Positions 1-64,000 of a stretch of DNA of 64,000 nucleotides are shown here, piece after piece. Below the pieces are notes generated by a model. The model was given only the letters and a program-made list of their open reading frames with translations. It had not been told where the DNA came from and did no database searches. A program made the position numbers and the translations under genes. Within the stretch, counting starts at the first letter, position 1; the number at the start of each line of letters is the position of its first letter. The DNA is from Corallococcus sp. EGB (lineage in GTDB: Bacteria > Myxococcota > Myxococcia > Myxococcales > Myxococcaceae). Where the stretch lies: positions 806,001-870,000 of the forward strand of contig NZ_CP079946.1 in the NCBI RefSeq assembly GCF_019968905.1, read 5' to 3'.

Positions 1-1
1 G

Positions 2-49
2 GTCCCCGTGCTTCCCGCGCCCACGCCGGCCTCGCCCACGAAGCCCTGA
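2..49 (+). CDS. 3' end of an upstream gene (partial)
   Basis: One frame reads a short Pro/Ala/Thr-rich tail (VPVLPAPTPASPTKP) into a TGA at 47-49. A perfect hairpin lies 22 bp downstream, followed by the stop of a convergent gene, which is the layout expected at the end of a plus-strand gene. There is too little sequence to name a product. The assignment rests only on frame and context and could be chance. Confidence 0.3.
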   Translation, partial: VPVLPAPTPASPTKP

Positions 50-70
50 GGCGTCCAGCCGCTCGCTTCC

Positions 71-93
71 AGGGCCCGGAGCTTCCGGGCCCT
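71..93. terminator. Hairpin between convergent genes
   Basis: A perfect 10-bp inverted repeat AGGGCCCGGA with a 3-nt loop (GCT) sits between a presumed plus-strand gene end at 49 and the stop of the minus-strand gene at 110. There is no U-tract, as is common in very GC-rich genomes. A bidirectional terminator is inferred from position and stem strength. Confidence 0.55.
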
Positions 94-109
94 GTCGAGG
101 CACGGCTCC

Positions 110-1300
110 CTAGCTGAACGGCAGGCTGGCCAGCCGCTCGCGGAAGCGGGCGAGCAGGTCGCGCGCGCCGGCCTCGTCGAGCCCGGCCGCGGCCTCCTGG
201 CGGCCCTTGCGCAGGAACGCGTCGAAGGGCGCCGAGCGACCCGAGAGCGCGCCCGCCGCCGCCACCGCCTCCTCCAGCACGCGCGCGGCGCCGGGAGAGC
301 CCAGCTCCAGGTGCATCTCCACCTGCTCCAGCTTCGCCCCGCTCGCGGCCCACACCGCGCGGTCGTGCACGGTGAGCCACGTGCGGGTCAGCTCGTCCAT
401 CGCCTCGTCCATCAGCGCGAGGAAGGGCTCCACCAGCCCGGGCAGCACCTCCGGCCCCAGCTCGGCGCGCTCGCCCGCCTCGCGCAGCCGGCCCCTCGCC
501 GCGACGATTTCGCGCTTGGTGGGCGTCCTCAGCGCGAGCGTCGCGGGCAGGGACACGAACGCGGCCAGGCTCTCCTCGGCCTGCCTCGCCAGCGCGGGCC
601 GCTGGGCGTCCGTGGCCTTCGCGGCGCGCTCCAGCCGGCCCTGCAGCGAGCGGCGCAGGTCCGCGGCCGCGCCCCTGAGGGCGACGCGCGCGCCCATCTG
701 GTTCGCGTAGCCGGGCACCACGTCCTCGCGGCGCACGTCCGCGAAGGCCGCGGCGGTGAGGTACACGAGGTCGCCGATGCGATTGCGGAAGTCCGCGCGC
801 GACGCGGCCAGTTCCGACATCAGCGTCCAGCGGTCGCTCACCACCTCCGGCCGGCGCATCTGCACGCCCAGCTCCTGCACGCGCTTGGACAGGCGCTCCG
901 CGCTGGCGTGCAGCACGGCCTCGGCTTCCTGTGACAGGCGCTCGTCGGAGCTCGCGGGCGGCGGGGCCCAGCCGCCGTCGTTCGATGAGGCGGAGCGCGC
1001 GGGCGGCGGGAAGGCGTCGCGGATGGCGGCCACCAGCTTGTTGACGTCCATCAGCGTCTCGCCGATGGCGGGCGCCATCGTCTCCCAGAGGGACAGGTCC
1101 GCGGCGTCGTCGGGTTCTGCGGTGGTGGGCTCGTACTTCACGATGTTCAGGTGTCCCAGCCGGTCGATGGCGACGGCGGCCGCCTGGTAGACCTTGTGCA
1201 GTCGCGCCGCGAAGTCGCGGTCCATCAAGGCTTCGAGCAGCGCATCCAGGCGGGGCGGCAGGGCATCCAGCGGGGGACGGTTCTTCGACGCGACGGCCAT
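110..1300 (-). CDS. Hypothetical protein, 396 aa, predicted cytoplasmic
   Basis: I do not recognise a family. The protein is Ala/Leu/Arg-rich and probably almost entirely helical, with a Pro/Ser-rich break near residues 97-120 separating an N-terminal third from the rest. No signal peptide, membrane segment or catalytic motif is visible. The start gives MAVASKNRPP and lies about 100 bp from the divergent macroglobulin gene start, so the two genes share an intergenic control region. Coding support is the long open frame and GC-rich third codon positions. Confidence 0.7.
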   Translation of the reverse strand: MAVASKNRPPLDALPPRLDALLEALMDRDFAARLHKVYQAAAVAIDRLGHLNIVKYEPTTAEPDDAADLSLWETMAPAIGETLMDVNKLVAAIRDAFPPPARSASSNDGGWAPPPASSDERLSQEAEAVLHASAERLSKRVQELGVQMRRPEVVSDRWTLMSELAASRADFRNRIGDLVYLTAAAFADVRREDVVPGYANQMGARVALRGAAADLRRSLQGRLERAAKATDAQRPALARQAEESLAAFVSLPATLALRTPTKREIVAARGRLREAGERAELGPEVLPGLVEPFLALMDEAMDELTRTWLTVHDRAVWAASGAKLEQVEMHLELGSPGAARVLEEAVAAAGALSGRSAPFDAFLRKGRQEAAAGLDEAGARDLLARFRERLASLPFS

Positions 1301-1404
1301 GGCGCTTCACCCTAGCGCAGCCACTCCGCGGATACGTCATCGGGGGGAGGTGGGGACCGGCTTCCCGCTTTCCGGCGTACAGTGGGAAGACGGGGAGAAA
1401 ACGC

Positions 1405-4400
1405 ATGACAGGTGGCATCCAGCGCCGGCGATGGGTGGCCGGAGGGGTCGGCTTGTTGCTTCTGGGGGGAGGCCTGGCCTTCATGGCTTCCGGGCGGTGT
1501 CTGTCCGCCTGGGTGTTCCAGGGCGTGGAGACGCCGGAGTGTCCGGACGGGGAGTTCCGCCAGACGGTGAGCGTGTCCGCCAACGGCCTCGCGCGCGGCG
1601 CCTCCAGCCGGGTGAATGTCTGGGCGCTGGCGCACGGCGTGGACGACAAGGGCCGAGCGTTCCAGGCCCCCGTCATCCGGGGCTCCGCGGCGCTGTTCCT
1701 GGTGGACGCGGCCGGCAAGGAGACACCGCTGCCGCTGGACGCAGACGGCCATTGGGAGCGCGGCGAAACGGGGGCCCTCGCGGCGCCGGTGTCGCTGCCG
1801 CAGGTGCCGGACGGCGACTACCAGCTGCGCGCGCGCGTCACCACGCCGCTGGGCGCCGGAGCGGTGGAGGCACCCTTGCCACTGTACGCGCCCGCGCGGG
1901 TGCGCGTGCTCACCGACCGGCCCCTCTACGAGCCCGGGCACCGGGTGCGCTTCCGCGCGGTGGCGCTGCGCGCGAAGGACCTGTCGCCGCTCGATGGGCG
2001 GCCGGGGACGTGGAAGGTGACGGACCCCTCCGGTGAGGTGGTGCTGGAGGAGCGCGCGCCCGCGGGCAGCTGGGGCGTGGTGGCGGGGGACTTCCCGCTG
2101 GACCGGGGCGCGCTCACGGGCACGTGGACGGTGTCGTGGAACAGTGGTGGCGCCTCTGGCGTCGCGCGCTTCACGGTGGAGCCCTTCACGCTGCCGCGCT
2201 TGCGGTTGGAGGCGAAGAGCTCGCGGCCCTTCTGGCGCGCCAACGACACGCCGGAGGTGACGGGACAGGTGTCGTACGCGTCCGGCGCGCCGGTGGCGGA
2301 CACGGAGGTGACGCTGACGTGGAGCCACGCGGGTGGATGGCCTCCGCCGACGGAGTGGCTGCGGGGCGAGCTGCCGGCGAAGGCGCGCACGGACGCCGCC
2401 GGCCGCTTCCGCGTGACGCTGCCGCGCGTGCCCCAGGACCTGCGCGGACAGGCCACGCTGAGCGCGAGCGTGGAGGCGAAGGACCCCACGGGTGAGCCGG
2501 TGCGCGGCGCCGTGTCGCTCCTGTTGTCCGAGGACGCGCTGGCCGTGTCCTCCGTGACGGAGCTGGAGGACGGGCTGGTGGCGGGCTTCAGCAACCGCGT
2601 CTACCTGCGCGCCACCACCGCCTCCGGGCAGGTGTTGCCGGGCGCGGAGGTGACGGTGACGCGCGCGTGGGATCCGCGAGACAGGGGCGTGAGCGCGGTG
2701 GCGGACGAGGACGGCGTGGCCGCCTTCCAGTTGGATCCAGGCCCCGCGGTGAACGTGGTGGTGCCGCCCTTGCCGGTGCGCGTGCCGCCGCGTCCTCCGC
2801 CCGTGTCGTTGCTGTCGTCCCGGGACCTGCTGGGCACGCAGGCGGGACAGTCGTCACTGGAGGATCAATTGGCGCTGGAGCGGCTGCTGCCCGCGCTGCA
2901 TCCTTGCGCGCGCTTCGTCTCCGTCTCCGGGAGTGGCTCCACGGCGGAGTTCGCCGTGCGGGTGGGCGCGTCCGGGCAGGTGCTGGACGTGGCGGGAGCG
3001 GACGAGGGCTTGGAGGCGTGCGTGGCGTCGGCGCTGCGCGCGAAGGGCCTGCCCCCGGGCGCGGAGCGGATGCTCCAGCTGAGCTTCCGGGTCCAGGACC
3101 CGGGCCTGCCGTCGCTGCGGTGGAGCACGGCGACCGCGCAGGGAGATGACCGGGGCGTGAGCGAGGGGCTGGCCGTCGCCGCGCTGGATGCGCGCGCGTG
3201 CCTGCCGCCCGCGTTGGACCGCGTCGTGGCCGTGCCCGCCGCGCTGACGTGGCGGCGGTGGGCGGACAGGCCGGAGCTGGCGGTGTCGTGGCTGCCGGAG
3301 CCCACGGGTGAGGGCGCGCTGCCCGCGGCGGCGCTGGCCTGCGTGAAGGAGCGCTTCGCCCGCATCCGCATCCCGGCCCAGACCCCGTCGGACGTCCAGG
3401 CGGGACGGCGGCCGCCGGAGGCCATGGGCGTGGTGCGCTTCATCGCGCAGCCCACGTATGGCGGAAACGGCATCCCCCATCCGCCCCAGCCCACCACGTT
3501 CCTGGGCTACGAGCTGAAGGTCCAGGCGAGGTGGGACGGCCGGGACATGGGGGAGACGAAGCTCGTGCTGCGCTCGGCGAGCCTGCCGCCGCTGCGCCTG
3601 CGCGCGACGCCGGTCCTGGCGAAGGCGGGCGAGCCCGTGAAGGTGGAGCTGCTTCGCGGCCCTGGCTTCACGGGCGAGGTGCCCGCGACCCTGGAGCTGG
3701 TGGCGGGACAGACGCGGCTCAAGGAGAAGGTGGATCCGGCCACGCGCTCGGCGCGCTTCACGCTGCCCCAGGACTTCGAGGGTTGGGCGCAGGTGGAGAG
3801 CATGGCGGCGACCGCGCGCGTGTACGTGGCGCCTCGCGCGTCGCTGTCGGTGGAGGTGTCGCCGGACAAGCCCGCGTACGCGCCCGGGGAGCTGGCGCAC
3901 CTCCAGGTCCACACGCGCGTGGACGGGAAGGACGGGGAAGCGGCGGTCGGCCTCTTCGGCGTGGACGAGACGCTGTCCCAGCTGGCGCCGCTGCCGGGCG
4001 CGGACGCGCTGGACGGGCTGCGGCCCTCGCCGTCGGTGGCCATGCCGGCCTTTGGCGTGCTGGACGGCCAGGCGCTGGCCATGGGGCGGATCCGGGGCGC
4101 GAACGCGGCCGCGGCGGCGCTCCTGCGCGTGACGGCGGTGCCCACGTTGGAGGACGTGGAGACGCCCATGACGGCGAGCGCCACGAGCCCCTTCTCCCCG
4201 GACGCGGAGCTCACGGAGCCCTTCTACGCGGTGCTGACGGAGCTGCACGCGCGCACGCGCAAGTGGGAGGAGAGCGCGCCCGAGGGTGAGACGCTGGACC
4301 CCGCGGGGCTCGCCCGGCTGTGGTCGGAGTCACTGGCCGCGTGCGAGCAGCGCGGGCAGAAGGTGACGGATGCGTTCGGCCGCAAGCTGCGGCTGTCGCG

Positions 4401-4515
4401 GCTGCCGGAGGACCTGCTGGCCCTGACGGATCCGCGCGCGGTGGTGGTGAGTGGAACGCGGTTGCCAGAGGACGTCGTGAACTGGGGCGCGTGGGTCGCC
4501 CGGGAGGCGCCATGA
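1405..4515 (+). CDS. Alpha-2-macroglobulin-like protein, N-terminal half (MG2 domain)
   Basis: 1036 aa. Residues about 11-28 form a signal anchor, so the protein is envelope-located. The segment TDRPLYEPGHRVRFR (about residues 169-183) is the typical opening of an MG2 macroglobulin domain. Further beta-rich Ig-like modules follow. Residues about 485-661 hold two Cys-paired stretches that resemble AgmX/PglI C-terminal (TonB-like) modules and interrupt the macroglobulin series. Bacterial macroglobulins are thought to trap proteases or guard the periplasm. The stop overlaps the next start by 4 bp (ATGA), so the two chains are translationally coupled. The tail (LTDPRAVVVSGTRLPEDVVN) resembles what lies before the A2M core in single-chain homologues, so this is probably one ancestral protein split in two. 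A purine-rich GGGGAG ribosome site precedes the ATG. Confidence 0.8.
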   Translation: MTGGIQRRRWVAGGVGLLLLGGGLAFMASGRCLSAWVFQGVETPECPDGEFRQTVSVSANGLARGASSRVNVWALAHGVDDKGRAFQAPVIRGSAALFLVDAAGKETPLPLDADGHWERGETGALAAPVSLPQVPDGDYQLRARVTTPLGAGAVEAPLPLYAPARVRVLTDRPLYEPGHRVRFRAVALRAKDLSPLDGRPGTWKVTDPSGEVVLEERAPAGSWGVVAGDFPLDRGALTGTWTVSWNSGGASGVARFTVEPFTLPRLRLEAKSSRPFWRANDTPEVTGQVSYASGAPVADTEVTLTWSHAGGWPPPTEWLRGELPAKARTDAAGRFRVTLPRVPQDLRGQATLSASVEAKDPTGEPVRGAVSLLLSEDALAVSSVTELEDGLVAGFSNRVYLRATTASGQVLPGAEVTVTRAWDPRDRGVSAVADEDGVAAFQLDPGPAVNVVVPPLPVRVPPRPPPVSLLSSRDLLGTQAGQSSLEDQLALERLLPALHPCARFVSVSGSGSTAEFAVRVGASGQVLDVAGADEGLEACVASALRAKGLPPGAERMLQLSFRVQDPGLPSLRWSTATAQGDDRGVSEGLAVAALDARACLPPALDRVVAVPAALTWRRWADRPELAVSWLPEPTGEGALPAAALACVKERFARIRIPAQTPSDVQAGRRPPEAMGVVRFIAQPTYGGNGIPHPPQPTTFLGYELKVQARWDGRDMGETKLVLRSASLPPLRLRATPVLAKAGEPVKVELLRGPGFTGEVPATLELVAGQTRLKEKVDPATRSARFTLPQDFEGWAQVESMAATARVYVAPRASLSVEVSPDKPAYAPGELAHLQVHTRVDGKDGEAAVGLFGVDETLSQLAPLPGADALDGLRPSPSVAMPAFGVLDGQALAMGRIRGANAAAAALLRVTAVPTLEDVETPMTASATSPFSPDAELTEPFYAVLTELHARTRKWEESAPEGETLDPAGLARLWSESLAACEQRGQKVTDAFGRKLRLSRLPEDLLALTDPRAVVVSGTRLPEDVVNWGAWVAREAP

Positions 4516-6887
4516 AGCAGCGTTCGTGGATGTCCGGGGCCGCGGGCTTCGGGGTGGGATTCGTGCTGGGCGGGGTGACGCTCGCGCTGGTGGCGGGGGA
4601 CGTCATCCGCCGCACCATGGGGCAGAGCGCCGCCGCGCTCGCGGGCGATGGGATGGTCGTGGCCATGCGCCCACCAGGCCCCGGTGGAGTGGATGGCCTG
4701 CAGCGCAAGGCGATGAGGAACTTCGGCTCGTCGAACGCCTATGACGACGAGGGGGGAACGCTGGGAGGCGGCGGACGGGCCGAGGCTCCGATGGCCGCCG
4801 CGCCCGTGCTCGAGGAGATGGCGGCGCCCCCGGAGATGGATGCGATGGCGAAGGAGCGTGGGGGCGCCCAGGACGGCGCGGCCGCGCCCACCCGCGCGTG
4901 GTTCCCGGAGACGTTCCTCTTCGAGCCGCTGGTGGTGACGGACGCGAACGGCGCGGCGACGGTGCCGGTGCGCGTGCCGGACCGGCTGACGCAGTGGCGG
5001 GTGCTGGCGCTCGCGCACTCTCGCTCCGGCGCGCAGGCGGGGGCGGTGACGTCCTTCGCGGGCACGCTGCCCACGTACGTGGATCCGGTGCTGCCGCCGT
5101 TCCTGCGCGCGGGCGACACGGTGCGCCTGCCGGTGCAGGTGGTGAACACCACCGACAAGGCGGTGGAGGCGGCGCTCAAGGTGGACGTGACGGGCGCGCA
5201 GGTGGAGTCCGGCGCTCGCACGGTGCGGGTGCCCGCGCGCGGCAGCGTGGTGGAGGCGGTGACGGTGAAGGCCGCAGGCGCGGGGCCGGTGACGGTGCGT
5301 GCGTCGCTGGGAGACACGGACGCGGTGGTGCGCGACTTCGACGTGTGGGCCACCGGGCAGCCCGTGGTCCAGGCGCGCGGCGGTTCACTGGCCGCGCCGC
5401 GCACGCTGACCCTGGTGGGCCCCTCGGACGCGCAGGCCGGCAGCGAGCGGGTGCGCTTGCAGGTGTACCCGGGCGCGCTGGGCGTGGTGCGCGCGGAGCT
5501 GGCGGCGGTGGAGCGCCGGCCGGTGGACGTGGCCGGGGACGCGTACGCGCTCCTGCTCGCGGGCCAGGCGCCGGAGCTCTTGAAGGCGCTGGGCGAGACG
5601 ACGGACCCCTCCGCGCTCAAGGCGGTGTCGCTGATGGCGACGCAGCGGGTGCTCCGCGCGGCGCGGGCTCCCTCGGTGGACGTGGCGACGCGGCTCGCCG
5701 AGGGCGCGCTGGCCCACCCGGACAACCCGGTGCTCGCGAGGCTGGGCGAGCGGCTGGTGGCGCAGGTGGCCCAGGCGCAGCGGCCGGACGGCACCTGCCA
5801 GGGCGGTGACGGCTGGACGCTCCAGCGGCTGCTGGTGGCGACGGCGGACTGCGCCCGCACGGTGCGCGCGGCGTCAGGGACCCCGGAGGGCAGGCGGCGC
5901 TCGGCGGCCTTCTCCGTGCGCGCGGCGGGCGTCTTCGAGCGCTACCTGCCGCAGGTGAACGACGGCTACACCGCGGCGGTGCTGCTGGCGGAGGGCGCGG
6001 CGGAGGGCAGCGTGGCGGACGCCCTGCGCGCCCGCGTGCGCGGGGCGCTGAAGTCCGCGCCGGATGGCACCGCGTGGCTGCCGGTGGAGCCGGACACGGT
6101 CCGCGCGGACGGGCAGGAGCCCTCGGAGGCGGAGGCCACGGCGATGGCGGTGCTCGCCCTCCAGGGCGATGCGAAGGCGCCGCTTGCGGACCTGGGAGCC
6201 TGGCTGCTCGCGCACTACACGCCGGGCCTGGGCTGGGGGGATGGGCAGGCCAACCGAGTGGGGTTGCGCGCGGCGCTCGTCCTCTTCAAGGACCCGTTGC
6301 CGGCCCGGGTGCGCGTGACGGTGGCGCGCGACGGGCAGGTCGTCACGGAGGGCACCTACGACACGAAGGCGCTGCGCGAGGTGCTGGCCATGGAGGCCGC
6401 CGCGCCAGGCTCGGCGGGGACGCACGCGTGGACCGTGCGCGCGGAGCCAGCGGTGCCGGGGCTGGGCTTCTCCCTGGCGCTGTCCGCGGCGGTGCCGTGG
6501 AAGCGCGAGACCCGGGGCGGCCTGCAGCTGGCCGTGACGGGGCCGAAGGAGGCGCGCGTGGGGCAGCTGTCGAACGTGCGCGTCCAGCTGGCGGCGCCCG
6601 CGTCGCTGCCGCTGCGCTTCCAGCAGGACCTGCCCGCGGGCGTGCAGGTGGACCCCGCGAGCCTGGCCGCGCTCGTCGACTCCGGCCAGGTGACCTCCTG
6701 GGATGTGCGGGATGGAGCAGTGTCCCTGGACCTTCCTCCCAGGGAACAGGGCGCGCCGGTGCAGGTGGAGTTCCGCGTGCTGCCCACGCTCGCCGGGACG
6801 TTGCAGGCGGGCGCGGCGCGACTGGACGTGCCCGGCCGCTCGGACCTCACCGCGTCGCTGCCGCCCGCCACCTGGGCCGTGCGCTGA
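4512..6887 (+). CDS. Alpha-2-macroglobulin-like protein, C-terminal half, no thioester
   Basis: 791 aa from the ATG that overlaps the preceding stop. The longer frame opening at 4320 would lie inside the previous gene. A membrane anchor covers about residues 7-27, followed by a Gly/Ala/Glu-rich linker. From about residue 129 comes the A2M-family core hallmark TRAWFPETFLFEPLVVTD, then TQWRVLALAHS and the VDPVLPPFLRAGDTVRLPV stretch. The reactive thioester signature GCGEQ of classical A2M is absent. The nearest Cys (GTCQGGDGW) does not fit it, so covalent trapping is unlikely. The C-terminal beta domain resembles a receptor-binding domain. With its partner the total is about 1,830 residues, close to single-chain bacterial macroglobulins. 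Confidence 0.8.
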   Translation: MKQRSWMSGAAGFGVGFVLGGVTLALVAGDVIRRTMGQSAAALAGDGMVVAMRPPGPGGVDGLQRKAMRNFGSSNAYDDEGGTLGGGGRAEAPMAAAPVLEEMAAPPEMDAMAKERGGAQDGAAAPTRAWFPETFLFEPLVVTDANGAATVPVRVPDRLTQWRVLALAHSRSGAQAGAVTSFAGTLPTYVDPVLPPFLRAGDTVRLPVQVVNTTDKAVEAALKVDVTGAQVESGARTVRVPARGSVVEAVTVKAAGAGPVTVRASLGDTDAVVRDFDVWATGQPVVQARGGSLAAPRTLTLVGPSDAQAGSERVRLQVYPGALGVVRAELAAVERRPVDVAGDAYALLLAGQAPELLKALGETTDPSALKAVSLMATQRVLRAARAPSVDVATRLAEGALAHPDNPVLARLGERLVAQVAQAQRPDGTCQGGDGWTLQRLLVATADCARTVRAASGTPEGRRRSAAFSVRAAGVFERYLPQVNDGYTAAVLLAEGAAEGSVADALRARVRGALKSAPDGTAWLPVEPDTVRADGQEPSEAEATAMAVLALQGDAKAPLADLGAWLLAHYTPGLGWGDGQANRVGLRAALVLFKDPLPARVRVTVARDGQVVTEGTYDTKALREVLAMEAAAPGSAGTHAWTVRAEPAVPGLGFSLALSAAVPWKRETRGGLQLAVTGPKEARVGQLSNVRVQLAAPASLPLRFQQDLPAGVQVDPASLAALVDSGQVTSWDVRDGAVSLDLPPREQGAPVQVEFRVLPTLAGTLQAGAARLDVPGRSDLTASLPPATWAVR

Positions 6888-6893
6888 AGCCCT

Positions 6894-6930
6894 CCGGCGC
6901 CGTGGGGTCATTCCCCACTCACGGCGCCGG
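6894..6930 (+). terminator. Strong hairpin after the macroglobulin operon
   Basis: A perfect 11-bp stem, CCGGCGCCGTG with CACGGCGCCGG, begins 6 bp after the stop of the second macroglobulin gene. Its loop can itself pair GGGG with CCCC. It probably ends the two-gene transcript and isolates the protease gene downstream. Confidence 0.65.
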
Positions 6931-7097
6931 TGCAGGCCCCTTTCCGTCCCGCCTTGGGGGCGGTTGGAATGCGCGGCGGTAGCGCGGCAGGGGCCCGGCC
7001 CGCCAGGCGCTTCAGGCCCGGTGCAATCGCTGCCCGCATGCGTACACTGCTAATCGCATGGCGGGCGGAGATTGCGCGCGGCCGCGAGAGGAAACGG

Positions 7098-8135
7098 ATG
7101 GAGCTTGAAGGCTCCGAACAGGAGGAACTGACCCACGCCCTCCTGGGCGCGTTCACCTCGGTGGAGGAGCTCCTCCGGATGGTCGAGGTGAAATGCGGCC
7201 GCAGCCTGGTGGCCCCCGTCGAACGGGAGGGGGCGGCGCGGGCGCGGGCGCTCGTGCACACCGCGGAGGCGGAAGGGTGGACGGACGTGCTGGTGCGCGG
7301 CGCGCACGCGGCGGCGCCGAGCCACCCGCGCATCCGCCGCTTCCTGCAGAGCTACCTGTCCTCCGTGCAGCGCAGCGTGTCCGGCAGTGCCCTGGCGCGC
7401 ATCGTCCAACAGTCCAGGCTGGCCCTGTCACCGGCGGCCTGGCGCGACCGGCTGACGACGCTGTCGCGGCGCGTGTGCCGCGTGGAGCTGGAGGGAGGCC
7501 GTGCGCTGGGCACGGGCTTCCTGGTGGCGCCGGACGTGGTGCTGACGAACTCGCACGTCATCGAGCACCGGCTGCTGGAGGCGCTGCGCGTGCGCTTCGA
7601 CCTGAAGGTGCTGCCGGACCGCATCGCGCTGCACCCCGGCCGCGTGTTCGCGGTGACGGCGTGCCTGGCGCAGAGTCCGCACAGCCCGGCGGACCTGATG
7701 CACCCGCGGCCGCGCGAGGCCACGCGCGACGAGCTGGACTACGCCTTCCTGCAGATCCAGGACGCCCCCGGCGAGGACCGGGTGGGGGACCGGCCGCGCG
7801 GCTTCATCCCGCTGGCTCCGTCGTCGCCTGCGGCGTTCGCGCCCGGCGCGCTGGCGCTGGTGGTGCAGCACCCGAAGGGCCGGCCCATGCAGGTGGCGCT
7901 GGACACGTTCCAGGCGATCAACCGCTCACACACGCGCGTCACGTACTGCACCAACACGCACCCGGGCTCGTCGGGGTCGCCCTGCTTCACGCCGGACCTG
8001 GAGCTGGTGGCGCTGCATCACAGCGGAGACCCGCGCCCCGGCCACGAATCCGCCGAGGACGACGAGGGCATCCCCCTGGACACCATCCGCTCCAGCCTGT
8101 CCTCCACCGTGCTGCGCCGCCTGGGCTGGGAGTGA
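7098..8135 (+). CDS. EAD1-like adaptor domain fused to a trypsin-like serine protease
   Basis: 345 aa. I chose the ATG preceded by GAGAGG six bases upstream. An ATG at 7038 and one at 6930 are in frame but lack this. Residues about 1-90 look like effector-associated domain 1, a bacterial death-superfamily adaptor: LTHALLGAF, an EELLRMVE helix, GRSL, and the final HPRIRRFLQSY. Residues about 125-345 are a chymotrypsin-fold protease with visible triad: H153 (TNSHVIE), D214 (DELDYAFLQI) and S292 (GSSGSPCF). No signal peptide is present, so it should act in the cytoplasm. EAD domains link sensors and effectors in bacterial conflict systems by homotypic contact, and protease effectors are common. 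No second EAD1 protein was seen nearby. The next gene is 80 bp downstream on the same strand and may be cotranscribed. Confidence 0.75.
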   Translation: MELEGSEQEELTHALLGAFTSVEELLRMVEVKCGRSLVAPVEREGAARARALVHTAEAEGWTDVLVRGAHAAAPSHPRIRRFLQSYLSSVQRSVSGSALARIVQQSRLALSPAAWRDRLTTLSRRVCRVELEGGRALGTGFLVAPDVVLTNSHVIEHRLLEALRVRFDLKVLPDRIALHPGRVFAVTACLAQSPHSPADLMHPRPREATRDELDYAFLQIQDAPGEDRVGDRPRGFIPLAPSSPAAFAPGALALVVQHPKGRPMQVALDTFQAINRSHTRVTYCTNTHPGSSGSPCFTPDLELVALHHSGDPRPGHESAEDDEGIPLDTIRSSLSSTVLRRLGWE

Positions 8136-8215
8136 AGCGCCGCGTGGCCGCTACACACCTGTGAATGGCGTCGGACATGCGGGGCCGGGGGAGGGGACTG
8201 CTATCGTCCCCGCGC

Positions 8216-10594
8216 ATGAGCCTTCCCGCTCGACGTCTCATGGCCGCGAAGGTCCTGCTCTGCACGGGCGTGACGCTGGCGTGGGCCGTCCTCTGCCTGC
8301 TGCCCATGCTCGCGGACGCGGCGCCGCGCTTCGGCCTCGCGGGCCTGTCCTCCAACAACGAGGTGCGCCTGCGCACGTCCACCGCCCATCTGGAGACGGT
8401 GCTGCGTGTGGACCTGCTGGCGCCGGTGACGGACGCGTCTCCGGAGGCACCGCGCGACGCGGGCACGGAGGCCGCGCGGGTGACGGTGCTGGTGGATCCG
8501 CTGCTCGCGGCGGACGGCACGCAGGTGCCGGTGACGGTGCGCGTGGGCACGGCGGAGGGCGCGGCGGAGCTGCCCATCTCCGTGCGGCAGCCGGTGACGG
8601 TGACGCTGTCCGCGGACCTGCCCGCCGCCGGTGACTACCACGGCCGCGTGGTGCTGCTGGGCGACGGCACGCGGGAGGTCACCCCGCTCCTCGTGCAGCG
8701 CGTGGCGTCCGCGCCCACGGTGCAGTTCTATCCGGTGGCCCCCGCGCGCGGCTGGACGCTGGGGCCGTTCTCCGGAAGAGCCACGGTGCGGCTCACCTTC
8801 CGGGAGACCTCGGGCGTGGGCGGCGCCGTGGGCCCCGCGTCGGTGGTGCAGCTGGACCGCAAGGCGGGCGGCGGGGACGGCGCGGCGCCCGTGCAGGCGC
8901 AGGACGCGAAGTGGCTCTTCCGGGGGCCGGACGGCCTGCCGCAGGGCCCGGGGAAGGAGGGCGTCCTCCAGGTGCCCGCCTACGGCACCGGCCTCTTGAG
9001 CGTGGACGTGGACGACCTGCCGGAGTCCGGTGAGTACACCGGCACGGTGCGGCTGCTCGTGCCGGAGGGCGCGGCGGTGGAGCAGGCGTTCACCGTCTGG
9101 GTGAAGACGCCCGCGATGTTCGGCGCGTTCCTCATCTTCCTGGGCGTGGTGACGTCCGCGGCGGTGCGCTTCTACGTGCAGCGCGTGCGCCCTCGCGTGA
9201 ACCTGCGCGACCGCGCGGAGGCCGCGCGCCAGAAGCTCCAATCGCTGGTGCCCGCCCGTCCGCTGGAGCAGGAGGCCACCGTGGCCGCGTCGCTGCGCCG
9301 CCAGGTGGACGCGCTCCTCGCGAACATCCAGCGCCCCTTGAGCGGGCTCGTCGTGCAGGACTCCGTGCTCGCGCTCTTCGAGGCGCGGCTCCAGCTCTTC
9401 TCCCTCTGGTCCGTCCTGCTGCGGCAGCTGGAGGGGCTCAAGGGCGTGGCGCTGCTGGACGCGGAGCGCAAGCTCAAGGCGGTGGAGACGCTGCTCCAGA
9501 ATGATCAGGCCACGTCCGCGGACTTCACCGAGCAGGCGCAGATGCTGCGCACGCTCGACCTGGAGTCGGTGGCCCGCGCGGTGCTGGAGGCGCGGCTGAC
9601 GGAGCTGGAGCAGCAGGCGCGGACGCTGGCCTCCCAGCGCGGGGATGATCCGGTGAGCCGCAGGCTCCAGGGGGAGCTGCCCCTGTACGTGCTGCGCGCG
9701 CGCCAGCAGCTGCCGGGGCCCGACCTGGAGGCGTCGCACCGGCTGGTGGAGACCGCGCGCGAGGCGTTCCTCGAAATCCTCGTGGCGGACCTGGAGGGCG
9801 CCCTCACCGTGAAGCAGCTGCCCGGCGGCTTCACGCAGGAGGAGTGGGCGGCGCTGCGCCTGCGCGTGGGCGAGCAGCTGGCCCGGGCGCGGGCCCGCGT
9901 GCACGCCAGCGTGGACGAGGCGTACCTCTACTACCAGGCCGCGTACGCGCTGTACCTGCGCGAGCTGGTGGACAACCTGGAGGAGGCGCTGACGCAGCTC
10001 CAGGCGCAGTCCGGCGGCGGGCTGAACACGAGCGCGGACTGGCGGACGGAGGTGGAAGCGCGGTTGGCGGCGGCGCGCGCGCTCCTGGACAAGGGCGAGG
10101 CGAACCTGGCCGCGCCGGAGTACCGCGCCGCCCGCGAGGACTTCGCGCGCCACGTCACGGCCCCGCCCCCCGCGGTCGCCCTGGGCGGCCGGAGCGGCCT
10201 GGAGCGCGTCCCCGCCGAAGTGTCGCTGGACCCCTTCTCGCAGCCGGCCCCGGGCGCGCCCCCGCCGCCCGCGCCGCTGCCCGGAGGGCCCGCCAGCGGG
10301 AACCTCTCCCCCCTGCCGCCGCCGTCCACCAAGGCGAGCACCGACGCGCTGGTGAACCTGGACTGGATTCCCCTGCCGCGCTCGCGCGACCTGTGGAAGG
10401 TGGAGCTCGCGGTGCTGGGGATGATGTCCATCATCGCCGTGCTGCTGGGGCTCCAGGTGCTGGACGTCTTCGCGCCCACGTGGGGCGGCTCCGGCGCGTG
10501 GATGACCGCCTTCCTCTGGGGCTTCGGCCTGCACCAGGTGGGCAACGCCACGTTCGACGGGCTGTGGGGCATGGTGTCGCGGCTGGAGAAGTAG
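8216..10594 (+). CDS. Large membrane protein with Ig-like ectodomain and helical cytoplasmic region
   Basis: 792 aa from MSLPARRLMA, whose start gives a clean N-terminal signal/anchor (about residues 10-35). Next comes a beta-rich extracytoplasmic part (about 40-295), a transmembrane helix at about 299-321 (FGAFLIFLGVVTSAAVRFYV), then about 340 residues of Arg/Glu/Leu-rich helix likely to be coiled coil. A Pro-rich linker (about 675-715) and two C-terminal hydrophobic segments (about 729-785) follow. I know no named family. It follows the EAD1-protease by 80 bp on the same strand, so a membrane partner or sensor role is possible but unproven. Its stop is 3 bp from the stop of the convergent SDR. 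Confidence 0.7.
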   Translation: MSLPARRLMAAKVLLCTGVTLAWAVLCLLPMLADAAPRFGLAGLSSNNEVRLRTSTAHLETVLRVDLLAPVTDASPEAPRDAGTEAARVTVLVDPLLAADGTQVPVTVRVGTAEGAAELPISVRQPVTVTLSADLPAAGDYHGRVVLLGDGTREVTPLLVQRVASAPTVQFYPVAPARGWTLGPFSGRATVRLTFRETSGVGGAVGPASVVQLDRKAGGGDGAAPVQAQDAKWLFRGPDGLPQGPGKEGVLQVPAYGTGLLSVDVDDLPESGEYTGTVRLLVPEGAAVEQAFTVWVKTPAMFGAFLIFLGVVTSAAVRFYVQRVRPRVNLRDRAEAARQKLQSLVPARPLEQEATVAASLRRQVDALLANIQRPLSGLVVQDSVLALFEARLQLFSLWSVLLRQLEGLKGVALLDAERKLKAVETLLQNDQATSADFTEQAQMLRTLDLESVARAVLEARLTELEQQARTLASQRGDDPVSRRLQGELPLYVLRARQQLPGPDLEASHRLVETAREAFLEILVADLEGALTVKQLPGGFTQEEWAALRLRVGEQLARARARVHASVDEAYLYYQAAYALYLRELVDNLEEALTQLQAQSGGGLNTSADWRTEVEARLAAARALLDKGEANLAAPEYRAAREDFARHVTAPPPAVALGGRSGLERVPAEVSLDPFSQPAPGAPPPPAPLPGGPASGNLSPLPPPSTKASTDALVNLDWIPLPRSRDLWKVELAVLGMMSIIAVLLGLQVLDVFAPTWGGSGAWMTAFLWGFGLHQVGNATFDGLWGMVSRLEK

Positions 10595-10597
10595 CCT

Positions 10598-11398
10598 TCA
10601 GGCCTTCCGGCCGCGGATGGCGCGCGCGGCCAGCCGGTCCACCAGCGACGGCGCCACCAGCTTGAGCACCTGTCCCACGCGGCCGGTGAGCGTCATCACC
10701 AGCTCGCGCTCGCGGCGCTCCATGGCGCGCAGGATGAGCGCCACACAGGTGTCCACGTCCATGGTGGGGCCGGACTCGTCGCGGGGGCTCTGGCCCAGGG
10801 GCTGGCCCTCCGGCCCCAGCGCGTGCGCGCGGATGTCCGTGGCCACGAAGCCCGGCGACACCACGAGCACGTCCGTGCCGGTGCCCAACAGTTCGATGCG
10901 CAGCGAATCGAAGAAGCCCTGCATGGCGTGCTTGCTGCCGGCGTAGCCGGTGCGCATGGGCACGCCCGTCTTGCCCGTCAGCGACGACACGGCGACGAGC
11001 AGTCCCTTGCGCGCCTTGATGTGCGGCAGCGCGTGGAAGGTGCAGTGCACCGCGCCCAGGTAGTTGATGCGGATGAGGCGCTCGTAGAGGCCCAGGTCCT
11101 TCACGTCCTCGAAGCGCGAGTGCATGGTGATGCCCGCGTTGTTGACGAGCACGTCCACGCCGCCGAACGCCTCCACCGTGCGCTCCACCAGCCGGCGGCA
11201 CGCCTCCGGGTCGCCCACGTCGGTGGGCACCGCCAGCGCCTTGCCGCCCGCGGCCTCGCACCGCGCCTTCACGCGCTCCAGCGCCTGGGCATCCCGCGCC
11301 GCCAGCGCCACGTTCGCGCCCCGTCCGGCCAGGGCCACCGACAGCGCCTCGCCGATGCCCGCGGAGGCACCGGTGACAATCACGGTCTTTCCTTGCAT
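10598..11398 (-). CDS. Short-chain dehydrogenase/reductase
   Basis: 266 aa from MQGKTVIVTG. An ATG three codons upstream is possible, but GAGAGG is better spaced for the start given. Classical SDR features are visible: the dinucleotide motif GASAGIG (residues 10-16), NNAG in the middle of the fold, and the active-site YAGSK. It is an NAD(P)H-dependent oxidoreductase with unknown substrate. The family includes lipid and ketone reductases, and the hydrophobic patch after the active site would fit a lipophilic substrate. It lies downstream of the ZIP and hydrolase genes on the same strand and may be the last gene of that group. Confidence 0.85.
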   Translation of the reverse strand: MQGKTVIVTGASAGIGEALSVALAGRGANVALAARDAQALERVKARCEAAGGKALAVPTDVGDPEACRRLVERTVEAFGGVDVLVNNAGITMHSRFEDVKDLGLYERLIRINYLGAVHCTFHALPHIKARKGLLVAVSSLTGKTGVPMRTGYAGSKHAMQGFFDSLRIELLGTGTDVLVVSPGFVATDIRAHALGPEGQPLGQSPRDESGPTMDVDTCVALILRAMERRERELVMTLTGRVGQVLKLVAPSLVDRLAARAIRGRKA

Positions 11399-11427
11399 GC
11401 CGCCCATCCTCTCAGGGGCGCGGCCCT

Positions 11428-12204
11428 TCAGCCATGGCCTCCCGTGAAGGCCTCCGCGAAGTGGAGCCCGCCAATGAGCAGCAGCCCGCAGAGAAAGCCC
11501 ACCAGGCGCTGGCGCGCGTCCGGGCCCCGGCGCATCTCCGGCAGCAGGTCCACCGCGCCGATGTAGAGGAACGAGCCTCCGGCGATGGCCAGCACCGTGC
11601 CCTGGAGCGACGGCAGCATCCGGGTGCCCAGGAGCACCCCCGCCGCGCCAATCGCGGCGGTGAGCTGCACCCCCGCCAGCGCGACGAGCGACCCCCCGCG
11701 AGACCAGCCCGCGGCGCGCAGGAGCGCGTAGTCGCCCACCTCCTGCGGAAGCTCATGGACGATGACGGCGAACGCGGTGGCGATGCCCGCCTGCGGCGAC
11801 ACGAGGAAGGCCGCCGCCACCGCCGCCCCGTCGCCCACGTTGTGCAGCGCGTCCGACGCCAGCAGGGTGACGGGCAGCGTGGGCGTGCCCGGGTGCGCAT
11901 GGTGGCCGTGCGCGTGTCCGGCGGCGGCCTCCGCGTGGTGGGGGTGATGGCCCAGCGCCCACTCCAGGAGCGCCAGCGCGACGAAGCTGGCGAAGGCCCA
12001 CGTGAAGGTCGCCGCGCCCTGGACCTCCACCGCCTGCGGCAGCACCTCCAGGAACACCGCGCTCAACAACGTGCCGGCGGCGAAGGCCACCAGCGCGGGC
12101 AGCCGCTGGTGCAGCCAACGCTCGGAGAGCACACCGCCCGCGAGCCCTGCCAGACCGTCCAGTCCCACGGCGATGAGGACGAACAGGACGGTGTGCGACT
12201 CCAT
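11428..12204 (-). CDS. ZIP-family divalent metal transporter
   Basis: 258 aa from MESHTVLFVL. This start overlaps the upstream hydrolase stop as TGATG, indicating coupled translation. Eight hydrophobic helices are likely. A His-rich cytoplasmic loop (HHPHHAEAAAGHAHGHHAHP) lies between helices III and IV. The two ZIP metal-site helices are present: DALHNVGDG and HELPQEVGDY. In most ZIPs the latter is HExPHExGD, and here the second His is replaced by Gln, which may change metal preference. It imports zinc or a similar divalent ion toward the cytoplasm. Confidence 0.88.
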   Translation of the reverse strand: MESHTVLFVLIAVGLDGLAGLAGGVLSERWLHQRLPALVAFAAGTLLSAVFLEVLPQAVEVQGAATFTWAFASFVALALLEWALGHHPHHAEAAAGHAHGHHAHPGTPTLPVTLLASDALHNVGDGAAVAAAFLVSPQAGIATAFAVIVHELPQEVGDYALLRAAGWSRGGSLVALAGVQLTAAIGAAGVLLGTRMLPSLQGTVLAIAGGSFLYIGAVDLLPEMRRGPDARQRLVGFLCGLLLIGGLHFAEAFTGGHG

Positions 12205-12983
12205 CAGGGGGCCATCAGCCACGCGAGCACGGCCTGGGGGCTGTCCACGTGCACGAAGTGGCCGGCGTCCGGCAGGAAGGCCACGGGGCAGCCGCCGTCC
12301 TCCAGGCGCCGGGCGCTCTCGTCGGACACGTACCGGCTGCGCCCGCCGCGGATGCAGCGCAGGGGCGGGTGCACGGGGCGCTCCACCGCGGGCCAGAGGT
12401 CCTCGCCGTTGACGCGCCGGTGCAGGCGTTGGAGCGCTTCGCGGTCGAAGCGCCAGCGCACGCCGTCACCGTCCGGCGCCAGGTTCATGAGCAGCCAGTC
12501 CGACAGCGACTCCGACAGGCCATTGCCGGTGAGGCTCGCGCGCAGCTCCTTGCGGCTGTCCGCGCGCGGCGGGGCCTTCAGGAGGATGTCCAGCACATAG
12601 CCGCTCTCCGACAGGTCCAGCGGCACGGGGCCCGGCGCGATGTCGAGCAGCGCCACGCTGCGCACGTGCTCGGAGGCCTCCAGGCTGGCGGCGAGCGACA
12701 CGCGTCCCCCCAGCGAGTGGCCCACCCAGTCCACGGGGCCCTGGAAGCCCTTCGCTTCGAGCGTGTCCACCACGTCGCGCGCGAGCGTGGCCAGGTCCGC
12801 GTCCGGGGACAGGGCCGGGGAGGTGCCGTGGCCGGTGAGGTCGGGCAGCAGGATGCGGCGGCGCGGATCCGCCTGCGTCCACGCGACGGCGAGCGAGCGC
12901 AGGTTGCGGCCCGTCCCGAGGAAGCCGTGCAGCATCACCGTGAGCACGTCGCCCGTGCCCACCTGGAAACTTTCGAGCACCAC
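12204..12983 (-). CDS. Alpha/beta hydrolase (esterase-like)
   Basis: 259 aa, cytoplasmic, with no signal peptide. It has an HGFLGTG oxyanion-hole region near residue 20, the nucleophile elbow GHSLGG with Ser90, and a late His in DAGHFVHVDSPQAV. The size and the LPDLTGHGTS stretch match small esterases and MenH/YbfF-type hydrolases. The real substrate cannot be read from the sequence. It is the first gene of a run with the ZIP transporter (1-bp overlap of stop and start) and perhaps the SDR. Confidence 0.85.
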   Translation of the reverse strand: MVLESFQVGTGDVLTVMLHGFLGTGRNLRSLAVAWTQADPRRRILLPDLTGHGTSPALSPDADLATLARDVVDTLEAKGFQGPVDWVGHSLGGRVSLAASLEASEHVRSVALLDIAPGPVPLDLSESGYVLDILLKAPPRADSRKELRASLTGNGLSESLSDWLLMNLAPDGDGVRWRFDREALQRLHRRVNGEDLWPAVERPVHPPLRCIRGGRSRYVSDESARRLEDGGCPVAFLPDAGHFVHVDSPQAVLAWLMAP

Positions 12984-13071
12984 GCCACCACCACCTTGTG
13001 TCGCATGCCTTGACCTGGGGGCACGCCTGCCGCTTCATACCGCGAAGCCCCCTTTCGTCGAGGTGAACCCG

Positions 13072-13647
13072 ATGGCATCCGTCTCCTGGTTGTTGCTGGC
13101 GCTCGGCGCCAACCCCGTCGCTGCTCCGGCCGCGGCCCAGGCTCCGGCAGACCCGAAGGTCGCGGTGGCCACGGTGCTGGACGACTGGCACCGCGCGGCC
13201 GCGGTGGCGAACGAGGCGCGCTACTTCGCGTACTTCACCCCGGACGCGGTCTTCATGGGCACGGACGGGGAGGAGCGCTGGACGGTGGACCAGTTCCGCG
13301 CGTGGGCGAAGCCCTACTTCACCAAGGGGCAGGCCTGGTCGTTCAAGTCGGTGTCCCGCAACGTGTTCTTCTCCAAGGACGGCCAGCTGGCCTGGTTCGA
13401 CGAGTCGTTGGATACGCCCAACCTGGGCCCCGCGCGCGGCAGCGGCGTGCTGGTGAAGGACGCGTCCGGCTGGAAGATCGCCCAGTACAACCTCTCCGTC
13501 CCCATCCCCAACGACTTGATGGGCGAGGTGACGAACCGCATCGCCACGTACTCCAAGGCCAAGGTGGCCACACCGTCCGCGCCAGCACAGAAGCCTGCCC
13601 AGGCGCCCACCCCGCCGCCCGCGAAGGCGTCCGCGAAGAAGCCCTGA
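13072..13647 (+). CDS. Secreted NTF2-like (SnoaL/DUF4440-type) protein
   Basis: 191 aa from the ATG preceded by GAGGTGA. The in-frame region upstream of it belongs to the antisense hydrolase. Residues 1-22 are a signal peptide ending in an Ala-rich cleavage region. Residues about 30-155 match the NTF2-like alpha+beta cone: a first helix with WHRAAAVANEARYFAYFTPD, then FMGTDGEERW and an internal KDGQLAWFDE. Such secreted NTF2-like domains are often ligand-binding and non-enzymatic. The last 35 residues are an Ala/Pro/Lys-rich tail that may contact the envelope. Confidence 0.8.
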   Translation: MASVSWLLLALGANPVAAPAAAQAPADPKVAVATVLDDWHRAAAVANEARYFAYFTPDAVFMGTDGEERWTVDQFRAWAKPYFTKGQAWSFKSVSRNVFFSKDGQLAWFDESLDTPNLGPARGSGVLVKDASGWKIAQYNLSVPIPNDLMGEVTNRIATYSKAKVATPSAPAQKPAQAPTPPPAKASAKKP

Positions 13648-13780
13648 CGCTTGCCTGCCTGCGTCATGGCCCGGCTCCATGACAGAACCATGACAAACGC
13701 ATGGCGGAGCTGAGGCCCTCCGTGACGTCCTACGCTGTAGGTTGGCGTCCTTCGCTGCTCTGTACTGGAGGCCCCAACGC

Positions 13781-14182
13781 ATGCGTGTCATCACCCCCGA
13801 CCTTCTTGTCGCGGCCGTGACGGAACTCTCCCGGGGATCGAAGCTGGTCCGACTGAAGGACGTTCTGGCGTGGTGTGAGTGGAACGGGGTGGATGCCCAG
13901 GGAGATGGCCTCCGGAACCAGGCGCTGTGGGAAGCGGAGCGCGCCGAGGTCCGGGGGCAGCACCGGCTGCTGAAGTTCAAGAGCGGCGAGTGCAAGCAGT
14001 CCCGGCTGGGGTGGGCGCTCATCGCCCATGGAGCCAAGGCGCGGGAGCTGGCGACGGACCTGCGCTGGTGTGAACAGGTGTGGAATGGCGTGGACTGGGA
14101 GTGGCAGGGCGGCATCGCGCCCGTCCCCGAGCGCCGCCCCAACCGCGTCCGGAATGTGGAAGAGGCGCCCGCCTCCCCGTGA
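13781..14182 (+). CDS. Small hypothetical protein
   Basis: 133 aa from MRVITPDLLV, with GGAGG about 9 bases upstream. I do not recognise it. It is compact, Trp-rich (WCEWNGVD, WCEQVWNGVDWEW) and without signal peptide. The repeated W-NGVD phrase near both ends suggests a small internal duplication. It lies 54 bp upstream of the SET gene on the same strand and could be cotranscribed with it. Confidence 0.65.
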   Translation: MRVITPDLLVAAVTELSRGSKLVRLKDVLAWCEWNGVDAQGDGLRNQALWEAERAEVRGQHRLLKFKSGECKQSRLGWALIAHGAKARELATDLRWCEQVWNGVDWEWQGGIAPVPERRPNRVRNVEEAPASP

Positions 14183-14236
14183 GCCCGGGACGTGCTTAAG
14201 TTCGGGCAGGCACCCTCCCGCGAGGAGGGTTTCTCC

Positions 14237-14647
14237 ATGAACAATCCCGAACTCGAGCGCCTCATCTCAGAGAATCAGTTCCACCCCAACGTTGAATGGC
14301 GCCTCGTTCCTGGAAAGGGACGGGGCGTTTTCGCGCGCCGGTTCCTGCCGAAGGGCACGCTCGTGGAGTGGGCGCCCATCAGCCGCTTCCCCGCGAGCGA
14401 CCTCAAGCCGGTGGACCACCGCGACTGCCAGGCGCAACACCATGTCTTCACCTGGGGCTCCGAGCCTGGCCGGGAGAAGGCATACGCGTGGGGCATGCTG
14501 GCGCTCTACAACCACTCGAAGACGCCCAACGTGGAGCTCATCGACGGGCCGGTGCCGGACACGGGCGCGGCCGTCGCGCTGCGCGACATCCAGCCCGGCG
14601 AGGAGCTCTGCCTGGACTACGGCATCACCTGGTTCGAGACGCACTGA
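14237..14647 (+). CDS. Small SET-domain protein (putative lysine methyltransferase)
   Basis: 136 aa from MNNPELERLI, preceded by GGAGGG. It is essentially a minimal SET domain: GKGRGVFARR near residue 25 (cofactor loop), LALYNHSKTPNVEL as the NHS-type core, and GEELCLDYGITW with the catalytic-type Tyr. It should bind S-adenosylmethionine, and the target is unknown. There are no pre- or post-SET cysteines. The last 52 bases of the gene are repeated exactly at 19117-19168, after the Hxs cassette, so this gene's 3' end was the site of the rearrangement that placed the cassette here. Confidence 0.85.
   Translation: MNNPELERLISENQFHPNVEWRLVPGKGRGVFARRFLPKGTLVEWAPISRFPASDLKPVDHRDCQAQHHVFTWGSEPGREKAYAWGMLALYNHSKTPNVELIDGPVPDTGAAVALRDIQPGEELCLDYGITWFETH
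14596..14647 (+). repeat. 52-bp direct repeat, left copy (SET gene 3' end)
   Basis: Bases 14596-14647 encode the last residues of the SET protein (GEELCLDYGITWFETH) and its stop. They are identical over all 52 positions to 19117-19168. Similarity continues weakly outside: GC one base before and GCGC one base after. The two copies have the same orientation and exactly bracket the Hxs genes. Such repeats arise by site-specific integration into a gene's 3' end or by homologous rearrangement. Confidence 0.95.
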
Positions 14648-14677
14648 AGCGCTGATGTGAGCGGCGAGGCGAACCCC

Positions 14678-14701
14678 GCCCGCGGCGGTGCTGCCGCGGG
14701 C
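14678..14701 (+). terminator. Hairpin downstream of the SET gene
   Basis: A perfect 9-bp stem GCCCGCGGC/GCCGCGGGC with a 6-nt loop starts 30 bp after the SET stop and about 110 bp before the first Hxs-locus gene. It probably ends SET transcription, so the Hxs operon would need its own promoter between here and 14812. Confidence 0.55.
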
Positions 14702-14811
14702 AGCCAGGGATACTTCGCTCCAGGGCATGGCCTCACCTCGTGGAGGGATGTTCACCGGATATCGGTTCCGGCAACATTCCCTCTCATGCAAGGTGGGGTG
14801 CGGAAGTGACC

Positions 14812-15543
14812 ATGGACAGACGGTGCGGTTCCTGGGCCAGGCGCTGTCGCCGGAGCGGGATGACCCTCCTGGTGGCAGGGAGTCTGTTCTTCGTGGGGGC
14901 TGTGTCATGGGGCGCCGGGCCCGACCGCTGGAAGGCGGCTCGCGACGAGCAGGGGTCCGCCGAAAAACAGCGCGCTGAAGCCCGTCAGGCATTGATGCAT
15001 GCGCTGACGCCTCCTGTCCGCGCGGGAGGGTCCACCCAGGTCTGGCTTCAGCGCGTGGACGAAGTCCTCGCCCGTGCCGAGGAGGCCGGCAAGGTCTCCG
15101 GGGATGCGGAGCTGACGGCGCGAGCAGCCGAGGCGGCCACCTGGGCGCGGGAGGAGCGCCGGAAGATTCCCCTGATAGGGGCCGAGCGCGCAGTGGTCCT
15201 CCAGTTGCTCCACCTCTCCGCGGAGCCCTCCGCGCGGATCATCACCTGGGAGCGGGACTCCGTGGTGCTCCACTGCGCGATGGAGGCCGAGCGCTGCGTG
15301 GGGGTCTATCTGGTGGGCCGGGCCCGCGAGGGCCGCGTGCTCAATGCCCCCGAGCAGGCGGAGCAGACCGCGGCGCTGCTGACACAGGCCCTCGGGCAGC
15401 CCGCGCAGCTCCCCGCGCCGCCCGCGAGGGAAGGGGGCAGGGTGCCCACGACGTCGAGCTGGAAGGCGGGAGAGGTCCCCGTTGTCGCCCGGTGGAGGAG
15501 TTCGGACTTGATGGAGCTGCGCGTGGGGAGCGTGAAGCCATGA
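14812..15543 (+). CDS. Secreted protein of unknown function, first gene of the Hxs operon
   Basis: 243 aa from MDRRCGSWAR. An internal start at MTLLVAGSLF is also possible. A positively charged N-terminus and a hydrophobic run (TLLVAGSLFFVGAVSWGAG) make an export signal. The mature part is helical and Glu/Ala-rich, then mixed, with two Cys (HCAMEAERCVG) about eight residues apart. No family is recognised. Its stop overlaps the HxsA-like start by ATGA, so the two exported proteins are translationally coupled. A role in display, protection or processing of the modified HxsA product is only an inference from this coupling. Confidence 0.7.
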   Translation: MDRRCGSWARRCRRSGMTLLVAGSLFFVGAVSWGAGPDRWKAARDEQGSAEKQRAEARQALMHALTPPVRAGGSTQVWLQRVDEVLARAEEAGKVSGDAELTARAAEAATWAREERRKIPLIGAERAVVLQLLHLSAEPSARIITWERDSVVLHCAMEAERCVGVYLVGRAREGRVLNAPEQAEQTAALLTQALGQPAQLPAPPAREGGRVPTTSSWKAGEVPVVARWRSSDLMELRVGSVKP

Positions 15544-16142
15544 CCACGAAATCGCCGGGCCTGCTGTCTGTCAGTTCCGCGCTGCTCGCGTTGATCAGCG
15601 GCGCCGCGCCCTCGGGGCTCCTCGCCCCTCGCGCGGAGACCTCCCATGACCCGCTTCGGCGGCGTGAGGAGGAGGACTCCCATCACGAGCTCCTCCTGGT
15701 GGAGCCTTCCGAGGGAGCCCCGGTCCTGCTCGCGGGGCATCGTTCGCACCGCTCCCATTCCTCACACCGCAGCCACTACTCCGGAAGCGGTGGGGGGTCC
15801 CGCAGCTACATTCCCAGCTACGAGCCTCCGGCTCCCACCCGGGCCCCAGCTCCCAGCGCTCCGTCCACGTCCTCCACCTCGTCCCCTTCGCCCAGCAGCG
15901 AGGCGAAGAAGACGACCGAGCCGCCGCCTCGCGCGCCCAAGCCGGCTCGCGTCTCCTTCGTGGCGTTCCCGGGCGGCCGGATCTTCGTGGACGACAAGGC
16001 GGCGGGGCAGGACGTGACGGCCCCCATGGAGTTGTCCGCGGGGACGCACTCCGTGCGCGTGGAGAACCGCTTCGTCGGGCGGATCACGATCGACGTCGAA
16101 CTGCTCGAAGGGCAGACCGGAGAGGTGAAGCTTGAGTGGTAG
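15540..16142 (+). CDS. hxsA: HxsA-like His-Xaa-Ser repeat precursor with PEGA-like C-terminal domain
   Basis: 200 aa from MTTKSPGLLS, overlapping the preceding stop. The N-terminus has a weak signal-like hydrophobic stretch (about 6-30). Residues 67-81 read HRSHRSHSSHRSHYS, five consecutive His-Xaa-Ser units, followed by a Gly/Ser stretch and SYIPSYEPP. This is the hallmark of HxsA proteins, the presumed substrate of the radical SAM enzymes encoded just downstream. A Pro/Ser/Thr-rich linker (about 90-135) leads to a beta-rich domain (about 137-199; FPGGRIFVDDKAAG, then ELSAGTHSVRVE) that looks like PEGA, a small surface or envelope domain. In known Hxs precursors the repeat is the main feature, so the PEGA-like tail appears unusual. 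Confidence 0.8.
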   Translation: MTTKSPGLLSVSSALLALISGAAPSGLLAPRAETSHDPLRRREEEDSHHELLLVEPSEGAPVLLAGHRSHRSHSSHRSHYSGSGGGSRSYIPSYEPPAPTRAPAPSAPSTSSTSSPSPSSEAKKTTEPPPRAPKPARVSFVAFPGGRIFVDDKAAGQDVTAPMELSAGTHSVRVENRFVGRITIDVELLEGQTGEVKLEW

Positions 16143-16491
16143 TGCCATGGCTTCGCCGTCCGTGGAGGAGGCCCTGCGCTTCCAGGACGGGCGTATCCCG
16201 CTCACGCTCGACCTGCGCGTCTACCGCCTCACCGCCGTGCAGAAGGCCAGCTACCGCTTCGCGGAGCACTTCACGGTCCTCCTGGGAGCTCCGGAGGAAC
16301 ACCGCCTCTCGGTCACCTGCCTCTTCCGGCCAGACACCCGAGAACCGGAGGCGCTCGATGCCGTCCGTCGCTATTTCCAGGAGCTGTTGGACCAGGAACT
16401 GCGCGAGCAGATTGGAGAGGAGACCCGGGCGGTTCGCGCGTTGATCCTCGCCCAGGCCTTCTCGCGGACCAACCTCATCCGGCGGGACTGA
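16132..16491 (+). CDS. hxsD: His-Xaa-Ser system protein HxsD
   Basis: 119 aa if translated from the TTG at 16132, which has GAGG six bases upstream and overlaps hxsA by 11 bp. The alternative is the ATG at 16147 (114 aa). It is a small soluble protein whose start of fold, LTLDLRVYRLTAVQKASYRF, matches the HxsD pattern (Leu-rich strand, then a helix with KAxYRF). HxsD is a constant companion of HxsB and HxsC, and its role, perhaps precursor recognition, is not established. It lies between the precursor and HxsB genes. Confidence 0.8.
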   Translation: MSGSAMASPSVEEALRFQDGRIPLTLDLRVYRLTAVQKASYRFAEHFTVLLGAPEEHRLSVTCLFRPDTREPEALDAVRRYFQELLDQELREQIGEETRAVRALILAQAFSRTNLIRRD

Positions 16492-16502
16492 GGGACGCCC
16501 CC

Positions 16503-17945
16503 ATGTTCCAGGAACGCACGGCCTTCGAGCCCGACCGGGACTACCGGCTCGCACCCCTCCGGTTCAGCCCGTTGGATGGCAGCCGGTACGTGGTGACCAA
16601 CGACGTGGGCGAGCACGTGGTGCTCTCGCGCGAACACCTGGTCGCCTTCATCCAGCGCACGCTGTCGCCGGACTCGGCTGCCTACAAGGCGCTCAAGTCC
16701 CGGCACTTCATGTTCGACCGCCAGTCCCGCGTGGCGTTGGACCTGCTGGCGCTCAAGTACCGGACCCGGGCCGAACAGCTCGCGGCCTTCACCGGGCTGC
16801 ACATCTTCGTGGTCACCCTGCGGTGCGACCATTCCTGCCAGTACTGCCAGGTGTCGAGGCAGGTGGAGGACCGCACCCGGTTCGACATGACGCCCGAGCA
16901 CGCGGAGCAGGCCCTGGCGCTGGTCTTCCAGAGTCCGTCACCCGCGCTCAAGATTGAATTCCAGGGAGGAGAGCCGCTGCTCAACTTCGGGCTCATTCGC
17001 CACGTCGTCGAACGTGCCCTGGAGCTGAACAGGACCCACGGCCGCGACCTCCAGTTCGTCATCGCGACGAACCTGTCCCGGCTGTCGGACGAGGTCCTCG
17101 CGTTCTGCCGGCAGCACGGCATCTTCCTCTCCACGTCACTCGACGGGCCGGCGTCCCTGCACAACGCCCAGCGTCCGGTGCGCGGAGGAGACAGCCATCA
17201 GCGGACCGTGGATGGCATCCGGCGCGCGCGAGAGGTCTTGGGCGAGCACGCGGTCTCCGCGCTCATGACCACCACCCGGACCAGCCTGGACAGGGTGGAG
17301 GACATCATCGACGAGTACGTGCGCCTTGGCTTCCACTCCATCTTCCTGCGCAACCTGAGTCCATATGGCTTCGCGGTCCGGCGCAAGGGTGGCCAGGACT
17401 ATGACGTCGACCGGTGGATCGCCTTCTACACGCGCGGGCTCGCGCACATCCTGAAGCTCAACGCCCGGGGATATCCGCTGCGCGAGGAGTTCACCACCAT
17501 CCTCCTCCAGAAGCTCTTCTCCCCGAGGGGCTCGAGCTACGTCGACCTCCAGTCGCCCGCGGGCCTGGGCATTGGAGCCCTGGTCTACAACTACGACGGT
17601 CACGTCTACGCGTCCGACGAGGGACGCATGCTGGCGGAGATGGGCGACTTCTCCTTCCGGCTGGGCCATGTCGCGCGGGACGGCCACGCGGCCCTCCTGG
17701 CGTCGGAGACGCTGCTGTCCCACTTGAGTGACACCATGCCGGAGGGCGTCCCCATGTGCAGCGACTGCGCGTTCCTCCCGCTATGCGGAGCGGATCCCGT
17801 CTTCCACCGCGCGACGCAGGGGGACGCCGTGGGCCATAAGGCCTTCAGCGCCTTCTGCAAGAAACAGATGGCGGTCCTCCGGCACCTCATCACGTTGCTG
17901 GAGGATGATCCGCCTGCCCGCGAAACCCTGCTGGGATGGTTGTGA
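16503..17945 (+). CDS. hxsB: Radical SAM maturase HxsB
   Basis: 480 aa, the usual HxsB length. The radical SAM cluster motif CxxxCxxC is C108, C112, C115 (LRCDHSCQYCQVSRQ), followed by EFQGGEPLLNF for SAM binding. The C-terminus carries a SPASM/twitch-like Cys set (MCSDCAFLPLCGADP, then FCKK) for auxiliary iron-sulfur clusters, typical of enzymes that modify ribosomally made peptides. It is expected to act on the His-Xaa-Ser repeat of the upstream precursor together with HxsC. The chemistry is not known. The gene is 11 bp after hxsD and 3 bp before hxsC, so it is a tight operon. Confidence 0.88.
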   Translation: MFQERTAFEPDRDYRLAPLRFSPLDGSRYVVTNDVGEHVVLSREHLVAFIQRTLSPDSAAYKALKSRHFMFDRQSRVALDLLALKYRTRAEQLAAFTGLHIFVVTLRCDHSCQYCQVSRQVEDRTRFDMTPEHAEQALALVFQSPSPALKIEFQGGEPLLNFGLIRHVVERALELNRTHGRDLQFVIATNLSRLSDEVLAFCRQHGIFLSTSLDGPASLHNAQRPVRGGDSHQRTVDGIRRAREVLGEHAVSALMTTTRTSLDRVEDIIDEYVRLGFHSIFLRNLSPYGFAVRRKGGQDYDVDRWIAFYTRGLAHILKLNARGYPLREEFTTILLQKLFSPRGSSYVDLQSPAGLGIGALVYNYDGHVYASDEGRMLAEMGDFSFRLGHVARDGHAALLASETLLSHLSDTMPEGVPMCSDCAFLPLCGADPVFHRATQGDAVGHKAFSAFCKKQMAVLRHLITLLEDDPPARETLLGWL

Positions 17946-17948
17946 ATC

Positions 17949-19106
17949 ATGACCCCGGCTCTTTCCACGGTGGGGCTGCGGCCCCTGTCCCGCGCCTCCT
18001 CTCATCCGTTCCTGGGGCGCCTCCGAGAGGGCACCGCATCCACGCCAGTCGCGGGGGTGCCTGAAATCCTCCTCGTCCGTGAGCCCCAGGGCGCGCTGCC
18101 GTCAGGCTTTCGCGCATACCTGCTGGAGGAGCCGGTTCCGGACGTGAGCGTCCCGGATGCCTATGTGCTGCCCTCCGGCTTTCTTCCGCTCGCGGAAGGA
18201 GACGTCGTGCGGGTGGAGCCCTCCAGCGGACGGTTGAGCGCGCTCTACCGGAGGGCCTCCCTTTCCAACAGCCTGCTGGTCACCGAGCGCTGCGACAACT
18301 ACTGCCTGATGTGCTCGCAGCCTCCGCGCAAGCACGATGACTCCTGGCTGCTGGACGAGCTTCTGGAGCTCATCCCGCTCATCTCCCCGGAGACTCGAGA
18401 ACTGGGCATCACTGGCGGAGAACCCGCGCTGCTGGGCGAGGGGCTGCTACGGCTCGTGGAGCAGTTGAAGACGCACTTGCCGGGAACGGCGGTGCACATG
18501 CTCTCCAATGGGCGGCGTTTCTCGGAGGAGGTCTTCGCCCGGGGCCTGGGGACGCTGAAGCATCCGGACTTGATGGTGGGCATCCCGCTGTACTCCGACC
18601 TGCCGGAGGCGCATGACCATGTCGTGCAGGCGCGGGGCGCCTACGATGAGACCCTGCGGGGCATCCTGAACCTGAAGCGGGCGGGCATCCGGGTGGAGCT
18701 CCGGGTCGTCATCCATGCCCTCACCCACGAGCGCCTCCCGGACCTGGCGCGCTTCATCGCCCGGAACCTGCTCTTCGTGGACCATGTCGCGCTGATGGGG
18801 CTGGAGCTGATGGGCTTCGCGAAGACGAACCTTCCGAAGCTCTGGGTGGATCCGCTCGATTACCAGGAGCCCCTCCGCGCGGCGGTGCGGACCCTGGACC
18901 GGGCGGGCATCAACACCTCCATCTACAACCATCCGCTCTGCGTGCTCCCCGCGGACCTCCATCCCTTCGCGCGCAAGAGCATCTCCGACTGGAAGAACGT
19001 CTACTTCCGGGAGTGCGAAGGCTGCGCCTTGAAAGAGGCCTGTGGCGGGTTCTTCGCTTCTTCGACGCTGAAGCGCAGCCGGGGGATCGCGGCCGCGCGT
19101 CCGTGA
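17949..19106 (+). CDS. hxsC: Radical SAM maturase HxsC
   Basis: 385 aa. The CxxxCxxC motif is C115, C119, C122 (ERCDNYCLMCSQPPR), with GITGGEPALLG next. The C-terminal CEGCALKEACGGFFAS supplies further cysteines. The long N-terminal region (about 110 residues before the radical SAM barrel) and the SQPPRKHDD stretch fit HxsC rather than a generic SPASM enzyme. It presumably works with HxsB on the His-Xaa-Ser precursor. The stop is only 10 bp before the second copy of the 52-bp repeat, so the inserted block ends almost exactly with this gene. Confidence 0.88.
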   Translation: MTPALSTVGLRPLSRASSHPFLGRLREGTASTPVAGVPEILLVREPQGALPSGFRAYLLEEPVPDVSVPDAYVLPSGFLPLAEGDVVRVEPSSGRLSALYRRASLSNSLLVTERCDNYCLMCSQPPRKHDDSWLLDELLELIPLISPETRELGITGGEPALLGEGLLRLVEQLKTHLPGTAVHMLSNGRRFSEEVFARGLGTLKHPDLMVGIPLYSDLPEAHDHVVQARGAYDETLRGILNLKRAGIRVELRVVIHALTHERLPDLARFIARNLLFVDHVALMGLELMGFAKTNLPKLWVDPLDYQEPLRAAVRTLDRAGINTSIYNHPLCVLPADLHPFARKSISDWKNVYFRECEGCALKEACGGFFASSTLKRSRGIAAARP

Positions 19107-19116
19107 CGCGCCTGCG

Positions 19117-19168
19117 CGGCGAGGAGCTCTGCCTGGACTACGGCATCACCTGGTTCGAGACGCACTGA
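19117..19168 (+). repeat. 52-bp direct repeat, right copy (SET 3' remnant)
   Basis: An exact copy of 14596-14647. Here it has no open SET gene in front of it, so it is a remnant or attachment-site-like copy, not a functional 3' end. It lies between the hxsC stop and the end of the convergent lipase-like gene. Confidence 0.95.
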
Positions 19169-19192
19169 GGCGCCCTCTTCGCGCTGGTGGCT

Positions 19193-20287
19193 TCAGACCG
19201 CGTCCTGGATGTGCTCCAGGTACGTGTTGATGCCGTGCTTGCCATCCACGCCGAACACCTCGCCGTTTCCGGCGGAGTCGAAGGTGTGGAGGGTGGCGCC
19301 TGCCGGGTACTGGATGGACGGGCCGCCGTTGAGGATCCCGATGCCCGGAAAGATGCCGGACACGATGCCGCTGACGATGTCCGTCACCGGGTTGAACCCA
19401 TGCGTGCCCAGCCACGTGGGCACGGGGTCCTGGTTGTTGACGTAGAACGTGTACTTGGGCCCGTCCGGGAACGTCTTGCCCGCGCCCGCGAAGGTCGTGA
19501 CGTGGATGTTCCCGAGCAGCGCCTCGCGCTTGTCGCGGTTGCCGTCACCGAGGATGGGCAGGTTGCCCCAGAAGCCGCCCATGTCGTTCTTGATGCGGTG
19601 ATCCACCTCGCGCAGCGCCGTCGCCACGATGGCGCCGCCCTGGCTGTAGCCGGTGACGTTGACCTTCCTGCCGGCCTTCAGGTCGCTGTAGATGGCATCC
19701 GCCAGCGTCTGGGCCGCCTTGTTGTCGCCGAGTCCCAGCCGGTCCAGGCCCGTCTGCGTCACGTCCGCGGCCAGCCCCTCCGTGGCGTTGTAGATGGGCA
19801 CCACGTTGGTGCCCGTCTCGTTCGCCAGCTTCTGGGCCTGGCCCGTGGCGTCTCCGTCGCCCTGCGTCTGCGTGACGATGCCGTTGACGTGGTACGTCGT
19901 CGGCGTCGGGGAGGCGATGGGCTTCTCCGGCTTGAACGGCGGTATCTCCGAGATGGAGAACCTGCCCGGCGGATACGCGTAGCCGTCCGCGCCCAGGAAC
20001 ATGCCGTCGTACGTCTTCGGATCCGCGTTCGCGTCGAGCTTCAGCGCGCCGCGCGCCACCTTCGTCGCGTCATCCAGCACCACCGTGCCTGCCTGCACCG
20101 TGCCCGTCGTGTTGGACTGGACGGGCGGGAGGCTGGTGGAGGACTGCGCGCGCTTCGCCTCGAAGACGTCCTTCGACGCCGGCGGACGGGCGACCGTGTT
20201 CTTCGCCGCCACGGGCCCGGTCTGTCCCTCCAGGGGGCGAGGCGCCACCTTCCGGACTCCGCCTTGACCCACACCGTCGATGGACAT
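19193..20287 (-). CDS. Lipase-like alpha/beta hydrolase with disordered N-terminus
   Basis: 364 aa. Residues 1-70 are Pro/Thr/Ala-rich and probably disordered. From about residue 125 a hydrolase-like fold appears: TYHVNGIVTQTQGDGDATG, a helix with QTLADAIYSDLKAG, then the nucleophile elbow TGYSQGGAIV. Later strands include NIHVTTFAGAGKTF and YVNNQDPVPTW, a plausible acid residue. A candidate His near the C-terminus is HGINTYLEHIQ. There is no signal peptide. The TxSQGGxI elbow resembles intracellular lipases and PE-PPE-type hydrolases, so secretion or effector use is possible but not shown. Confidence 0.7.
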   Translation of the reverse strand: MSIDGVGQGGVRKVAPRPLEGQTGPVAAKNTVARPPASKDVFEAKRAQSSTSLPPVQSNTTGTVQAGTVVLDDATKVARGALKLDANADPKTYDGMFLGADGYAYPPGRFSISEIPPFKPEKPIASPTPTTYHVNGIVTQTQGDGDATGQAQKLANETGTNVVPIYNATEGLAADVTQTGLDRLGLGDNKAAQTLADAIYSDLKAGRKVNVTGYSQGGAIVATALREVDHRIKNDMGGFWGNLPILGDGNRDKREALLGNIHVTTFAGAGKTFPDGPKYTFYVNNQDPVPTWLGTHGFNPVTDIVSGIVSGIFPGIGILNGGPSIQYPAGATLHTFDSAGNGEVFGVDGKHGINTYLEHIQDAV

Positions 20288-20353
20288 GCCCTGGAGCTCC
20301 CTGTTCTCGGTTCGAGAAGGGTTATCGGGAGCGGAGAGACAGAGTTGTGTCGG

Positions 20354-22030
20354 TCAGGACAGAAGGCGGACGTGGATGCCCGGCGTGCGGTGCTCGGCCG
20401 CGCGCTCCACGACGCGGCCCAGGCGCAGCAGCAGGTGCTCCTCGTAGGGCCGCCCCGTGAGATGCACGCCCACGGGGAGGCCCGCGCGGTCGAAGCCCGC
20501 GGGCACGGAGAGGGCCGGGCAGCCGGTGAGGTTCGCCAGTCGGATGAAGCGCATCAGCGCGTCCACCACCGGCAGGTTCGACTCGCCGGCCGGGAGCGTC
20601 GCTTCGGGGATGACGGGCGCGGTGCTCGCCGTCGTCGGCGTGACGATGACGTCCACGTCCGCCATGCGCGCGAGCAGCTCACGCGTCAGCCGGTGCCGGT
20701 GCCGCAGCGCGTGAATGAGGTCCGTGGCCCGGAAGTGGCGCCCCAGCGCCAGGTTGGTGCGTGAGTCGAGCCCGAACACGGATACGCGTGCCTTCACCTG
20801 CGGCAGCATCGCCTCCGCCATCTCGCTCAGGATGATGCAGCTGTGCGTCCAGAGAATCGTGTTCAGGTCCGGCGCGGGCAGCTCCACCACCGTGGCGCCC
20901 GCGCCGGTCAGTGCGCGCACGGACTCCCGGCACCGGGCCACCACGTCCGGATCCGCGTCCTCGAAATACGGCGTGCAGATGCCCAGGCGGACGCCCTTCA
21001 ACGCGCCGTCCTCGTAGCCCGACAGGTGATGCGGTGGCTGCCCTTGGGCAACGACGTCGTGTCCGTCCGGCCCGGCCACAATCGCATACACCGCCGCGAC
21101 GTCGTCGACGGTGAGGCCCAGCGGGCCCACGTGCGCCACGTTCCAGCACAGCGGCGGCACGCCCGTCTCCGGGATGCGGCCCCAGGTCGCCTTGAGCCCG
21201 ACGACGCCGCACAGCGCGGCGGGGATGCGGATGGAGCCGCCACCGTCCGCGCCGATGCTCGCCGGGCACAGCCCCGCCGCCACCACGGCCCCGGAGCCGC
21301 TGGAGCTGCCGCCGGTGATGTGGCCCCGGTTCCACGGGTTGCGCGCGGCGCCGTGGTGCGGGTTCAACCCGATGGGGTTGATGCCAATCTCCTGCATGTT
21401 GGCCTTGCCCAGGATGACGGCGCCCGCGGCCTTCAGCCGGGCGGCCACCGTGGAGTCGCTCCGGGCCGGCTCGTTGCGGAACGTGGTGCCCAGCGTCGTG
21501 GGGAAGCCCGCCACGTCCAACTCGTCCTTGATGACGACGGGCACCCCGTCGAGCACGCTCAGGGGCGCGCCCGCGCGCAGCCGCTCCGCGGACGCCTCCG
21601 CCGCCCGCAGCACCTCCTCCGGCTTGTGGGCGATGAAGAGGCCCAGCCGGTCCGCGCCGGTGTCCAGCCGCTCAATCGCTTCATGGGCCCTCCGCGTCAC
21701 GGCCACCGGATCCGTGCGCCCATCGCGGTAGGCGCGAGCGAACGCCGCGACCGTCTCCCGCTCCTGTGTCACGGGCGACGCGGCGACCGCGCGCGCTGCC
21801 TGCTCCACCGGTGTCTGTGATTCGGTGGCGGGCGCACCCGGGGACAGCGGGTACTGGACGGGCGGGGCATCCCCGGCGGACAGCGAGCGCCACGCTTCGA
21901 TGCCGCTGTCCCGCATCAACTTCTCCACCAGCGCGGGGCCCACGCCGCCCCGCTCCAGCGTGTTGACCATCGCCTTGAGGGCCATGCCTGAGAGTCGCGG
22001 AGCCTTCACCGGAGCGCGTCGGTAGGTCAT
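20354..22030 (-). CDS. Amidase (amidase-signature family)
   Basis: 558 aa from MTYRRAPVKA. A longer upstream frame overlaps the divergent channel gene's promoter and is unlikely. The amidase-signature Ser-cisSer-Lys triad is visible: Lys in VVIKDELDVAGFPTT, the Gly/Ser-rich loop TGGSSSGSGAVVAAG, and the nucleophile Ser in GADGGGSIRIPAALCG. An N-terminal extension of about 120 residues precedes the catalytic domain. The family hydrolyses carbon-nitrogen bonds of amides, and the substrate cannot be told. No GatB or GatC partner is adjacent, which argues against a tRNA-amidating role. Confidence 0.88.
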   Translation of the reverse strand: MTYRRAPVKAPRLSGMALKAMVNTLERGGVGPALVEKLMRDSGIEAWRSLSAGDAPPVQYPLSPGAPATESQTPVEQAARAVAASPVTQERETVAAFARAYRDGRTDPVAVTRRAHEAIERLDTGADRLGLFIAHKPEEVLRAAEASAERLRAGAPLSVLDGVPVVIKDELDVAGFPTTLGTTFRNEPARSDSTVAARLKAAGAVILGKANMQEIGINPIGLNPHHGAARNPWNRGHITGGSSSGSGAVVAAGLCPASIGADGGGSIRIPAALCGVVGLKATWGRIPETGVPPLCWNVAHVGPLGLTVDDVAAVYAIVAGPDGHDVVAQGQPPHHLSGYEDGALKGVRLGICTPYFEDADPDVVARCRESVRALTGAGATVVELPAPDLNTILWTHSCIILSEMAEAMLPQVKARVSVFGLDSRTNLALGRHFRATDLIHALRHRHRLTRELLARMADVDVIVTPTTASTAPVIPEATLPAGESNLPVVDALMRFIRLANLTGCPALSVPAGFDRAGLPVGVHLTGRPYEEHLLLRLGRVVERAAEHRTPGIHVRLLS

Positions 22031-22158
22031 GGCGGACAGCCTACCGCCGCGTCGCGCATGCACGCAGGCCGCGTCCCCATGGAACGCGTCCGGACGCACC
22101 GGCGCAGGAGCGCGCTTGTGTCCGGTACGCGGCATATCGTGTGCACCGACCGTCGAGC

Positions 22159-23277
22159 ATGCACGCGCGCCGCAGGTGGTCGCTGGACGCAGATGGCTCG
22201 GCTTGGGCTCCCCGGCTCTGGGGGATGCTGCTGTGTCTCGCTCTGTTCCTGGCCCCGCGTGCGGGAGCGACGGAGGCACCGCCCACGGCCGGGCCTCGCA
22301 AGGTCTATGTGAGCTTCGCCCTGTCTGGCTTGAGCGGCGTGGACGACGTCAACGAGACCTTCGACGCGGACTTCTACATGCGGCTGCGCTGGTACGACCC
22401 CACGCTCGCCCACGCGCCGCTCGGGAACCTGGACACGCCACCCGCGTGGCGCCCGAACCTGGAGATCATCAACGCCAAGAGCGTGTCCAAGCAGCTCGAG
22501 GAGGACACCTATCAGCTGGTGGCGCCGGGCGTCGTGCAGACGGTGAACCGCTACCGGGTCACGCTCGCGAGCAAGCTGGACCTGCGCCGCTTCCCCTTCG
22601 ACGCACAGGAACTGCCCGTCCTCATCGAGGACTTCCAGCACTCCAAGGAGGAGCTGGTCCTGGTCCATGAGAAGGTGGGGACGCAGCTCCAGGGGGCGGA
22701 GTCGCTCGCGGAGTGCAGCGCCCCGCTCCATGGCGACGACGTCCTGGAGCTGGCCTCCAGCGGTCCGTCGGAGTGGGAGCTCCATGGGATCCGCGTGGGC
22801 ACCGGGGCGCACCGCTACACCTTCTTCGATGACGTGGGCTACTCGCGCTTCAGCATCACGCTCCACGTCGAGCGGCGTCCCCAGTACTACGTCTTCAAGC
22901 TCATCCTGGTCCTGCTGCTGCTCGTGCTGGCCCCGTGCGTGGTCTTCTTCCTGGACCCGGAGAACCTGGGCGAGCGCAGCGGCATCTGCATCACCGCGCT
23001 CCTGGCGGTCATCGCCCACAACTACATCGCCTGCACCGTGCTGCCGCGCATCGCCTACCTGTGCGTGATGGACTACTTCATGTTCGGGGGCCAGGCGGTG
23101 CTGTTCCTCATCGTCGCGGAGAGCCTCTGCGTGCACCAGGTGGTCAAGCGCACCCAGGGCACGGAGCACGAGGCCCGCGCCCTGCGGCTCACCCGGCAGC
23201 TGGATCGCATTTGTCTGTATTCCATTCCCTCCGCGCTGCTCCTGGCGGGGACGGCCATCTACATGCTGTATGCCTGA
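22159..23277 (+). CDS. Pentameric ligand-gated ion channel (Cys-loop receptor family)
   Basis: 372 aa from the ATG giving MHARRRWSLD. A GTG at 22141 is an alternative. A signal peptide covers about 1-38. The extracellular ligand-binding domain shows VDDVNETFDADFYMRLRWYD, WRPNLEIINA and RRFPFDAQELPVLIEDF, the prokaryotic counterpart of the FPFD loop (no disulfide Cys pair, as in bacterial homologues). Four transmembrane helices follow in order M1-M4, with M2 (ICITALLAVIAHNYIACTVLP) lining the pore and M4 ending two residues before the stop. It should form a pentamer in the cytoplasmic membrane gated by a small ligand. Bacterial relatives respond to protons or amines. The next gene starts 10 bp downstream. 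Confidence 0.9.
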   Translation: MHARRRWSLDADGSAWAPRLWGMLLCLALFLAPRAGATEAPPTAGPRKVYVSFALSGLSGVDDVNETFDADFYMRLRWYDPTLAHAPLGNLDTPPAWRPNLEIINAKSVSKQLEEDTYQLVAPGVVQTVNRYRVTLASKLDLRRFPFDAQELPVLIEDFQHSKEELVLVHEKVGTQLQGAESLAECSAPLHGDDVLELASSGPSEWELHGIRVGTGAHRYTFFDDVGYSRFSITLHVERRPQYYVFKLILVLLLLVLAPCVVFFLDPENLGERSGICITALLAVIAHNYIACTVLPRIAYLCVMDYFMFGGQAVLFLIVAESLCVHQVVKRTQGTEHEARALRLTRQLDRICLYSIPSALLLAGTAIYMLYA

Positions 23278-23287
23278 AGGAGAGCCC

Positions 23288-24424
23288 ATGCACCCCCATG
23301 ACAAGCCCTTGCAGCCCGTCGTCGAGGAGTTGAAGCAGCTCATCGCCCGGAATGGTTGGGAGGGCCGCTTCTCCCAGGCCATCAAGGATGCCCGGCACTA
23401 CCAGATCCCCACCCTCCGCCACATCGAGAGCCTGGACGATTATCTCCAGTGGATGAGCCGCCTGCTGGAGTGGGTGCCCACCGAAACGCCCAACGGCCGT
23501 CACGTCTACAATCACATCTGCGAGTTCTATTTCTTCCTGGACCAGAAGCCGGTGCGTGAGCTCCAGAACCACATCACCCCGAGCCGGCAGGCACCGGAGT
23601 TGACGGAGCTCTCCCGGTGGATGGTGTCCTACGCCAACGCGTGGGGGCGCTTCCTCGACACGCCCGAGTCGCTCACGCCGGAGTCGCTGCGCACGTTCTA
23701 TGACTCACCGGCGTACAACATGGCCGAGTACATGCCGGCGCCCAGCGGCTGGAAGACCTTCAACCAGTTCTTCGCGCGCAACTACAAGCCGGGGATGCGG
23801 CCCATCGCGTCCATCGGGGATGACCGGGTGATTGTCTCACCGGCGGACTCCACCTTCGTGGGCTGGTGGCAGATCAACGAGCAGTCCACCATCACGGTGA
23901 AGAACCTCACCTGGTCCGTGATGGAGCTGTTGGAGGGCAGCCCCTACCGTGAGCGGTTCCGGGGCGGCGTCTTCATGCACAGCTTCCTCAACACGACGGA
24001 CTACCACCGCCTGCACGTGCCGCTGCCCGGCCGGGTGCTGGAGTCGCGCGTGATTCACGGTCAGGTGTACCTGGACGTCGTGGCGAAGCCGGAGGCGGAC
24101 GGGACGCACCGGCTCCACGCGGCGCGCCGGATGGACGCCGAGGACGGCACGGGCTACCAGTTCGCGCAGGCGCGCGGCCTGCTGGTGCTGGACACGCCCA
24201 CGGGTCTGGTGGCGGTGCTGCCCATTGGCATGGCGCAGGTGTCCTCCGTGGTGATGACCGCGGAGCCCGGCAAGACGCTGCACAAGGGCGAGGAGTTCGC
24301 CTACTTCCAGTTCGGCGGCTCGGACATCGTCGTGCTGTTCGAGGCCTCCAGCAGCGTGGGGCTGACGGCCCGGCCCAACGTGCACTACAACCAGGGCAGC
24401 TGGATTGGTCAGGCCTTCCCCTGA
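23288..24424 (+). CDS. Phosphatidylserine-decarboxylase-family (PsiD-like) pyruvoyl enzyme
   Basis: 378 aa from the ATG with AAGGAGA upstream. The N-terminal 130 residues are helical (LKQLIARNGWEGRFSQAI). The Psd core follows: FNQFFARNYKPGMRP, VSPADSTFVGWW, then LNTTDYHRLHVPLPGRV with the conserved YHRxHxP. Near the C-terminus FGGSDIV places Ser345 where Psd proteins self-cleave at (L/G)GS to make the pyruvoyl group. Many soluble family members with this helical N-terminus decarboxylate amino acids rather than phosphatidylserine (PsiD acts on tryptophan). No membrane anchor is present. It is probably cotranscribed with the ion channel 10 bp upstream, so it may make or remove an amine ligand. 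Confidence 0.85.
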   Translation: MHPHDKPLQPVVEELKQLIARNGWEGRFSQAIKDARHYQIPTLRHIESLDDYLQWMSRLLEWVPTETPNGRHVYNHICEFYFFLDQKPVRELQNHITPSRQAPELTELSRWMVSYANAWGRFLDTPESLTPESLRTFYDSPAYNMAEYMPAPSGWKTFNQFFARNYKPGMRPIASIGDDRVIVSPADSTFVGWWQINEQSTITVKNLTWSVMELLEGSPYRERFRGGVFMHSFLNTTDYHRLHVPLPGRVLESRVIHGQVYLDVVAKPEADGTHRLHAARRMDAEDGTGYQFAQARGLLVLDTPTGLVAVLPIGMAQVSSVVMTAEPGKTLHKGEEFAYFQFGGSDIVVLFEASSSVGLTARPNVHYNQGSWIGQAFP

Positions 24425-24427
24425 GCG

Positions 24428-25235
24428 TCAGCGGTGCTTGGGGGACGGCGGCACCTCGGTGTCGAAGATCTTGTCCGACCCCGGCTTGCCAAACACCATC
24501 GTCTCATGGGTTGGCGGGAAGACGACGCCCGGGACATGCACGCCGGACGCCTCCCAGTAGTGCCCGGAGGCGTCCGTCGGGAGCACGAGCTTGTCTCCCA
24601 ACGCGCGCGAGGCCGCCTGGAGCACCTCGTCGCAGGTCCGGCAGGGCGTCTTCACGCCGCCGATGAAGGCGGGGGTCGCCTCGCTCAACAGCCCCCGCGC
24701 GTCCAGGTCCATGAGCACCGGGTAGAACAGCTGCTCCGCGTGGATGTCCTTCTTCGTGAAGGTCCCCCGGCCTTGCTCCGGCACGACCAGGTAGACGCGG
24801 CCCGAGGCCACCATGAGCGCCGCCCAGTCCGTGTAGTCGCCGCCGTTCTTCGTGATGGTGAGCAGCTCGTGGTTCGCGCACTCCAGCGACGCGCGCAGCT
24901 GCTTGAAGATGTACTTCCATGGTGTAGAGCAGCGTGCAGAGCCGCCGCATGAAGGAGTTGGGGCCCAGCTCGCGGTAATCCCAGACGGCGTCGCGGCTGA
25001 CGACCTTCGCGGCGTTCACCACCGTGGGCGCGGACTGGCTCAGGCAGGGATAGCTGATGCCGTTGACCGTCTCCCGGTGGGTCAGCTGGGGCTTGTGGTC
25101 GTCGAGCGACACCACCCGGCCCGTATGGGTGGTCGTCGTCAGCGGGTCCTGGTCGTTCTTCAGCGCCCCGGACTTCGTGTCGTAGTCCACCCGCCGCTTC
25201 TTCACCTTCGAGGCGCCCGCGGACGCGTGATACAT
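24428..25235 (-). pseudogene. Frameshifted deaminase-fold gene
   Basis: Two adjacent minus-strand frames join into one protein of about 268 aa. The first runs from MYHASAGASK to LCTLLYTM, the second continues KYIFKQLRASLE to PSPKHR. The break is near 24918-24922, where the bases out of phase imply a small indel. The second part carries HAEQLFYPVL and, about 30 residues later, GGVKTPCRTCDEV. HAE plus PCxxC is the zinc-binding signature of the deaminase superfamily, which includes nucleic-acid deaminase toxins. No toxin-delivery domain or immunity gene was identified. The N-terminal 100 residues are not recognised. The frameshift might be a sequencing error, since the rest is intact. Its stop lies 3 bp from the convergent decarboxylase stop. 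Confidence 0.6.
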
Positions 25236-25246
25236 TGCGTGGTGTG

Positions 25247-26395
25247 ATGAGTCCGCGCCGCCGAATTCTCTCCCTCGCCCTGTGTCTGCTGGCGGCCGCC
25301 ACTGGTTGCAAGAAGGAGGCGCCCGCCGCGCTGTCCAAGCCCACCATCGGGCTGGTGCTGGGGCTTGGAGGCCGGGGCGACCACGCGTTCAACGACTCCG
25401 CCCTGCGTGGGCTGGAGCTGTGGGCCGCGGGAGTGAAGTACGAGAAGGCTGGATACCAGGATGCCACCGCGTCCGAGCGGCAGGCCTCGCTGGCCCCGGA
25501 CCTGGCGTCGCGGGGGGAGATGGGCCCGCTGGGCGTCACGCCGGTGGTGCTCCAGAGCCGCGTGGCGGAGGACTACGAGCCGAACCTCCAGCTGCTCGCG
25601 GAGCAGCGCGTGTCGCTGGCGATGGGCGTGGGCTTCATGCTGGAGAACGCCGTGGAGGCGGTGGCCCGGCGCAATCCCTCACTGTCCTTCCTGTTGGTGG
25701 ACAGCCCGCTGTTGGACGCGCAGGGCCGGGTCATCACGCTGCCCAACGTGCGCACGGTGGTGTTCCGCGAGGAGGAGGGCTGCTTCCTCGCGGGTGCGCT
25801 GGCGGGGCTCGTCACGAAGACGGGCCGGGTGGGCATGGTGGGGGGCATGAAGATTCCCCTGGTGCAGCGCTACGAGGCGGGCTTCCGCGCGGGCGTGGCC
25901 GCGACGAACCCGAACGCCACGGTGCTGGTCAACTACACCGGCAGCTTCACCGACTTCGCCCTGGGCAAGCAGGTGGGGCAGGACCTGCTGCTCAAGAACA
26001 CGGACGTCGTCTTCGCGGCGGCCGGCGTGGACGGCCTGGGCGCCATCCAGGCCGTGAAGGAGGCGCGCGAGGCGGGCAAGGTCGTGTCTGTGATTGGCGT
26101 GGACTCCGACCCGTCCCATCTGGCGCCGGAGGCGGTGCTGGCCGCCGTCGTGAAGCACGTGGACCTGGTGGTGTACGAGACCATCCGCGAGCAGCGCCAG
26201 GGGCGCTTCCAGGGCGGCAATGTCTCGCTCGGCTTGAAGGAAGGGGGCATGGGGCTCTCGCCCGTGCGGTTGGACTTCCCCGGCAAGGAGGAGGCGCTGC
26301 GCACGGTGGAGGCGCTGAAGGCCCGCATCATCTCCGGGGCGCTGAAGGTGCCCACGCAGGTGGTCCCCGCCGGGACGGCGGGCGCCAATCCCTGA
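25247..26395 (+). CDS. BMP/Med-family substrate-binding lipoprotein
   Basis: 382 aa from MSPRRRILSL. The lipobox LAAATGC marks Cys20 or so as the lipid-anchored residue, so it is a membrane-tethered periplasmic protein. The mature part is a two-lobed binding fold of the basic membrane protein (PnrA/Med) family: IGLVLGLGGRGDHAFNDSAL, VGMVGGMKIPLVQRYEAGFR, and DVVFAAAGVDGLGAIQA. Relatives bind nucleosides for ABC import. No permease or ATPase gene is adjacent, so it works with a transporter elsewhere or acts alone. The start lies 11 bp from the divergent deaminase-like gene's start. Confidence 0.88.
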   Translation: MSPRRRILSLALCLLAAATGCKKEAPAALSKPTIGLVLGLGGRGDHAFNDSALRGLELWAAGVKYEKAGYQDATASERQASLAPDLASRGEMGPLGVTPVVLQSRVAEDYEPNLQLLAEQRVSLAMGVGFMLENAVEAVARRNPSLSFLLVDSPLLDAQGRVITLPNVRTVVFREEEGCFLAGALAGLVTKTGRVGMVGGMKIPLVQRYEAGFRAGVAATNPNATVLVNYTGSFTDFALGKQVGQDLLLKNTDVVFAAAGVDGLGAIQAVKEAREAGKVVSVIGVDSDPSHLAPEAVLAAVVKHVDLVVYETIREQRQGRFQGGNVSLGLKEGGMGLSPVRLDFPGKEEALRTVEALKARIISGALKVPTQVVPAGTAGANP

Positions 26396-26414
26396 ACAGA
26401 GGCCCTGCTCGCAC

Positions 26415-26495
26415 AGGTCGAACGGCGGCAAGCCGGTGCAGTGCGGCTGCCTCAAGGACCGCTTCGGGCTCTCCTGGTGGATCATCCCCACCTAA
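26415..26495 (+). pseudogene. 3' remnant of a PhnB/VOC-family gene
   Basis: A frame ending in TAA at 26493-26495 reads NGGKPVQCGCLKDRFGLSWW then IIPT. This matches the conserved C-terminal stretch of PhnB-like VOC proteins (typically QCGWLKDRFGVSWQIVP). Nothing upstream continues the fold, because the preceding sequence belongs to the BMP gene and a short spacer. It is a truncated leftover. Its stop overlaps the stop of the convergent monooxygenase. Confidence 0.55.
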
Positions 26496-27667
26496 TACTC
26501 CGGCAGCACGAACCCGGTGGCCGCACGGGTGACGAGCTTCTCGAAGACTCGCTCCAGGGGCTTCGTGGCGAGCAGCCGATAGAGGTGATTGCGCAGGAAC
26601 AGGCTGGCCCGCGTGCGAGGCGCGAAGAAGCCGCCCACGTGGCTCGCGCCTGCCTGGCATTTCATTGCGTAGGGCCGGAGCCGGGCCTCGAATCGCGCGA
26701 AGGCCCGGGTGTGCGCGCCTGGATGTGTGAGCAGCTCCCCGGCGAGCACGTACGCGCCCACCATGGCCATGGGCGTGCCCTGTCCTCCCAGCGTGCCGCC
26801 CCAGGCCGCGTCTCCCAGCAGGACCACGCGCCCGTGTGAATAGCGCGGGAGCCGGACGGAACTGACGGCGTCGAAGTAGAGGTCCTCTGCCTCGCGCAGC
26901 GACTCCAGGAGCCGTGCTGTCCGCCAACCGGCTCCCGCGAAGGCTGCCGACACCGCTTCGCGCGCCACGGCCGGGGAACGCTCCTGGAGGCCGAGGGGCG
27001 CGCCGGAGAATACGAACAGCGCGCGGGCTTCGTCGTCGGCGCGGGCGCTGGTGATGCACACGCCGCGGCCGGGCTCGCTGTAGATGACGCCTCGCTGCCG
27101 CAGGCCGAGCACGTTCGGCAGCGTGCACCCCACGACGCGGAAGCCGTGGTGCTTCATGTGACCTTTCACCTCACCGAAGACGCGTGAGCGCACGTTCGAA
27201 CGCAGGCCATCCGCGCCCACCACCAGGTCGAAGCGCTGGGGGGCGTGGTGCTCGAACTCGACCTCCACGCCCTCGGGCGTCTCGTGGAGCGCGGTGGCGC
27301 TGTCCCCGAAGCGGTACTCCGCCTGCTCGCGGGTGCGCTCGTGGAGCAACTGGCAGAGGTCGCCGCGCTGAATCTCCACGTCGCCGCTCATCATCAGCGC
27401 GGGCAGCTCCGCCAGCGTCCGGCCGGTGGCGTCGACGAAGGACTGCGTGCCCAGACGCGTCCGCCGTTCGTGGATGGCCTCCCACAACCCCATGCGCTCC
27501 AGCACGGCGCGGTGCACGGGCCCCCGGAAGTCGACGGCCTGTCCGCCGGTGCGCAGCGCGCGGGCGCGTTCGATGACGGTGACCCGCCAGCCTCGCCGGG
27601 TGAGCCACCATGCGAGGGACGGGCCTGCGATTCCTGCTCCAGCGATGAGGACGTGGGGTCGGGTCAT
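26492..27667 (-). CDS. FAD-dependent aromatic-type monooxygenase
   Basis: 391 aa from MTRPHVLIAG. Hallmarks of the PHBH/TetX-like group are present: the Rossmann motif GAGIAG (residues 8-13), GQAVDFRG near the flavin, the DG motif VVGADGLRSNVR, and the GD motif VVLLGDAAWGGTLGGQGT. Such enzymes hydroxylate small aromatic or polycyclic compounds, including antibiotics. It is divergent from the GntR-TetR regulator gene, and a perfect palindrome lies 3 bp upstream of its start codon. It is probably repressed by that regulator until a compound is sensed. It may detoxify or modify that compound. Confidence 0.88.
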   Translation of the reverse strand: MTRPHVLIAGAGIAGPSLAWWLTRRGWRVTVIERARALRTGGQAVDFRGPVHRAVLERMGLWEAIHERRTRLGTQSFVDATGRTLAELPALMMSGDVEIQRGDLCQLLHERTREQAEYRFGDSATALHETPEGVEVEFEHHAPQRFDLVVGADGLRSNVRSRVFGEVKGHMKHHGFRVVGCTLPNVLGLRQRGVIYSEPGRGVCITSARADDEARALFVFSGAPLGLQERSPAVAREAVSAAFAGAGWRTARLLESLREAEDLYFDAVSSVRLPRYSHGRVVLLGDAAWGGTLGGQGTPMAMVGAYVLAGELLTHPGAHTRAFARFEARLRPYAMKCQAGASHVGGFFAPRTRASLFLRNHLYRLLATKPLERVFEKLVTRAATGFVLPEY

Positions 27668-27669
27668 GG

Positions 27670-27686
27670 TGCGTACGCTGTACGCA
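27670..27686. promoter_or_regulatory. Palindromic operator at the monooxygenase start
   Basis: TGCGTACGCTGTACGCA is a perfect 7-bp inverted repeat with a 3-base centre, ending 3 bp from the monooxygenase start codon. GTAC-centred palindromes of this kind are common TetR-family operators. Binding here would block expression directly. Confidence 0.65.
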
Positions 27687-27780
27687 TGTGCCTGCCTCCA
27701 CAACGGGACCGCTGATGATGTTGCCGGGTGTGCTAGCTCAGGCGGGACGCTCGGGGCAGGGGCTGTGCCCACGAGGCTTC

Positions 27781-27792
27781 TGTACTAGTACA
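27781..27792. promoter_or_regulatory. Second palindrome at the regulator start
   Basis: TGTACTAGTACA is a perfect 12-bp palindrome ending 7 bp before the regulator's ATG. It shares the GTAC half-site with the palindrome at 27670 but with a 2-base centre. It is probably an autoregulatory site. Confidence 0.55.
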
Positions 27793-27799
27793 CCAGGGC

Positions 27800-28717
27800 A
27801 TGGCCCTCGCTCCGTATCAACGCATCGTGGACGACGTGAAGCGGCAGGTGCGCACCGGCGCATTGCGGCCCGGTGACCGCTTGCCCTCCACGCGGGAGCT
27901 GGCCCGGCGGTGGAAGGTCGCGCTCGCGACGGCGGCGCACGCGTTGCGGACGCTGGCGCAGGAGGGCGTGGTGAAGGCCGTGCCGCGCGTGGGGACCATC
28001 GTCGCCGGAGGTCCGTCCCGGACCGCGGCCACACGGGGCGCGGCGGACCTGACGCGCGAGCGCATCGTGCGCGCGGCCATCTCCGTGGCGGATGACGAAG
28101 GCCTGCCTGCGCTGTCCATTCGCGGGGTCGCGGCGAAGCTGGGGCTGCCGGTGATGTCGCTCTATCGCCATGTGGCGAGCAAGGACGTGCTGCTCTTCAT
28201 GATGGCGGAGGTCGCCTTCGCGGAGGAGCCACTGCCGGCGAAGCCACCGCCCGGGTGGCGCGCGCAATTGGAGCTGGCCGCGAGGCTGGAGTGGCGCGTC
28301 TTCAAGCGCCATCCGTGGCTCGCTCGGGTGGTGAACCTCACCCGGCCCCAGCCGCAGGAGAACGCGCTCGCGTTCGCGAACTGGGTCATGCGGGCACTGG
28401 AGGAGACGCGGCTCCCGGCGCAGGAGGCGATGCGCGTCCACGTGCTGCTCCACGCATTCGTGCAGGGCATCGCGGTCAACCTCGAGTCCGAGGCGGACGC
28501 CGTCGCGCAGTCCGGCATGAACGACGAGGAGTTCATGCGGCGCAACCTGGACCACTTCACGCGTGTCGCGACGTCAGGCCGCTTTCCGCACTTCGAGAAG
28601 GTGCTGGTCGGCCTGCGCCCGGGGTTCGACCTCGACTTCGACGAGCTGTTCGAGCTGGGGTTGCGCGTGTGGCTCGACGGGCTGGAGGCACGGCTCGCGA
28701 GGCGGCACGGACGCTGA
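27800..28717 (+). CDS. GntR-TetR fusion transcriptional regulator
   Basis: 305 aa. Residues about 5-70 are a GntR-type winged helix (DDVKRQVRTGALRPGDRLPS, TRELARRWKVALATAAHALR). Residues about 84-130 are a TetR-type helix-turn-helix (RERIVRAAISVADDEG, LSIRGVAAKLGLPVMSLYRH). The remainder is an all-helical ligand-binding domain of the TetR class. Double-headed regulators of this kind are known mostly from actinobacteria and beside drug-modifying enzymes. It likely represses both itself and the divergent monooxygenase through the two GTAC palindromes in the 132-bp gap. Confidence 0.85.
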   Translation: MALAPYQRIVDDVKRQVRTGALRPGDRLPSTRELARRWKVALATAAHALRTLAQEGVVKAVPRVGTIVAGGPSRTAATRGAADLTRERIVRAAISVADDEGLPALSIRGVAAKLGLPVMSLYRHVASKDVLLFMMAEVAFAEEPLPAKPPPGWRAQLELAARLEWRVFKRHPWLARVVNLTRPQPQENALAFANWVMRALEETRLPAQEAMRVHVLLHAFVQGIAVNLESEADAVAQSGMNDEEFMRRNLDHFTRVATSGRFPHFEKVLVGLRPGFDLDFDELFELGLRVWLDGLEARLARRHGR

Positions 28718-28729
28718 GCCGGAGGCTCA
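28715..28729. terminator. Hairpin built from two convergent stop codons
   Basis: TGAGCC GGA GGCTCA is a 6-bp stem in which the regulator stop (TGA) forms one end and the stop of the convergent Cys-cluster gene forms the other. It is short but placed where a shared terminator would be expected. Confidence 0.4.
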
Positions 28730-29254
28730 CGGCTCGCGGCGCTCCATCTCCGCGAACCAGTCGAAGAGCGGGCGCGTGGGACCGCCCAGCCGCGCCACCG
28801 CATCCTCCAGCGCGTCCTGGTTGGCCCAGATGATGTCCGCGTCGCCGTGCTGGCCCACCAGGTCCAGGATGAAGTGGCAGAAGAGGCCGCCGTCGCGCGT
28901 GGCGGCGAAGCCATACGAGCGGCATGACAGCGGCCGGTGCGCGTAGACGCGGCACGCTCCTGTCTCCGGGTCCAGCAGCGGGCAGGTGTACGGGCGGGCC
29001 TCCTGCCGGGCCATGGCGTCGACGCGCGTGCGGAGCTCCTCCAGCGCTTGGGTGGGGAGCAGCCGGAGCCCTTCTTCCAGGTAGCTCCACTCCAACTGGG
29101 TGATGGGGAGCGGTGCGGCCAGGTGGCGGCAGCAGTGGTCGCACCCTCGTCGGCAGGGCCACCAGTCGTGGGTGCCGGAGATGTCCGCCGCACGCGTCTC
29201 CACGCGTGCGTAGAGGGCCTCCAGCGCGCGGCGCGCTTCGTCGGGCGTGCTCAT
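28727..29254 (-). CDS. YkgJ-family cysteine-cluster protein
   Basis: 175 aa, soluble. The Cys pattern CRRGCDHCCRH near residue 34 followed by CPLLDPETGACRVYAHRPLSC is the signature of the YkgJ/flagellin-N-methylase-like family, which binds zinc or an iron-sulfur cluster. The late HFILDLVGQHGDADI segment also fits. The function of most members is unknown. It stands alone between convergent and divergent neighbours. Confidence 0.85.
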   Translation of the reverse strand: MSTPDEARRALEALYARVETRAADISGTHDWWPCRRGCDHCCRHLAAPLPITQLEWSYLEEGLRLLPTQALEELRTRVDAMARQEARPYTCPLLDPETGACRVYAHRPLSCRSYGFAATRDGGLFCHFILDLVGQHGDADIIWANQDALEDAVARLGGPTRPLFDWFAEMERREP

Positions 29255-29439
29255 CGGAGCGTCCTTCTATCGCTCCGCCGGCACCGGCGCATCCCTCCTC
29301 CCAAAGCCAGTCGCGTGAAGGAGATGACAGGCATTCCTCGTGGCGCTTTCGAGAGGGACCGCGCGAGGGATGTCCCACCTCGCCGACGCATCGAAAACCC
29401 GGAGTGCGCGACACCCTCGGACCGGAGTAGACACACGGC

Positions 29440-31989
29440 ATGTCCGACCTGCTCGACAGCGGCGTGCGCCAGGGCGCCGAGGTGCGCTGCCCCGGGTGCA
29501 TCCGCTTCATCCCCCCTGACGCCGCATGCCCGCACTGCCTCTGCGGTGCCGTCCCCCCGGAGCGCTATGGCTCCGCGCGGGCGCTGTTCAAGTCCGGCGT
29601 GGACCGCTTCGCCCTGGCGGCGCGCACCGCCGCGCTGGAGCCCGCCCAGGTGGCCGTGCTGGAGGCGCGCTACGCACGGCAGTGGGGCGCGGTGCTGCGC
29701 CTGTCCGAGGACGTCCGGCGCATCGAGCCCCACCTCATCCAGCGCGGCTTCGTGCGGGAGCTGGAGGACGCGTGGGCGTTGATATTGCCCATCGAGGAGG
29801 CATCCCTGGAGGAGATGCTCGCGCCCTTCAGCCCCATGCCGGACTCGCTGGAGTGGCTGGCGAACAAATCCCCGGATCCGACCCTTCGCCTGCTGGCCTC
29901 GCTCGCCTGCGTGCACACGGGCGCCTGGTCGCGGGAGGCCCGCTTCTCAGTGAGCAACCAGCTGCTGCACGGCGAGGGCCGCGTGGCGGTGGAGGCCATG
30001 CTGGCGATGACCCGCTGGCGCAACGGCCTCTCTCCGCGCCTGAGCACCGAGGAGCGCGAGCGGATCCGCAGCCTCGCCCTGGGCGTGCTCCATGTGCCAG
30101 AGCTGTCCGCGCGCGCCGCGGTCGCCTGGACACGGGCGTCGCATGAGGTGGCGCCAGCGAATGTCTCCGAAGCGCTGCACCGGGGCTTGTATGGCTCCGA
30201 CCCTGACGTCCGCTTTGAGTGCGCCCTGTGTCTTCGCGACGAGATGGAGGTCGCCCGGTCGCTGGACTCCTCCGGCGAGGATGTCGCCGCCTTCGCGCGG
30301 CGCACCTTGAGCGAGTGGGGCTCGCGGCAGGTGCTCACGCGGCTGCAACGCGACGGAGACGCGGCCTTCGCGAAGGAGGTCCTCCGCGCGCTCCCCTCGC
30401 CGCCTCCGGAAGGTGCCCTGGAGGCATTGCTCGCCGTGTCGCTGCGCACGGTCGGATCGCTCGCGATGGAGCTGCTCTCCTTCGCGAAGCAGCGCTCCTT
30501 CCGGGAGTGGGGATTGGAGGACCAGCGGCCTTGGGCGCGCTGGGCGCGCTCGGCGCTGGGCGACCTGCCCGCGAAGACCGCGCTCGACTTCTTCGGCTGG
30601 GCCGCCACGCCTCCCCGCGACGACCCCGAGCCTCCCGAAGAGGAGGAGTCCGAGGCGATGTGGGCCTTCCTGGAGGAGGCCGTGCACGCCATCGACCGGG
30701 GCACGGCGAAGGACCGCGCCGCGTGCTTCGAGGACTCCGCGTTCGCGCGCTTCCTCCTCCACTCGGGCGTGGATGAACAGCGGCGGCTGAACGACTGGGC
30801 CCGTGACCCGGACAGCGGCGAGGCCTTGCTGGATGCACTGCTCGCGTTCCCTTCGCGGGCCCGGAGCCTGGGCGTCGTGGCCGAGCCCCGGAGCACGCAG
30901 AAGCACCCCGACCCCGGACATCCCGGCCGGCTGCTGATGGCCGTCTGGGAGGGGCCTGGACAGCACCTCCTGGTACCGCCGCTGTCGCGCCGGGCGCGCT
31001 CCTGGCGCTCGACCTTCGGCAGCGAGCTGCTCGTGGAGGCCGTGTGGCGGCGCTTCCAGTCCCATCCCGCCGAGCGCGGAGACCTGCTCACCGCGTTCGC
31101 GGGCTGGCGCGACCTCCTGTGGGAGCACCAGTGCGAGGTGGAGCCGGACGCCCTGACGCGCTTCCAGAGGTGGTGGCGCGTGGATCCGGAAGGGCTCTAC
31201 CGCCAGACAGAGCAATTGCTCTACAACGCCCCGGTGGAGGCGCTGCCCCGGAGGCTGCGCGCGCTCTGGGACGCGGCGGAGGAAATGGTGGGCACGCGCC
31301 CGCGCACCGCCTCCCTCTCCGTGTCGAAGGGCGCCATGGCCCTGCGCAACGGACTGGAGTCCCACCACGCCCAGGTCCTCCAGGTCCTGGACGCGGAGCT
31401 GGAGCACTTCGAGTCATGGCTCCCCGCCTTCGAGCAGCGCGTGCGCGCCACCCCGTCCCCGCCGGAGGAGTCGAACGTCCACCGCGACTTCCTGGACGAC
31501 ACGCATGATGCGCTGCGGATGATGCGCGAGCGCCGCGAGCGCAGGCGTGAGGAGCAGGAGCGCGAGCGGCAGCGTGAAATCGACCGACAGGTGGCCGAGT
31601 CCCGCCGCCGCGACCAGGAGCGCCAGAGGGAGCTCCAGCGTCGCGCCGCGGAGGAGCTCCAGGCCCGGCAGGCCGCGGAGCGTGAGCAGCAGGAGACGCT
31701 CGCCCGCGTGGAGGCGCAGCGGCTGCTGGTGACGCTCCAGCCCCGCGTGCCGCCCAAGCCCGTGGACCTCGAGGTGGTCTTCCCGGAGTCCGCCTTCCCC
31801 ACGCTCGTGGACTACGCGCGGATGATCAAGGCGATGCAGAAGGGCGGGGACGTGATGAAGCTCTTCGACACGCTGGGGCTCACGCCCGTCACCTGGGCCG
31901 CGCAGGCGAACGCCTGGGGCCAGGCGATGGTGGGCCGCATGGAGCTGGGCATGCGCTTCGGGGAGCTGCTGACGGCGCCCTGGGAGTGA
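29440..31989 (+). CDS. Large hypothetical protein: zinc ribbon, helical repeats, coiled coil
   Basis: 849 aa with no signal peptide. Residues 17-33 (CPGCIRFIPPDAACPHC) form a likely zinc-binding knuckle. Residues about 70-640 are helical with HEAT-like pairs (for example AFARRTLSEWGSRQVLTRL). An acidic loop (DDPEPPEEEE) lies near 390. Residues about 690-770 are an Arg/Glu-rich coiled coil (ERRERRREEQERERQRE). The last 75 residues form a compact tail. I recognise no family. The architecture suggests a cytoplasmic scaffold. It is monocistronic and its end faces the SDR gene. Confidence 0.65.
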   Translation: MSDLLDSGVRQGAEVRCPGCIRFIPPDAACPHCLCGAVPPERYGSARALFKSGVDRFALAARTAALEPAQVAVLEARYARQWGAVLRLSEDVRRIEPHLIQRGFVRELEDAWALILPIEEASLEEMLAPFSPMPDSLEWLANKSPDPTLRLLASLACVHTGAWSREARFSVSNQLLHGEGRVAVEAMLAMTRWRNGLSPRLSTEERERIRSLALGVLHVPELSARAAVAWTRASHEVAPANVSEALHRGLYGSDPDVRFECALCLRDEMEVARSLDSSGEDVAAFARRTLSEWGSRQVLTRLQRDGDAAFAKEVLRALPSPPPEGALEALLAVSLRTVGSLAMELLSFAKQRSFREWGLEDQRPWARWARSALGDLPAKTALDFFGWAATPPRDDPEPPEEEESEAMWAFLEEAVHAIDRGTAKDRAACFEDSAFARFLLHSGVDEQRRLNDWARDPDSGEALLDALLAFPSRARSLGVVAEPRSTQKHPDPGHPGRLLMAVWEGPGQHLLVPPLSRRARSWRSTFGSELLVEAVWRRFQSHPAERGDLLTAFAGWRDLLWEHQCEVEPDALTRFQRWWRVDPEGLYRQTEQLLYNAPVEALPRRLRALWDAAEEMVGTRPRTASLSVSKGAMALRNGLESHHAQVLQVLDAELEHFESWLPAFEQRVRATPSPPEESNVHRDFLDDTHDALRMMRERRERRREEQERERQREIDRQVAESRRRDQERQRELQRRAAEELQARQAAEREQQETLARVEAQRLLVTLQPRVPPKPVDLEVVFPESAFPTLVDYARMIKAMQKGGDVMKLFDTLGLTPVTWAAQANAWGQAMVGRMELGMRFGELLTAPWE

Positions 31990-32023
31990 GGTCCCCGGGC
32001 GCCTGGAGTGCGGCCCTGTCGCG

Positions 32024-32788
32024 CTACTGCGCGGTGGCGCCGCCGTCGAGGACCATCTCCGCGCCGGTCATCAGCTTGGACTCGTCCGACGCCAGGTACA
32101 CCACGGCGTTGGCCACGTCGTCCGGCTCACCGAAGCGGCCCGCGGGGATGCCCTTGAGCATGCGCGCGCGCGTCTTCTCCGCGTTGCCGCCCGCCTGGGC
32201 CAGCGCCTCCACCATGGCGGTCTCCACGTAGCCGGGGTGGATGGAGTTGCAGCGGATTCCATAGCCCTTGTACGCGCAGTGCAGCGCCACGGACTTGGAC
32301 AGCATGCGCACGGCGGCCTTGCTGGAGCAGTACGCGGGGAACTGCGGAACGCCCACGAGCCCCGCGATGGACGAGATGTTGATGATGGAGCCCTGGGCCC
32401 CGCATTCCCTCATCACGCGGATGCCGTGCTTGCAGCCCAGGAACACGCCGTCCAGGTTGACCGAGTGCACGAACCGCCACTCGTCCAATGACATCTCCTC
32501 GATGTCCTTCACGATGCCCATGCCGGCGTTGTTCACGAGCACGTCCAGCCGCCCGAACTTCTCCACCGTGCGCGCCAGCGCGCTCACCCACTGGTCCTCG
32601 CGGGTGACGTCCAGCGGGAGGAACAGACCGGCGTCGCCCAGCTCCTCGGCCACCGCGCGGGCCTCACCCTCGCGCCGGTCGGTGACCACCACCTTCGCGC
32701 CCTCGCGCGCGAGCATCCGCGCGGACGCGGCACCCAGGCCCCCCGCACCGCCAGTCACCAGGGCCACCTTGCCTTCGACTCGCTTCAT
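32024..32788 (-). CDS. SDR-family oxidoreductase
   Basis: 254 aa, the usual classical SDR length. It has TGGAGGLGAASARML at the nucleotide site, NNAGMG, an IINISSIAG strand with the catalytic Ser, and YCSSKAAV with the catalytic Tyr and Lys. The closest-looking group is FabG/glucose-dehydrogenase-like SDRs using NAD(P). It follows the enoyl-reductase-like gene by 33 bp on the same strand, so the pair may process a fatty or polyketide-like substrate together. That pathway is inferred from the pairing only. Confidence 0.85.
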   Translation of the reverse strand: MKRVEGKVALVTGGAGGLGAASARMLAREGAKVVVTDRREGEARAVAEELGDAGLFLPLDVTREDQWVSALARTVEKFGRLDVLVNNAGMGIVKDIEEMSLDEWRFVHSVNLDGVFLGCKHGIRVMRECGAQGSIINISSIAGLVGVPQFPAYCSSKAAVRMLSKSVALHCAYKGYGIRCNSIHPGYVETAMVEALAQAGGNAEKTRARMLKGIPAGRFGEPDDVANAVVYLASDESKLMTGAEMVLDGGATAQ

Positions 32789-32821
32789 GGTCGTCGTTCC
32801 TTCATGTGCGCGGCGGGTGCT

Positions 32822-33808
32822 TCACGCCGCGGGGTTGGGGGTGAGCAGGATCTTCCCGTTGCGGCCCGGCTCCAGCGCGCGCTTCACCGCGTCCTGGATG
32901 CGCTCCAGCGGATAGGTGCCGTCCACGGGCGCCTGGAGCGTGCCCACGGCCATCAGCTCCGCGAGGCGCGCGAGCGTGGCGTTCTGCTCCTCGCGCGGGG
33001 CGTCGCGCAGCCAGCGCGTCAGCCAGAAGCCGCGCAGGGTGACGTCCTTGAAGATGCTGGCCGCCGCGGACAGCTGGGGGCCCTTGCCGCTCATGGCGCC
33101 GTAGTTCACCAGCATGCCGCCCGTCGAAAGACAGTCGCCCAGGCGCCGCGAGGACTCGCCGCCCACCGCGTCGATGCCCAGCCGCACCTTCGCGCCGCCG
33201 GTGGCCGCGCGCACCTGCTGCGGCAGCTCGTCCGTGTCCAGCAGCACCGCGTCCGCGCCCTGGGCCTTGAGCTCGTCGGCCAGCTCCTGGCGGCGCACGA
33301 CGTTGACGGTCTTCACGCCCATCACCTGGGCCAGGGTGATGAGGTAGCGGCCCACGGCGGAGTTGGCGGCGTTCTGCACCACCCACTCTCCGGGCTGGAG
33401 CGTCACGAACTGGCGCAGCATCAGGTAGGCGGTGGGCGGGTTGATGAGCAGCATGCTCGCCTGGAGCAGGTCCAGGCCCGGCGGAACGGGCAACAGCTGC
33501 GCGGCGGACGCGGTGAGGTGGGTGCGCCAGGTGCCGGCGCCCAGCGGGAGGAACACCCGGTCGCCCACGCTCACTGCGTCGGAGCCGGACACCTCCACCA
33601 CTCGGCCCACGCCCTCGTTGCCGGGCGTGGCGGGCAGCTTGGGCAGCACGCCGTATTCGCCGGAGAGGGTGAGCAGGTCGGAGGGGTTGATGGGCGTCGC
33701 GAGCACGGCCAGCCGTGCCTCGCCGGGCTTCAGCGGCGCGGGGGGCTCCTCCACCACCTGGACGACGTCGGAGGGCGGCCCGAAGGCCGAGAAGCGCACT
33801 GCTTTCAT
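32822..33808 (-). CDS. MDR-family 2-enoyl thioester reductase-like protein
   Basis: 328 aa from MKAVRFSAFG. The open frame upstream lacks start evidence. Medium-chain reductase features are present: INPSDLLTLSGEYG, LPATPGNEGVGRVVEVSG, the NPPTAYLML helix, and QNAANSAVGRYLITLAQ as the NADPH site. There are no zinc-ligand cysteines of classical alcohol dehydrogenases. The NPSD, GNEGVG and NSAVG phrases are those of mitochondrial-type trans-2-enoyl-CoA/ACP reductases, so reduction of an enoyl thioester is the best guess. It is the first gene of a pair with the SDR. Confidence 0.8.
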   Translation of the reverse strand: MKAVRFSAFGPPSDVVQVVEEPPAPLKPGEARLAVLATPINPSDLLTLSGEYGVLPKLPATPGNEGVGRVVEVSGSDAVSVGDRVFLPLGAGTWRTHLTASAAQLLPVPPGLDLLQASMLLINPPTAYLMLRQFVTLQPGEWVVQNAANSAVGRYLITLAQVMGVKTVNVVRRQELADELKAQGADAVLLDTDELPQQVRAATGGAKVRLGIDAVGGESSRRLGDCLSTGGMLVNYGAMSGKGPQLSAAASIFKDVTLRGFWLTRWLRDAPREEQNATLARLAELMAVGTLQAPVDGTYPLERIQDAVKRALEPGRNGKILLTPNPAA

Positions 33809-34090
33809 GGCATTGCTCCCGCGCTGTGATGGCGGCGCCACCCTAACCGCCTTCCGCCCTGCTGCCGAGCGTGCGCTTTCGCGCCACTCGCGGTGTGCAT
33901 CCACTGGTGGATGGATCGACTCCGCCTGCACGGCCGCCCCGAGGGTGCGGCGCTCTGTCTACCGCCGGACGCGGGGGAAGGGAGCCTGCCGGACGTCGAC
34001 GATCAGGGCCTCGCCATGACGGTGGGGGCTGCACAGGTTCTGAAATGGACCCCTCGGTGGGGCGGGTGGGGATGGGCGAGGAGGGCGAGT

Positions 34091-35167
34091 GTGAGCAACG
34101 TGCACCACGAAGGGGCCCTGGCCGGGCTGGGAACCGCCGTTGGGGAGGGGCTTGGCAAGACACCGTGCGTCTGGAGACGCAGGCTGCTCACGGTGCTCAA
34201 ACCCCTCTTCGCGCTGGGGGGCCTGGGGATGCTGGCGACCCTGGTGCACAAGGCTGGCGCGGGTGAGCTGAAGACGACGCTCGCCCAGGCGCTGCCGCTG
34301 CTCCCCTGGGTGGTGCTCATCGAACTGGGACGGCAGACATGCGACGCCACGGCGACGCGGCTGTCCTACGGCGCGCGAGCAGGGCAGGTACCGTTGTCGG
34401 TGCTGGTGCGAGCGCAGTTGATTGGAACCGCGGTGTCGAGCATGGCGCCCGCGGGCCGTGCGGCGGCGGAGGCGACGAAGGCCACGCTGCTGACGCCGTA
34501 CACGGGAGGCGCATGCGCGACGGCGGCGGCGGCCACGTCGCAGTCCGCGTCATTGGGTGCGGGAGGGCTCATCTCCTTCCCATGCGCGCTGGCGGCGTAC
34601 GTGATGACGGGGTGGAGTGCGTTCACGGTGGCGATGCTGGTGCATGGCTGCGTGTTGCTGCTCGCGTCCTTGGGAGTGCGAGCGGGGCTGCGGGCGAAGC
34701 GGCTGGGCGCGTGGATGCGCAGGCGGTGCGGCAAGTGGGGCACGCACGCGGAGACCTTCCAGGCGTCGGTGTGTGCAGGAGGGCTGTGTCCCTGGCGGCC
34801 GATGCTGGCGTTCCTGAGCAGCCGCGCGTTGCAGGTGATGCAGTACGCGGTGCTGGCGCACGCGGTGGGCATCGACGCAACGGTGGTGCAGGCGCTGTTC
34901 ACGCAGGGGCTCTACCTGGTGGCGCTGGCGATGGGCTCGCTGGTGCCCGGGCAGGTGGGCGTGACGGACGGGATGTTCTCGCTGGCGGCGGGGGCGATGG
35001 GGACGACTGCGGCGAAGGCGATGTCCATCGCGCTGCTCGCGCACACGGTGCAGGCGGTGTTCGTGCTGGTGGGGGCGCTCACGCCGCTGGTGTGGCGCGC
35101 CAGGGCGAAGGTGACGACCGCCACGCCGGTGGGGCCGCCCGTGCTGCCCGCGCCGGTGTACCGCTAG
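34091..35167 (+). CDS. Lysylphosphatidylglycerol-synthase-like integral membrane protein
   Basis: 358 aa from a GTG preceded by AGGAGGG with a 5-base gap. An ATG at 34016 is in frame but has no good ribosome site. About seven hydrophobic helices are likely. The region VSSMAPAGRAAAEATKATLL and the later GSLVPGQVGVTDGMFSLAAG match the conserved polar turns of the UPF0104/LPG-synthase transmembrane family. That family flips or synthesises lipids, but the soluble aminoacyl-transferase part is absent here. Its TAG shares bases with the TAG of the convergent LysR gene (CTAG at 35164-35167). Confidence 0.75.
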   Translation: MSNVHHEGALAGLGTAVGEGLGKTPCVWRRRLLTVLKPLFALGGLGMLATLVHKAGAGELKTTLAQALPLLPWVVLIELGRQTCDATATRLSYGARAGQVPLSVLVRAQLIGTAVSSMAPAGRAAAEATKATLLTPYTGGACATAAAATSQSASLGAGGLISFPCALAAYVMTGWSAFTVAMLVHGCVLLLASLGVRAGLRAKRLGAWMRRRCGKWGTHAETFQASVCAGGLCPWRPMLAFLSSRALQVMQYAVLAHAVGIDATVVQALFTQGLYLVALAMGSLVPGQVGVTDGMFSLAAGAMGTTAAKAMSIALLAHTVQAVFVLVGALTPLVWRARAKVTTATPVGPPVLPAPVYR

Positions 35168-36098
35168 GTCCTGGTCGCCGGGGCCCGGCGCTCGGACGCC
35201 TCGCGAACGAGCCAGTCCCGAAACGCCACCAGTTCGGGAGCGTGGCGCACTCGGGCCTGTAGACGACGTAGTTGGCGAGCGCGGAGGGGAACTCGACCTC
35301 CGGGAACAGGCGCACCCGCCGTCCGGCCGCGAGGTCGTCATGCGCCATGATGCTGCGGGCCAGCGCCACGCCCTGTCCGTCGATGGCCGCCTGCAGCACC
35401 GACGCGGAGTTGTTGATCCGCAGGCCCCGCTGCGACTCGACGTCCTTCGCGCCCGCCTTTTCGAGCCAGGCATCCCACGTGGCGAAGCCCAGGCGCGCAT
35501 CCACGGACCGGTCGTGGATGAGCCGTAGGCCGCGCAGGTCCGACGGCCGACGCGGACGGCGGCCCTGCCGGAGGAGCGCCGGAGAGCAGACGGGATAGAC
35601 CTCCTCTTCGAGGAGTTTCTCCGCGGCCAGCCCGGGCCAGCTCCCCGCTCCGTAGCGCACGCCGATATCCACCTCGCGCGCGGCGAAGTCGAGCAGCTCG
35701 GTGGACGCGTCGAGCCGCACGTCCAACTCTGGCCAGGCGGCCTGGAACCGCTCGAGGCGTGGCAGGAGCCACTTGGCCGCGAAGGCGGGGCTGACCGTCA
35801 CGGTCAGTACACCGGTCGACGGGCCCTCCTTCAGCCGCGCGACGCCGACGCTCAGCCGCTCGAACCCCGCGCGGATGTCCGGCAACGCCCGCTGGGCCGC
35901 TTCGGTGAGGACGAGCCGCTTCCGTCCGCTCGTACCCCGGTGGAACAGCCGCGCGCCGAGCGCCTCCTCGAGGCTTCGCACGAGCTGTCCGGCCGCCGCC
36001 GGGGTCACATGAAGCTCGGCGGCCGCGCCGGAGAAGCTCTCGTGCCTGGCGCTCGCTTCAAAGGCACGCAAGGTATTGAGGTGTTCGGGTGCACTCAT
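35164..36098 (-). pseudogene. LysR-family regulator (GcvA-like) with a late frameshift
   Basis: Residues 1-60 are a LysR winged helix (LNTLRAFEASARHESFSGAA, then LVRSLEEALGARLFHRG), followed by the two-lobe effector domain up to ALANYVVYRPE. There, near 35250-35256, the frame slips. The original frame runs on as out-of-character Arg/Pro/Ser-rich sequence to 35079 and would overlap the neighbour's coding end. A shift of one base gives PELVAFRDWLVREASERR and a TAG at 35164-35166, the normal LysR C-terminus and a length of about 311 aa. The corrected stop shares a CTAG with the neighbour's stop. It could be true decay or a sequencing error. It is divergent from the small 93-aa gene, its probable target. 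Confidence 0.75.
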
Positions 36099-36234
36099 GG
36101 GCGGTCAAGGTTTCCTTTGTCCGAAGCCAAGAACATCTCGTTTGCGACGCCGGATGCCCGGGCGCATGAATCCTTTCGCCAGCGCGATAGCTCATCTTTC
36201 ACGTAGCGCGGACGTCAAGACAGAGGAAACCCCC

Positions 36235-36516
36235 ATGGCCTGCCTGCCAATCACTCTTCAGATTCCTCCCGCCAATCGCCCCGCGGCCGTGGGCGTGTAC
36301 CAGCGCTACAAGGCGCCCTTCCTCGAGAAGATCTCCGGCGCGAAGTCGAAGGACCTGCTCGTCCGTGACGAGGATGTGCAGGTGCTCCACGGATTCGAGA
36401 CGACGCAGCAGGCCCGCGCCTACCTCAAGACCGACCCGTTCACCGCCGATGTCGTGACCGCGCTGAAGCCGCTCCTCGACGCCGCCCCGGACGTCCGGAT
36501 CTATCAGGCCGCATGA
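36235..36516 (+). CDS. Small protein, possible dimeric alpha/beta barrel
   Basis: 93 aa from MACLPITLQI, with AGAGG upstream. It is soluble, with alternating strand and helix and phrases such as VQVLHGFETTQQARAYLKTD that resemble ABM-like or stress-responsive dimeric alpha/beta barrel proteins. The match is too weak to name a family. It is divergent from the LysR-type gene with a 136-bp gap, the usual geometry of a LysR target. Confidence 0.6.
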   Translation: MACLPITLQIPPANRPAAVGVYQRYKAPFLEKISGAKSKDLLVRDEDVQVLHGFETTQQARAYLKTDPFTADVVTALKPLLDAAPDVRIYQAA

Positions 36517-36751
36517 GGCGCTCTGCTGAGTGCGCGATTCACCCAGCAGCAGCGCATGAGTCATCCGCGAGGAGGACGGGCGGGCCGTCGTCATCGGGCA
36601 TCGAGACGACAATCTCCAGGCCGCCTGGCCGGAGTTGGGCGTGTGGGACGCGCGGAGGATGTCGCGCGGACCCTTGCCCATGTGTAGTCGAACGCAGTGA
36701 CGCGGAAGAGGCGAGGTTTCGGAGGATGCTGACGATGATAGGAGCACGCTG

Positions 36752-37732
36752 ATGGATGAGCTGGTGAACCACGCACCGTTCCTTCGCGTCCTGCACGGGG
36801 CCCCGCGGCTGCTCACCGAGGGTTCCGTGGTCGAGCGCCTGCGCCGCCACCCCGCGGGGCTGCTGGATCCGCACGTGGCCAACGCAGGACTCCTCTTCCG
36901 TCCGGAGGGACGCGAGGCGCTCGCCAGCATCTATCGCGACTACCGCGACATCGGCCTGCGCCATGGCCTGCCCACGCTTCTTCTCACCCCCACCTGGCGC
37001 GCGAACGCGGAGCGGCTCGCGCGCGCGGGGCTCGCCGGCCGCGACGTTTTCGGCGAAGCGGTAGGGCTGCTCGCGGGCCTGCGAGAGGAAGTGGGCAGCC
37101 GGGGAGAGGGCATCTTCATCGGCGGGCTCGTCGGGTGTCGCGGAGATGCCTACCGGCCCGAGGAGGCCCTCCCAAGTGATGCAGCCGTGGCCTTCCATGC
37201 GCCCCACGTGGAGGCGCTCGCGAACGCCGGGGTGGACTTCCTCGTGGCCCAGGCGCTGCCGGCCCTCTCGGAGGCCGAGGGCCTCGCCCTGGCGATGGCG
37301 CGCACGAAGACGCCGTTCCTGTTGAGCTTCGTCCTCCGTCCCACCGGGACGCTGCTCGACGGAACCCCACTGGCCGAGGCCGTGGGGCGCATCGACGCCC
37401 TGCCCGGCGCACGTCCGACCGCGTACATGGTGAATTGCGTCCACCCCTCCGTCTTCCGCGAGGGCCTGTCGCGCCAACTGGCCGCCTCGCCCGTCCTCGG
37501 TGCGCGGGTGATGGGCCTACAGGCCAATACCTCCCGCCTCTCGCCCGAAGAGCTCGATGGACGCGCGGAGCTCGACAGCGAAACCCCGGAAGCGTTCGCG
37601 CGAGAGATGGCCCGAGTCCATGCGGAGCTCGGCACGCGCGTGCTCGGCGGGTGTTGTGGCACCGACGAGCGTCACATCGCCGCGCTCGCTCGAGCCCTGA
37701 CAGAAGGAGTGCCAGGCACCCGGCAGCCGTGA
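36752..37732 (+). CDS. Homocysteine S-methyltransferase family protein
   Basis: 326 aa with AGGAG eight bases upstream of the ATG. The zinc-binding signature of the family is complete: the first Cys in MVNCVHPSVF and the pair in LGGCCGTDERHIAAL near the C-terminus. These enzymes move a methyl group from S-methylmethionine, betaine or SAM to homocysteine through a zinc-thiolate. The N-terminal VVERLRRHPAGLLDPHVANA also fits. It stands alone before the palindrome array. Confidence 0.88.
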   Translation: MDELVNHAPFLRVLHGAPRLLTEGSVVERLRRHPAGLLDPHVANAGLLFRPEGREALASIYRDYRDIGLRHGLPTLLLTPTWRANAERLARAGLAGRDVFGEAVGLLAGLREEVGSRGEGIFIGGLVGCRGDAYRPEEALPSDAAVAFHAPHVEALANAGVDFLVAQALPALSEAEGLALAMARTKTPFLLSFVLRPTGTLLDGTPLAEAVGRIDALPGARPTAYMVNCVHPSVFREGLSRQLAASPVLGARVMGLQANTSRLSPEELDGRAELDSETPEAFAREMARVHAELGTRVLGGCCGTDERHIAALARALTEGVPGTRQP

Positions 37733-37898
37733 CGTCCTGTTCGGGGTGAGCTGCCTGGCCATGATGCACATGGCATGAATCCACCTCGTCCTAGCCCACA
37801 GCATCCGTCAGCCAGGGCCACGGTCTCCGGACCTGATTTCTGCTGCCATGAGAAGGTGAGAGCCCCCGTGGGGACACCCCGGCGGCGGCGAACTCCAG

Positions 37899-38510
37899 AA
37901 ACCTGTCCGACAGTCGGACAAGTTTCGGAGGGCCGCGGTCGGTCTCTTGGCTCATCCAGGTGGAGGAAACCTGTCCGACAGTCGGACAAGTTTCGGAGAA
38001 CCGTGGCTGCGGACCGCCTTCTCCGCGCGGCGGAAGCCTGTCCGACAGTTGGACAGGTTCCTGGCGAACCGTGGTCGGGGCCCTCCTCCAGCCGAGCAGC
38101 GGAAACCTGTCGGACAGTCGGACAGGTTCAGTCGGACAGGTTCCTGGCGAACCGTGGTCGGGGGCCTCGGCTACATCCGGGTGGGGGGAACCTGTCGGAC
38201 AGTCGGACAGGTTTGGAGGACCGTGGTCGGGGGCCTCCGCCCAGCCGCGCAGCGGAAACCTGTCGGACAATCGGACAGGTTTTGGAAGAACGTGGTCGGG
38301 GGGCCTTCGCTTCCGTCGGGCCTCAAGAACCTGTCGGACAGTCGGACAGGTTTGGAGGACCGTGGTGGGGGAGACCGACTGCTTCAGGGCGGCGCGAACC
38401 GGTCCGACAGTCGGACAGGTTTTCGAGGACCGTCGCCGGAGGCCTTCGCTCCCGTCTGGAAATGGAGCCCGTCGGACAGGTTTGGAGGAGGGCCGTGTCG
38501 GACCGGTGAT
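37899..38510. repeat. Tandem array of about 68-bp units with a palindromic core
   Basis: Full cores begin near 37899, 37967, 38036, 38103, 38189, 38256, 38328 and 38397, with half-cores at 38129 and 38470 and a degenerate piece near 38496. The first form is AAACCTGTCCGACAGTCGGA(C), an inverted repeat centred on A. A second form (from 38103 to 38353) has GTCGGACAGTCGGACAGG, changing one base of the left arm. Between cores a motif close to ggaccgtggtcggggg is conserved, and about 20 bases vary. The array fills most of the 802-bp gap between two convergent genes. There is no gene or terminator-like U-tract in the gap. See the findings for interpretation. Confidence 0.9.
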
Positions 38511-38534
38511 GTACAGAAGGGATGTTCGGGGGAC

Positions 38535-40712
38535 TCAGGCCGGTCGCACCTGGACCGGTGTCCCGCTGAAGGCGGCGTTGCCGCTGACGACGTCCAGCGC
38601 CTGATCATCCGTGAGGTCGTTGATGCTGGCGCCCGCGTGCGCGCTGGCGACCTGTTGGCGGATGCCGGGGCGCTGGTGGCCGTAGCCGTGCGGCAGGCTG
38701 ACGACGCCGGGCATCACATCGGGGGTGACCGCGACGGGCACGGTGACTTCGCCGACCCGTGAGCGGATGGTGGCGTTCGCGCCTTCGGTGAGGCCCAGGC
38801 GTGAAGCGTCGTCCGGGTGGACCATGAGCGTGCAGCGAGGACGGCCCTTCACGAGCCCCGGCACGTTGTGCATCCACGAGTTGTTGTCACGCAGGTGCCG
38901 CCTGCCGATGAGTAGCAGCTCGCCCTCGCGAGGTGCCGCGTCGTCCGGGAACGCGGCGCGGAGCCGGGCCACGTCCGCGACGAACAGCTCCGGTGCCAGC
39001 TGGATGCGCTTGGAGCGGTTGCGGAGCCGGCCGGGCAGACTGGGCTTCATCGGTCCCAGGTCGATGCCGTGCGGCGAGGCGCGAAGCTTCGCGAGCGAGA
39101 GGCCGGACTTCTTGAGCGGATGGAAGCGCGAGCCATAGGGCCCCATGCGAAGGCCCAGGTCGAGGAGGCGCTCCGGTCCCATCCGCTTGAGGGCCTGGTA
39201 CTGGAGCAGCGCGCGAATGCTCCGTCCCTTTCGCAGGGTCTCCAGCCGGTGCTGGAGTTCCAGGAGGATCTCCCAGTCCTGGCGCGCGTCCGGACCCGCG
39301 GTGAACACCGGAGGCGAATACTTCGCCGTGTTGCGCACGGCGAGCACGTGGAAGACGAGGTCGTAGTGTCCGCGCTCCAGCAGCGACGCGGGAGGCAGGA
39401 TGTAGTGCGCGTGGCGGGTGGTCTCGTTGAGGTACGGATCCACGCTCACCATGAAGTCGAGCTGTCCCAGCGCGGCGTCCAGCTGCGTGCCATTGGGTGT
39501 GGACAGCACGGGGTTGCCGGCCAGGGTGAAGAGCGCGCGGATGCGGCCCTCGCCCGGAGTGAGGATCTCCTCAGCGAGCGCCGCGACGGGAAGCTCCCCG
39601 GAGGACTCCGGCAGTCCCCGGACCCGGCTCTTCCAGCGGCCATGGCTGCCAGGGCCGACGCCGAACGCACGCGGCCCTCCGATGAGGTCAAAGGCAGGAA
39701 GGGTGAAGAGGGCGCCGCCCTCGCGGTCCAGGTTGCCGGTGACGATGTTCAGGACGTTGATGAGCCATTGGCAGAGCGAGCCAAACGGCTGCGTGGACAC
39801 GCCGACGCGCCCGTAGCAGACAGCCCCGTCCGCGGCGAGGAAGTCCCGGGCGATGCCGCGAAGCACGTCCGGTGCAATGCCCGTGTGCGAGGCCGTGCGC
39901 TCCGGAGGGAAGTCACGGACGAGCGGGAGCACGGTGTCCAACCCATCCACGAATGCCGCGAGCCGTCCCATGCGGTGCGCGTTGCCCTCCAGCACGACAT
40001 GCAGCAGGGAGAAGAGGGCGAGCGCATCGGTGCCGGGCCGGACGAACACGTGCTGGTCGGCGATGGCAGCCGTCTCGGTGCGGCGAGGGTCGATGACGAC
40101 GACCTTTCCACCGCGCTCCTGGATGGCGCGCAGCCGGGCGCGCACGTCGGGCGTGGTCATCAGGCTGCCATTGGACGCGAGCGGGTTCGCGCCCAGGACG
40201 AGCATGTATCGCGTGCGGTCGATGTCCGGGATGGGCACCAACAGCTGATGCCCGAACATGAGGTGGGCCGCGAGCTGGTGGGGGAGCTGGTCGACAGAGG
40301 TGGCGGAGAACCGGTTGCGCGTGCGTAGCGCGCGAAGGAGCTGGGGGCCGAACATCATCGCGCCCAGGTTGTGCACGTTGGGATTGCCCAGGTACGCGCC
40401 CACGGCGTTGGGTCCATGCTCCTTCTGGAGGGCATGGAGCCGCTGCGCGATGTCGCGGAAGGCGTCCTCCCAAGACACTCGCTCCCATCCGGAAGCGGTG
40501 CGCTTCATGGGATGGCGGAGCCGGTCCGGATCCTCGTGCAGGTCGCGCAGCGCCACGGCCTTGGGGCAGATGTGGCCCCGGCTGAACGGGTCCTCCGCGT
40601 CCCCCTTGATGGACGTGATGCGCCCATCCGCCACCTCGATGCGCACGCCACACATCGCTTCGCAAAGATTGCAGGTGCGGAAATGGACCTGGGCCGGCGT
40701 GGAAGCGCTCAT
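38535..40712 (-). CDS. Molybdopterin-dependent oxidoreductase (formate dehydrogenase/BisC-like group)
   Basis: 725 aa, cytoplasmic by lack of a Tat signal. The N-terminal iron-sulfur site is C14, C17, C21 and C49 (RTCNLCEAMCG, GHICPKA). The molybdopterin-binding halves follow: NPLASNGSLMTTPDVRARL, PGTDALALFSLLHV, TLAGNPVLSTPNGTQLD. A C-terminal dinucleotide-binding domain (TEGANATIRSRVGEV, SLPHGYGHQRPG) ends the protein. I see neither Cys nor selenocysteine where formate dehydrogenases bind molybdenum, so the substrate is open. No partner electron-transfer gene is adjacent. Confidence 0.88.
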   Translation of the reverse strand: MSASTPAQVHFRTCNLCEAMCGVRIEVADGRITSIKGDAEDPFSRGHICPKAVALRDLHEDPDRLRHPMKRTASGWERVSWEDAFRDIAQRLHALQKEHGPNAVGAYLGNPNVHNLGAMMFGPQLLRALRTRNRFSATSVDQLPHQLAAHLMFGHQLLVPIPDIDRTRYMLVLGANPLASNGSLMTTPDVRARLRAIQERGGKVVVIDPRRTETAAIADQHVFVRPGTDALALFSLLHVVLEGNAHRMGRLAAFVDGLDTVLPLVRDFPPERTASHTGIAPDVLRGIARDFLAADGAVCYGRVGVSTQPFGSLCQWLINVLNIVTGNLDREGGALFTLPAFDLIGGPRAFGVGPGSHGRWKSRVRGLPESSGELPVAALAEEILTPGEGRIRALFTLAGNPVLSTPNGTQLDAALGQLDFMVSVDPYLNETTRHAHYILPPASLLERGHYDLVFHVLAVRNTAKYSPPVFTAGPDARQDWEILLELQHRLETLRKGRSIRALLQYQALKRMGPERLLDLGLRMGPYGSRFHPLKKSGLSLAKLRASPHGIDLGPMKPSLPGRLRNRSKRIQLAPELFVADVARLRAAFPDDAAPREGELLLIGRRHLRDNNSWMHNVPGLVKGRPRCTLMVHPDDASRLGLTEGANATIRSRVGEVTVPVAVTPDVMPGVVSLPHGYGHQRPGIRQQVASAHAGASINDLTDDQALDVVSGNAAFSGTPVQVRPA

Positions 40713-40775
40713 GGACGAGAGCCTACGCCGGCTCCTTCCAGAGTGGGACCGCTGGATGACAGACTGTTCCCCACG

Positions 40776-41477
40776 ATGGCTTTCCTAGACGTGGATGTCC
40801 ACGACGCCGAGGTCACGGGCGTGCGGATGGACCGGGAGAAGATGTTCCTGCAACTGGAGCTGGCGCTGCGGACTGGTGAAAAAGCTCGGGTGGATTTTGC
40901 CTGCGCCTGCGAGTGGTCACTCTCGCGCTTCCAGCGGCAGAACGTGCTGTTCGACATTCACGAATGGAAGGCAGGGAACGCCGCGACCGCTGAACGCTGC
41001 AGCAGCCTGGGACTGGACGCGTACTGGACGCAGCGGGTGCTGGCGGATGCGTTCACCCTGTATGAGGTGGCGCCCTCCGTGGGCGTTGGCGGATACGTCC
41101 TGGCTTGCTCCGCGACGGTGATTCGCTCCCCACTCGCGAGGGCAGCCGCATCGCATCCAAATGTCTTCGATCTCCTGGAGAGCATTCGAAAGCGCCCTGG
41201 GATGTATTTGGGCGGAGATGACTCGCAGCGGGTCTTGCTGTTGCGGAACCTGGAACATCTCCTGTCCGGGTATTCGCTCGCGCTGGGGGCTCATGGAGCT
41301 CCCGAAGCAGGCTTCAGGTTCCTCTGGAACTTCGCGGACTATCTCAGTGAGACGAGAGGCTGGAGCGCATCCTGTGGACCCATCTCCATGATCGTGAAGG
41401 CGGGCAGACGCAAACACGATGTGTGGACGCTGTTCTGGAAACTCGTGGACGAGTACCGCGAGTCACTGAGGGGCTGA
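40776..41477 (+). CDS. Hypothetical two-part protein with C-terminus altered by an IS
   Basis: 233 aa from MAFLDVDVHD. The N-terminal 115 residues are a mixed fold. Residues from about 128 read VFDLLESIRKRPGMYLGGDD, the same RKRPGMYxG phrase seen in GyrB/Hsp90-type ATPases, then a helix with LLLRNLEHLLSGYSLALGAH. No nucleotide-site residues of GyrB are visible, so this is probably a small separate domain, perhaps of the immunity-protein kind. The last codons (RG-stop) come from the left end of the inserted IS. Without it the frame would run ESLSPPGPSAE and stop at 42848-42850. It is divergent from the molybdopterin gene. Confidence 0.65.
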   Translation: MAFLDVDVHDAEVTGVRMDREKMFLQLELALRTGEKARVDFACACEWSLSRFQRQNVLFDIHEWKAGNAATAERCSSLGLDAYWTQRVLADAFTLYEVAPSVGVGGYVLACSATVIRSPLARAAASHPNVFDLLESIRKRPGMYLGGDDSQRVLLLRNLEHLLSGYSLALGAHGAPEAGFRFLWNFADYLSETRGWSASCGPISMIVKAGRRKHDVWTLFWKLVDEYRESLRG

Positions 41478-42821
41478 GAAAAATTTAACGATTCTAATGA
41501 ATTCGAGGGATGCATAAGCGCTGCTGTGCGAGCATGAATCGCCATGGCGAGGAGCAAACGGCCTCGAGTGCGTTTGCTCCGGCCAAAACGGACGCAGGTG
41601 CTGGCGGCTCGGACCTACGAGCAGTTGGTTGACCGAGGTCATCCAGTGCGCGCTGTCTGGGCGGCTGTCGAAGCGCTGGACATGTCGGACTTCGAGCGCG
41701 CCATCCGTGCGCGCGCGCATCACGCGGGTCGTGCGGCGGTGGACCCGCGGTTGTTGCTGGCGCTGTGGGTGTATGGGCAGATGGAGGGCCTCTCCAGCGC
41801 TCACGCCATTGCAGCCAGGCTGCGTACGGACGTTGCGTACTGGTGGTTGTGCGGCGGCGTCAGTGTGTCGGCGCATACGTTGTCCTCCTTCATGACACGC
41901 TCAGGCCCTGCCTTCCGGGCGTTGCTGGGCAAGCTGCTGGATGACCTGTACAGCCGCGGTGCCGTGCTCCGGCCACGACGACTCGCGCAGGACGGCACGC
42001 GTGTACGTGCTTCAGCAGGGGCTGCCTCATTTCACCGAAAGGCCACTCTGCAGAGGCGGGCAACCGCGGCGGCTGCCGCCGGCCGGTGCCGACAGGGCGC
42101 GAGCGCCAAGGCACGTGCAGCATGCAAGCGCGCTCAGGCCGATTTACAGGCCCGGGCGGCGCTCGCACTCGCTGCATTGCCGGCGGCAGCACGCCGTAAG
42201 AAACGTGCGAAGGGGGGCGCTCATGGCGAGCCCCGAGCCTCTCTCACCGACCCACAGGCCCAGGTGATGCGCATGCCAGACGGCGGCTTCCGTCCCGCCT
42301 ACAACGCGCAGGCCGTCTCGGACGTCGAGAGCCGGTTGGCATTGGCTGGTCGTGTCACCGATGAGGGGGCGGACGCTGCGCAGCTGCTCCCCATGGTGCA
42401 CTGGGTGGCCCGCGTCCTGGGACTCAAGCCCGAAGCCTGGCTGGTGGACGGGGCCTATCGGAATCTCAAGGCCTTCTCCGCGCTTGAGTCGCAGGGCATT
42501 CGTGTCTTTTCTCCCTTACCGGCGCGCAAGAACCTGCCTCCTCCGGAGGGGCGGAGCAGGGGCCGACGAGGCGACCTCACCCATGCGTGGCGTGCGCGGA
42601 TGCAGACACCCGCCGGCAAGCGCACCTACGCCCAGCGCGCACCGACGGCGGAGTTGCTCAATGCGCAGGTCAAGGAGCGCCAAGGACTGCGCAGGCTTCA
42701 CGTACGAGGTCGCAAGCGAGCCGAAGCCGCGTGGTTGCTCGCACTCGTCGCCCACAACCTCCTGCTCGCCATCGCGCAAGGGTGGCTCGACGAGTCGGAA
42801 GGGGCATTTCTTCTCACCCCC
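41470..42821 (+). mobile_element. IS1182-like insertion sequence
   Basis: The element is about 1.35 kb. Left end GGGGCTGAGAAAAATT (41470-41485) and the complement of the right end GGGGGTGAGAAGAAAT (42806-42821) match at 13 of 16 positions. The left 70 bp are strikingly AT-rich for this genome, typical of an IS leader. The bases TGA occur directly outside both ends (41467-41469 and 42822-42824), a possible 3-bp target duplication. It carries one transposase whose stop codon is the right flanking TGA. The transposase is intact, so the copy may be active. Confidence 0.75.
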
Positions 42822-42824
42822 TGA
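41544..42824 (+). CDS. IS1182-family-like DDE transposase
   Basis: 426 aa. The N-terminal region DRGHPVRAVWAAVEALDMSD followed by PRLLLALWVYGQMEGLSSAH and LRTDVAYWWLCGGVS is the typical start of IS1182-group transposases. DDE catalytic candidates are Asp in RRLAQDGTRVRA, Asp in WLVDGAYRN and a Glu near LLNAQVKERQGLRRL. A basic Ala/Arg/Lys-rich insert (about 160-235) lies between the first two. It is uninterrupted, and its stop uses the TGA just outside the right inverted repeat. Confidence 0.85.
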   Translation: MARSKRPRVRLLRPKRTQVLAARTYEQLVDRGHPVRAVWAAVEALDMSDFERAIRARAHHAGRAAVDPRLLLALWVYGQMEGLSSAHAIAARLRTDVAYWWLCGGVSVSAHTLSSFMTRSGPAFRALLGKLLDDLYSRGAVLRPRRLAQDGTRVRASAGAASFHRKATLQRRATAAAAAGRCRQGASAKARAACKRAQADLQARAALALAALPAAARRKKRAKGGAHGEPRASLTDPQAQVMRMPDGGFRPAYNAQAVSDVESRLALAGRVTDEGADAAQLLPMVHWVARVLGLKPEAWLVDGAYRNLKAFSALESQGIRVFSPLPARKNLPPPEGRSRGRRGDLTHAWRARMQTPAGKRTYAQRAPTAELLNAQVKERQGLRRLHVRGRKRAEAAWLLALVAHNLLLAIAQGWLDESEGAFLLTP

Positions 42825-43061
42825 GCCCCCCGGGCCCGTCTGCGGAGTAGGCCCATTTCCCCGGTTTCGTGACGCCACGCGCCATCCGCGCCGTCTGCTC
42901 GCCAACCGGGGAGTCACTTGAACCCCCAACAGCCTTGCCTTGGGCGCCTTGATGCCGTCCAATGGTGCACAAACCAATGATCGCGGCCAGTGGCGGTTTT
43001 CTTGGGCATGCGCACCGTTGCGATCACCGACGTCGGAAAGAGGGGGAAGGGGAGGGCGATG

Positions 43062-43610
43062 ATGGGGACGGCGTGGAAGACGGGGGCGCGAGGGGTCGCG
43101 CTGGGGATGCTCCTGCTGGTGGGCGCTGCCGCCCACGCGGAGCAGGCGGGCGGGGTGGACATGCCGGATTCCCTCCAGGTGGAGGGCAAGACGCTGGCGC
43201 TCACCCACATGGAGCTGAAGAAGAAGCTCTTCTTCAATGTCTACGTGTGGAGCCTCTACATGGAAGAGGAACCGTCCTCCTTCAAGGAGGCCGTGTCGTC
43301 CAACAGCCTGAAACGACTGCACTTCCGCTTCCTGCGCACCATCACCCGCGACCAGCTGGTGGGCAGCTTCCGCGAAGGCCTGCGCCAGAACCCGGCCATG
43401 CGCCAGGACGCCCTCAGCCAGTCCCTGGAGAAGCTCCTGTCGTCCCTGCATGACGTCCGCAAGGGCGATGACCTCGTCCTCACCTACCTGCCTGGCTCCG
43501 GCCTCCACGTCTCGGGCGGCGCGTCCGGCGGCGTCTACATCCCGGGCAAGTCCTTCGCCGACGCCCTCTTCAGCTCCTGGCTGGACACCCACCCCATCTT
43601 CCCCAAGTAG
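43062..43610 (+). CDS. Secreted chalcone-isomerase-like protein
   Basis: 182 aa from MGTAWKTGAR. A second ATG is directly before it, and GGAGG precedes both. A signal peptide ends near AAHAEQAG. The mature part matches the chalcone isomerase-like family of bacterial secreted proteins: GKTLALTHMELKKKLFFNVY, YVWSLYMEE, LHFRFLRTITRDQLVGSF and YIPGKSFADALFSSWLD. These bacterial members usually lack flavonoid chemistry and have no known substrate. It precedes the OmpA lipoprotein on the same strand with a hairpin in between. Confidence 0.82.
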   Translation: MGTAWKTGARGVALGMLLLVGAAAHAEQAGGVDMPDSLQVEGKTLALTHMELKKKLFFNVYVWSLYMEEEPSSFKEAVSSNSLKRLHFRFLRTITRDQLVGSFREGLRQNPAMRQDALSQSLEKLLSSLHDVRKGDDLVLTYLPGSGLHVSGGASGGVYIPGKSFADALFSSWLDTHPIFPK

Positions 43611-43669
43611 GCCGCTCGTTCAGCAGGGAAGTTTGGCCTCAAATTGGATGCGCGTTTCTCCTCGGCGGC

Positions 43670-43696
43670 GGGTCTGAGCGCGGTAGTCTCAGACCC
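43670..43696 (+). terminator. Hairpin between chalcone-isomerase-like and OmpA genes
   Basis: A perfect 9-bp stem GGGTCTGAG/CTCAGACCC with a 9-base loop lies 60 bp after one stop and about 30 bp before the next start. It may end transcription or act in the 5' leader of the OmpA-family mRNA. Confidence 0.45.
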
Positions 43697-43727
43697 ACCA
43701 ACATCCTTGTCAGGAGGAATCGCACCT

Positions 43728-44540
43728 ATGCGGACACGTCTGGTTCTGGCTGCCCTCGTTGCCCTCTCCACGGGCTGCGTCTCGCAGGGGAAGTTCAACG
43801 AGAAGGCCCTGGAGGCGGAAGGGCTGACGAAGAACCTCACGGATGAGAAGGCGGCCCGCGCGGCGGCCGAGGCGAAGGTGAAGGAGCTGGAGGAGAAGCA
43901 GGCCGCGCTGGAGCAGGAGAAGGCCGCGCTGCAGACGCGCCTGGACGCCTCCGAGAACCGCCTCACCTCCGCCGCGGCCGAGCGCCGCGCCCTGGAGGAC
44001 AAGAACGCGCAGCTGGCCGCGCTCAACGATGAGCTGGGGCGCAACGCCAAGAAGCTCGCGCAGGCGAAGGAGGAGCTGGAGAAGAAGAGCTCCGAGTACG
44101 AGAACCTGGCCCAGTCCCTCAAGCAGGAGATCGCCGACGGCAAGATTGAATTGTCGGAGATGAAGGGCCGGATGACCGTGCAGCTCAAGGACAAGATCCT
44201 CTTCGCGTCAGGCTCCGCGCGCGTGGGCAAGGAAGGGCAGGAGGCGCTGGTCAAGATCGCGGACGCGCTGAAGACGGTGAAGGGCCGCATCGTGCGCGTG
44301 GAGGGCCACACGGACGACGTGCCCACCGGCGGCGGACAGTTCCCCACCAACTGGGAGCTGAGCCTGGCGCGCGCGATGGCGGTGGTGCGCTCGCTGCAGG
44401 ACTCTGGCGTGGATCCGACCATGCTGTCCGCGGCGGGTTATGGGCAATACCAGCCGCTCGTCCCCAACGACACGCCCGAGCACAAGAGCCAGAACCGGCG
44501 CATCGAAATCGTCCTCGCGCCGGGCCTCGGAGGGCGCTAG
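43728..44540 (+). CDS. OmpA-family lipoprotein with coiled coil
   Basis: 270 aa from MRTRLVLAAL, with AGGAGG upstream. The lipobox LSTGC makes Cys17 the lipidated residue. Residues about 25-140 are a long Ala/Glu/Lys coiled coil. The C-terminal OmpA domain (about 150-265) shows ILFASGSARVGKEGQEALVK, VEGHTDDVPTGGGQ, NWELSLARAMAVVRSL and the closing QNRRIEIVL. It should be anchored in the outer membrane and grip peptidoglycan, with the coiled coil spanning the periplasm. It is followed 30 bp later by a TonB-dependent receptor. Confidence 0.9.
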   Translation: MRTRLVLAALVALSTGCVSQGKFNEKALEAEGLTKNLTDEKAARAAAEAKVKELEEKQAALEQEKAALQTRLDASENRLTSAAAERRALEDKNAQLAALNDELGRNAKKLAQAKEELEKKSSEYENLAQSLKQEIADGKIELSEMKGRMTVQLKDKILFASGSARVGKEGQEALVKIADALKTVKGRIVRVEGHTDDVPTGGGQFPTNWELSLARAMAVVRSLQDSGVDPTMLSAAGYGQYQPLVPNDTPEHKSQNRRIEIVLAPGLGGR

Positions 44541-44542
44541 GA

Positions 44543-44567
44543 GGGTGCGCGGGAGACCCGCGCACCC
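44543..44567 (+). promoter_or_regulatory. Perfect 11-bp hairpin just before the TonB-receptor start
   Basis: GGGTGCGCGGG, loop AGA, CCCGCGCACCC. It begins 3 bp after the OmpA stop and ends 3 bp before the receptor ATG, so it occupies the place of the ribosome-binding site. It would either terminate most transcripts or hold translation of the receptor down until opened. Receptor expression relative to OmpA is likely limited by it. Confidence 0.6.
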
Positions 44568-44570
44568 TTC

Positions 44571-47189
44571 ATGAGAACGCTCCTCTGCGTCGTCTGTGTA
44601 TTGCTTGCGACCGGAGCCGTGGCACAGGCTCCGGACGCAGGGACCCTCGCTGGCGATGCCGGCGCTCCCACGGGCGTGCTGACGAAGCCGCCCGCCCTCC
44701 TGCGTCAGGTCGAAGCCGCCTACCCGCCGGATGCCGCCGCCCAGCAGCTCGAGGGCACGGTGGTGATGTTCATCGACATCTCGGAGACGGGCTCCGTCAC
44801 GAACGTCGAAGTCACGCAGCCCGCGGGCCACGGCTTCGACGAGGCCGCGGTGGAAGCGGTGAAGCAGTTCCAGTTCGAACCGGCGGAGGTCGACAACGTC
44901 CCCGCGCCGGTGCGCATCCAGTACGCGTACCAGTTCGTCTTCCGCGCGCCGGAGCCCCCGCCGGAGGCCGCGCCGGACGGCGGCGTCCAGGAGCCGCAGG
45001 GGCCGGTGAACTTCAGCGGCCGGGCGCTGGAGCGCGGCACGCGCAAGCCGCTGGTGGGGGCGGAGGTGGTGCTCACGGAGCTGGACCGCTCCGCGGTCAC
45101 GGACAGCGAGGGGCGCTTCGCCTTCCGGGGAGTCCCCGTGGGCACGCATCCGGTCATCGTCGTGCTGGGCAACTACGACCGCTTCAAGACGCAGGAGACG
45201 ATTGAAGAGGGCAAGGAGACGCAGGCCACGTACTACGTGCAGAAGCGCATCTTCAGCCAGTACGAGACGGTGGTCCGCAGCGACCGCGAGCGCAAGGAGG
45301 TGACGCGCACCACCATCACGGTGGCGGAGGTGCAGCGCGTTCCGGGCACGCAGGGCGACACGCTCAAGGTGGTGCAGAACCTGCCGGGCGTGGCGAGGCC
45401 CGCGTTCAACGGCGGCGCGCTGGTCATCCGCGGCACCAGCCCCCAGGAGTCCGGCGTCTTCCTGGACGGCCTGCGCATCCCCATCCTGTATCACTTCGGG
45501 GGGCTCACCTCCGTCTACAACTCGGACCTGCTGGAGGCAGTGGACTACCTGCCCGGCAACTTCTCCGCGTACTACGGCGACATCACCGGCGGCGTCATCA
45601 ACGTGCGCAGCCGCGAGCCCCGCACGGACCGCCTGCACGCCACGGTGGGCATCAGCGGCATCGAATCCAACGCGGTGGTGGAGGGGCCCATCACGGACAC
45701 GCTGAGCTTCGCCATTGGCGGCCGGCGCTCGTACATCGACCTGGTGCTCAAGGCGGTGCCGTTCGACGACGACAGCCTCCAGGTGGCCCCGCGCTACTAC
45801 GACGCGCAGGCGAAGCTGGTGTGGAAGCCGAGCAGCCGCCACACGTTCACGCTGCAGGGCCTGACGTCGCGCGACCGCCTGGCGCTGCTGTTGGACCAGC
45901 CGGCGGACAACGACCCGTCCATCAATGGCGGCCTGGACGTGACGACCGGCTTCAACCAGCTGCGCCTGCGGCACCAGTTCCGCGAGGGCAGGCTGGCGCT
46001 CGACACGCAGGGGCTCATTGGCAACACGATCCTCGACTTCTCGATTGGCGAGCGCGGGCTGCGCATCGCGTCCACGGACCTGTATCTGCGGCCCACGGTG
46101 GAGTACGTGTTCAACGACCGCGTGACGGTGGCGGGCGGCCTGGACGTGGTGGCGAACCTGGCGAAGGTGACGGCCAGCATCCAGCAGCCGCCGCGCGAGG
46201 GCGAGCCGCCGTCGCCGCTCGTCACGGAGGACCTCATCAACATCGATGGGAACTTCACCCAGTACTACCCGTCCGCCTGGGCGGAGGTGCGGTGGCGGCC
46301 CATCAAGGACCTGCTCGTGGTGCCGGGCGTGCGCACGGAGAGCTACATCTTCACGGAGCAGCAGGAGGTGAAGCGCACGGTGAACCCGCGGCTCGCGGTG
46401 CGCTACGCGCTCACGGAGACGCTGACGCTGAAGGGCGGCGCGGGCGTCTACCACAGCCCGCCGGTGCAGGATGAGCCGTCGCCGGGGTTCGGCAATCCGG
46501 ACCTGGGGGCGAAGCGGTCGCTCCAGTACAGCGTGGGTGCGGAGTGGCAGGCGCGGCCGGAGTGGTTCGTGGGCAGCGAGGTCTTCTACAACGACCTGGA
46601 TGACCTCATCGTGCGCTCGAACGCGCGCGTCGAGCGCAACGGCGAGTCCGTGCCGGAGAACCTCAAGAACGGCGGCGTGGGGCGCATCTATGGCTTTGAG
46701 TTGCTCATCCGCCGCGCGCTGACGGACCGGCTGTTCGGCTGGATCTCGTACACGCTCAGCCGCAGCGAGCGCCGGGACGCGCCGGGGGCGCGCTGGCGCA
46801 AGTTCGACAACGACCAGACGCACGTGCTGACGGCCATCGCCAGCTACAAGCTGCCGAGGGGCTGGGAGGTGGGCGCGCGGTTCCGCTTCGCGTCCGGCAA
46901 CCCGACGACGCCGGTGCTGGGCGCGAAGCGCGACGACACGACGGACGTGTTCATCCCGTACTACGGGCTGGTCAATTCCCAGCGGCTGCCGTCGTTCAAC
47001 CAGCTGGACATCCGCGTGGACAAGAACTTCATCTTCAACACCTGGAACCTGGACCTCTACCTGGACCTGACGAACGCGTACAACAACCGGTCGGTCGAGG
47101 GCGTGGCCTACAACTACAACTACTCTCAGCGCGAGTTCTTCAAGGGCCTGCCCATCCTGCCCGTGCTCGGCCTGAAGGGAGCGTTCTGA
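44571..47189 (+). CDS. TonB-dependent receptor with TonB-like and regulatory-like N-terminal domains
   Basis: 872 aa. A signal peptide ends near AVAQAPDAG. Residues about 38-125 look like a TonB C-terminal domain (VEAAYPPDAAAQQLEGTVVM, EAVKQFQFEPAEVD). Residues about 140-215 are a carboxypeptidase-regulatory-like Ig fold (GRALERGTRKPLVGAEVVL). The plug (about 225-345; LPGVARPAFNGGALVIRG) and a 22-strand-type barrel follow. It is an outer-membrane importer. A TonB-type domain at the receptor's own N-terminus is unusual, because TonB normally contacts it from the inner membrane. The start is fixed by the signal peptide although a strong hairpin sits right before it. The next gene starts 4 bp after its stop. 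Confidence 0.85.
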   Translation: MRTLLCVVCVLLATGAVAQAPDAGTLAGDAGAPTGVLTKPPALLRQVEAAYPPDAAAQQLEGTVVMFIDISETGSVTNVEVTQPAGHGFDEAAVEAVKQFQFEPAEVDNVPAPVRIQYAYQFVFRAPEPPPEAAPDGGVQEPQGPVNFSGRALERGTRKPLVGAEVVLTELDRSAVTDSEGRFAFRGVPVGTHPVIVVLGNYDRFKTQETIEEGKETQATYYVQKRIFSQYETVVRSDRERKEVTRTTITVAEVQRVPGTQGDTLKVVQNLPGVARPAFNGGALVIRGTSPQESGVFLDGLRIPILYHFGGLTSVYNSDLLEAVDYLPGNFSAYYGDITGGVINVRSREPRTDRLHATVGISGIESNAVVEGPITDTLSFAIGGRRSYIDLVLKAVPFDDDSLQVAPRYYDAQAKLVWKPSSRHTFTLQGLTSRDRLALLLDQPADNDPSINGGLDVTTGFNQLRLRHQFREGRLALDTQGLIGNTILDFSIGERGLRIASTDLYLRPTVEYVFNDRVTVAGGLDVVANLAKVTASIQQPPREGEPPSPLVTEDLINIDGNFTQYYPSAWAEVRWRPIKDLLVVPGVRTESYIFTEQQEVKRTVNPRLAVRYALTETLTLKGGAGVYHSPPVQDEPSPGFGNPDLGAKRSLQYSVGAEWQARPEWFVGSEVFYNDLDDLIVRSNARVERNGESVPENLKNGGVGRIYGFELLIRRALTDRLFGWISYTLSRSERRDAPGARWRKFDNDQTHVLTAIASYKLPRGWEVGARFRFASGNPTTPVLGAKRDDTTDVFIPYYGLVNSQRLPSFNQLDIRVDKNFIFNTWNLDLYLDLTNAYNNRSVEGVAYNYNYSQREFFKGLPILPVLGLKGAF

Positions 47190-47193
47190 CGCC

Positions 47194-48087
47194 ATGCGCA
47201 CTCCCGTCCTGCTGTCTGTCATTGCGTTGCTGGGGCTGAGCGCGTGTGGTGGCCCCGACTTCGAGGCGCCCAGTGAGATTCGCCGCGTGCGGGTGCTCGG
47301 CATCAAGGCGGAGCCGCCGGAGCTGGCGCTGGAGCCGAACGCCTCCACGCTGCCTCCGCCGGTGACGTTCACCGCGCTGGCGGTGACGCCGGACGCGCGT
47401 CCGGTGACGGTGTCGTACGCGCTGTGCCGGCCGGACGTGAACCCCTACGGGGACGTGGCGTGTCCGGGGGACGGCGGGGTGCCGCTGCAGAACGGCGTGC
47501 TGTCATTGAGCGACCCGGCGGTGCAGGCGCTGCTCATCGCGTCGTTCCAGGCGGCCACGGGCAGCACGGGCGGTGGGAGCGGGGGGACGTTCGACTTCAA
47601 CGACCCGAAGGTGCAGCAGGTGTTGCAGACCGGGCTGCCGCTGTTCGTGGGGTACGAGGCGACGGACGGCAGCGGGACGCCGGAGGGCGTGGAGCGGGGC
47701 GTGCGGCGCATCACGTTGCGCTCGACGGACACGCCCAACCAGAACCCGGTGATGCAGGACGTGCTGTGGAACGACGCGCCGCTGTCCGGGCCGCTGCCGC
47801 TGGACACGGAGGTGACCTTCACGCCGGTGCTGGGGGCGGGCAGCGAGGAGACCTACGTCACGGCGGACGGGACGCAGACGGAGCAGATCTTCTTCAGCTG
47901 GTTCGCGACGGGGGAGGGGGAGGTGGGGGCGTTCCGCTCGCTGGAGCCGGTGGATGGCAAGCCCGGCGACCCGACGACGACGTACACGACGGCCAAGACG
48001 CCGGAGCGCATCACCCTCTGGGTGGTGGCCCGCGACGGACGCGGAGGCACGGACTGGACGACGCGCACGGTGGACGTGGGGCCTTGA
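47194..48087 (+). CDS. Lipoprotein of unknown function
   Basis: 297 aa. The lipobox LSAC gives Cys18 as the anchor. The mature part is beta-rich (VRVLGIKAEPPELALEPNAS, PPVTFTALAVTPDARPVTVS) with a Ser/Gly-rich loop (TGSTGGGSGG) and a C-terminal Ig-like strand set ending WTTRTVDVG. No family is recognised. It follows the TonB receptor by 4 bp, so it is likely its surface or periplasmic partner, as lipoprotein partners of TonB receptors often are. Confidence 0.75.
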   Translation: MRTPVLLSVIALLGLSACGGPDFEAPSEIRRVRVLGIKAEPPELALEPNASTLPPPVTFTALAVTPDARPVTVSYALCRPDVNPYGDVACPGDGGVPLQNGVLSLSDPAVQALLIASFQAATGSTGGGSGGTFDFNDPKVQQVLQTGLPLFVGYEATDGSGTPEGVERGVRRITLRSTDTPNQNPVMQDVLWNDAPLSGPLPLDTEVTFTPVLGAGSEETYVTADGTQTEQIFFSWFATGEGEVGAFRSLEPVDGKPGDPTTTYTTAKTPERITLWVVARDGRGGTDWTTRTVDVGP

Positions 48088-48095
48088 GGTCTCGG

Positions 48096-48667
48096 GTGCT
48101 CATGGGGGCTCTGTGGGGCGCCCTGTGCATGAGCGGGTGCGCTTCTCCGCCACCGCCAGGTGTCGTGCGCTACGACTCCACGCGCATGTCTGCCCGGTTG
48201 GATGGCCCGATGCCGGGGACGCCGCAGTTCGACACCGCGTGGGATGCGCTCCTTTCGACGTGCGTTGGCGCATGTCGAAGGAGTCTTGCGCCTGATTGTA
48301 TTACGTCCCGGATGACCGATATGCGTTGAGCCAGTGGGCAGACCCTGTCCACAACCATCTCGCGACACCCACCAACCTTTCGAAGCAGGACCTCGCCGCG
48401 CTGGCGAAGATGGCGCGGATCCACGCGGAGGCGTATCGCTATCGGGTCATCCGGCAGGATGACGTCTTCTTCATCCTGATCCACGAGGCCCCGGACGCCT
48501 GTGGCAACGCCTTCATCGGTGTGGACACTGGCGCGCGCTACGCAGTCAGCCTCGAGGGTCGAATCCTGCGGCGAAGTGTGGGCGCGGAACCGGAGGCCCT
48601 TCCGCCGCCTCCGGAAGCCGATGCTGGAGTCCTGGAGGGGCTTCCGTCGGACGGCGGGAGCCCCTGA
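48096..48667 (+). pseudogene. Broken small lipoprotein gene
   Basis: A frame starting at GTG 48096 (or ATG 48102) reads MGALWGALCMSGCASPPPPG, a lipoprotein signal, and continues to about FDTAWDALLST. Beyond about 48250-48300 the sensible sequence is in another frame: YYVPDDRYALSQWADPVHNH, LAKMARIHAEAYRYRVI, DDVFFILIHEAPDACGNAF, ending at 48667. One indel near 48290-48296 would join them at about 190 aa. Small secreted proteins of this kind beside TonB receptors have no known role. It is the last gene of the receptor operon, and either decayed or misread. Confidence 0.55.
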
Positions 48668-48674
48668 CCGGCTT

Positions 48675-49931
48675 TCACCCCGTCAGCCACGCGGACGCGC
48701 GTCCCAGGCCCTCCGCCACGGAGGTGAACGCGTCCGCCGTGCGCACGCGCTCCTCCCCGAAGCGCTTCACGTACAGCTCCCGCACCGCCGGAATCTGCGA
48801 CGAACCGCCCGTCAGGAAGACCGCGTCAATGTCCCGGGCCTCCGGGTGCTTCGCCAACAGCCCTTCCGTGCACTGCGACAGCTCATCCAACAACGTCCGG
48901 CTCGCCGCCTCGAACTCCGCCCGCGTCATCGGCTCGTGCAGGTGGATGCGCGCGTCCTCGAAGTCGATGGTCGCCACGTCCTCGCTCGACAGCTTCACCT
49001 TCGCCGCTTCAATGGACCGGAACAGCCGGTAGCCCAGGTTGTCCATCACCAGGTCGTAGAGCGCCTGGATCTCCGCCGGGTGGTCGCTCGTGTCGAGCAT
49101 CACCTCCAGCAGCTCCTGCGTGGACTTCTCCCGGATGAAGGACATCTCGTGCCAGTTGAGCAGCTTCGCCAGCACGTGCTGCGGAATGGGCAGCCGCTTG
49201 TGGCTGAAGCCCTTCACCTTGTACGTGGACCCCGCCCCGAACTTCGGCAGCAGCTTGTGCCGCATGATCTCCGCGTCGAACCGGTCACCACCGATGCGCA
49301 CACCCGTGGACCCCACCACGTCCGGCTTGCGGTCCAGGTTCCCCCGCCGCGACGGCCCCAGCCGCATCAACGTCAGGTCCGTCGTGCCGGCGCCGAAGTC
49401 CGCCACCAGCACCAGCTCGTCCTTCTGAAGGCGCGCCTCGTACGCGAGCGCCGCCGCGATGGGCTCGATGAGGAACTGCACGTGTGTGAAGCCGGCGATC
49501 TCCGCCGCCTTGCGCAGCCGCTTCTCCGCCAGCGCGTCCGCCTCCGGGTCTGGCGTGAAGACCGCCGGCCGGCCCAGCACCACCGCGTCCGGCGCTTCGC
49601 CCAGGTGGGCTCCGGCCGCCTCGCGCACGCGGCGCAGCAGGATGGCCACCAGGTCCTCGATGGTGTACGTGCGCCCCTTCACCTGCGTGGCCCGGAAGGA
49701 CGAGCTGTGCAGGAAGGACTTCACGGACTGGATGAACCGCCCGTTGTTGTCCTCCAGGTAGCGCTGGATGGCGTCCGCGCCCGTGAAGACCTCACGCTCC
49801 TCCTCCGCGAAGAAGAGCACGGAGCGGAACAGCCGGGGCTCCGGGGTGTGGGGCTGCAGCGGCAGCACGGTGCCGTCCGGCAGGGCCAGGGCGGTATTGC
49901 TGGTTCCGAAGTCGAGTCCGCAGGCGCGCAT
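48675..49931 (-). CDS. Short Hsp70-family protein (YegD-like)
   Basis: 418 aa from MRACGLDFGTSN. Earlier in-frame starts lie in the promoter region. The actin-like ATPase hallmarks are present: GLDFGTSNTALAL (phosphate 1), VADFGAGTTDLTLMRLG (phosphate 2) and FLTGGSSQIPAVREL (adenosine). The protein ends soon after the nucleotide domain, so it lacks the DnaK substrate-binding domain and C-terminal lid. Such short Hsp70s (YegD type) have no settled client. No DnaJ or GrpE gene is adjacent. It is divergent from the Gln-rich lipoprotein. Confidence 0.85.
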   Translation of the reverse strand: MRACGLDFGTSNTALALPDGTVLPLQPHTPEPRLFRSVLFFAEEEREVFTGADAIQRYLEDNNGRFIQSVKSFLHSSSFRATQVKGRTYTIEDLVAILLRRVREAAGAHLGEAPDAVVLGRPAVFTPDPEADALAEKRLRKAAEIAGFTHVQFLIEPIAAALAYEARLQKDELVLVADFGAGTTDLTLMRLGPSRRGNLDRKPDVVGSTGVRIGGDRFDAEIMRHKLLPKFGAGSTYKVKGFSHKRLPIPQHVLAKLLNWHEMSFIREKSTQELLEVMLDTSDHPAEIQALYDLVMDNLGYRLFRSIEAAKVKLSSEDVATIDFEDARIHLHEPMTRAEFEAASRTLLDELSQCTEGLLAKHPEARDIDAVFLTGGSSQIPAVRELYVKRFGEERVRTADAFTSVAEGLGRASAWLTG

Positions 49932-50086
49932 GGGGGGGCGCCCCTTATCGCCATTCCCTCGCACGCGGTAGCCCCAAAGTGACCGCCGCGGGGCGGGCGG
50001 ACGGACGAGCGCTCGCGATCCACTGGCTTGGCGCTCCGCGGGCCGCAGCCATCTTTGCCCTGTCATCCCTTTGACAGGAGAACCTC

Positions 50087-50932
50087 ATGAAATCGCGCGC
50101 AGCATGGCTCGGCGCCGGAGTCGCCGCACTCGTAGTGAGTACCACCGCCTGCCAGGAGGGAGACCGCTCTCGTCAGACCTCCACGGACAACTCGCCCGAA
50201 CAGCAGGTGGCGCAGGCCCAGGCCCAATCAGAGAAGGCCTTCGACGACGCGCGCGACGCGCAGAAGACGGCCTCCCGCGAGCAGCGCGAGGCCGCCCGCG
50301 CCCAGGAGGACGTGCAGCACAAGCAGCAGGAGCTCCAGGAGGCCCAGGCCAAGGCCCAGAAGGAAGCCCAGGAGGCCCAGGCCAGCCAGCAGCAGGCGCA
50401 GGCGCGCACCCAGCAGGCCCAGTCCGTGGCCCAGCAGGCCCAGGCCAGTGCCCTGGCGGCCCAGCGCCAGTCGCAGCAGAACCTCGCCACCCAGCAGCAG
50501 GCCTCCAACGAGACCGCCGCCGCCAACGAGCGCATCGCGAACCAGAACACCTCACAGCAGCAGGCCGCGAACGCGAACGCGAACGCCGCCACGCAGCAGG
50601 CGGCCATCGCCCAGGACTCCCAGGCGGCGCCCGCCCGGGAACAGCAGATCTCCGGTGACGTGCTCAGCGCGAGCGCCCAGGAGGTGCTGGTGAGCCAGCG
50701 CGGCGAACCCGAGCTGCGCCTGAAGGTGGGGCCCCGCACGCAGGTGCAGGTGGACGGCCGGGCCGCGAGCGCCTCGGACATCCAGGAGGGCGCGCAGGTC
50801 CGCGCCTCCTACCGCACGGACGAAAGCACCGGCGAGCCGCAGGCCCTGCGCATCGACGCCACGTCCCGCGCGCAGCCGGCCACGCCGGCGCCGGCGGAGA
50901 GCGGCGAGTCCTCGCCCGGCGTGCCGCGCTGA
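50087..50932 (+). CDS. Ala/Gln-rich coiled-coil lipoprotein
   Basis: 281 aa from MKSRAAWLGA, with AGGAGA upstream. The lipobox STTAC gives Cys22 as the anchor. Residues about 35-190 are a very long Ala/Gln/Glu repeat (QQAQARTQQAQSVAQQAQAS), a coiled coil likely to span the periplasm. The C-terminal 75 residues form a beta domain (ISGDVLSASAQEVLVSQRGE, RLKVGPRTQVQVDGR) like DUF5666 or SH3-type modules. Its likely role is an envelope spacer or chaperone. The gene ends before a large shared hairpin. Confidence 0.75.
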   Translation: MKSRAAWLGAGVAALVVSTTACQEGDRSRQTSTDNSPEQQVAQAQAQSEKAFDDARDAQKTASREQREAARAQEDVQHKQQELQEAQAKAQKEAQEAQASQQQAQARTQQAQSVAQQAQASALAAQRQSQQNLATQQQASNETAAANERIANQNTSQQQAANANANAATQQAAIAQDSQAAPAREQQISGDVLSASAQEVLVSQRGEPELRLKVGPRTQVQVDGRAASASDIQEGAQVRASYRTDESTGEPQALRIDATSRAQPATPAPAESGESSPGVPR

Positions 50933-50950
50933 GCCCAACGCCGGACATGC

Positions 50951-50998
50951 CACGGCCCCGTGCCTTCGCGCTTCCCAACGCGAGGGGACGGGGCCGTG
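50951..50998. terminator. Large bidirectional hairpin
   Basis: The left arm 50951-50970 and the right arm 50979-50998 pair at 18 of 20 positions around an 8-base loop. It lies 18 bp after the lipoprotein stop and 34 bp before the stop of the convergent sigma factor, so it probably ends both transcripts. Confidence 0.75.
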
Positions 50999-51032
50999 CC
51001 GTGTCGCAGCCTTGAAGGAGGCCTTCCGCGCG

Positions 51033-51920
51033 TTACGCGGCCAGCTCGGCCTGGTCCAGGCCGGCCTCGGCCATCAGGTTGGCCAGCTCCGCCTTCAGCT
51101 TGTCCTTGGCGCGGATCTCCAGCTGACGGGCGCGCTCGCGGGAGAAGCCGAAGTGCTCACCCAGCTCGCTCAGGGTCATCTCCGTGTCGCTCATCACGCG
51201 CTGCTCGATGATGAAGCGCTCGCGCGGATCCAGGCGCATCAGCGCGCGCTGCACCAGGTTGCGGGTGAGGCCCGCCTGCTGCCGGTCCGCGACCTCGTCC
51301 GCGTGCGAGGCAGACTCGGACTCCACGAAGTCCAGGTGCGTGGCGTCGCCGTCCTCGCCCACCGGCGCGTCCAGGGACAGGTCGCGGCCGCCCATGCGCT
51401 GCTCCATCTCGCGCACTTCCGTGGGCTTCACGTTCAGCTTCTTGGCGATTTCATCCGCGTTGACGATGGTGCCCTCGCCGGCGCCCAGCTTCTCCAGCTC
51501 GCGGCGCGTACGGGCCAGGCTGAAGAACAGCCGGCGCTGCGCCTGCGTCGTGCCCAGCTTCACCAGGCTCCAGTTGCGCAGCACGTAGTTCTGGATGTAC
51601 GCGCGGATCCACCACACCGCGTAGGAGATGAGGCGGATGCCCTTCTCCGGGTCGAACTTCTGCACCGCCTTCATCAGGCCGATGTTCGCCTCCTGGATGA
51701 GGTCGGACATCTTCAGGCCGTAGGAGCGGTACTCGTAGGCGACCTTCACCACGAAGCGCAGGTTGCTCGTCACCAGGCGGTGGCCCGCGGACAGGTCACC
51801 CGCGCGGAAGGCGCGCGACAGCGTCTGCTCCTCCTGCGGGTTCAGCAGCGGGTACTGGTTGATCTCCGAGAGGTAGGTGGAGAGCGAGTCAGCGGTGGAG
51901 AAGGAGTTGGAAGCCTGCAT
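51033..51920 (-). CDS. rpoH: Alternative sigma factor of the RpoH (sigma-32) group
   Basis: 295 aa. Region 1.2/2 shows [20 protein letters not shown] and [20 protein letters not shown] (-10 recognition), then the RpoH box [20 protein letters not shown]. Region 4 ends with [20 protein letters not shown] for -35 recognition. An acidic insert ([20 protein letters not shown]) lies between. Its size matches RpoH-like sigma factors of myxobacteria, several of which act in development as well as heat shock, so it may not be the heat-shock factor itself. A near-consensus sigma-54 promoter lies 66-81 bp upstream of the start codon. Confidence 0.88.
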
Positions 51921-51985
51921 GGGGGTCTCTCTCGGGGAAGAGGGCGGGTTGTGTGTCCGCCGGTTGCTGCGACGGGGAGACCTTT

Positions 51986-52001
51986 AGCAACGCACGGGCC
52001 A
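51986..52001 (-). promoter_or_regulatory. Sigma-54 (-24/-12) promoter for the sigma-factor gene
   Basis: On the minus strand the sequence reads TGGCCCG-TGCG-TTGCT, one base from the consensus TGGCACG-N4-TTGCW with the required 12-base GG-to-GC spacing. The predicted start of transcription lies about 55 bases upstream of the ATG. The rest of the gap (52002-52341) holds no gene, and I see only a short partial palindrome (GCCAGCCGGC) at 52004. No enhancer-binding protein gene is in the window. Confidence 0.6.
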
Positions 52002-52341
52002 ATGCCAGCCGGCATGCGACCTCAATGATTCCGGGGTGTTGCGCGAAACAGCAACAATGCTTAGGGCGGAACCCGGCACTTTTTACAGCGCGGGGTTTCG
52101 ACACTTCTTCCGGGTGCCCCGAAGGGAGGGTTGCCAGCCCTCCGACCCGGGCACAGGGCGGATCACATCCAGCAGGGATGTGTGCACGCCCCGGCCCCCG
52201 CGCATGGTGACCCGGAGGGCAGGTGTCCGCCCGCAGCGCCGGTCGGAAGGGCTTCAAAGGCAAGGACAGACTCCCTGGATGGAGCGGAGCCGGGGCGGTC
52301 CAGCACGCTTCACTGGAGCGGCTGCTCTGTCCGCGCGTGCG

Positions 52342-53229
52342 TCAGGTCAACGCCTTGCGCAGGCGCTTGGGAATGGCCTCCGCGTGCCAGCGCTGCACCT
52401 CGCGAGCGATTTCCGCGGACCGCTCCGCGCGCTCGTCGCGGGCCTGGGGCAGCAGCTTGCGCGCGGCCTTGCGCTGGCCGGGCGGGGCTTCCGCGGCGGC
52501 GCGCTCGAACAGCTCCAGCCGCACGTCCGCGTCGTGCAATTCCCCCAGGCCGTCCTGCAACGGCACCAGGACCTCCAGCAGCGCGCTCACGGTGCGGCGG
52601 AAGGCGGGCTGGAAGATCTCCAGCTCGTAACGCAGCTTCTTCAGGTCCTTGCGCAGGGCGTGCGCGGACGCCGCGTCGGGCGCGTCCGCGTAGCGCTCCA
52701 GGCGCTTCTCCACGCGGCGCAGGCGCCAGCGCAGGTGGCTTCGCACGCGCTTGCTGGAGAAGCGGTGGGGGTCCTCCAGCGTGTCCAGCTTCTTCAGGAG
52801 GCGCGGCACGGTGCGGTCCGTCCAGCGCTCCAGCTCCGCGCGCAGCTTCTTCTCCTTGGTCTTCAGGCCGGACAGGTGGCTTTCGCGCAGGCCTTGCAGC
52901 GCCTTGCCCGCGTCCTTCTTTCCCTTCGCGGCCGTGTCCAGCCACTGGTCCTGGACGTGCAAGTCCCGCACGGCGCCCAGCGCGTCCTGGAGGCGCTTCA
53001 CGTCCGCCTCCAGCCGGGTGAGCTTGCCGGTGGCCTGGAACACCTGGAGCGCGGCGCGCAGGCGGCGGGTGGCCACGCGCATGTCGTGCACGCCGTCCCC
53101 GTCCAACTCACCGTCCAGCTGGCTCTCCGGGTGGCGCACGTCGGCGAGCCGCCCGGCGAGGATGCGGCGCGCGGCGTCGCCCAGCGCGGTGTCGGGGCCC
53201 AGGCCCCGGATGGGAGTGGGTTGCGGCAT
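52342..53229 (-). CDS. CHAD-domain protein (polyphosphate-binding)
   Basis: 295 aa. The CHAD helical bundle is clear: VHDMRVATRRLRAALQVF, then KRLQDALGAVRDLHVQ, HALRKDLKKLRYELEIFQP, and LQDGLGELHDADVRLELFE. Conserved His and basic residues face inward and bind polyphosphate. There is no CYTH domain in front. It begins 6 bp after the pyrophosphatase stop, so the two are an operon, consistent with polyphosphate or pyrophosphate handling in the cytoplasm. Confidence 0.9.
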   Translation of the reverse strand: MPQPTPIRGLGPDTALGDAARRILAGRLADVRHPESQLDGELDGDGVHDMRVATRRLRAALQVFQATGKLTRLEADVKRLQDALGAVRDLHVQDQWLDTAAKGKKDAGKALQGLRESHLSGLKTKEKKLRAELERWTDRTVPRLLKKLDTLEDPHRFSSKRVRSHLRWRLRRVEKRLERYADAPDAASAHALRKDLKKLRYELEIFQPAFRRTVSALLEVLVPLQDGLGELHDADVRLELFERAAAEAPPGQRKAARKLLPQARDERAERSAEIAREVQRWHAEAIPKRLRKALT

Positions 53230-53235
53230 GGGGCG

Positions 53236-53775
53236 TCAGTCCTCCTCGAGGGCGTACTGCTGGACCATGCGCTCCGCGGCATCCGGCCCATCCCAGCCGA
53301 GGATGCGCGCGTCCTTGTCCGCGAAGTGCACCACCGCGAGGAAGAAGTGCTCCAGCTCCTCGCGCTCGCGCTGGGACAGGTCCTGATAGGAACGGAGGTG
53401 GTCGGAGCGGGTGGCGTGCACCGGGACGAGCAGCAGGCGGTCATTGCGCTCGCGCTCGCCGTTCGTCGCGCCCCGCGGCTTCTGGTCCACCAGGAGCACG
53501 CCCAGCGGCCGGCAGGGCAGCACCACGCCCGGCCAGGTGGGCACGTCCCAGTACACCAGCGCGTCCAGCGGGTCGCCGTCCGGGCCCTTCGTGCTGGGGA
53601 TGAAGCCCCAGTCGAACGGGTAGCGGAAGCCTCGCGTCAGCGGCCGGGACAGCGTGAAGGCCTGGAGCTTCGTGTCGTATTTGAGCTTCACCGTCGAGCC
53701 GCGGGGCGACTCGACGACGACGTGCAACGCATTCTGGTCGCCGCGCAGCGGCAGGTGGGTGAAGTCGGTGGCCAT
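53236..53775 (-). CDS. ppa: Inorganic pyrophosphatase (family I)
   Basis: 179 aa from MATDFTHLPL. A GTG one codon upstream is possible. The metal-binding signature DGDPLDALVYWD and the strands KLKYDTKLQAFTLSRPLTRG and RYPFDWGFIPSTKG identify a soluble family I pyrophosphatase. It hydrolyses PPi to phosphate with magnesium. It is the first gene of the pair with CHAD, which fits a shared phosphate-polymer role. Confidence 0.9.
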   Translation of the reverse strand: MATDFTHLPLRGDQNALHVVVESPRGSTVKLKYDTKLQAFTLSRPLTRGFRYPFDWGFIPSTKGPDGDPLDALVYWDVPTWPGVVLPCRPLGVLLVDQKPRGATNGERERNDRLLLVPVHATRSDHLRSYQDLSQREREELEHFFLAVVHFADKDARILGWDGPDAAERMVQQYALEED

Positions 53776-53865
53776 CACCCTTCAGGCTGGGGTCGCCCTC
53801 GTTCGTCCGGCAAGTGTCCCCGTGTCAGGGGATTCACTCGCCAACCCTGGAGCGGCGCCCGAGCG

Positions 53866-54834
53866 TCAGGGCCCGGAGCGCAGGAAGAACATCATGCCGA
53901 GCAGGAGCGCCCCCAGCCCCGTGGCGACGAGGCCGACGATGGCCTTGCGCTGGTTCTCCCGAGACCCGCCTTCTCGCCGGGCCTTCACCAGGTTCATGGT
54001 GTTGAGCACCAGGGACACGGGCTGGATGATGATCAGGAAGGGAATGAGCAAGGAAAGGAGCGACACGAGTCCCAGCACCAGGCCCACGTTCGGCGCCGTG
54101 ACGAGGGAGTCCGGGGGCTTCGCGAGGACGCGGGCCCGCAGCTCCCAGCAGCCGGGGCACATCGGCATCGCCTCCCGGCGGACGCGGTTCTCACACCGGG
54201 GGCACATGAACGCGCCGCAACGGGGGCACACCTGGTTCGCGACGATGTCCTCGTGCCGCGCGCAGACGGCGCGAGTCGGAACGCCGTTCTCGTCCAGGCC
54301 CTCCTCGCCATTCCAGACCGGGGCGCGCAGCCCTGCCTGGAAATGGCCCATGAGGGCCCGCGCGGCGTCCCTATTGGGGATGGCGAGCGCGATGGTGCCC
54401 TTGTCGATGCGCCGCACCTGGGGACCCCTGCCGCGCAGGAAGAAGAACCAGGCCAACACGGGGAGCGCCACGGCCGACACCAGCGCGAGGAAGCCCAGCG
54501 GGCTGGGATGACGGGACGCCAGCAGGCTGAGCGACGTGAGGAGCAGTGCGATGGTCGTCACGGCCGAGACGCCCATGATGACCTGTCCGCGCTTCCAAAG
54601 GCTCCAGGCCTCTTCCGTGAAGGGAAGGGCGCCCTTCACCCGCTTCGTCATCGCGAGGGCGACGATGAGGGCGATGAGCGCGTTGCAGAAGATGAGGAGG
54701 CCGATCCAGCGTGGATGCCAGACGAACTTCACCGGCTTGAAGACCACGCCCTCCCCCTGCTCACCGGTGACGATGCAGACGGGGGGCAGGTCGAACTCGT
54801 TCAGCTCCCCCACGGGCAACTCGACGTGATGCAT
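53866..54834 (-). CDS. Membrane protein with internal double zinc ribbon
   Basis: 322 aa. After about 45 soluble residues there are transmembrane helices near 45-62, 90-108 and 115-132. A cytoplasmic part carries CARHEDIVANQVCPRCGAF, MCPRCENRVR and MCPGCWELRA, four CxxC-type knuckles of a B-box/zinc-ribbon kind. Two further helices lie near the C-terminus (GLVSLLSLLIPFLIIIQPVS and IVGLVATGLGALLLGMMFF). The function is not known. The pattern resembles DUF4190-type membrane tails joined to zinc ribbons. It is monocistronic. Confidence 0.75.
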   Translation of the reverse strand: MHHVELPVGELNEFDLPPVCIVTGEQGEGVVFKPVKFVWHPRWIGLLIFCNALIALIVALAMTKRVKGALPFTEEAWSLWKRGQVIMGVSAVTTIALLLTSLSLLASRHPSPLGFLALVSAVALPVLAWFFFLRGRGPQVRRIDKGTIALAIPNRDAARALMGHFQAGLRAPVWNGEEGLDENGVPTRAVCARHEDIVANQVCPRCGAFMCPRCENRVRREAMPMCPGCWELRARVLAKPPDSLVTAPNVGLVLGLVSLLSLLIPFLIIIQPVSLVLNTMNLVKARREGGSRENQRKAIVGLVATGLGALLLGMMFFLRSGP

Positions 54835-54876
54835 TGCGAGGAGTTGTAGTCCACCACCTGCAACGCATTCCAGCCC

Positions 54877-55383
54877 CTATTCCCTGGAGAGGCGCTGATG
54901 CAGGGGCGGTTCCGGCTGGCGGCGCGCCACCAGCTTCCGTGTGGCGCGCGCCGCGGCCAGGCCCCCCAGCGTGTACCAGGCCACGGTGAGCAGCGACGTG
55001 GAGGGGCGGGCCCGGGACGGCTTGCGGCCCAGGCCCAGCTTCGGTGGCAGCACCACCGCGCCCAGGCCCGCGAGCAGACCCAGCATCGCGCCGCGCAGGT
55101 AGGGGCGCCTGGGGCGTCCCAGCGCCACGAGCGAGAAATAGAGGCCGTTGGACAGCAGGTCCCCCGCCAATGTCTGGCGATGCAGCTGGCGCCCCTTCGC
55201 TGGCTCGCCGCCGAAGAAGCGGATGCCCTTCTCCAGCGAGCGCATGCCCAGCACGTCCATGCGCGGCGGGTGCTTCAACACGCGCCGGGCGCTCTCGTGA
55301 ACGAGGGTGAGCGCGGTGGCGCCGACGAGGCCGGGACCCAGGGCACGGAACACGATGCGCGGCGGAGCGGGAGGTTCGATCAT
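54877..55383 (-). CDS. Small membrane protein of unknown function
   Basis: 168 aa from MIEPPAPPRI. Hydrophobic segments lie near 14-30 (GLVGATALTLVHES), 79-92, 97-116 (GAMLGLLAGLGAVVLPPKLG) and 131-145. A conserved-looking MRSLEKGIRFFGGE lies between the first two. I do not recognise a family. It stands alone between the zinc-ribbon protein and SelO. Confidence 0.6.
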   Translation of the reverse strand: MIEPPAPPRIVFRALGPGLVGATALTLVHESARRVLKHPPRMDVLGMRSLEKGIRFFGGEPAKGRQLHRQTLAGDLLSNGLYFSLVALGRPRRPYLRGAMLGLLAGLGAVVLPPKLGLGRKPSRARPSTSLLTVAWYTLGGLAAARATRKLVARRQPEPPLHQRLSRE

Positions 55384-55467
55384 GCCTTCCAAGCTAGGCA
55401 CCGCGCGCAGGGGATTCCCGCCCGCGTCCGCCTGCCCGCCTGCTCAGTGCTCCGCTGTGCCCGTGCG

Positions 55468-56934
55468 TCACGAGCTACAGCTCACCACGAGGTGCCGTCC
55501 CCACGTCGGAGGCGAGGCCGCATAGGCCTCCTGGCCGGGGTGTTCGTCGAACGGCGCGGACACCAGGGCGAGCACGCGGTCCACCTCCGCGGAGTCCCCC
55601 TCCTGGGCCCGGGAGATGGCCTGCTGAGCCACCCAATTGCGCAGGACGTACTTCGGGTTGACGCGGTCCAGGCGCGCGTGGCGCTCCGCGTCCTCGCTGC
55701 CTTCGGACGCCAGCCGCGCCCGGTAGCGCTCCGCCCATCCGTCGAAGCCCTCCGGAGGCAGGAAGTGGTCGCGCAGGGCGTCGTTGCGCGCGCCAGGACG
55801 GGAGTCGAAGCGGTTCAGCGCGCGGAAGAAGCGCGTGTAGTCCACGTGCGAGCCGGCCATCAGCGTGAACAGCTCCTCCAGCAGCGCGCGGTCCTCGTCG
55901 CGGGCCACCTTCAGGCCCAGCTTCTCGCGCATGCGCGCGAGGAAGTGCCGCGTGAACGTGGGCTGGAAGAGGGTCAGCGTGGCGCGCGCCTCGTCCTCGG
56001 TGATGAGCGTGAGCAGCGCCTCACCCAGGCAGGCCAGGTTCCACAGCGCGACGCGCGGCTGCTGGTCGAACGCGTAGCGGCCCTGGTGGTCGGAGTGGTT
56101 GCAGACGAAGCCCGGGTCGAAGTCGTCCAGGAACCCATAGGGGCCGTAGTCCAGCGTGAGCCCCAGGATGGACATGTTGTCCGTGTTCATCACGCCGTGC
56201 GCGAAGCCCACCGCCTGCCAGCGCGCGACGAGCTCCGCGGTGCGCTCCACCACCTCCGCGAAGAAGCGCGCGTGGCGGCCCTCCTGGCCCACGAGGTGCG
56301 GGAAGTGCGCGGCGATGACGTGGTCCGCGAGGGTGGCCACGTGCCCCGGTTGCTCCGTGTGGTGGAAGAACTCGAAGGTGCCGAAGCGCACGTGCGATGG
56401 GGCCATGCGCACCAGCATGGCGCCGGTCTCCACCTCCTCGCGGTACACCGGCGTGCGGCTGCCCAGGATGCACAGGGCCCGGGTGGTGGGGATGCCCAGC
56501 GCGTGCAGGGCCTCGCCGGCCAGGTACTCGCGGATGGTGGAGCGCAGCACCGCGCGCCCGTCACCGCCTCGCGAGAAGGGCGTGGGCCCTCCGCCCTTCA
56601 GGTGCAGGTCCCACCTGCCGCCGTCCGGGGCGCGCACCTCGCCCAGGAGCAGCGCGCGGCCGTCTCCCAGGCGCGGCACGTACACGCCGAACTGGTGCCC
56701 CGAGTACACCATGGCCAGAGGCTCCATGCCGGGCAGCGGCGTGGCCCCGCCGAACACGCGCGCGAACTCCGGGCGCTGCGCCTCCGCCGCGTCCAGCCCC
56801 AGCAGCTTCAGGGCCGCCGGGTTCACGCTCACCACGTGCGCGTCCGGAAAGGGCGCGGGGGCCACCCGGGCGGCGAACCCAGGGGGCAGGCGGGCGTAGG
56901 TGTTGTCGAAGACGAGCTGTTCGAGCGAGGCCAT
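55468..56934 (-). CDS. selO: SelO/YdiU-family protein adenylyltransferase
   Basis: 488 aa from MASLEQLVFD. SelO pseudokinase features are visible: VYSGHQFGVYVPRLGDGRAL, HLKGGGPTPFSRGGDGRAVL, the metal site HGVMNTDNMS and DYGPYGFLDDFDPGF. SelO transfers AMP from ATP to Ser, Thr or Tyr of proteins, often redox proteins. The last residues are VVSCSS. Human SelO has selenocysteine-Ser-Ser here, so this is the Cys version. It is the third gene of an SDR-GST-SelO operon. Confidence 0.92.
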   Translation of the reverse strand: MASLEQLVFDNTYARLPPGFAARVAPAPFPDAHVVSVNPAALKLLGLDAAEAQRPEFARVFGGATPLPGMEPLAMVYSGHQFGVYVPRLGDGRALLLGEVRAPDGGRWDLHLKGGGPTPFSRGGDGRAVLRSTIREYLAGEALHALGIPTTRALCILGSRTPVYREEVETGAMLVRMAPSHVRFGTFEFFHHTEQPGHVATLADHVIAAHFPHLVGQEGRHARFFAEVVERTAELVARWQAVGFAHGVMNTDNMSILGLTLDYGPYGFLDDFDPGFVCNHSDHQGRYAFDQQPRVALWNLACLGEALLTLITEDEARATLTLFQPTFTRHFLARMREKLGLKVARDEDRALLEELFTLMAGSHVDYTRFFRALNRFDSRPGARNDALRDHFLPPEGFDGWAERYRARLASEGSEDAERHARLDRVNPKYVLRNWVAQQAISRAQEGDSAEVDRVLALVSAPFDEHPGQEAYAASPPTWGRHLVVSCSS

Positions 56935-56952
56935 GGGTGAGGGCACTAACCG

Positions 56953-57570
56953 TCAGGGGATCTGCATGCCGCGCTGCACGGCGGGCCGGCTGCCCACGCG
57001 GTGCAGGTATTGGAGGATGTTGGGCCTGTCGCTGAAGAGCTCCGGGAAGAAGTCCCGCGAGGTCTTCAGCCACGGGTACGTGGCGATGTCCGCGATGGAG
57101 TACGTGGTGGCCAGGTAGTCGCGCGACGCCAGCTGCCGGTCCACCACGCCCAGGATGCGCTTCGCCTCCGTCTGGAAGCGGTCAATGGCATACGGAATCT
57201 TCGTGGTGGCGAAGCGCCCGAAGTGGTTGAGCTGGCCCAGCATGGGGCCCACGCCGCCCATCTGGAACATCAGCCACTGCGTCACCTCCGCCTTGCCGCG
57301 CGGCTCCGTGGGCATCAGCGAGCCCGTCTTCTCCGCCAGGTACAGCAGGATGGCGCCGGACTCGAAGAGGGCCAGGGGCCGGCCTCCCGGCGCGTCGTGG
57401 TCCACGATGGCCGGAATCTTGTTGTTGGGATTGATGGCCAGGAACTCGGGCTTGAACTGTTCGCCCTGGGTGATGTCCACCGGGTGCGTCTTGTACGGGA
57501 TGCCCAGCTCCTCCAGTGCGATGGAGATCTTGCGGCCGTTGGGGGTCTTGAACGTGTACAGGTCGATCAT
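56953..57570 (-). CDS. Glutathione S-transferase
   Basis: 205 aa from MIDLYTFKTP, whose ATG overlaps the SDR stop (ATGA). The thioredoxin-like N-terminal half ends with NKIPAIVDHD and the glutathione motif LFESGAILLYLAEKTG. The helical C-terminal half is QMGGVGPMLGQLNHF to TYSIADIATYPWLK. The TPNGRKISI start and the GQLNHF stretch fit the Nu/YfcG-type GSTs that use disulfides. It lies between the SDR and SelO, in keeping with redox defence. Confidence 0.9.
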   Translation of the reverse strand: MIDLYTFKTPNGRKISIALEELGIPYKTHPVDITQGEQFKPEFLAINPNNKIPAIVDHDAPGGRPLALFESGAILLYLAEKTGSLMPTEPRGKAEVTQWLMFQMGGVGPMLGQLNHFGRFATTKIPYAIDRFQTEAKRILGVVDRQLASRDYLATTYSIADIATYPWLKTSRDFFPELFSDRPNILQYLHRVGSRPAVQRGMQIP

Positions 57571-58442
57571 GCCTTCACTCCCGTGAGCTGTTCGCTCACC
57601 TGCCAGAGCCGCTCCGCGAGCGCGTCGTTCCGGGCGGCGGACGACGGCTTCGCCTTGCGGCATTTGATGAAGTACTCGCCGCTCACGCCCGCCACCTCCG
57701 GCGACGACGCCAGGTAGATGGAGGTCCTCGCGCCCTTTTCGGGGGAGAGCAGGAAGGGGCCGGCCAGCTTGATGAGGTGCTTGAAGAAGCCCTGGCTGTT
57801 GTGTCCGAAGCCCGTGCGCACCGCGCCGGGGTGCAGCGCGTTCGCGGTGACCTGCGTGCCCGCGAGCCGCTTCGTCAGCCCCCGCGTGAACAGGATGTTG
57901 CTGAGCTTGGCGTTGCCGTAGACGCGGATGCCGTCGTAGCGGCGCTTCTCCGTCTGAGGATCCTCCAGGAAGTCCGCGTACGCCAGGCGGTGCCCTTCCG
58001 AGGACACGTTGATGATGCGCGCCGGTCCGCTCGCCACCAGCACGTCGCGCAGCAGGTGCGTGAGGAGGAAGTGGGACAGGTGGTTCGTGGCGAACGTGGC
58101 CTCGTAGCCGTCCACCGTCACCTGGCGCCGGTCGATGATGAGGCCCGCGTTGTTGAGGAGCACATCCAGCCGTGAATGACGGTCGCGGAAGGCCCGGGCC
58201 AGGTCCCGCACGGACTGGAGCGAGGACAGGTCCGCGAGCAGCGACTCCACCCGGGCGCCGGGAGCGGCCTCGCGAACCGCGGCGACCGTGGCCGCCGTGC
58301 GGGCCTCGTCCCTGCCGGAGAGCACCAGCGTGGCCCCCCGGCGCGCCAGCCCCTTCGCCGTCTCCTGACCGATGCCGCCGGTCGCTCCGGTGATGAGGCA
58401 CACCTTGCCATCGAGACGGTCTTCGGGAAGCTCTGCCGCCAT
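57567..58442 (-). CDS. SDR of the retinol-dehydrogenase/WWOX-like group
   Basis: 291 aa. NADP site TGATGGIGQETAKGLARRG, NNAGLI, FATNHLSHFLLTHLL, and the active site VYGNAKLSNILFTRGL. The YGNAKLxN phrase is typical of the retinol-dehydrogenase-like SDRs of bacteria. The N-terminal 12 residues are polar and not a signal. It is the first gene of the operon with GST and SelO and would reduce a carbonyl or oxidise an alcohol. Confidence 0.87.
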   Translation of the reverse strand: MAAELPEDRLDGKVCLITGATGGIGQETAKGLARRGATLVLSGRDEARTAATVAAVREAAPGARVESLLADLSSLQSVRDLARAFRDRHSRLDVLLNNAGLIIDRRQVTVDGYEATFATNHLSHFLLTHLLRDVLVASGPARIINVSSEGHRLAYADFLEDPQTEKRRYDGIRVYGNAKLSNILFTRGLTKRLAGTQVTANALHPGAVRTGFGHNSQGFFKHLIKLAGPFLLSPEKGARTSIYLASSPEVAGVSGEYFIKCRKAKPSSAARNDALAERLWQVSEQLTGVKA

Positions 58443-58548
58443 GGGACGCGTCCTCCTGGAATCCAGGGACGCGTTCTATACGCTCCCCACCTTCCCCGCG
58501 CAGGAGAACCTGCCGGGGAGGCGGGTGGTTCACATCAGGGGGTTCACA

Positions 58549-59109
58549 TCAGGTGGAGACCTGACTGACGTCCTCGGCGGGGCGGCCCCGGCGGTTGCCG
58601 CCGCGGGTGGGCGTGATGCCCGGGCGCGCGTCGCCGTTGAGGTGGCTCTCCAGGAACCAGAGGTCCTCCTCGGTCTCGCCCAGCGTCTGGGTGAGGAGGT
58701 CCGCGGTGATGGGGTCGTTCTGGTCTCCGGAGCGCTGGATGCCGTCGCGCAGGCTGGCGGCGTAGCGGGCCACGCGCTCCACGAGCGCGCGGACGTGGGC
58801 GTCGCCGTCCACGGCCTGCAGGTCGTATTCCGGCAGCTGGCTGTTGTTGCTGGCCAGGCGGATGGTGCCCTGGGCGTAGCCGCCCAGCGCGCCCGCGCGC
58901 TCGGCGTAGGTGTCCGCGTGCTTGCGCACGTGCTTGGCCACGTCGTCGAAGAGCAGGTGGCGGCTGATGAAGTGCGTGCCCCGGATGTTCCAGTGCGCCT
59001 GCTTCACCTGCCAGTGCAGGTCGATGGCGTTGGCGAGCAGCGTGTTGAGCATGTCGATGAGCTCTTCGCGCGCGTCCTGGGGAAGGTTCACGTGGCTGGT
59101 CGTGTACAT
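58549..59109 (-). CDS. dps: Dps-family ferritin
   Basis: 186 aa from MYTTSHVNLP. Ferroxidase-site residues appear in AIDLHWQVKQAHWNIRG, then DDVAKHVRKHADTYAERAG, the typical Dps layout. It forms a 12-subunit shell that oxidises and stores iron and protects DNA. The C-terminal tail is extended and basic (TPTRGGNRRGRPAED), which could bind DNA. The start is the first Met with the Dps N-terminus, since the upstream frame is leader sequence. Confidence 0.92.
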   Translation of the reverse strand: MYTTSHVNLPQDAREELIDMLNTLLANAIDLHWQVKQAHWNIRGTHFISRHLLFDDVAKHVRKHADTYAERAGALGGYAQGTIRLASNNSQLPEYDLQAVDGDAHVRALVERVARYAASLRDGIQRSGDQNDPITADLLTQTLGETEEDLWFLESHLNGDARPGITPTRGGNRRGRPAEDVSQVST

Positions 59110-59259
59110 GGTCCCTCGCTGGTGGTTTGCGCGCGGCAGACCGTCGGCATGACGTCTCGGCGCTCCCCTCAGGGTGGGGATGGAGTGGGTCCTTGGCCAC
59201 AATGAGGCGCGCGCCGTCTGGCTGCACGGCTGGCTCGGGGGGTGGCCGGCCGGGCGGCT

Positions 59260-60630
59260 TCAGGCCGCGCCGGGGGCGGTCAGCCGGGCGGCGATCTCCG
59301 TGGCGGCCCGCTCGCCGGACTCCACCGCGCCGTCCAGGTAGCCGCAGCCCTCGATGGCCGTCTCCGTGCCGGCCCAGTGCACGCGGCCGAACGGGGCCCG
59401 CAGCGCATCGCCAATGGCGGTGAGGGTGCCGGGGCGGGGCAGGCCCACGTAGCAGCCGGTGCTGAATGGCTCCTGCTTCCAATCCAGCGCCGCGACGGCC
59501 ACGGGCGTGAGGGCCTGGGGGCCGAAGAAGCGAGCGAAGTCCGCCAGCGCGGCGCGGTGGAGGTCCTCGGCGGGACGGCCGGTCCACGCGCGGGCGGTGT
59601 CGCCCAGGAAGAAGCCCACGAGCGCGGGGTGGTGTCCGTTCGGGCCGCAGTCGTCGAAGCACAGGCGCACCGGGCCCACGTCGCTGACGGCCTCGCCGGA
59701 CAGGCCCGCTTCACGCCAGAAGGGCGTGGCATAGGTGGCCACGACCTTGATGACGCTGCCCATGGGGATGTCCGCGTGCGCGCGGCGGCGGCCCGGCGGC
59801 AGATCCGCGCCAAGGTCGATGCGCTCCGCGAGCGCGGGCGGCGTGGCCACCACCGCGTAGCGCGCGCGGAAGGCCCGGCCGTCCTCCGTGGTGGCGGTGA
59901 CGCCGCGGGCGTCCTGGAGCAGGGCCTTCACGGGCGCGGAGAGGACGACGCGACCCGCGGGCAGGGCTTCCGCCAGACGCCGTGAGAGGGATTGCGCGCC
60001 GTCCACGAAGCGCTCCGCCTGGGCGCCGCCCTCAATTTCGGTGAGCGGCATGAGGCCGCCGTTGGAGTGCACGTAGGAGAGGAAGTGCAGGAAGGACAGC
60101 TCCGAGGGCTCCGCCGCGAACACCGCGCGCGTGGCGATGTCCAGCGCGGCGCGGGCGCCCCAGGTGGGAACGTGGCGCTGCTTCCAGTCCTCCACGGTGA
60201 GGGCGTCCCACTCGGAGGCCCTGGGCGCGGCGGCGGGCTGCTCACGAGGCACGCGCTTCGCCAGGCCCTCCAGCTTCCAGACGATGCGCTGCAGGTCCAG
60301 CAGTGACAGGAGGGGCAGGGACGGGACCTTGCCCTGGTACGTGCGGCGCTCGCCGCGCACCTCCAGCACCTTGGTGCCCTGGTGGTGCTGGGGGAAGCGC
60401 TGGAGGCCCAGGGTGTCCGCGAGCTTGAGCACGTGCCGCTGCCTGGGGCCCACCCACTGGCCGCCCAGGTCCACGAGCCCGCCGCCCACGTCACGGGTGA
60501 GGGTGCGGCCGCCCACGCGGTCTCGCGCCTCCAGCACGGCGACGGTGGCGCCGGTGCGAGCGATGTCCCGGGCCGCGGTGAGCCCCGCGACGCCCGCGCC
60601 GATGACGACCACGTCCACGCTTTCACCCAT
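59260..60630 (-). CDS. Flavin amine-oxidase-like protein
   Basis: 456 aa. The FAD site DVVVIGAGVAGLTAARDIAR, the EARDRVGGRTLTRDVGGG loop and the C-terminal FGRVHWAGTETAIEGCGYLD are monoamine-oxidase family signatures, with the flavin-covalent Cys of MAO replaced in the loop (FSTGCYVGL). It probably oxidises an amine or a related substrate. It lacks a signal peptide. The gene is divergent from the hot-dog protein and 150 bp before dps. Confidence 0.88.
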   Translation of the reverse strand: MGESVDVVVIGAGVAGLTAARDIARTGATVAVLEARDRVGGRTLTRDVGGGLVDLGGQWVGPRQRHVLKLADTLGLQRFPQHHQGTKVLEVRGERRTYQGKVPSLPLLSLLDLQRIVWKLEGLAKRVPREQPAAAPRASEWDALTVEDWKQRHVPTWGARAALDIATRAVFAAEPSELSFLHFLSYVHSNGGLMPLTEIEGGAQAERFVDGAQSLSRRLAEALPAGRVVLSAPVKALLQDARGVTATTEDGRAFRARYAVVATPPALAERIDLGADLPPGRRRAHADIPMGSVIKVVATYATPFWREAGLSGEAVSDVGPVRLCFDDCGPNGHHPALVGFFLGDTARAWTGRPAEDLHRAALADFARFFGPQALTPVAVAALDWKQEPFSTGCYVGLPRPGTLTAIGDALRAPFGRVHWAGTETAIEGCGYLDGAVESGERAATEIAARLTAPGAA

Positions 60631-60709
60631 GGTGTGGCGGACTCTATGCCGGAAGCGGCGGGTGGCTAGGATGCGCGCGGACCGTCAGACGGGAAGGGTG
60701 GAGGACCGG

Positions 60710-61201
60710 ATGTTCGCGTTGGAGCTGGTGGAGAAGTTGCGGCGGGTGTCGCCGGGCGCGGCGAACGCGCTGACGACGCTCGCGGTGAAGAACATCGTCC
60801 CGCTGGCGGGGGCCATGGGCTACCGCGTGGACGAGGTGACGGACGCGCGCGTGAAGGCGACGGTGCCGCTGGACCGCAAGACGAAGAACCACGTGGGCAG
60901 CGTGTACCTGGGCGCCCAGGTGACGGTGATGGAACTGACGATGGGCGTGATGCTCTTCCGCCGCTTCCCGCCGGGCCAGTACAAGATGCTGGTCAACCGC
61001 ATGGAGGTCGCCTTCCACGCGAAGGCGAAGTCAGCGGTGAGCGCGGTGTGCGAGCCCTCCGAAGAGCTGCTCGCGAAGCTCGCGTCGGAGCTGCGCGCGA
61101 CGGGCGACAAGGCGGAGGCGTGGATTCCCGTGCGGCTCTTCGGCACCGACGGCCAGTGTGTCGCCGAGTCGCGCTTCCTGGCCGTGTTCAAGCGCGGGTA
61201 G
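60710..61201 (+). CDS. DUF4442 hot-dog-fold protein (thioesterase-like)
   Basis: 163 aa from MFALELVEKL, with GGAGG six bases upstream. A single hot-dog domain: AGAMGYRVDEVTDARVKATV, KNHVGSVYLGAQVTVMELTM, then YKMLVNRMEVAFHAKAKSAV. The NHVGSVYLGAQ helix start matches DUF4442, probable acyl-CoA thioesterases. There are no fused domains. Its TAG abuts the TAG of the convergent lipase (TAGCTA). Confidence 0.82.
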   Translation: MFALELVEKLRRVSPGAANALTTLAVKNIVPLAGAMGYRVDEVTDARVKATVPLDRKTKNHVGSVYLGAQVTVMELTMGVMLFRRFPPGQYKMLVNRMEVAFHAKAKSAVSAVCEPSEELLAKLASELRATGDKAEAWIPVRLFGTDGQCVAESRFLAVFKRG

Positions 61202-62344
61202 CTACCGCGCCGGCTCCTCCTCCAGGAGGAAGTCGGCGATGGTCTTCCACATCGCCTCGAACTGGGGGCGGCGGAAGCCGGAGCCGGAGATGAGCCAGTC
61301 CACGTGCGGGGGCTGGTGCGCCGGCTGGTCGAAGTGGCCAATGGCATCCAGGTGGTCCGCGCGCACCGCGGTGAGCACGCGGCCATACACCTGCGAGCGC
61401 GTGGGCACGATGCCGTCGCACGCGGTGGGGCCGGGCATGGCACCGTAGGCCTGCACCAGCGCCGCGGTCTGCGCGGGCGTGTGCAGGGGCAGCTGCGTGA
61501 GCGGCATCCGCTGCGTCTGGCTGTACACGAACGCGTAGATGGTGTGCGTGAGCTGCGCGTATGGATCCAGGCCCGCCGCCAGCCGCGTGCGCAGGGACGG
61601 CGGCCGGGCCTGCGTCACCACGGAGCCGTAGCGCACGCCGGGCCGGTCGTGCGTGCCGCCGTTGAACAGGTCGATGCCCTCCGGCGTGAGCTGGGGGATG
61701 AGCGACGTGTCGCGCCCCACCTCCCACAGGAACTTGGCCACCGCGTCGCGCCGTTCGGTGGAGAAGTCCCCCAGGAGCTGGTCGAAGAGCTGATCCAGCA
61801 GCGTGGCCTTCCAGCCCAGCTGATCATCCGCCCGCGCCATCAGGTGGCCGAAGCGGAACACCACGCTCAGGGGCAGCCGGCCAAAGCGCAGCACATACAT
61901 GGTGAACAGCGACAGGAGCTTCAACAGCTGCTGGCCGAAGAGCCCCAGGAAGAACGTGGCCAGCGGCGTGCCCGCGTGGGGCGCGGACACCGTCACCACG
62001 GAGCGCACGCGGCGCGCGAAGGGCTCCAGCTCCAGCGCGTCCGACACCTGCGCGCCGGGGGAGACGAACAGGCGCGCATCCAGACCGCCGGTGGAGTGGC
62101 CCACCAGGTGGATGGGGCCGTCGTCCCCGGAGGCCGTCTCGCTCACGGCCTTGAGCAGGTCCGCGGTGCGCTGACGGATGGAGGCCGTGGGGTGGGAGAC
62201 GATCGTCACCACCTCCGCGTCGACTCCCCGGCGGGCGAGGTCCTGCTTGAGGAACTCGTACGCGTGGCCGAAGTAGAGGAGCTCGCCCAGGTTGGTGAAT
62301 CCGAAGAATCCCGGGACGAGGTAGACGTGGTGCTTCACGGACAT
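61202..62344 (-). CDS. Triacylglycerol-lipase-like alpha/beta hydrolase
   Basis: 380 aa from MSVKHHVYLV. Lipase features: VYLVPGFFGFTNLGEL at the start, the nucleophile elbow IHLVGHSTGGLDARL, and VSAPHAGTPLA after it. A candidate catalytic Asp and His are in GPTACDGIVPT and HLDAIGHFDQP. The latter part covers a lid domain (RFGHLMARADDQLGW). No export signal is visible. It likely cleaves lipid esters. Confidence 0.85.
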   Translation of the reverse strand: MSVKHHVYLVPGFFGFTNLGELLYFGHAYEFLKQDLARRGVDAEVVTIVSHPTASIRQRTADLLKAVSETASGDDGPIHLVGHSTGGLDARLFVSPGAQVSDALELEPFARRVRSVVTVSAPHAGTPLATFFLGLFGQQLLKLLSLFTMYVLRFGRLPLSVVFRFGHLMARADDQLGWKATLLDQLFDQLLGDFSTERRDAVAKFLWEVGRDTSLIPQLTPEGIDLFNGGTHDRPGVRYGSVVTQARPPSLRTRLAAGLDPYAQLTHTIYAFVYSQTQRMPLTQLPLHTPAQTAALVQAYGAMPGPTACDGIVPTRSQVYGRVLTAVRADHLDAIGHFDQPAHQPPHVDWLISGSGFRRPQFEAMWKTIADFLLEEEPAR

Positions 62345-62474
62345 GGGCCCATCAGCATACCCCACGCTCCCGGGATGGGCTTGGAATACCCGGCGTCTCC
62401 CAGGGTTGACGCGCCCCCGGCCGCGTTGACAATCCCGGCGGTCCGTTCCCCCTAGCCACGAAGGAAGACTCCCC

Positions 62475-64000
62475 GTGTACCGCAGACTGCTCGCGCTTGG
62501 CCTGCTGTCGTCCCTCCCCGCCGCGGCGGAAGAGGGCATGTGGACCTACGACGCTTTCCCCGCCGCCCAGGTGAAGAAGGCCTACGGCTTCGAGCCGACC
62601 CAGGCGTGGCTGGACAAGGTGCGCCTGGGCTCGGTGCGGCTCGCGGGCGGCTGCTCCGCGAGCTTCGTGTCGCCGGACGGTCTGGTGATGACGAACCACC
62701 ACTGCGTGCGCAGCTGCATCGAGGAGCTGACGACCGCGAAGGATGACCTCCTGGCGAAGGGCTTCCAGGCGAAGACGGCGAAGGAGGAGCGCCGCTGTCC
62801 CAAGATTGAAGCCAACCAGCTGGTGGAGATGACGGACGTCACCGAGCGGATGAACGCGGCGACGAAGGGCCTGTCCGGCGCGGCCTTCAACACCGCGCTC
62901 AAGAAGGAGATGGCCGCGGTGGAGGCCGCGTGCACCACCGGCGCGGACGTGCGGTGCGACGTGGTGACGCTCTACAACGGCGGCAAGTACCAGCTCTACA
63001 AGTACCGCCGCTTCCAGGACGTGCGGCTCGTCTTCGCGCCGGAGTTCTCCATGGCGGCGTTCGGCGGGGACGCGGACAACTTCAACTTCCCGCGCTACGG
63101 CTACGACGTGTCCTTCGTGCGCGTGTGGGACGGCGACGCGCCGGCGAAGAGCCCGGACTACCTGCCGTGGGCGAAGGAGGGCGCCAAGGAGGGGGACCTC
63201 GTCTTCGTCTCCGGCCACCCGGGCGGCACGGAGCGCAAGAGCACGGTGGCGGAGCTGGAGTTCCAGCGCGACGTGGCGCTGCCCCAGACGCTGCTGCAAC
63301 TGGCGGAGATGCGGGGCGCGCTGCGTGAGTTCACCAGCTCCTCGCCGGAGCGCTACCGCGTGGCGCGCTCCAGCCTGCGCGGCGTGGAGAACGGCCTGAA
63401 GGCGCTGAAGGGGCGGCAGGAGACGCTGGCGGATCCCGCGGTGCTCGCGCGCAAGCGGCAGGAGGAGGCGGAGTTGCGCAAGCGCATCGACGCCAATCCC
63501 GAGGCGAAGGCGCTGACGCAGGGCATGTGGGAGGAGACGGCGCAGGCGCTGGATGCGTGGCGCCGGATGATGAACGACTACCGCATGAAGGGCGCGGGGG
63601 ATGCGTTCCGCTCCGACCTGTTCTCCTACGCGCAGGCGCTGGTGCGCGCGGCGGATGAGCTGCCCAAGCCCAACGGCGAGCGCCTGCGCGAGTACACCGA
63701 CGGCCAGCTGCCGGCGCTGAAGCAGCGGCTGTTGCGCGAGGCGCCCATCCCGGCGGAGCTGGAGGCGCTGACGCTGACGTTCGGCTTCAACAAGCTGCGC
63801 GAGACGCTGGGCGCGGATGATCCGTTCGTGCAGCGGGTGCTGGAGAAGGACGCCCCGGCGGACCTGGCGAAGGCGCTGGTGCGCGGCTCGAAGCTGGGCG
63901 ACGTGAAGGTGCGCAAGGCGCTGCTGGAGGGCGGCAAGGCGGCGGTGGACGCGTCGAAGGATCCGATGATCGTCCTGGCGCGCAAGGTGGACGCGGAGAC
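62475..64000 (+). CDS. S46-family peptidase, N-terminal part (cut by the window end)
   Basis: At least 508 residues from a GTG preceded by AAGGAAG. A signal peptide ends near AAAEEGMW. The N-terminal beta domain shows GCSASFVSPDGLVMTNHHCV with the catalytic His at 75 or 76. DADNFNFPRYGYD holds the catalytic Asp of S46 (Dpp7/Dpp11-like). The Ser (a GxSGS-type motif) should lie beyond the window. The helical insert (residues about 280-500) matches the usual S46 lid. It is an exported dipeptidyl-peptidase releasing dipeptides. Full S46 proteins are about 700 residues. Confidence 0.88.
   Translation, partial: MYRRLLALGLLSSLPAAAEEGMWTYDAFPAAQVKKAYGFEPTQAWLDKVRLGSVRLAGGCSASFVSPDGLVMTNHHCVRSCIEELTTAKDDLLAKGFQAKTAKEERRCPKIEANQLVEMTDVTERMNAATKGLSGAAFNTALKKEMAAVEAACTTGADVRCDVVTLYNGGKYQLYKYRRFQDVRLVFAPEFSMAAFGGDADNFNFPRYGYDVSFVRVWDGDAPAKSPDYLPWAKEGAKEGDLVFVSGHPGGTERKSTVAELEFQRDVALPQTLLQLAEMRGALREFTSSSPERYRVARSSLRGVENGLKALKGRQETLADPAVLARKRQEEAELRKRIDANPEAKALTQGMWEETAQALDAWRRMMNDYRMKGAGDAFRSDLFSYAQALVRAADELPKPNGERLREYTDGQLPALKQRLLREAPIPAELEALTLTFGFNKLRETLGADDPFVQRVLEKDAPADLAKALVRGSKLGDVKVRKALLEGGKAAVDASKDPMIVLARKVDAE

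What the first reader, a model, noticed from the sequence alone, without database searches (positions are those of the whole stretch)
14596..19168. Complete Hxs radical-SAM cassette bracketed by a perfect 52-bp direct repeat of a SET gene's 3' end
Bases 14596-14647 and 19117-19168 are identical over 52 bp. The left copy ends at the SET stop codon, and the right copy begins 10 bp after the hxsC stop. Between them are only the secreted protein, hxsA, hxsD, hxsB and hxsC. This is the footprint of a discrete module that entered at a protein-coding 3' end while restoring the gene, like integration into tRNA 3' ends, although no recombinase lies inside. It would make Hxs a mobile RiPP-like module with a defined attachment point.
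Basis: partly seen in the sequence, partly recalled or inferred. Interest (0 to 1): 0.85.

Follow-up and report, generated by a model that had tools for sequence, protein, structure and literature searches.

The report
Recombination scar beside a Hxs cassette
A peptide-modifying gene cassette in a Corallococcus genome sits between two copies of a neighbouring gene's end, but comparison with relatives suggests that the second copy is a scar of a later DNA exchange and not a docking site the cassette used to enter.

Summary
The 52-bp perfect direct repeat is real (14596-14647 = 19117-19168) and brackets secreted protein-hxsA-D-B-C. The predicted empty site exists: in 3 of 16 Corallococcus genomes one SET gene is followed 10-16 bp later by the downstream gene's stop, so the cassette is an accessory unit in a variable slot. 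But the repeat is probably not the entry footprint. A second species (G019, C. exercitus) carries the cassette at the same slot with three more genes after hxsC and no right-hand SET copy. The hxsC-trio order recurs in G038, as a remnant in G037, and as a fragment (hxsC end-trio-P0007 end) in a third genus (G005). The window's structure then looks derived: trio lost, SET 3' end gained. Best explanation: one-sided (homology-facilitated illegitimate) recombination between a filled and an empty allele. Weak points: outgroup G026 lacks the trio, and exact microhomology at the joint is 3 bp. No recombinase among the proteins scanned; no such repeat at the G019 or G026 Hxs loci. Parallel: Bartonella Hxs loci lie between ~290-bp copies of an aldo/keto-reductase 3' end, so a recurrent gene-end-anchored route is not excluded.

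The parts
13742..14182 (+). conserved gene of unknown function at the left border of the variable slot (u13742)
   Evidence: aligned in 8 of 8 relatives; not matched in the fetched P0007 regions of G023, G025, G027, G030; no Pfam or NCBIfam match at E<=0.001
14237..14647 (+). SET-domain gene, intact
   Evidence: PF00856, E 1.7e-13; orthologues at 94-97% in 6 other Corallococcus genomes
14596..14647 (+). left repeat copy: last 52 bp of SET including the stop codon
14812..15543 (+). secreted protein (signal-peptide-like N terminus by eye), first gene of the Hxs cassette
   Evidence: homologous sequence upstream of hxsA in G019, G026, G037, G038
15540..16142 (+). hxsA-like His-Xaa-Ser repeat protein
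   Evidence: TIGR03979 53.5 bits, below the curated cut-off of 121.65
16132..16491 (+). hxsD
   Evidence: TIGR03976 73.4 bits, cut-off 50
16503..17945 (+). hxsB, radical SAM maturase
   Evidence: TIGR03978 596 bits, cut-off 370
17949..19106 (+). hxsC, radical SAM maturase
   Evidence: TIGR03977 409 bits, cut-off 267.9
19107..19119 (+). novel joint: sequence after hxsC that aligns imperfectly with both the G019 hxsC-trio intergene and the SET gene
19117..19168 (+). right repeat copy: remnant of the SET 3' end, contiguous with empty-site-like downstream sequence
19193..20287 (-). downstream gene P0007, unknown function, right border of the slot
   Evidence: orthologues (84-86% protein identity) beside SET in G016-G018; no Pfam or NCBIfam match at E<=0.001

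Best explanation
The Hxs cassette is an accessory unit in a variable intergenic slot between the SET gene and gene P0007. The earlier filled allele was SET | secreted protein-hxsA-D-B-C | HTH-kinase-small-protein trio | P0007, as in C. exercitus today (the allele is shown; its priority is inferred). In the window's lineage a recombination between such a filled allele and an empty SET-P0007 allele used ordinary homology on one side and an illegitimate, microhomology-guided join on the other: sequence just after hxsC was joined to a point 52 bp before the SET stop of the empty allele (inferred). One event removed the trio and left 52 bp of SET 3' end to the right of hxsC. The repeat is thus a recombination scar, not an att site, and no dedicated recombinase is needed. 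Which parent was the recipient is not decided.
For: Empty alleles in G016, G017, G018; the right copy has empty-site geometry (24 bp from the SET stop to the P0007 stop, against 10-16 bp). G019 is filled at the same slot, with the trio and without a right copy. The trio also follows hxsC in G038 (11 bp after the stop, 15 bp in G019), with an HTH-gene remnant in G037. hxsB+hxsC tree: (G000,G019) and (G037,G038) form one clade at 100/99. G005, another genus, holds a block from an hxsC 3' remnant through the trio into a P0007 3' remnant, and G025 keeps a small-protein remnant beside P0007, so hxsC-trio-P0007 is an old order. At the joint, G019's post-hxsC sequence and SET share an exact in-register 10-mer; only 4 positions of the 20-kb G019 region reach such a run: the joint, G019's own SET and two others. 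Both window copies carry the same 3' end, from which 6 relatives differ at 3-6 of 52 bases.
Against: G026, the next branch of the tree, lacks the trio, so by counting steps alone two separate trio gains cost no more than one gain and a loss in G000; only the shared join position and the G005 block favour one gain. At the 10-mer the window itself differs from both G019 and SET at three positions, leaving 3 bp of exact microhomology. Synonymous divergence G000-G019 is higher in the cassette (0.29-0.48) than in the flanks (0.09-0.24), so the two cassettes may have been imported separately, perhaps one without the trio. Identity of the copies could come from gene conversion, as the Bartonella repeat suggests. 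No second strain of this species was available.
Confidence: 0.62

Rival explanations
1. Site-specific integration: a recombinase supplied in trans inserted a circular Hxs element at the SET 3' end, and the 52 bp are attL/attR.
For: The repeat ends on the stop codon, the gene is restored, empty sites exist; the insert begins right after the SET stop in G019 too. The Bartonella parallel has the same outline.
Against: No recombinase among the proteins scanned; G019's insertion has no right repeat; in the 12 other Hxs loci of the family with flanks compared (L125, L128, L132-L141) the longest flank-to-flank direct repeats are 49 bp at 78% and 39 bp at 85%.
Confidence: 0.12
2. The original insertion did duplicate the SET 3' end; G000 then lost the trio by a deletion ending inside the right copy, and G019 lost the right copy.
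For: Keeps the repeat as an entry footprint and fits the gene orders seen.
Against: Needs two deletions plus gene conversion to keep 52/52 identity, where the G000/G019 intergene at 14648-14811 is only 62% alike; no right copy beside the trio or its remnant in G019, G025 or G005.
Confidence: 0.14
3. Intrachromosomal template switching copied 52 bp of SET to the right of hxsC, replacing the trio.
For: Short, perfect copy; similarity at the left joint.
Against: Two illegitimate joints are needed, and the right one would have to fall where the empty-site sequence continues.
Confidence: 0.1

Closest known systems
Hxs (His-Xaa-Ser) radical-SAM system, NCBIfam TIGR03976/03977/03978/03979
   Same: HxsB, HxsC and HxsD pass the curated cut-offs; the A protein has His-Xaa-Ser repeats
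   Different: The A protein scores below its cut-off; an extra secreted protein precedes it
Homology-facilitated illegitimate recombination (HFIR)
   Same: Homology at one end, illegitimate join at the other, resident sequence left beside the incoming module: abstract of PMC3240628, passages of PMC5361080 on Vibrio cholerae T6SS immunity-gene arrays
   Different: Inferred here from comparison only; DNA uptake in this strain was not tested
Genomic islands integrated at gene 3' ends by tyrosine recombinases (recalled; only titles and abstract starts were seen)
   Same: Module flanked by a direct repeat of a gene's 3' end; empty sites in relatives
   Different: No recombinase among the proteins scanned, no repeat in the sister insertion, no shared attachment sequence at the other Hxs loci scanned
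Hxs genes in a Pseudomonas aeruginosa variable region (GI-I), passages of PMC8446631
   Same: hxsA-D lie in a region present in some strains and missing in others
   Different: There the list also holds integrating-conjugative-element genes; here none were seen

Membership tests
Hxs system | HxsB and HxsC radical-SAM maturases | tested here: met
   TIGR03978 and TIGR03977 above cut-off
Hxs system | HxsD | tested here: met
   TIGR03976 73.4 bits, cut-off 50
Hxs system | HxsA substrate with His-Xaa-Ser repeats | tested here: inconclusive
   repeats visible; TIGR03979 53.5 bits, below cut-off 121.65
Hxs system | chemical modification of HxsA | not testable with these tools
   needs mass spectrometry
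site-specifically integrated island | recombinase in or beside the element | tested here: not met
   8 proteins from u13742 to P0007 scanned against NCBIfam and Pfam, none a recombinase; genes further out were not scanned
site-specifically integrated island | same repeat at both ends in a sister insertion | tested here: not met
   G019 has one copy only
site-specifically integrated island | shared attachment sequence at other insertions of the module | tested here: not met
   in 27 fetched regions (13 with Hxs) and the window, the 52-mer with up to 14 substitutions is found only in SET genes and the window's right copy; of 41 named loci only L149 (G019's contig) holds a SET relative
site-specifically integrated island | empty site in relatives | tested here: met
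   G016, G017, G018
HFIR product | contiguous empty-allele sequence on one side of the new joint | tested here: met
   the right copy runs without a break into empty-site-like sequence
HFIR product | microhomology at the illegitimate joint | tested here: inconclusive
   10 bp exact between G019 and SET, but 3 bp exact in the window itself
HFIR product | sequence lost or displaced at the joint | tested here: inconclusive
   trio absent in G000, present after hxsC in G019 and G038; but also absent in the outgroup G026
HFIR product | uptake of homologous DNA by the organism | not testable with these tools
   experiment needed

The most novel reading that the evidence does not exclude
Hxs cassettes spread by a recurrent, recombinase-free route anchored on the 3' ends of neighbouring protein-coding genes: Corallococcus (52-bp SET end) and, independently, two related Bartonella genomes (about 290 bp of aldo/keto-reductase end plus intergene; repeat spacing 4.48-4.56 kb against 4.52 kb here) carry the cassette between duplicated gene ends, which would also let it excise and re-enter by homologous recombination.
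Probability: 0.15. Interest if true: 0.7.

Novelty: new member of a known kind. Interest (0 to 1): 0.4.

Why it matters
It shows how an apparent attachment-site footprint can be a secondary recombination scar, and it resolves one case of gain and loss of a radical-SAM peptide-modifying cassette in a variable slot of a myxobacterial genome. The Bartonella parallel makes it testable whether such cassettes can move by gene-end-anchored recombination without a recombinase of their own.

Tried and rejected
Mobile element with a fixed attachment site: not the leading view, because the sister insertion in G019 lacks the right copy and the 52-mer is at none of the other Hxs regions scanned. Old tandem duplication of SET: the right copy starts 52 bp before the stop, and the 30 bp before it agree with SET at only 10 of 30 ungapped positions, though gapped BLAST stretches the match to 88 bp. 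Recent import of the whole locus from a sampled species: a sliding-window comparison with 8 relatives shows flat flanks; an unsampled donor is not excluded.

Enrichment of repeats around Hxs loci: in 64 loci (1.06 Mb; 51 with hxsB) the direct-repeat pairs spaced 2.5-9 kb were those of the window, L157, L158, L161, L182 and L185, all bracketing hxsB, and three matches of one duplicated stretch in L144, which has no hxsB. A pair spaced as in L157 would bracket hxsB by chance in 0.23 of positions, as in L182 in 0.56 and as in L161 in 0.61, and the window was chosen for its repeat, so no enrichment is claimed. A stricter first pass (85% identity, longer word) had listed only the window, L157 and L158. 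Repeats of L182 and L161 were looked at in part: L182's lie between predicted genes; L161's were not resolved.

The PADLOC scan of seven proteins gave generic kinase matches for P0010 and HTH matches for P0011, none for the rest. tRNA genes: none in the 10 loci scanned. Bartonella empty sites could not be searched.

Full report
Observation. The window holds two identical 52-bp stretches, 14596-14647 and 19117-19168. The left one is the end of an intact SET-domain gene (PF00856) up to the last base of its stop codon; the right one starts 10 bp after the hxsC stop. Between them lie a secreted protein, an HxsA-like protein, HxsD, HxsB and HxsC. It is the longest exact direct repeat in the window, and a search of the 9.43-Mb genome lists these two places and no other at E <= 0.001. 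Confirmed, with one caveat: HxsA scores below its family's cut-off.

Empty sites. Of the 16 genomes held for the genus, 7, the window's own included, have a close SET orthologue. In G016, G017 and G018 the SET stop is followed 10, 16 and 16 bp later by the stop of the downstream gene P0007, which lies on the other strand; the right copy in the window has the same layout with 24 bp. G020 and G022 have SET but no close P0007; G029 lacks SET; G028 lacks SET and has other sequence there. G023, G025, G027 and G030 have P0007 without SET beside it; G021, G024 and G026 have neither a close SET nor a close P0007. So this is a variable slot. The genus name comes from named records: G019's contig has the length (60,332) of one of Corallococcus exercitus AB043A, and G026's the length (18,251) of one of Corallococcus sp. 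CA053C; that they are the same records is inferred.

The filled allele of a second species. G019 matches the window in one alignment from 10000 to 19119 and again from 19190 on, but between hxsC and P0007 it has about 1.9 kb more: an HTH regulator on the other strand, a Ser/Thr kinase and a small protein. No copy of the SET 3' end lies to the right. The cassette therefore sits at the same place without the repeat.

Polarity. The trio follows hxsC also in G038, of another genus, and its HTH gene survives as a fragment after hxsC in G037. In the hxsB+hxsC tree of 15 loci, G000+G019 (97/97) and G037+G038 (100/100) form one clade (100/99). If the trio was gained once on that clade's stem, its absence in the window is derived. 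Against this, the next branch, G026, lacks the trio, so counting steps alone does not decide between one gain with a loss and two gains; the similar join (HTH gene ending 11 and 15 bp after the hxsC stop in G038 and G019) speaks for one gain. Two remnants agree with an old hxsC-trio-P0007 order. G005, a third genus without a close HxsB, holds a block of 84.5% identity that begins in the last about 100 bp of hxsC, runs through the trio and ends within the last about 80 bp of P0007. G025 has about 34 codons of the small-protein gene beside P0007. Close relatives of the HTH and small proteins together were found in 5 of 96 family genomes: G005, G006, G019, G038 and G079; G006 and G079 have no HxsB match at E<=0.001.

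The joint. In gapless register, the sequence after hxsC in G019 and the SET sequence share an exact 10-mer at the very place where the window passes from hxsC-like to SET-like sequence. Random 20-mers of the G019 region reach such a run with frequency 2e-4, which comes from four positions: the joint, G019's own SET and two others. Against this, the window differs from both at three positions of the 10-mer, so exact microhomology in the window is 3 bp.

Age of the repeat. The SET 3' ends of six relatives differ from the window's at 3 to 6 of 52 bases, while the window's two copies do not differ. That points to a lineage-specific event, but gene conversion could also keep copies alike: in Bartonella the two copies within a genome are 96.1% and 93.4% alike and copies between genomes 61-64%. 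Synonymous divergence between G000 and G019 is 0.36 and 0.38 for hxsB and hxsC (0.29-0.48 over the five cassette genes) and 0.09-0.24 for the seven flanking genes tested: the cassettes may have been imported separately or may evolve faster. A sliding-window comparison shows no recent import of the flanks from any of eight relatives.

Mechanism. One event would explain loss of the trio, gain of 52 bp of SET and the unbroken empty-site sequence behind it: recombination of a filled and an empty allele with homology on one side and an illegitimate join on the other. This is known as homology-facilitated illegitimate recombination: abstract of PMC3240628; passages of PMC5361080 propose it for displaced immunity genes in Vibrio cholerae and call it rare. 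Shown are the alleles, their distribution and the tree; the recombination and its direction are inferred. Corallococcus has an open pan-genome whose accessory genes are described as most likely acquired horizontally (abstract and passages of PMC6306037).

Other Hxs loci. Of 59 Hxs loci examined for flanking repeats, 11 had flanks under 500 bases; the other 48 include four records held twice, and several have one short flank. Strong direct repeats bracket the cassette in the window, in Bartonella choladocola L157 (288 bp, 96.5%) and in a Bartonella MAG L158 (290 bp, 93.4%); weaker pairs, short or less alike, occur in L161, L182, L185, L175 and some others. In L157 the right copy holds the last 107 bp of an intact aldo/keto-reductase gene plus downstream sequence, and the left copy lies next to cysK (names by eye from the translations). 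I saw no recombinase among the ORFs between them but did not scan them against family libraries. The two Bartonella genomes count as one independent case. I could not test it with empty sites.

Literature. Searches for 'His-Xaa-Ser' with 'radical SAM' (2 papers) and for HxsA/B/C (24 papers, 20 listed) gave two papers on Hxs genes by their listing. One, PMC8446631, lists hxsA-D among genes of a region (GI-I) that some Pseudomonas aeruginosa genomes lack, together with integrating-conjugative-element genes (passages). So Hxs as cargo of a variable, probably mobile region is already in print; a Hxs record on a Cupriavidus plasmid (L189) agrees. The other, PMC9062424, cites Haft and Basu for HxsB/HxsC (passages). 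Neither, in the passages seen, describes repeats of a gene end around Hxs.

Changes made on checking. Confidence in the best explanation was lowered from 0.68 to 0.62 because the outgroup G026 lacks the trio, and two rivals were raised slightly; the novel case was lowered from 0.17 to 0.15 because Hxs genes are also reported with conjugative-element genes.

Verdict. A confirmed repeat, a correct prediction of empty sites, and an interpretation that is only partly right: the cassette is an accessory unit in a variable slot, while the repeat is most likely a recombination scar.

Noticed in passing
L157 7015-7302 and 11574-11857; L158 7020-7309 and 11501-11790: Bartonella Hxs cassettes lie between ~290-bp direct repeats made of an aldo/keto-reductase 3' end and intergene; copies within a genome (96%, 93%) are far more alike than between genomes (61-64%), as in gene conversion.
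   Followed up: partly
L125 14539-16413: Three-gene cassette (HTH regulator, Ser/Thr kinase, 106-aa protein without a Pfam match) found with and without Hxs in four genera of the family; HTH and small protein 80-90% identical.
   Followed up: partly
L203 (G005), reverse complement 1868-3972: Block with an hxsC 3' remnant, the trio and a P0007 3' remnant: apparently a transferred fragment with ends inside two genes.
   Followed up: yes
window 37898-38489: Apparently intergenic array of ~69-bp units carrying a CTGTCCGAC/GTCGGACAG-like motif.
   Followed up: no
L147 8535-8637 (G025): Remnant of the trio's small-protein gene beside P0007.
   Followed up: yes
L182 5814-5900 and 13010-13093; L161 6855-6909 and 14364-14419: Weaker direct repeats around Hxs loci of a Caulobacter MAG and of Cupriavidus alkaliphilus; possibly dispersed repeats.
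   Followed up: partly
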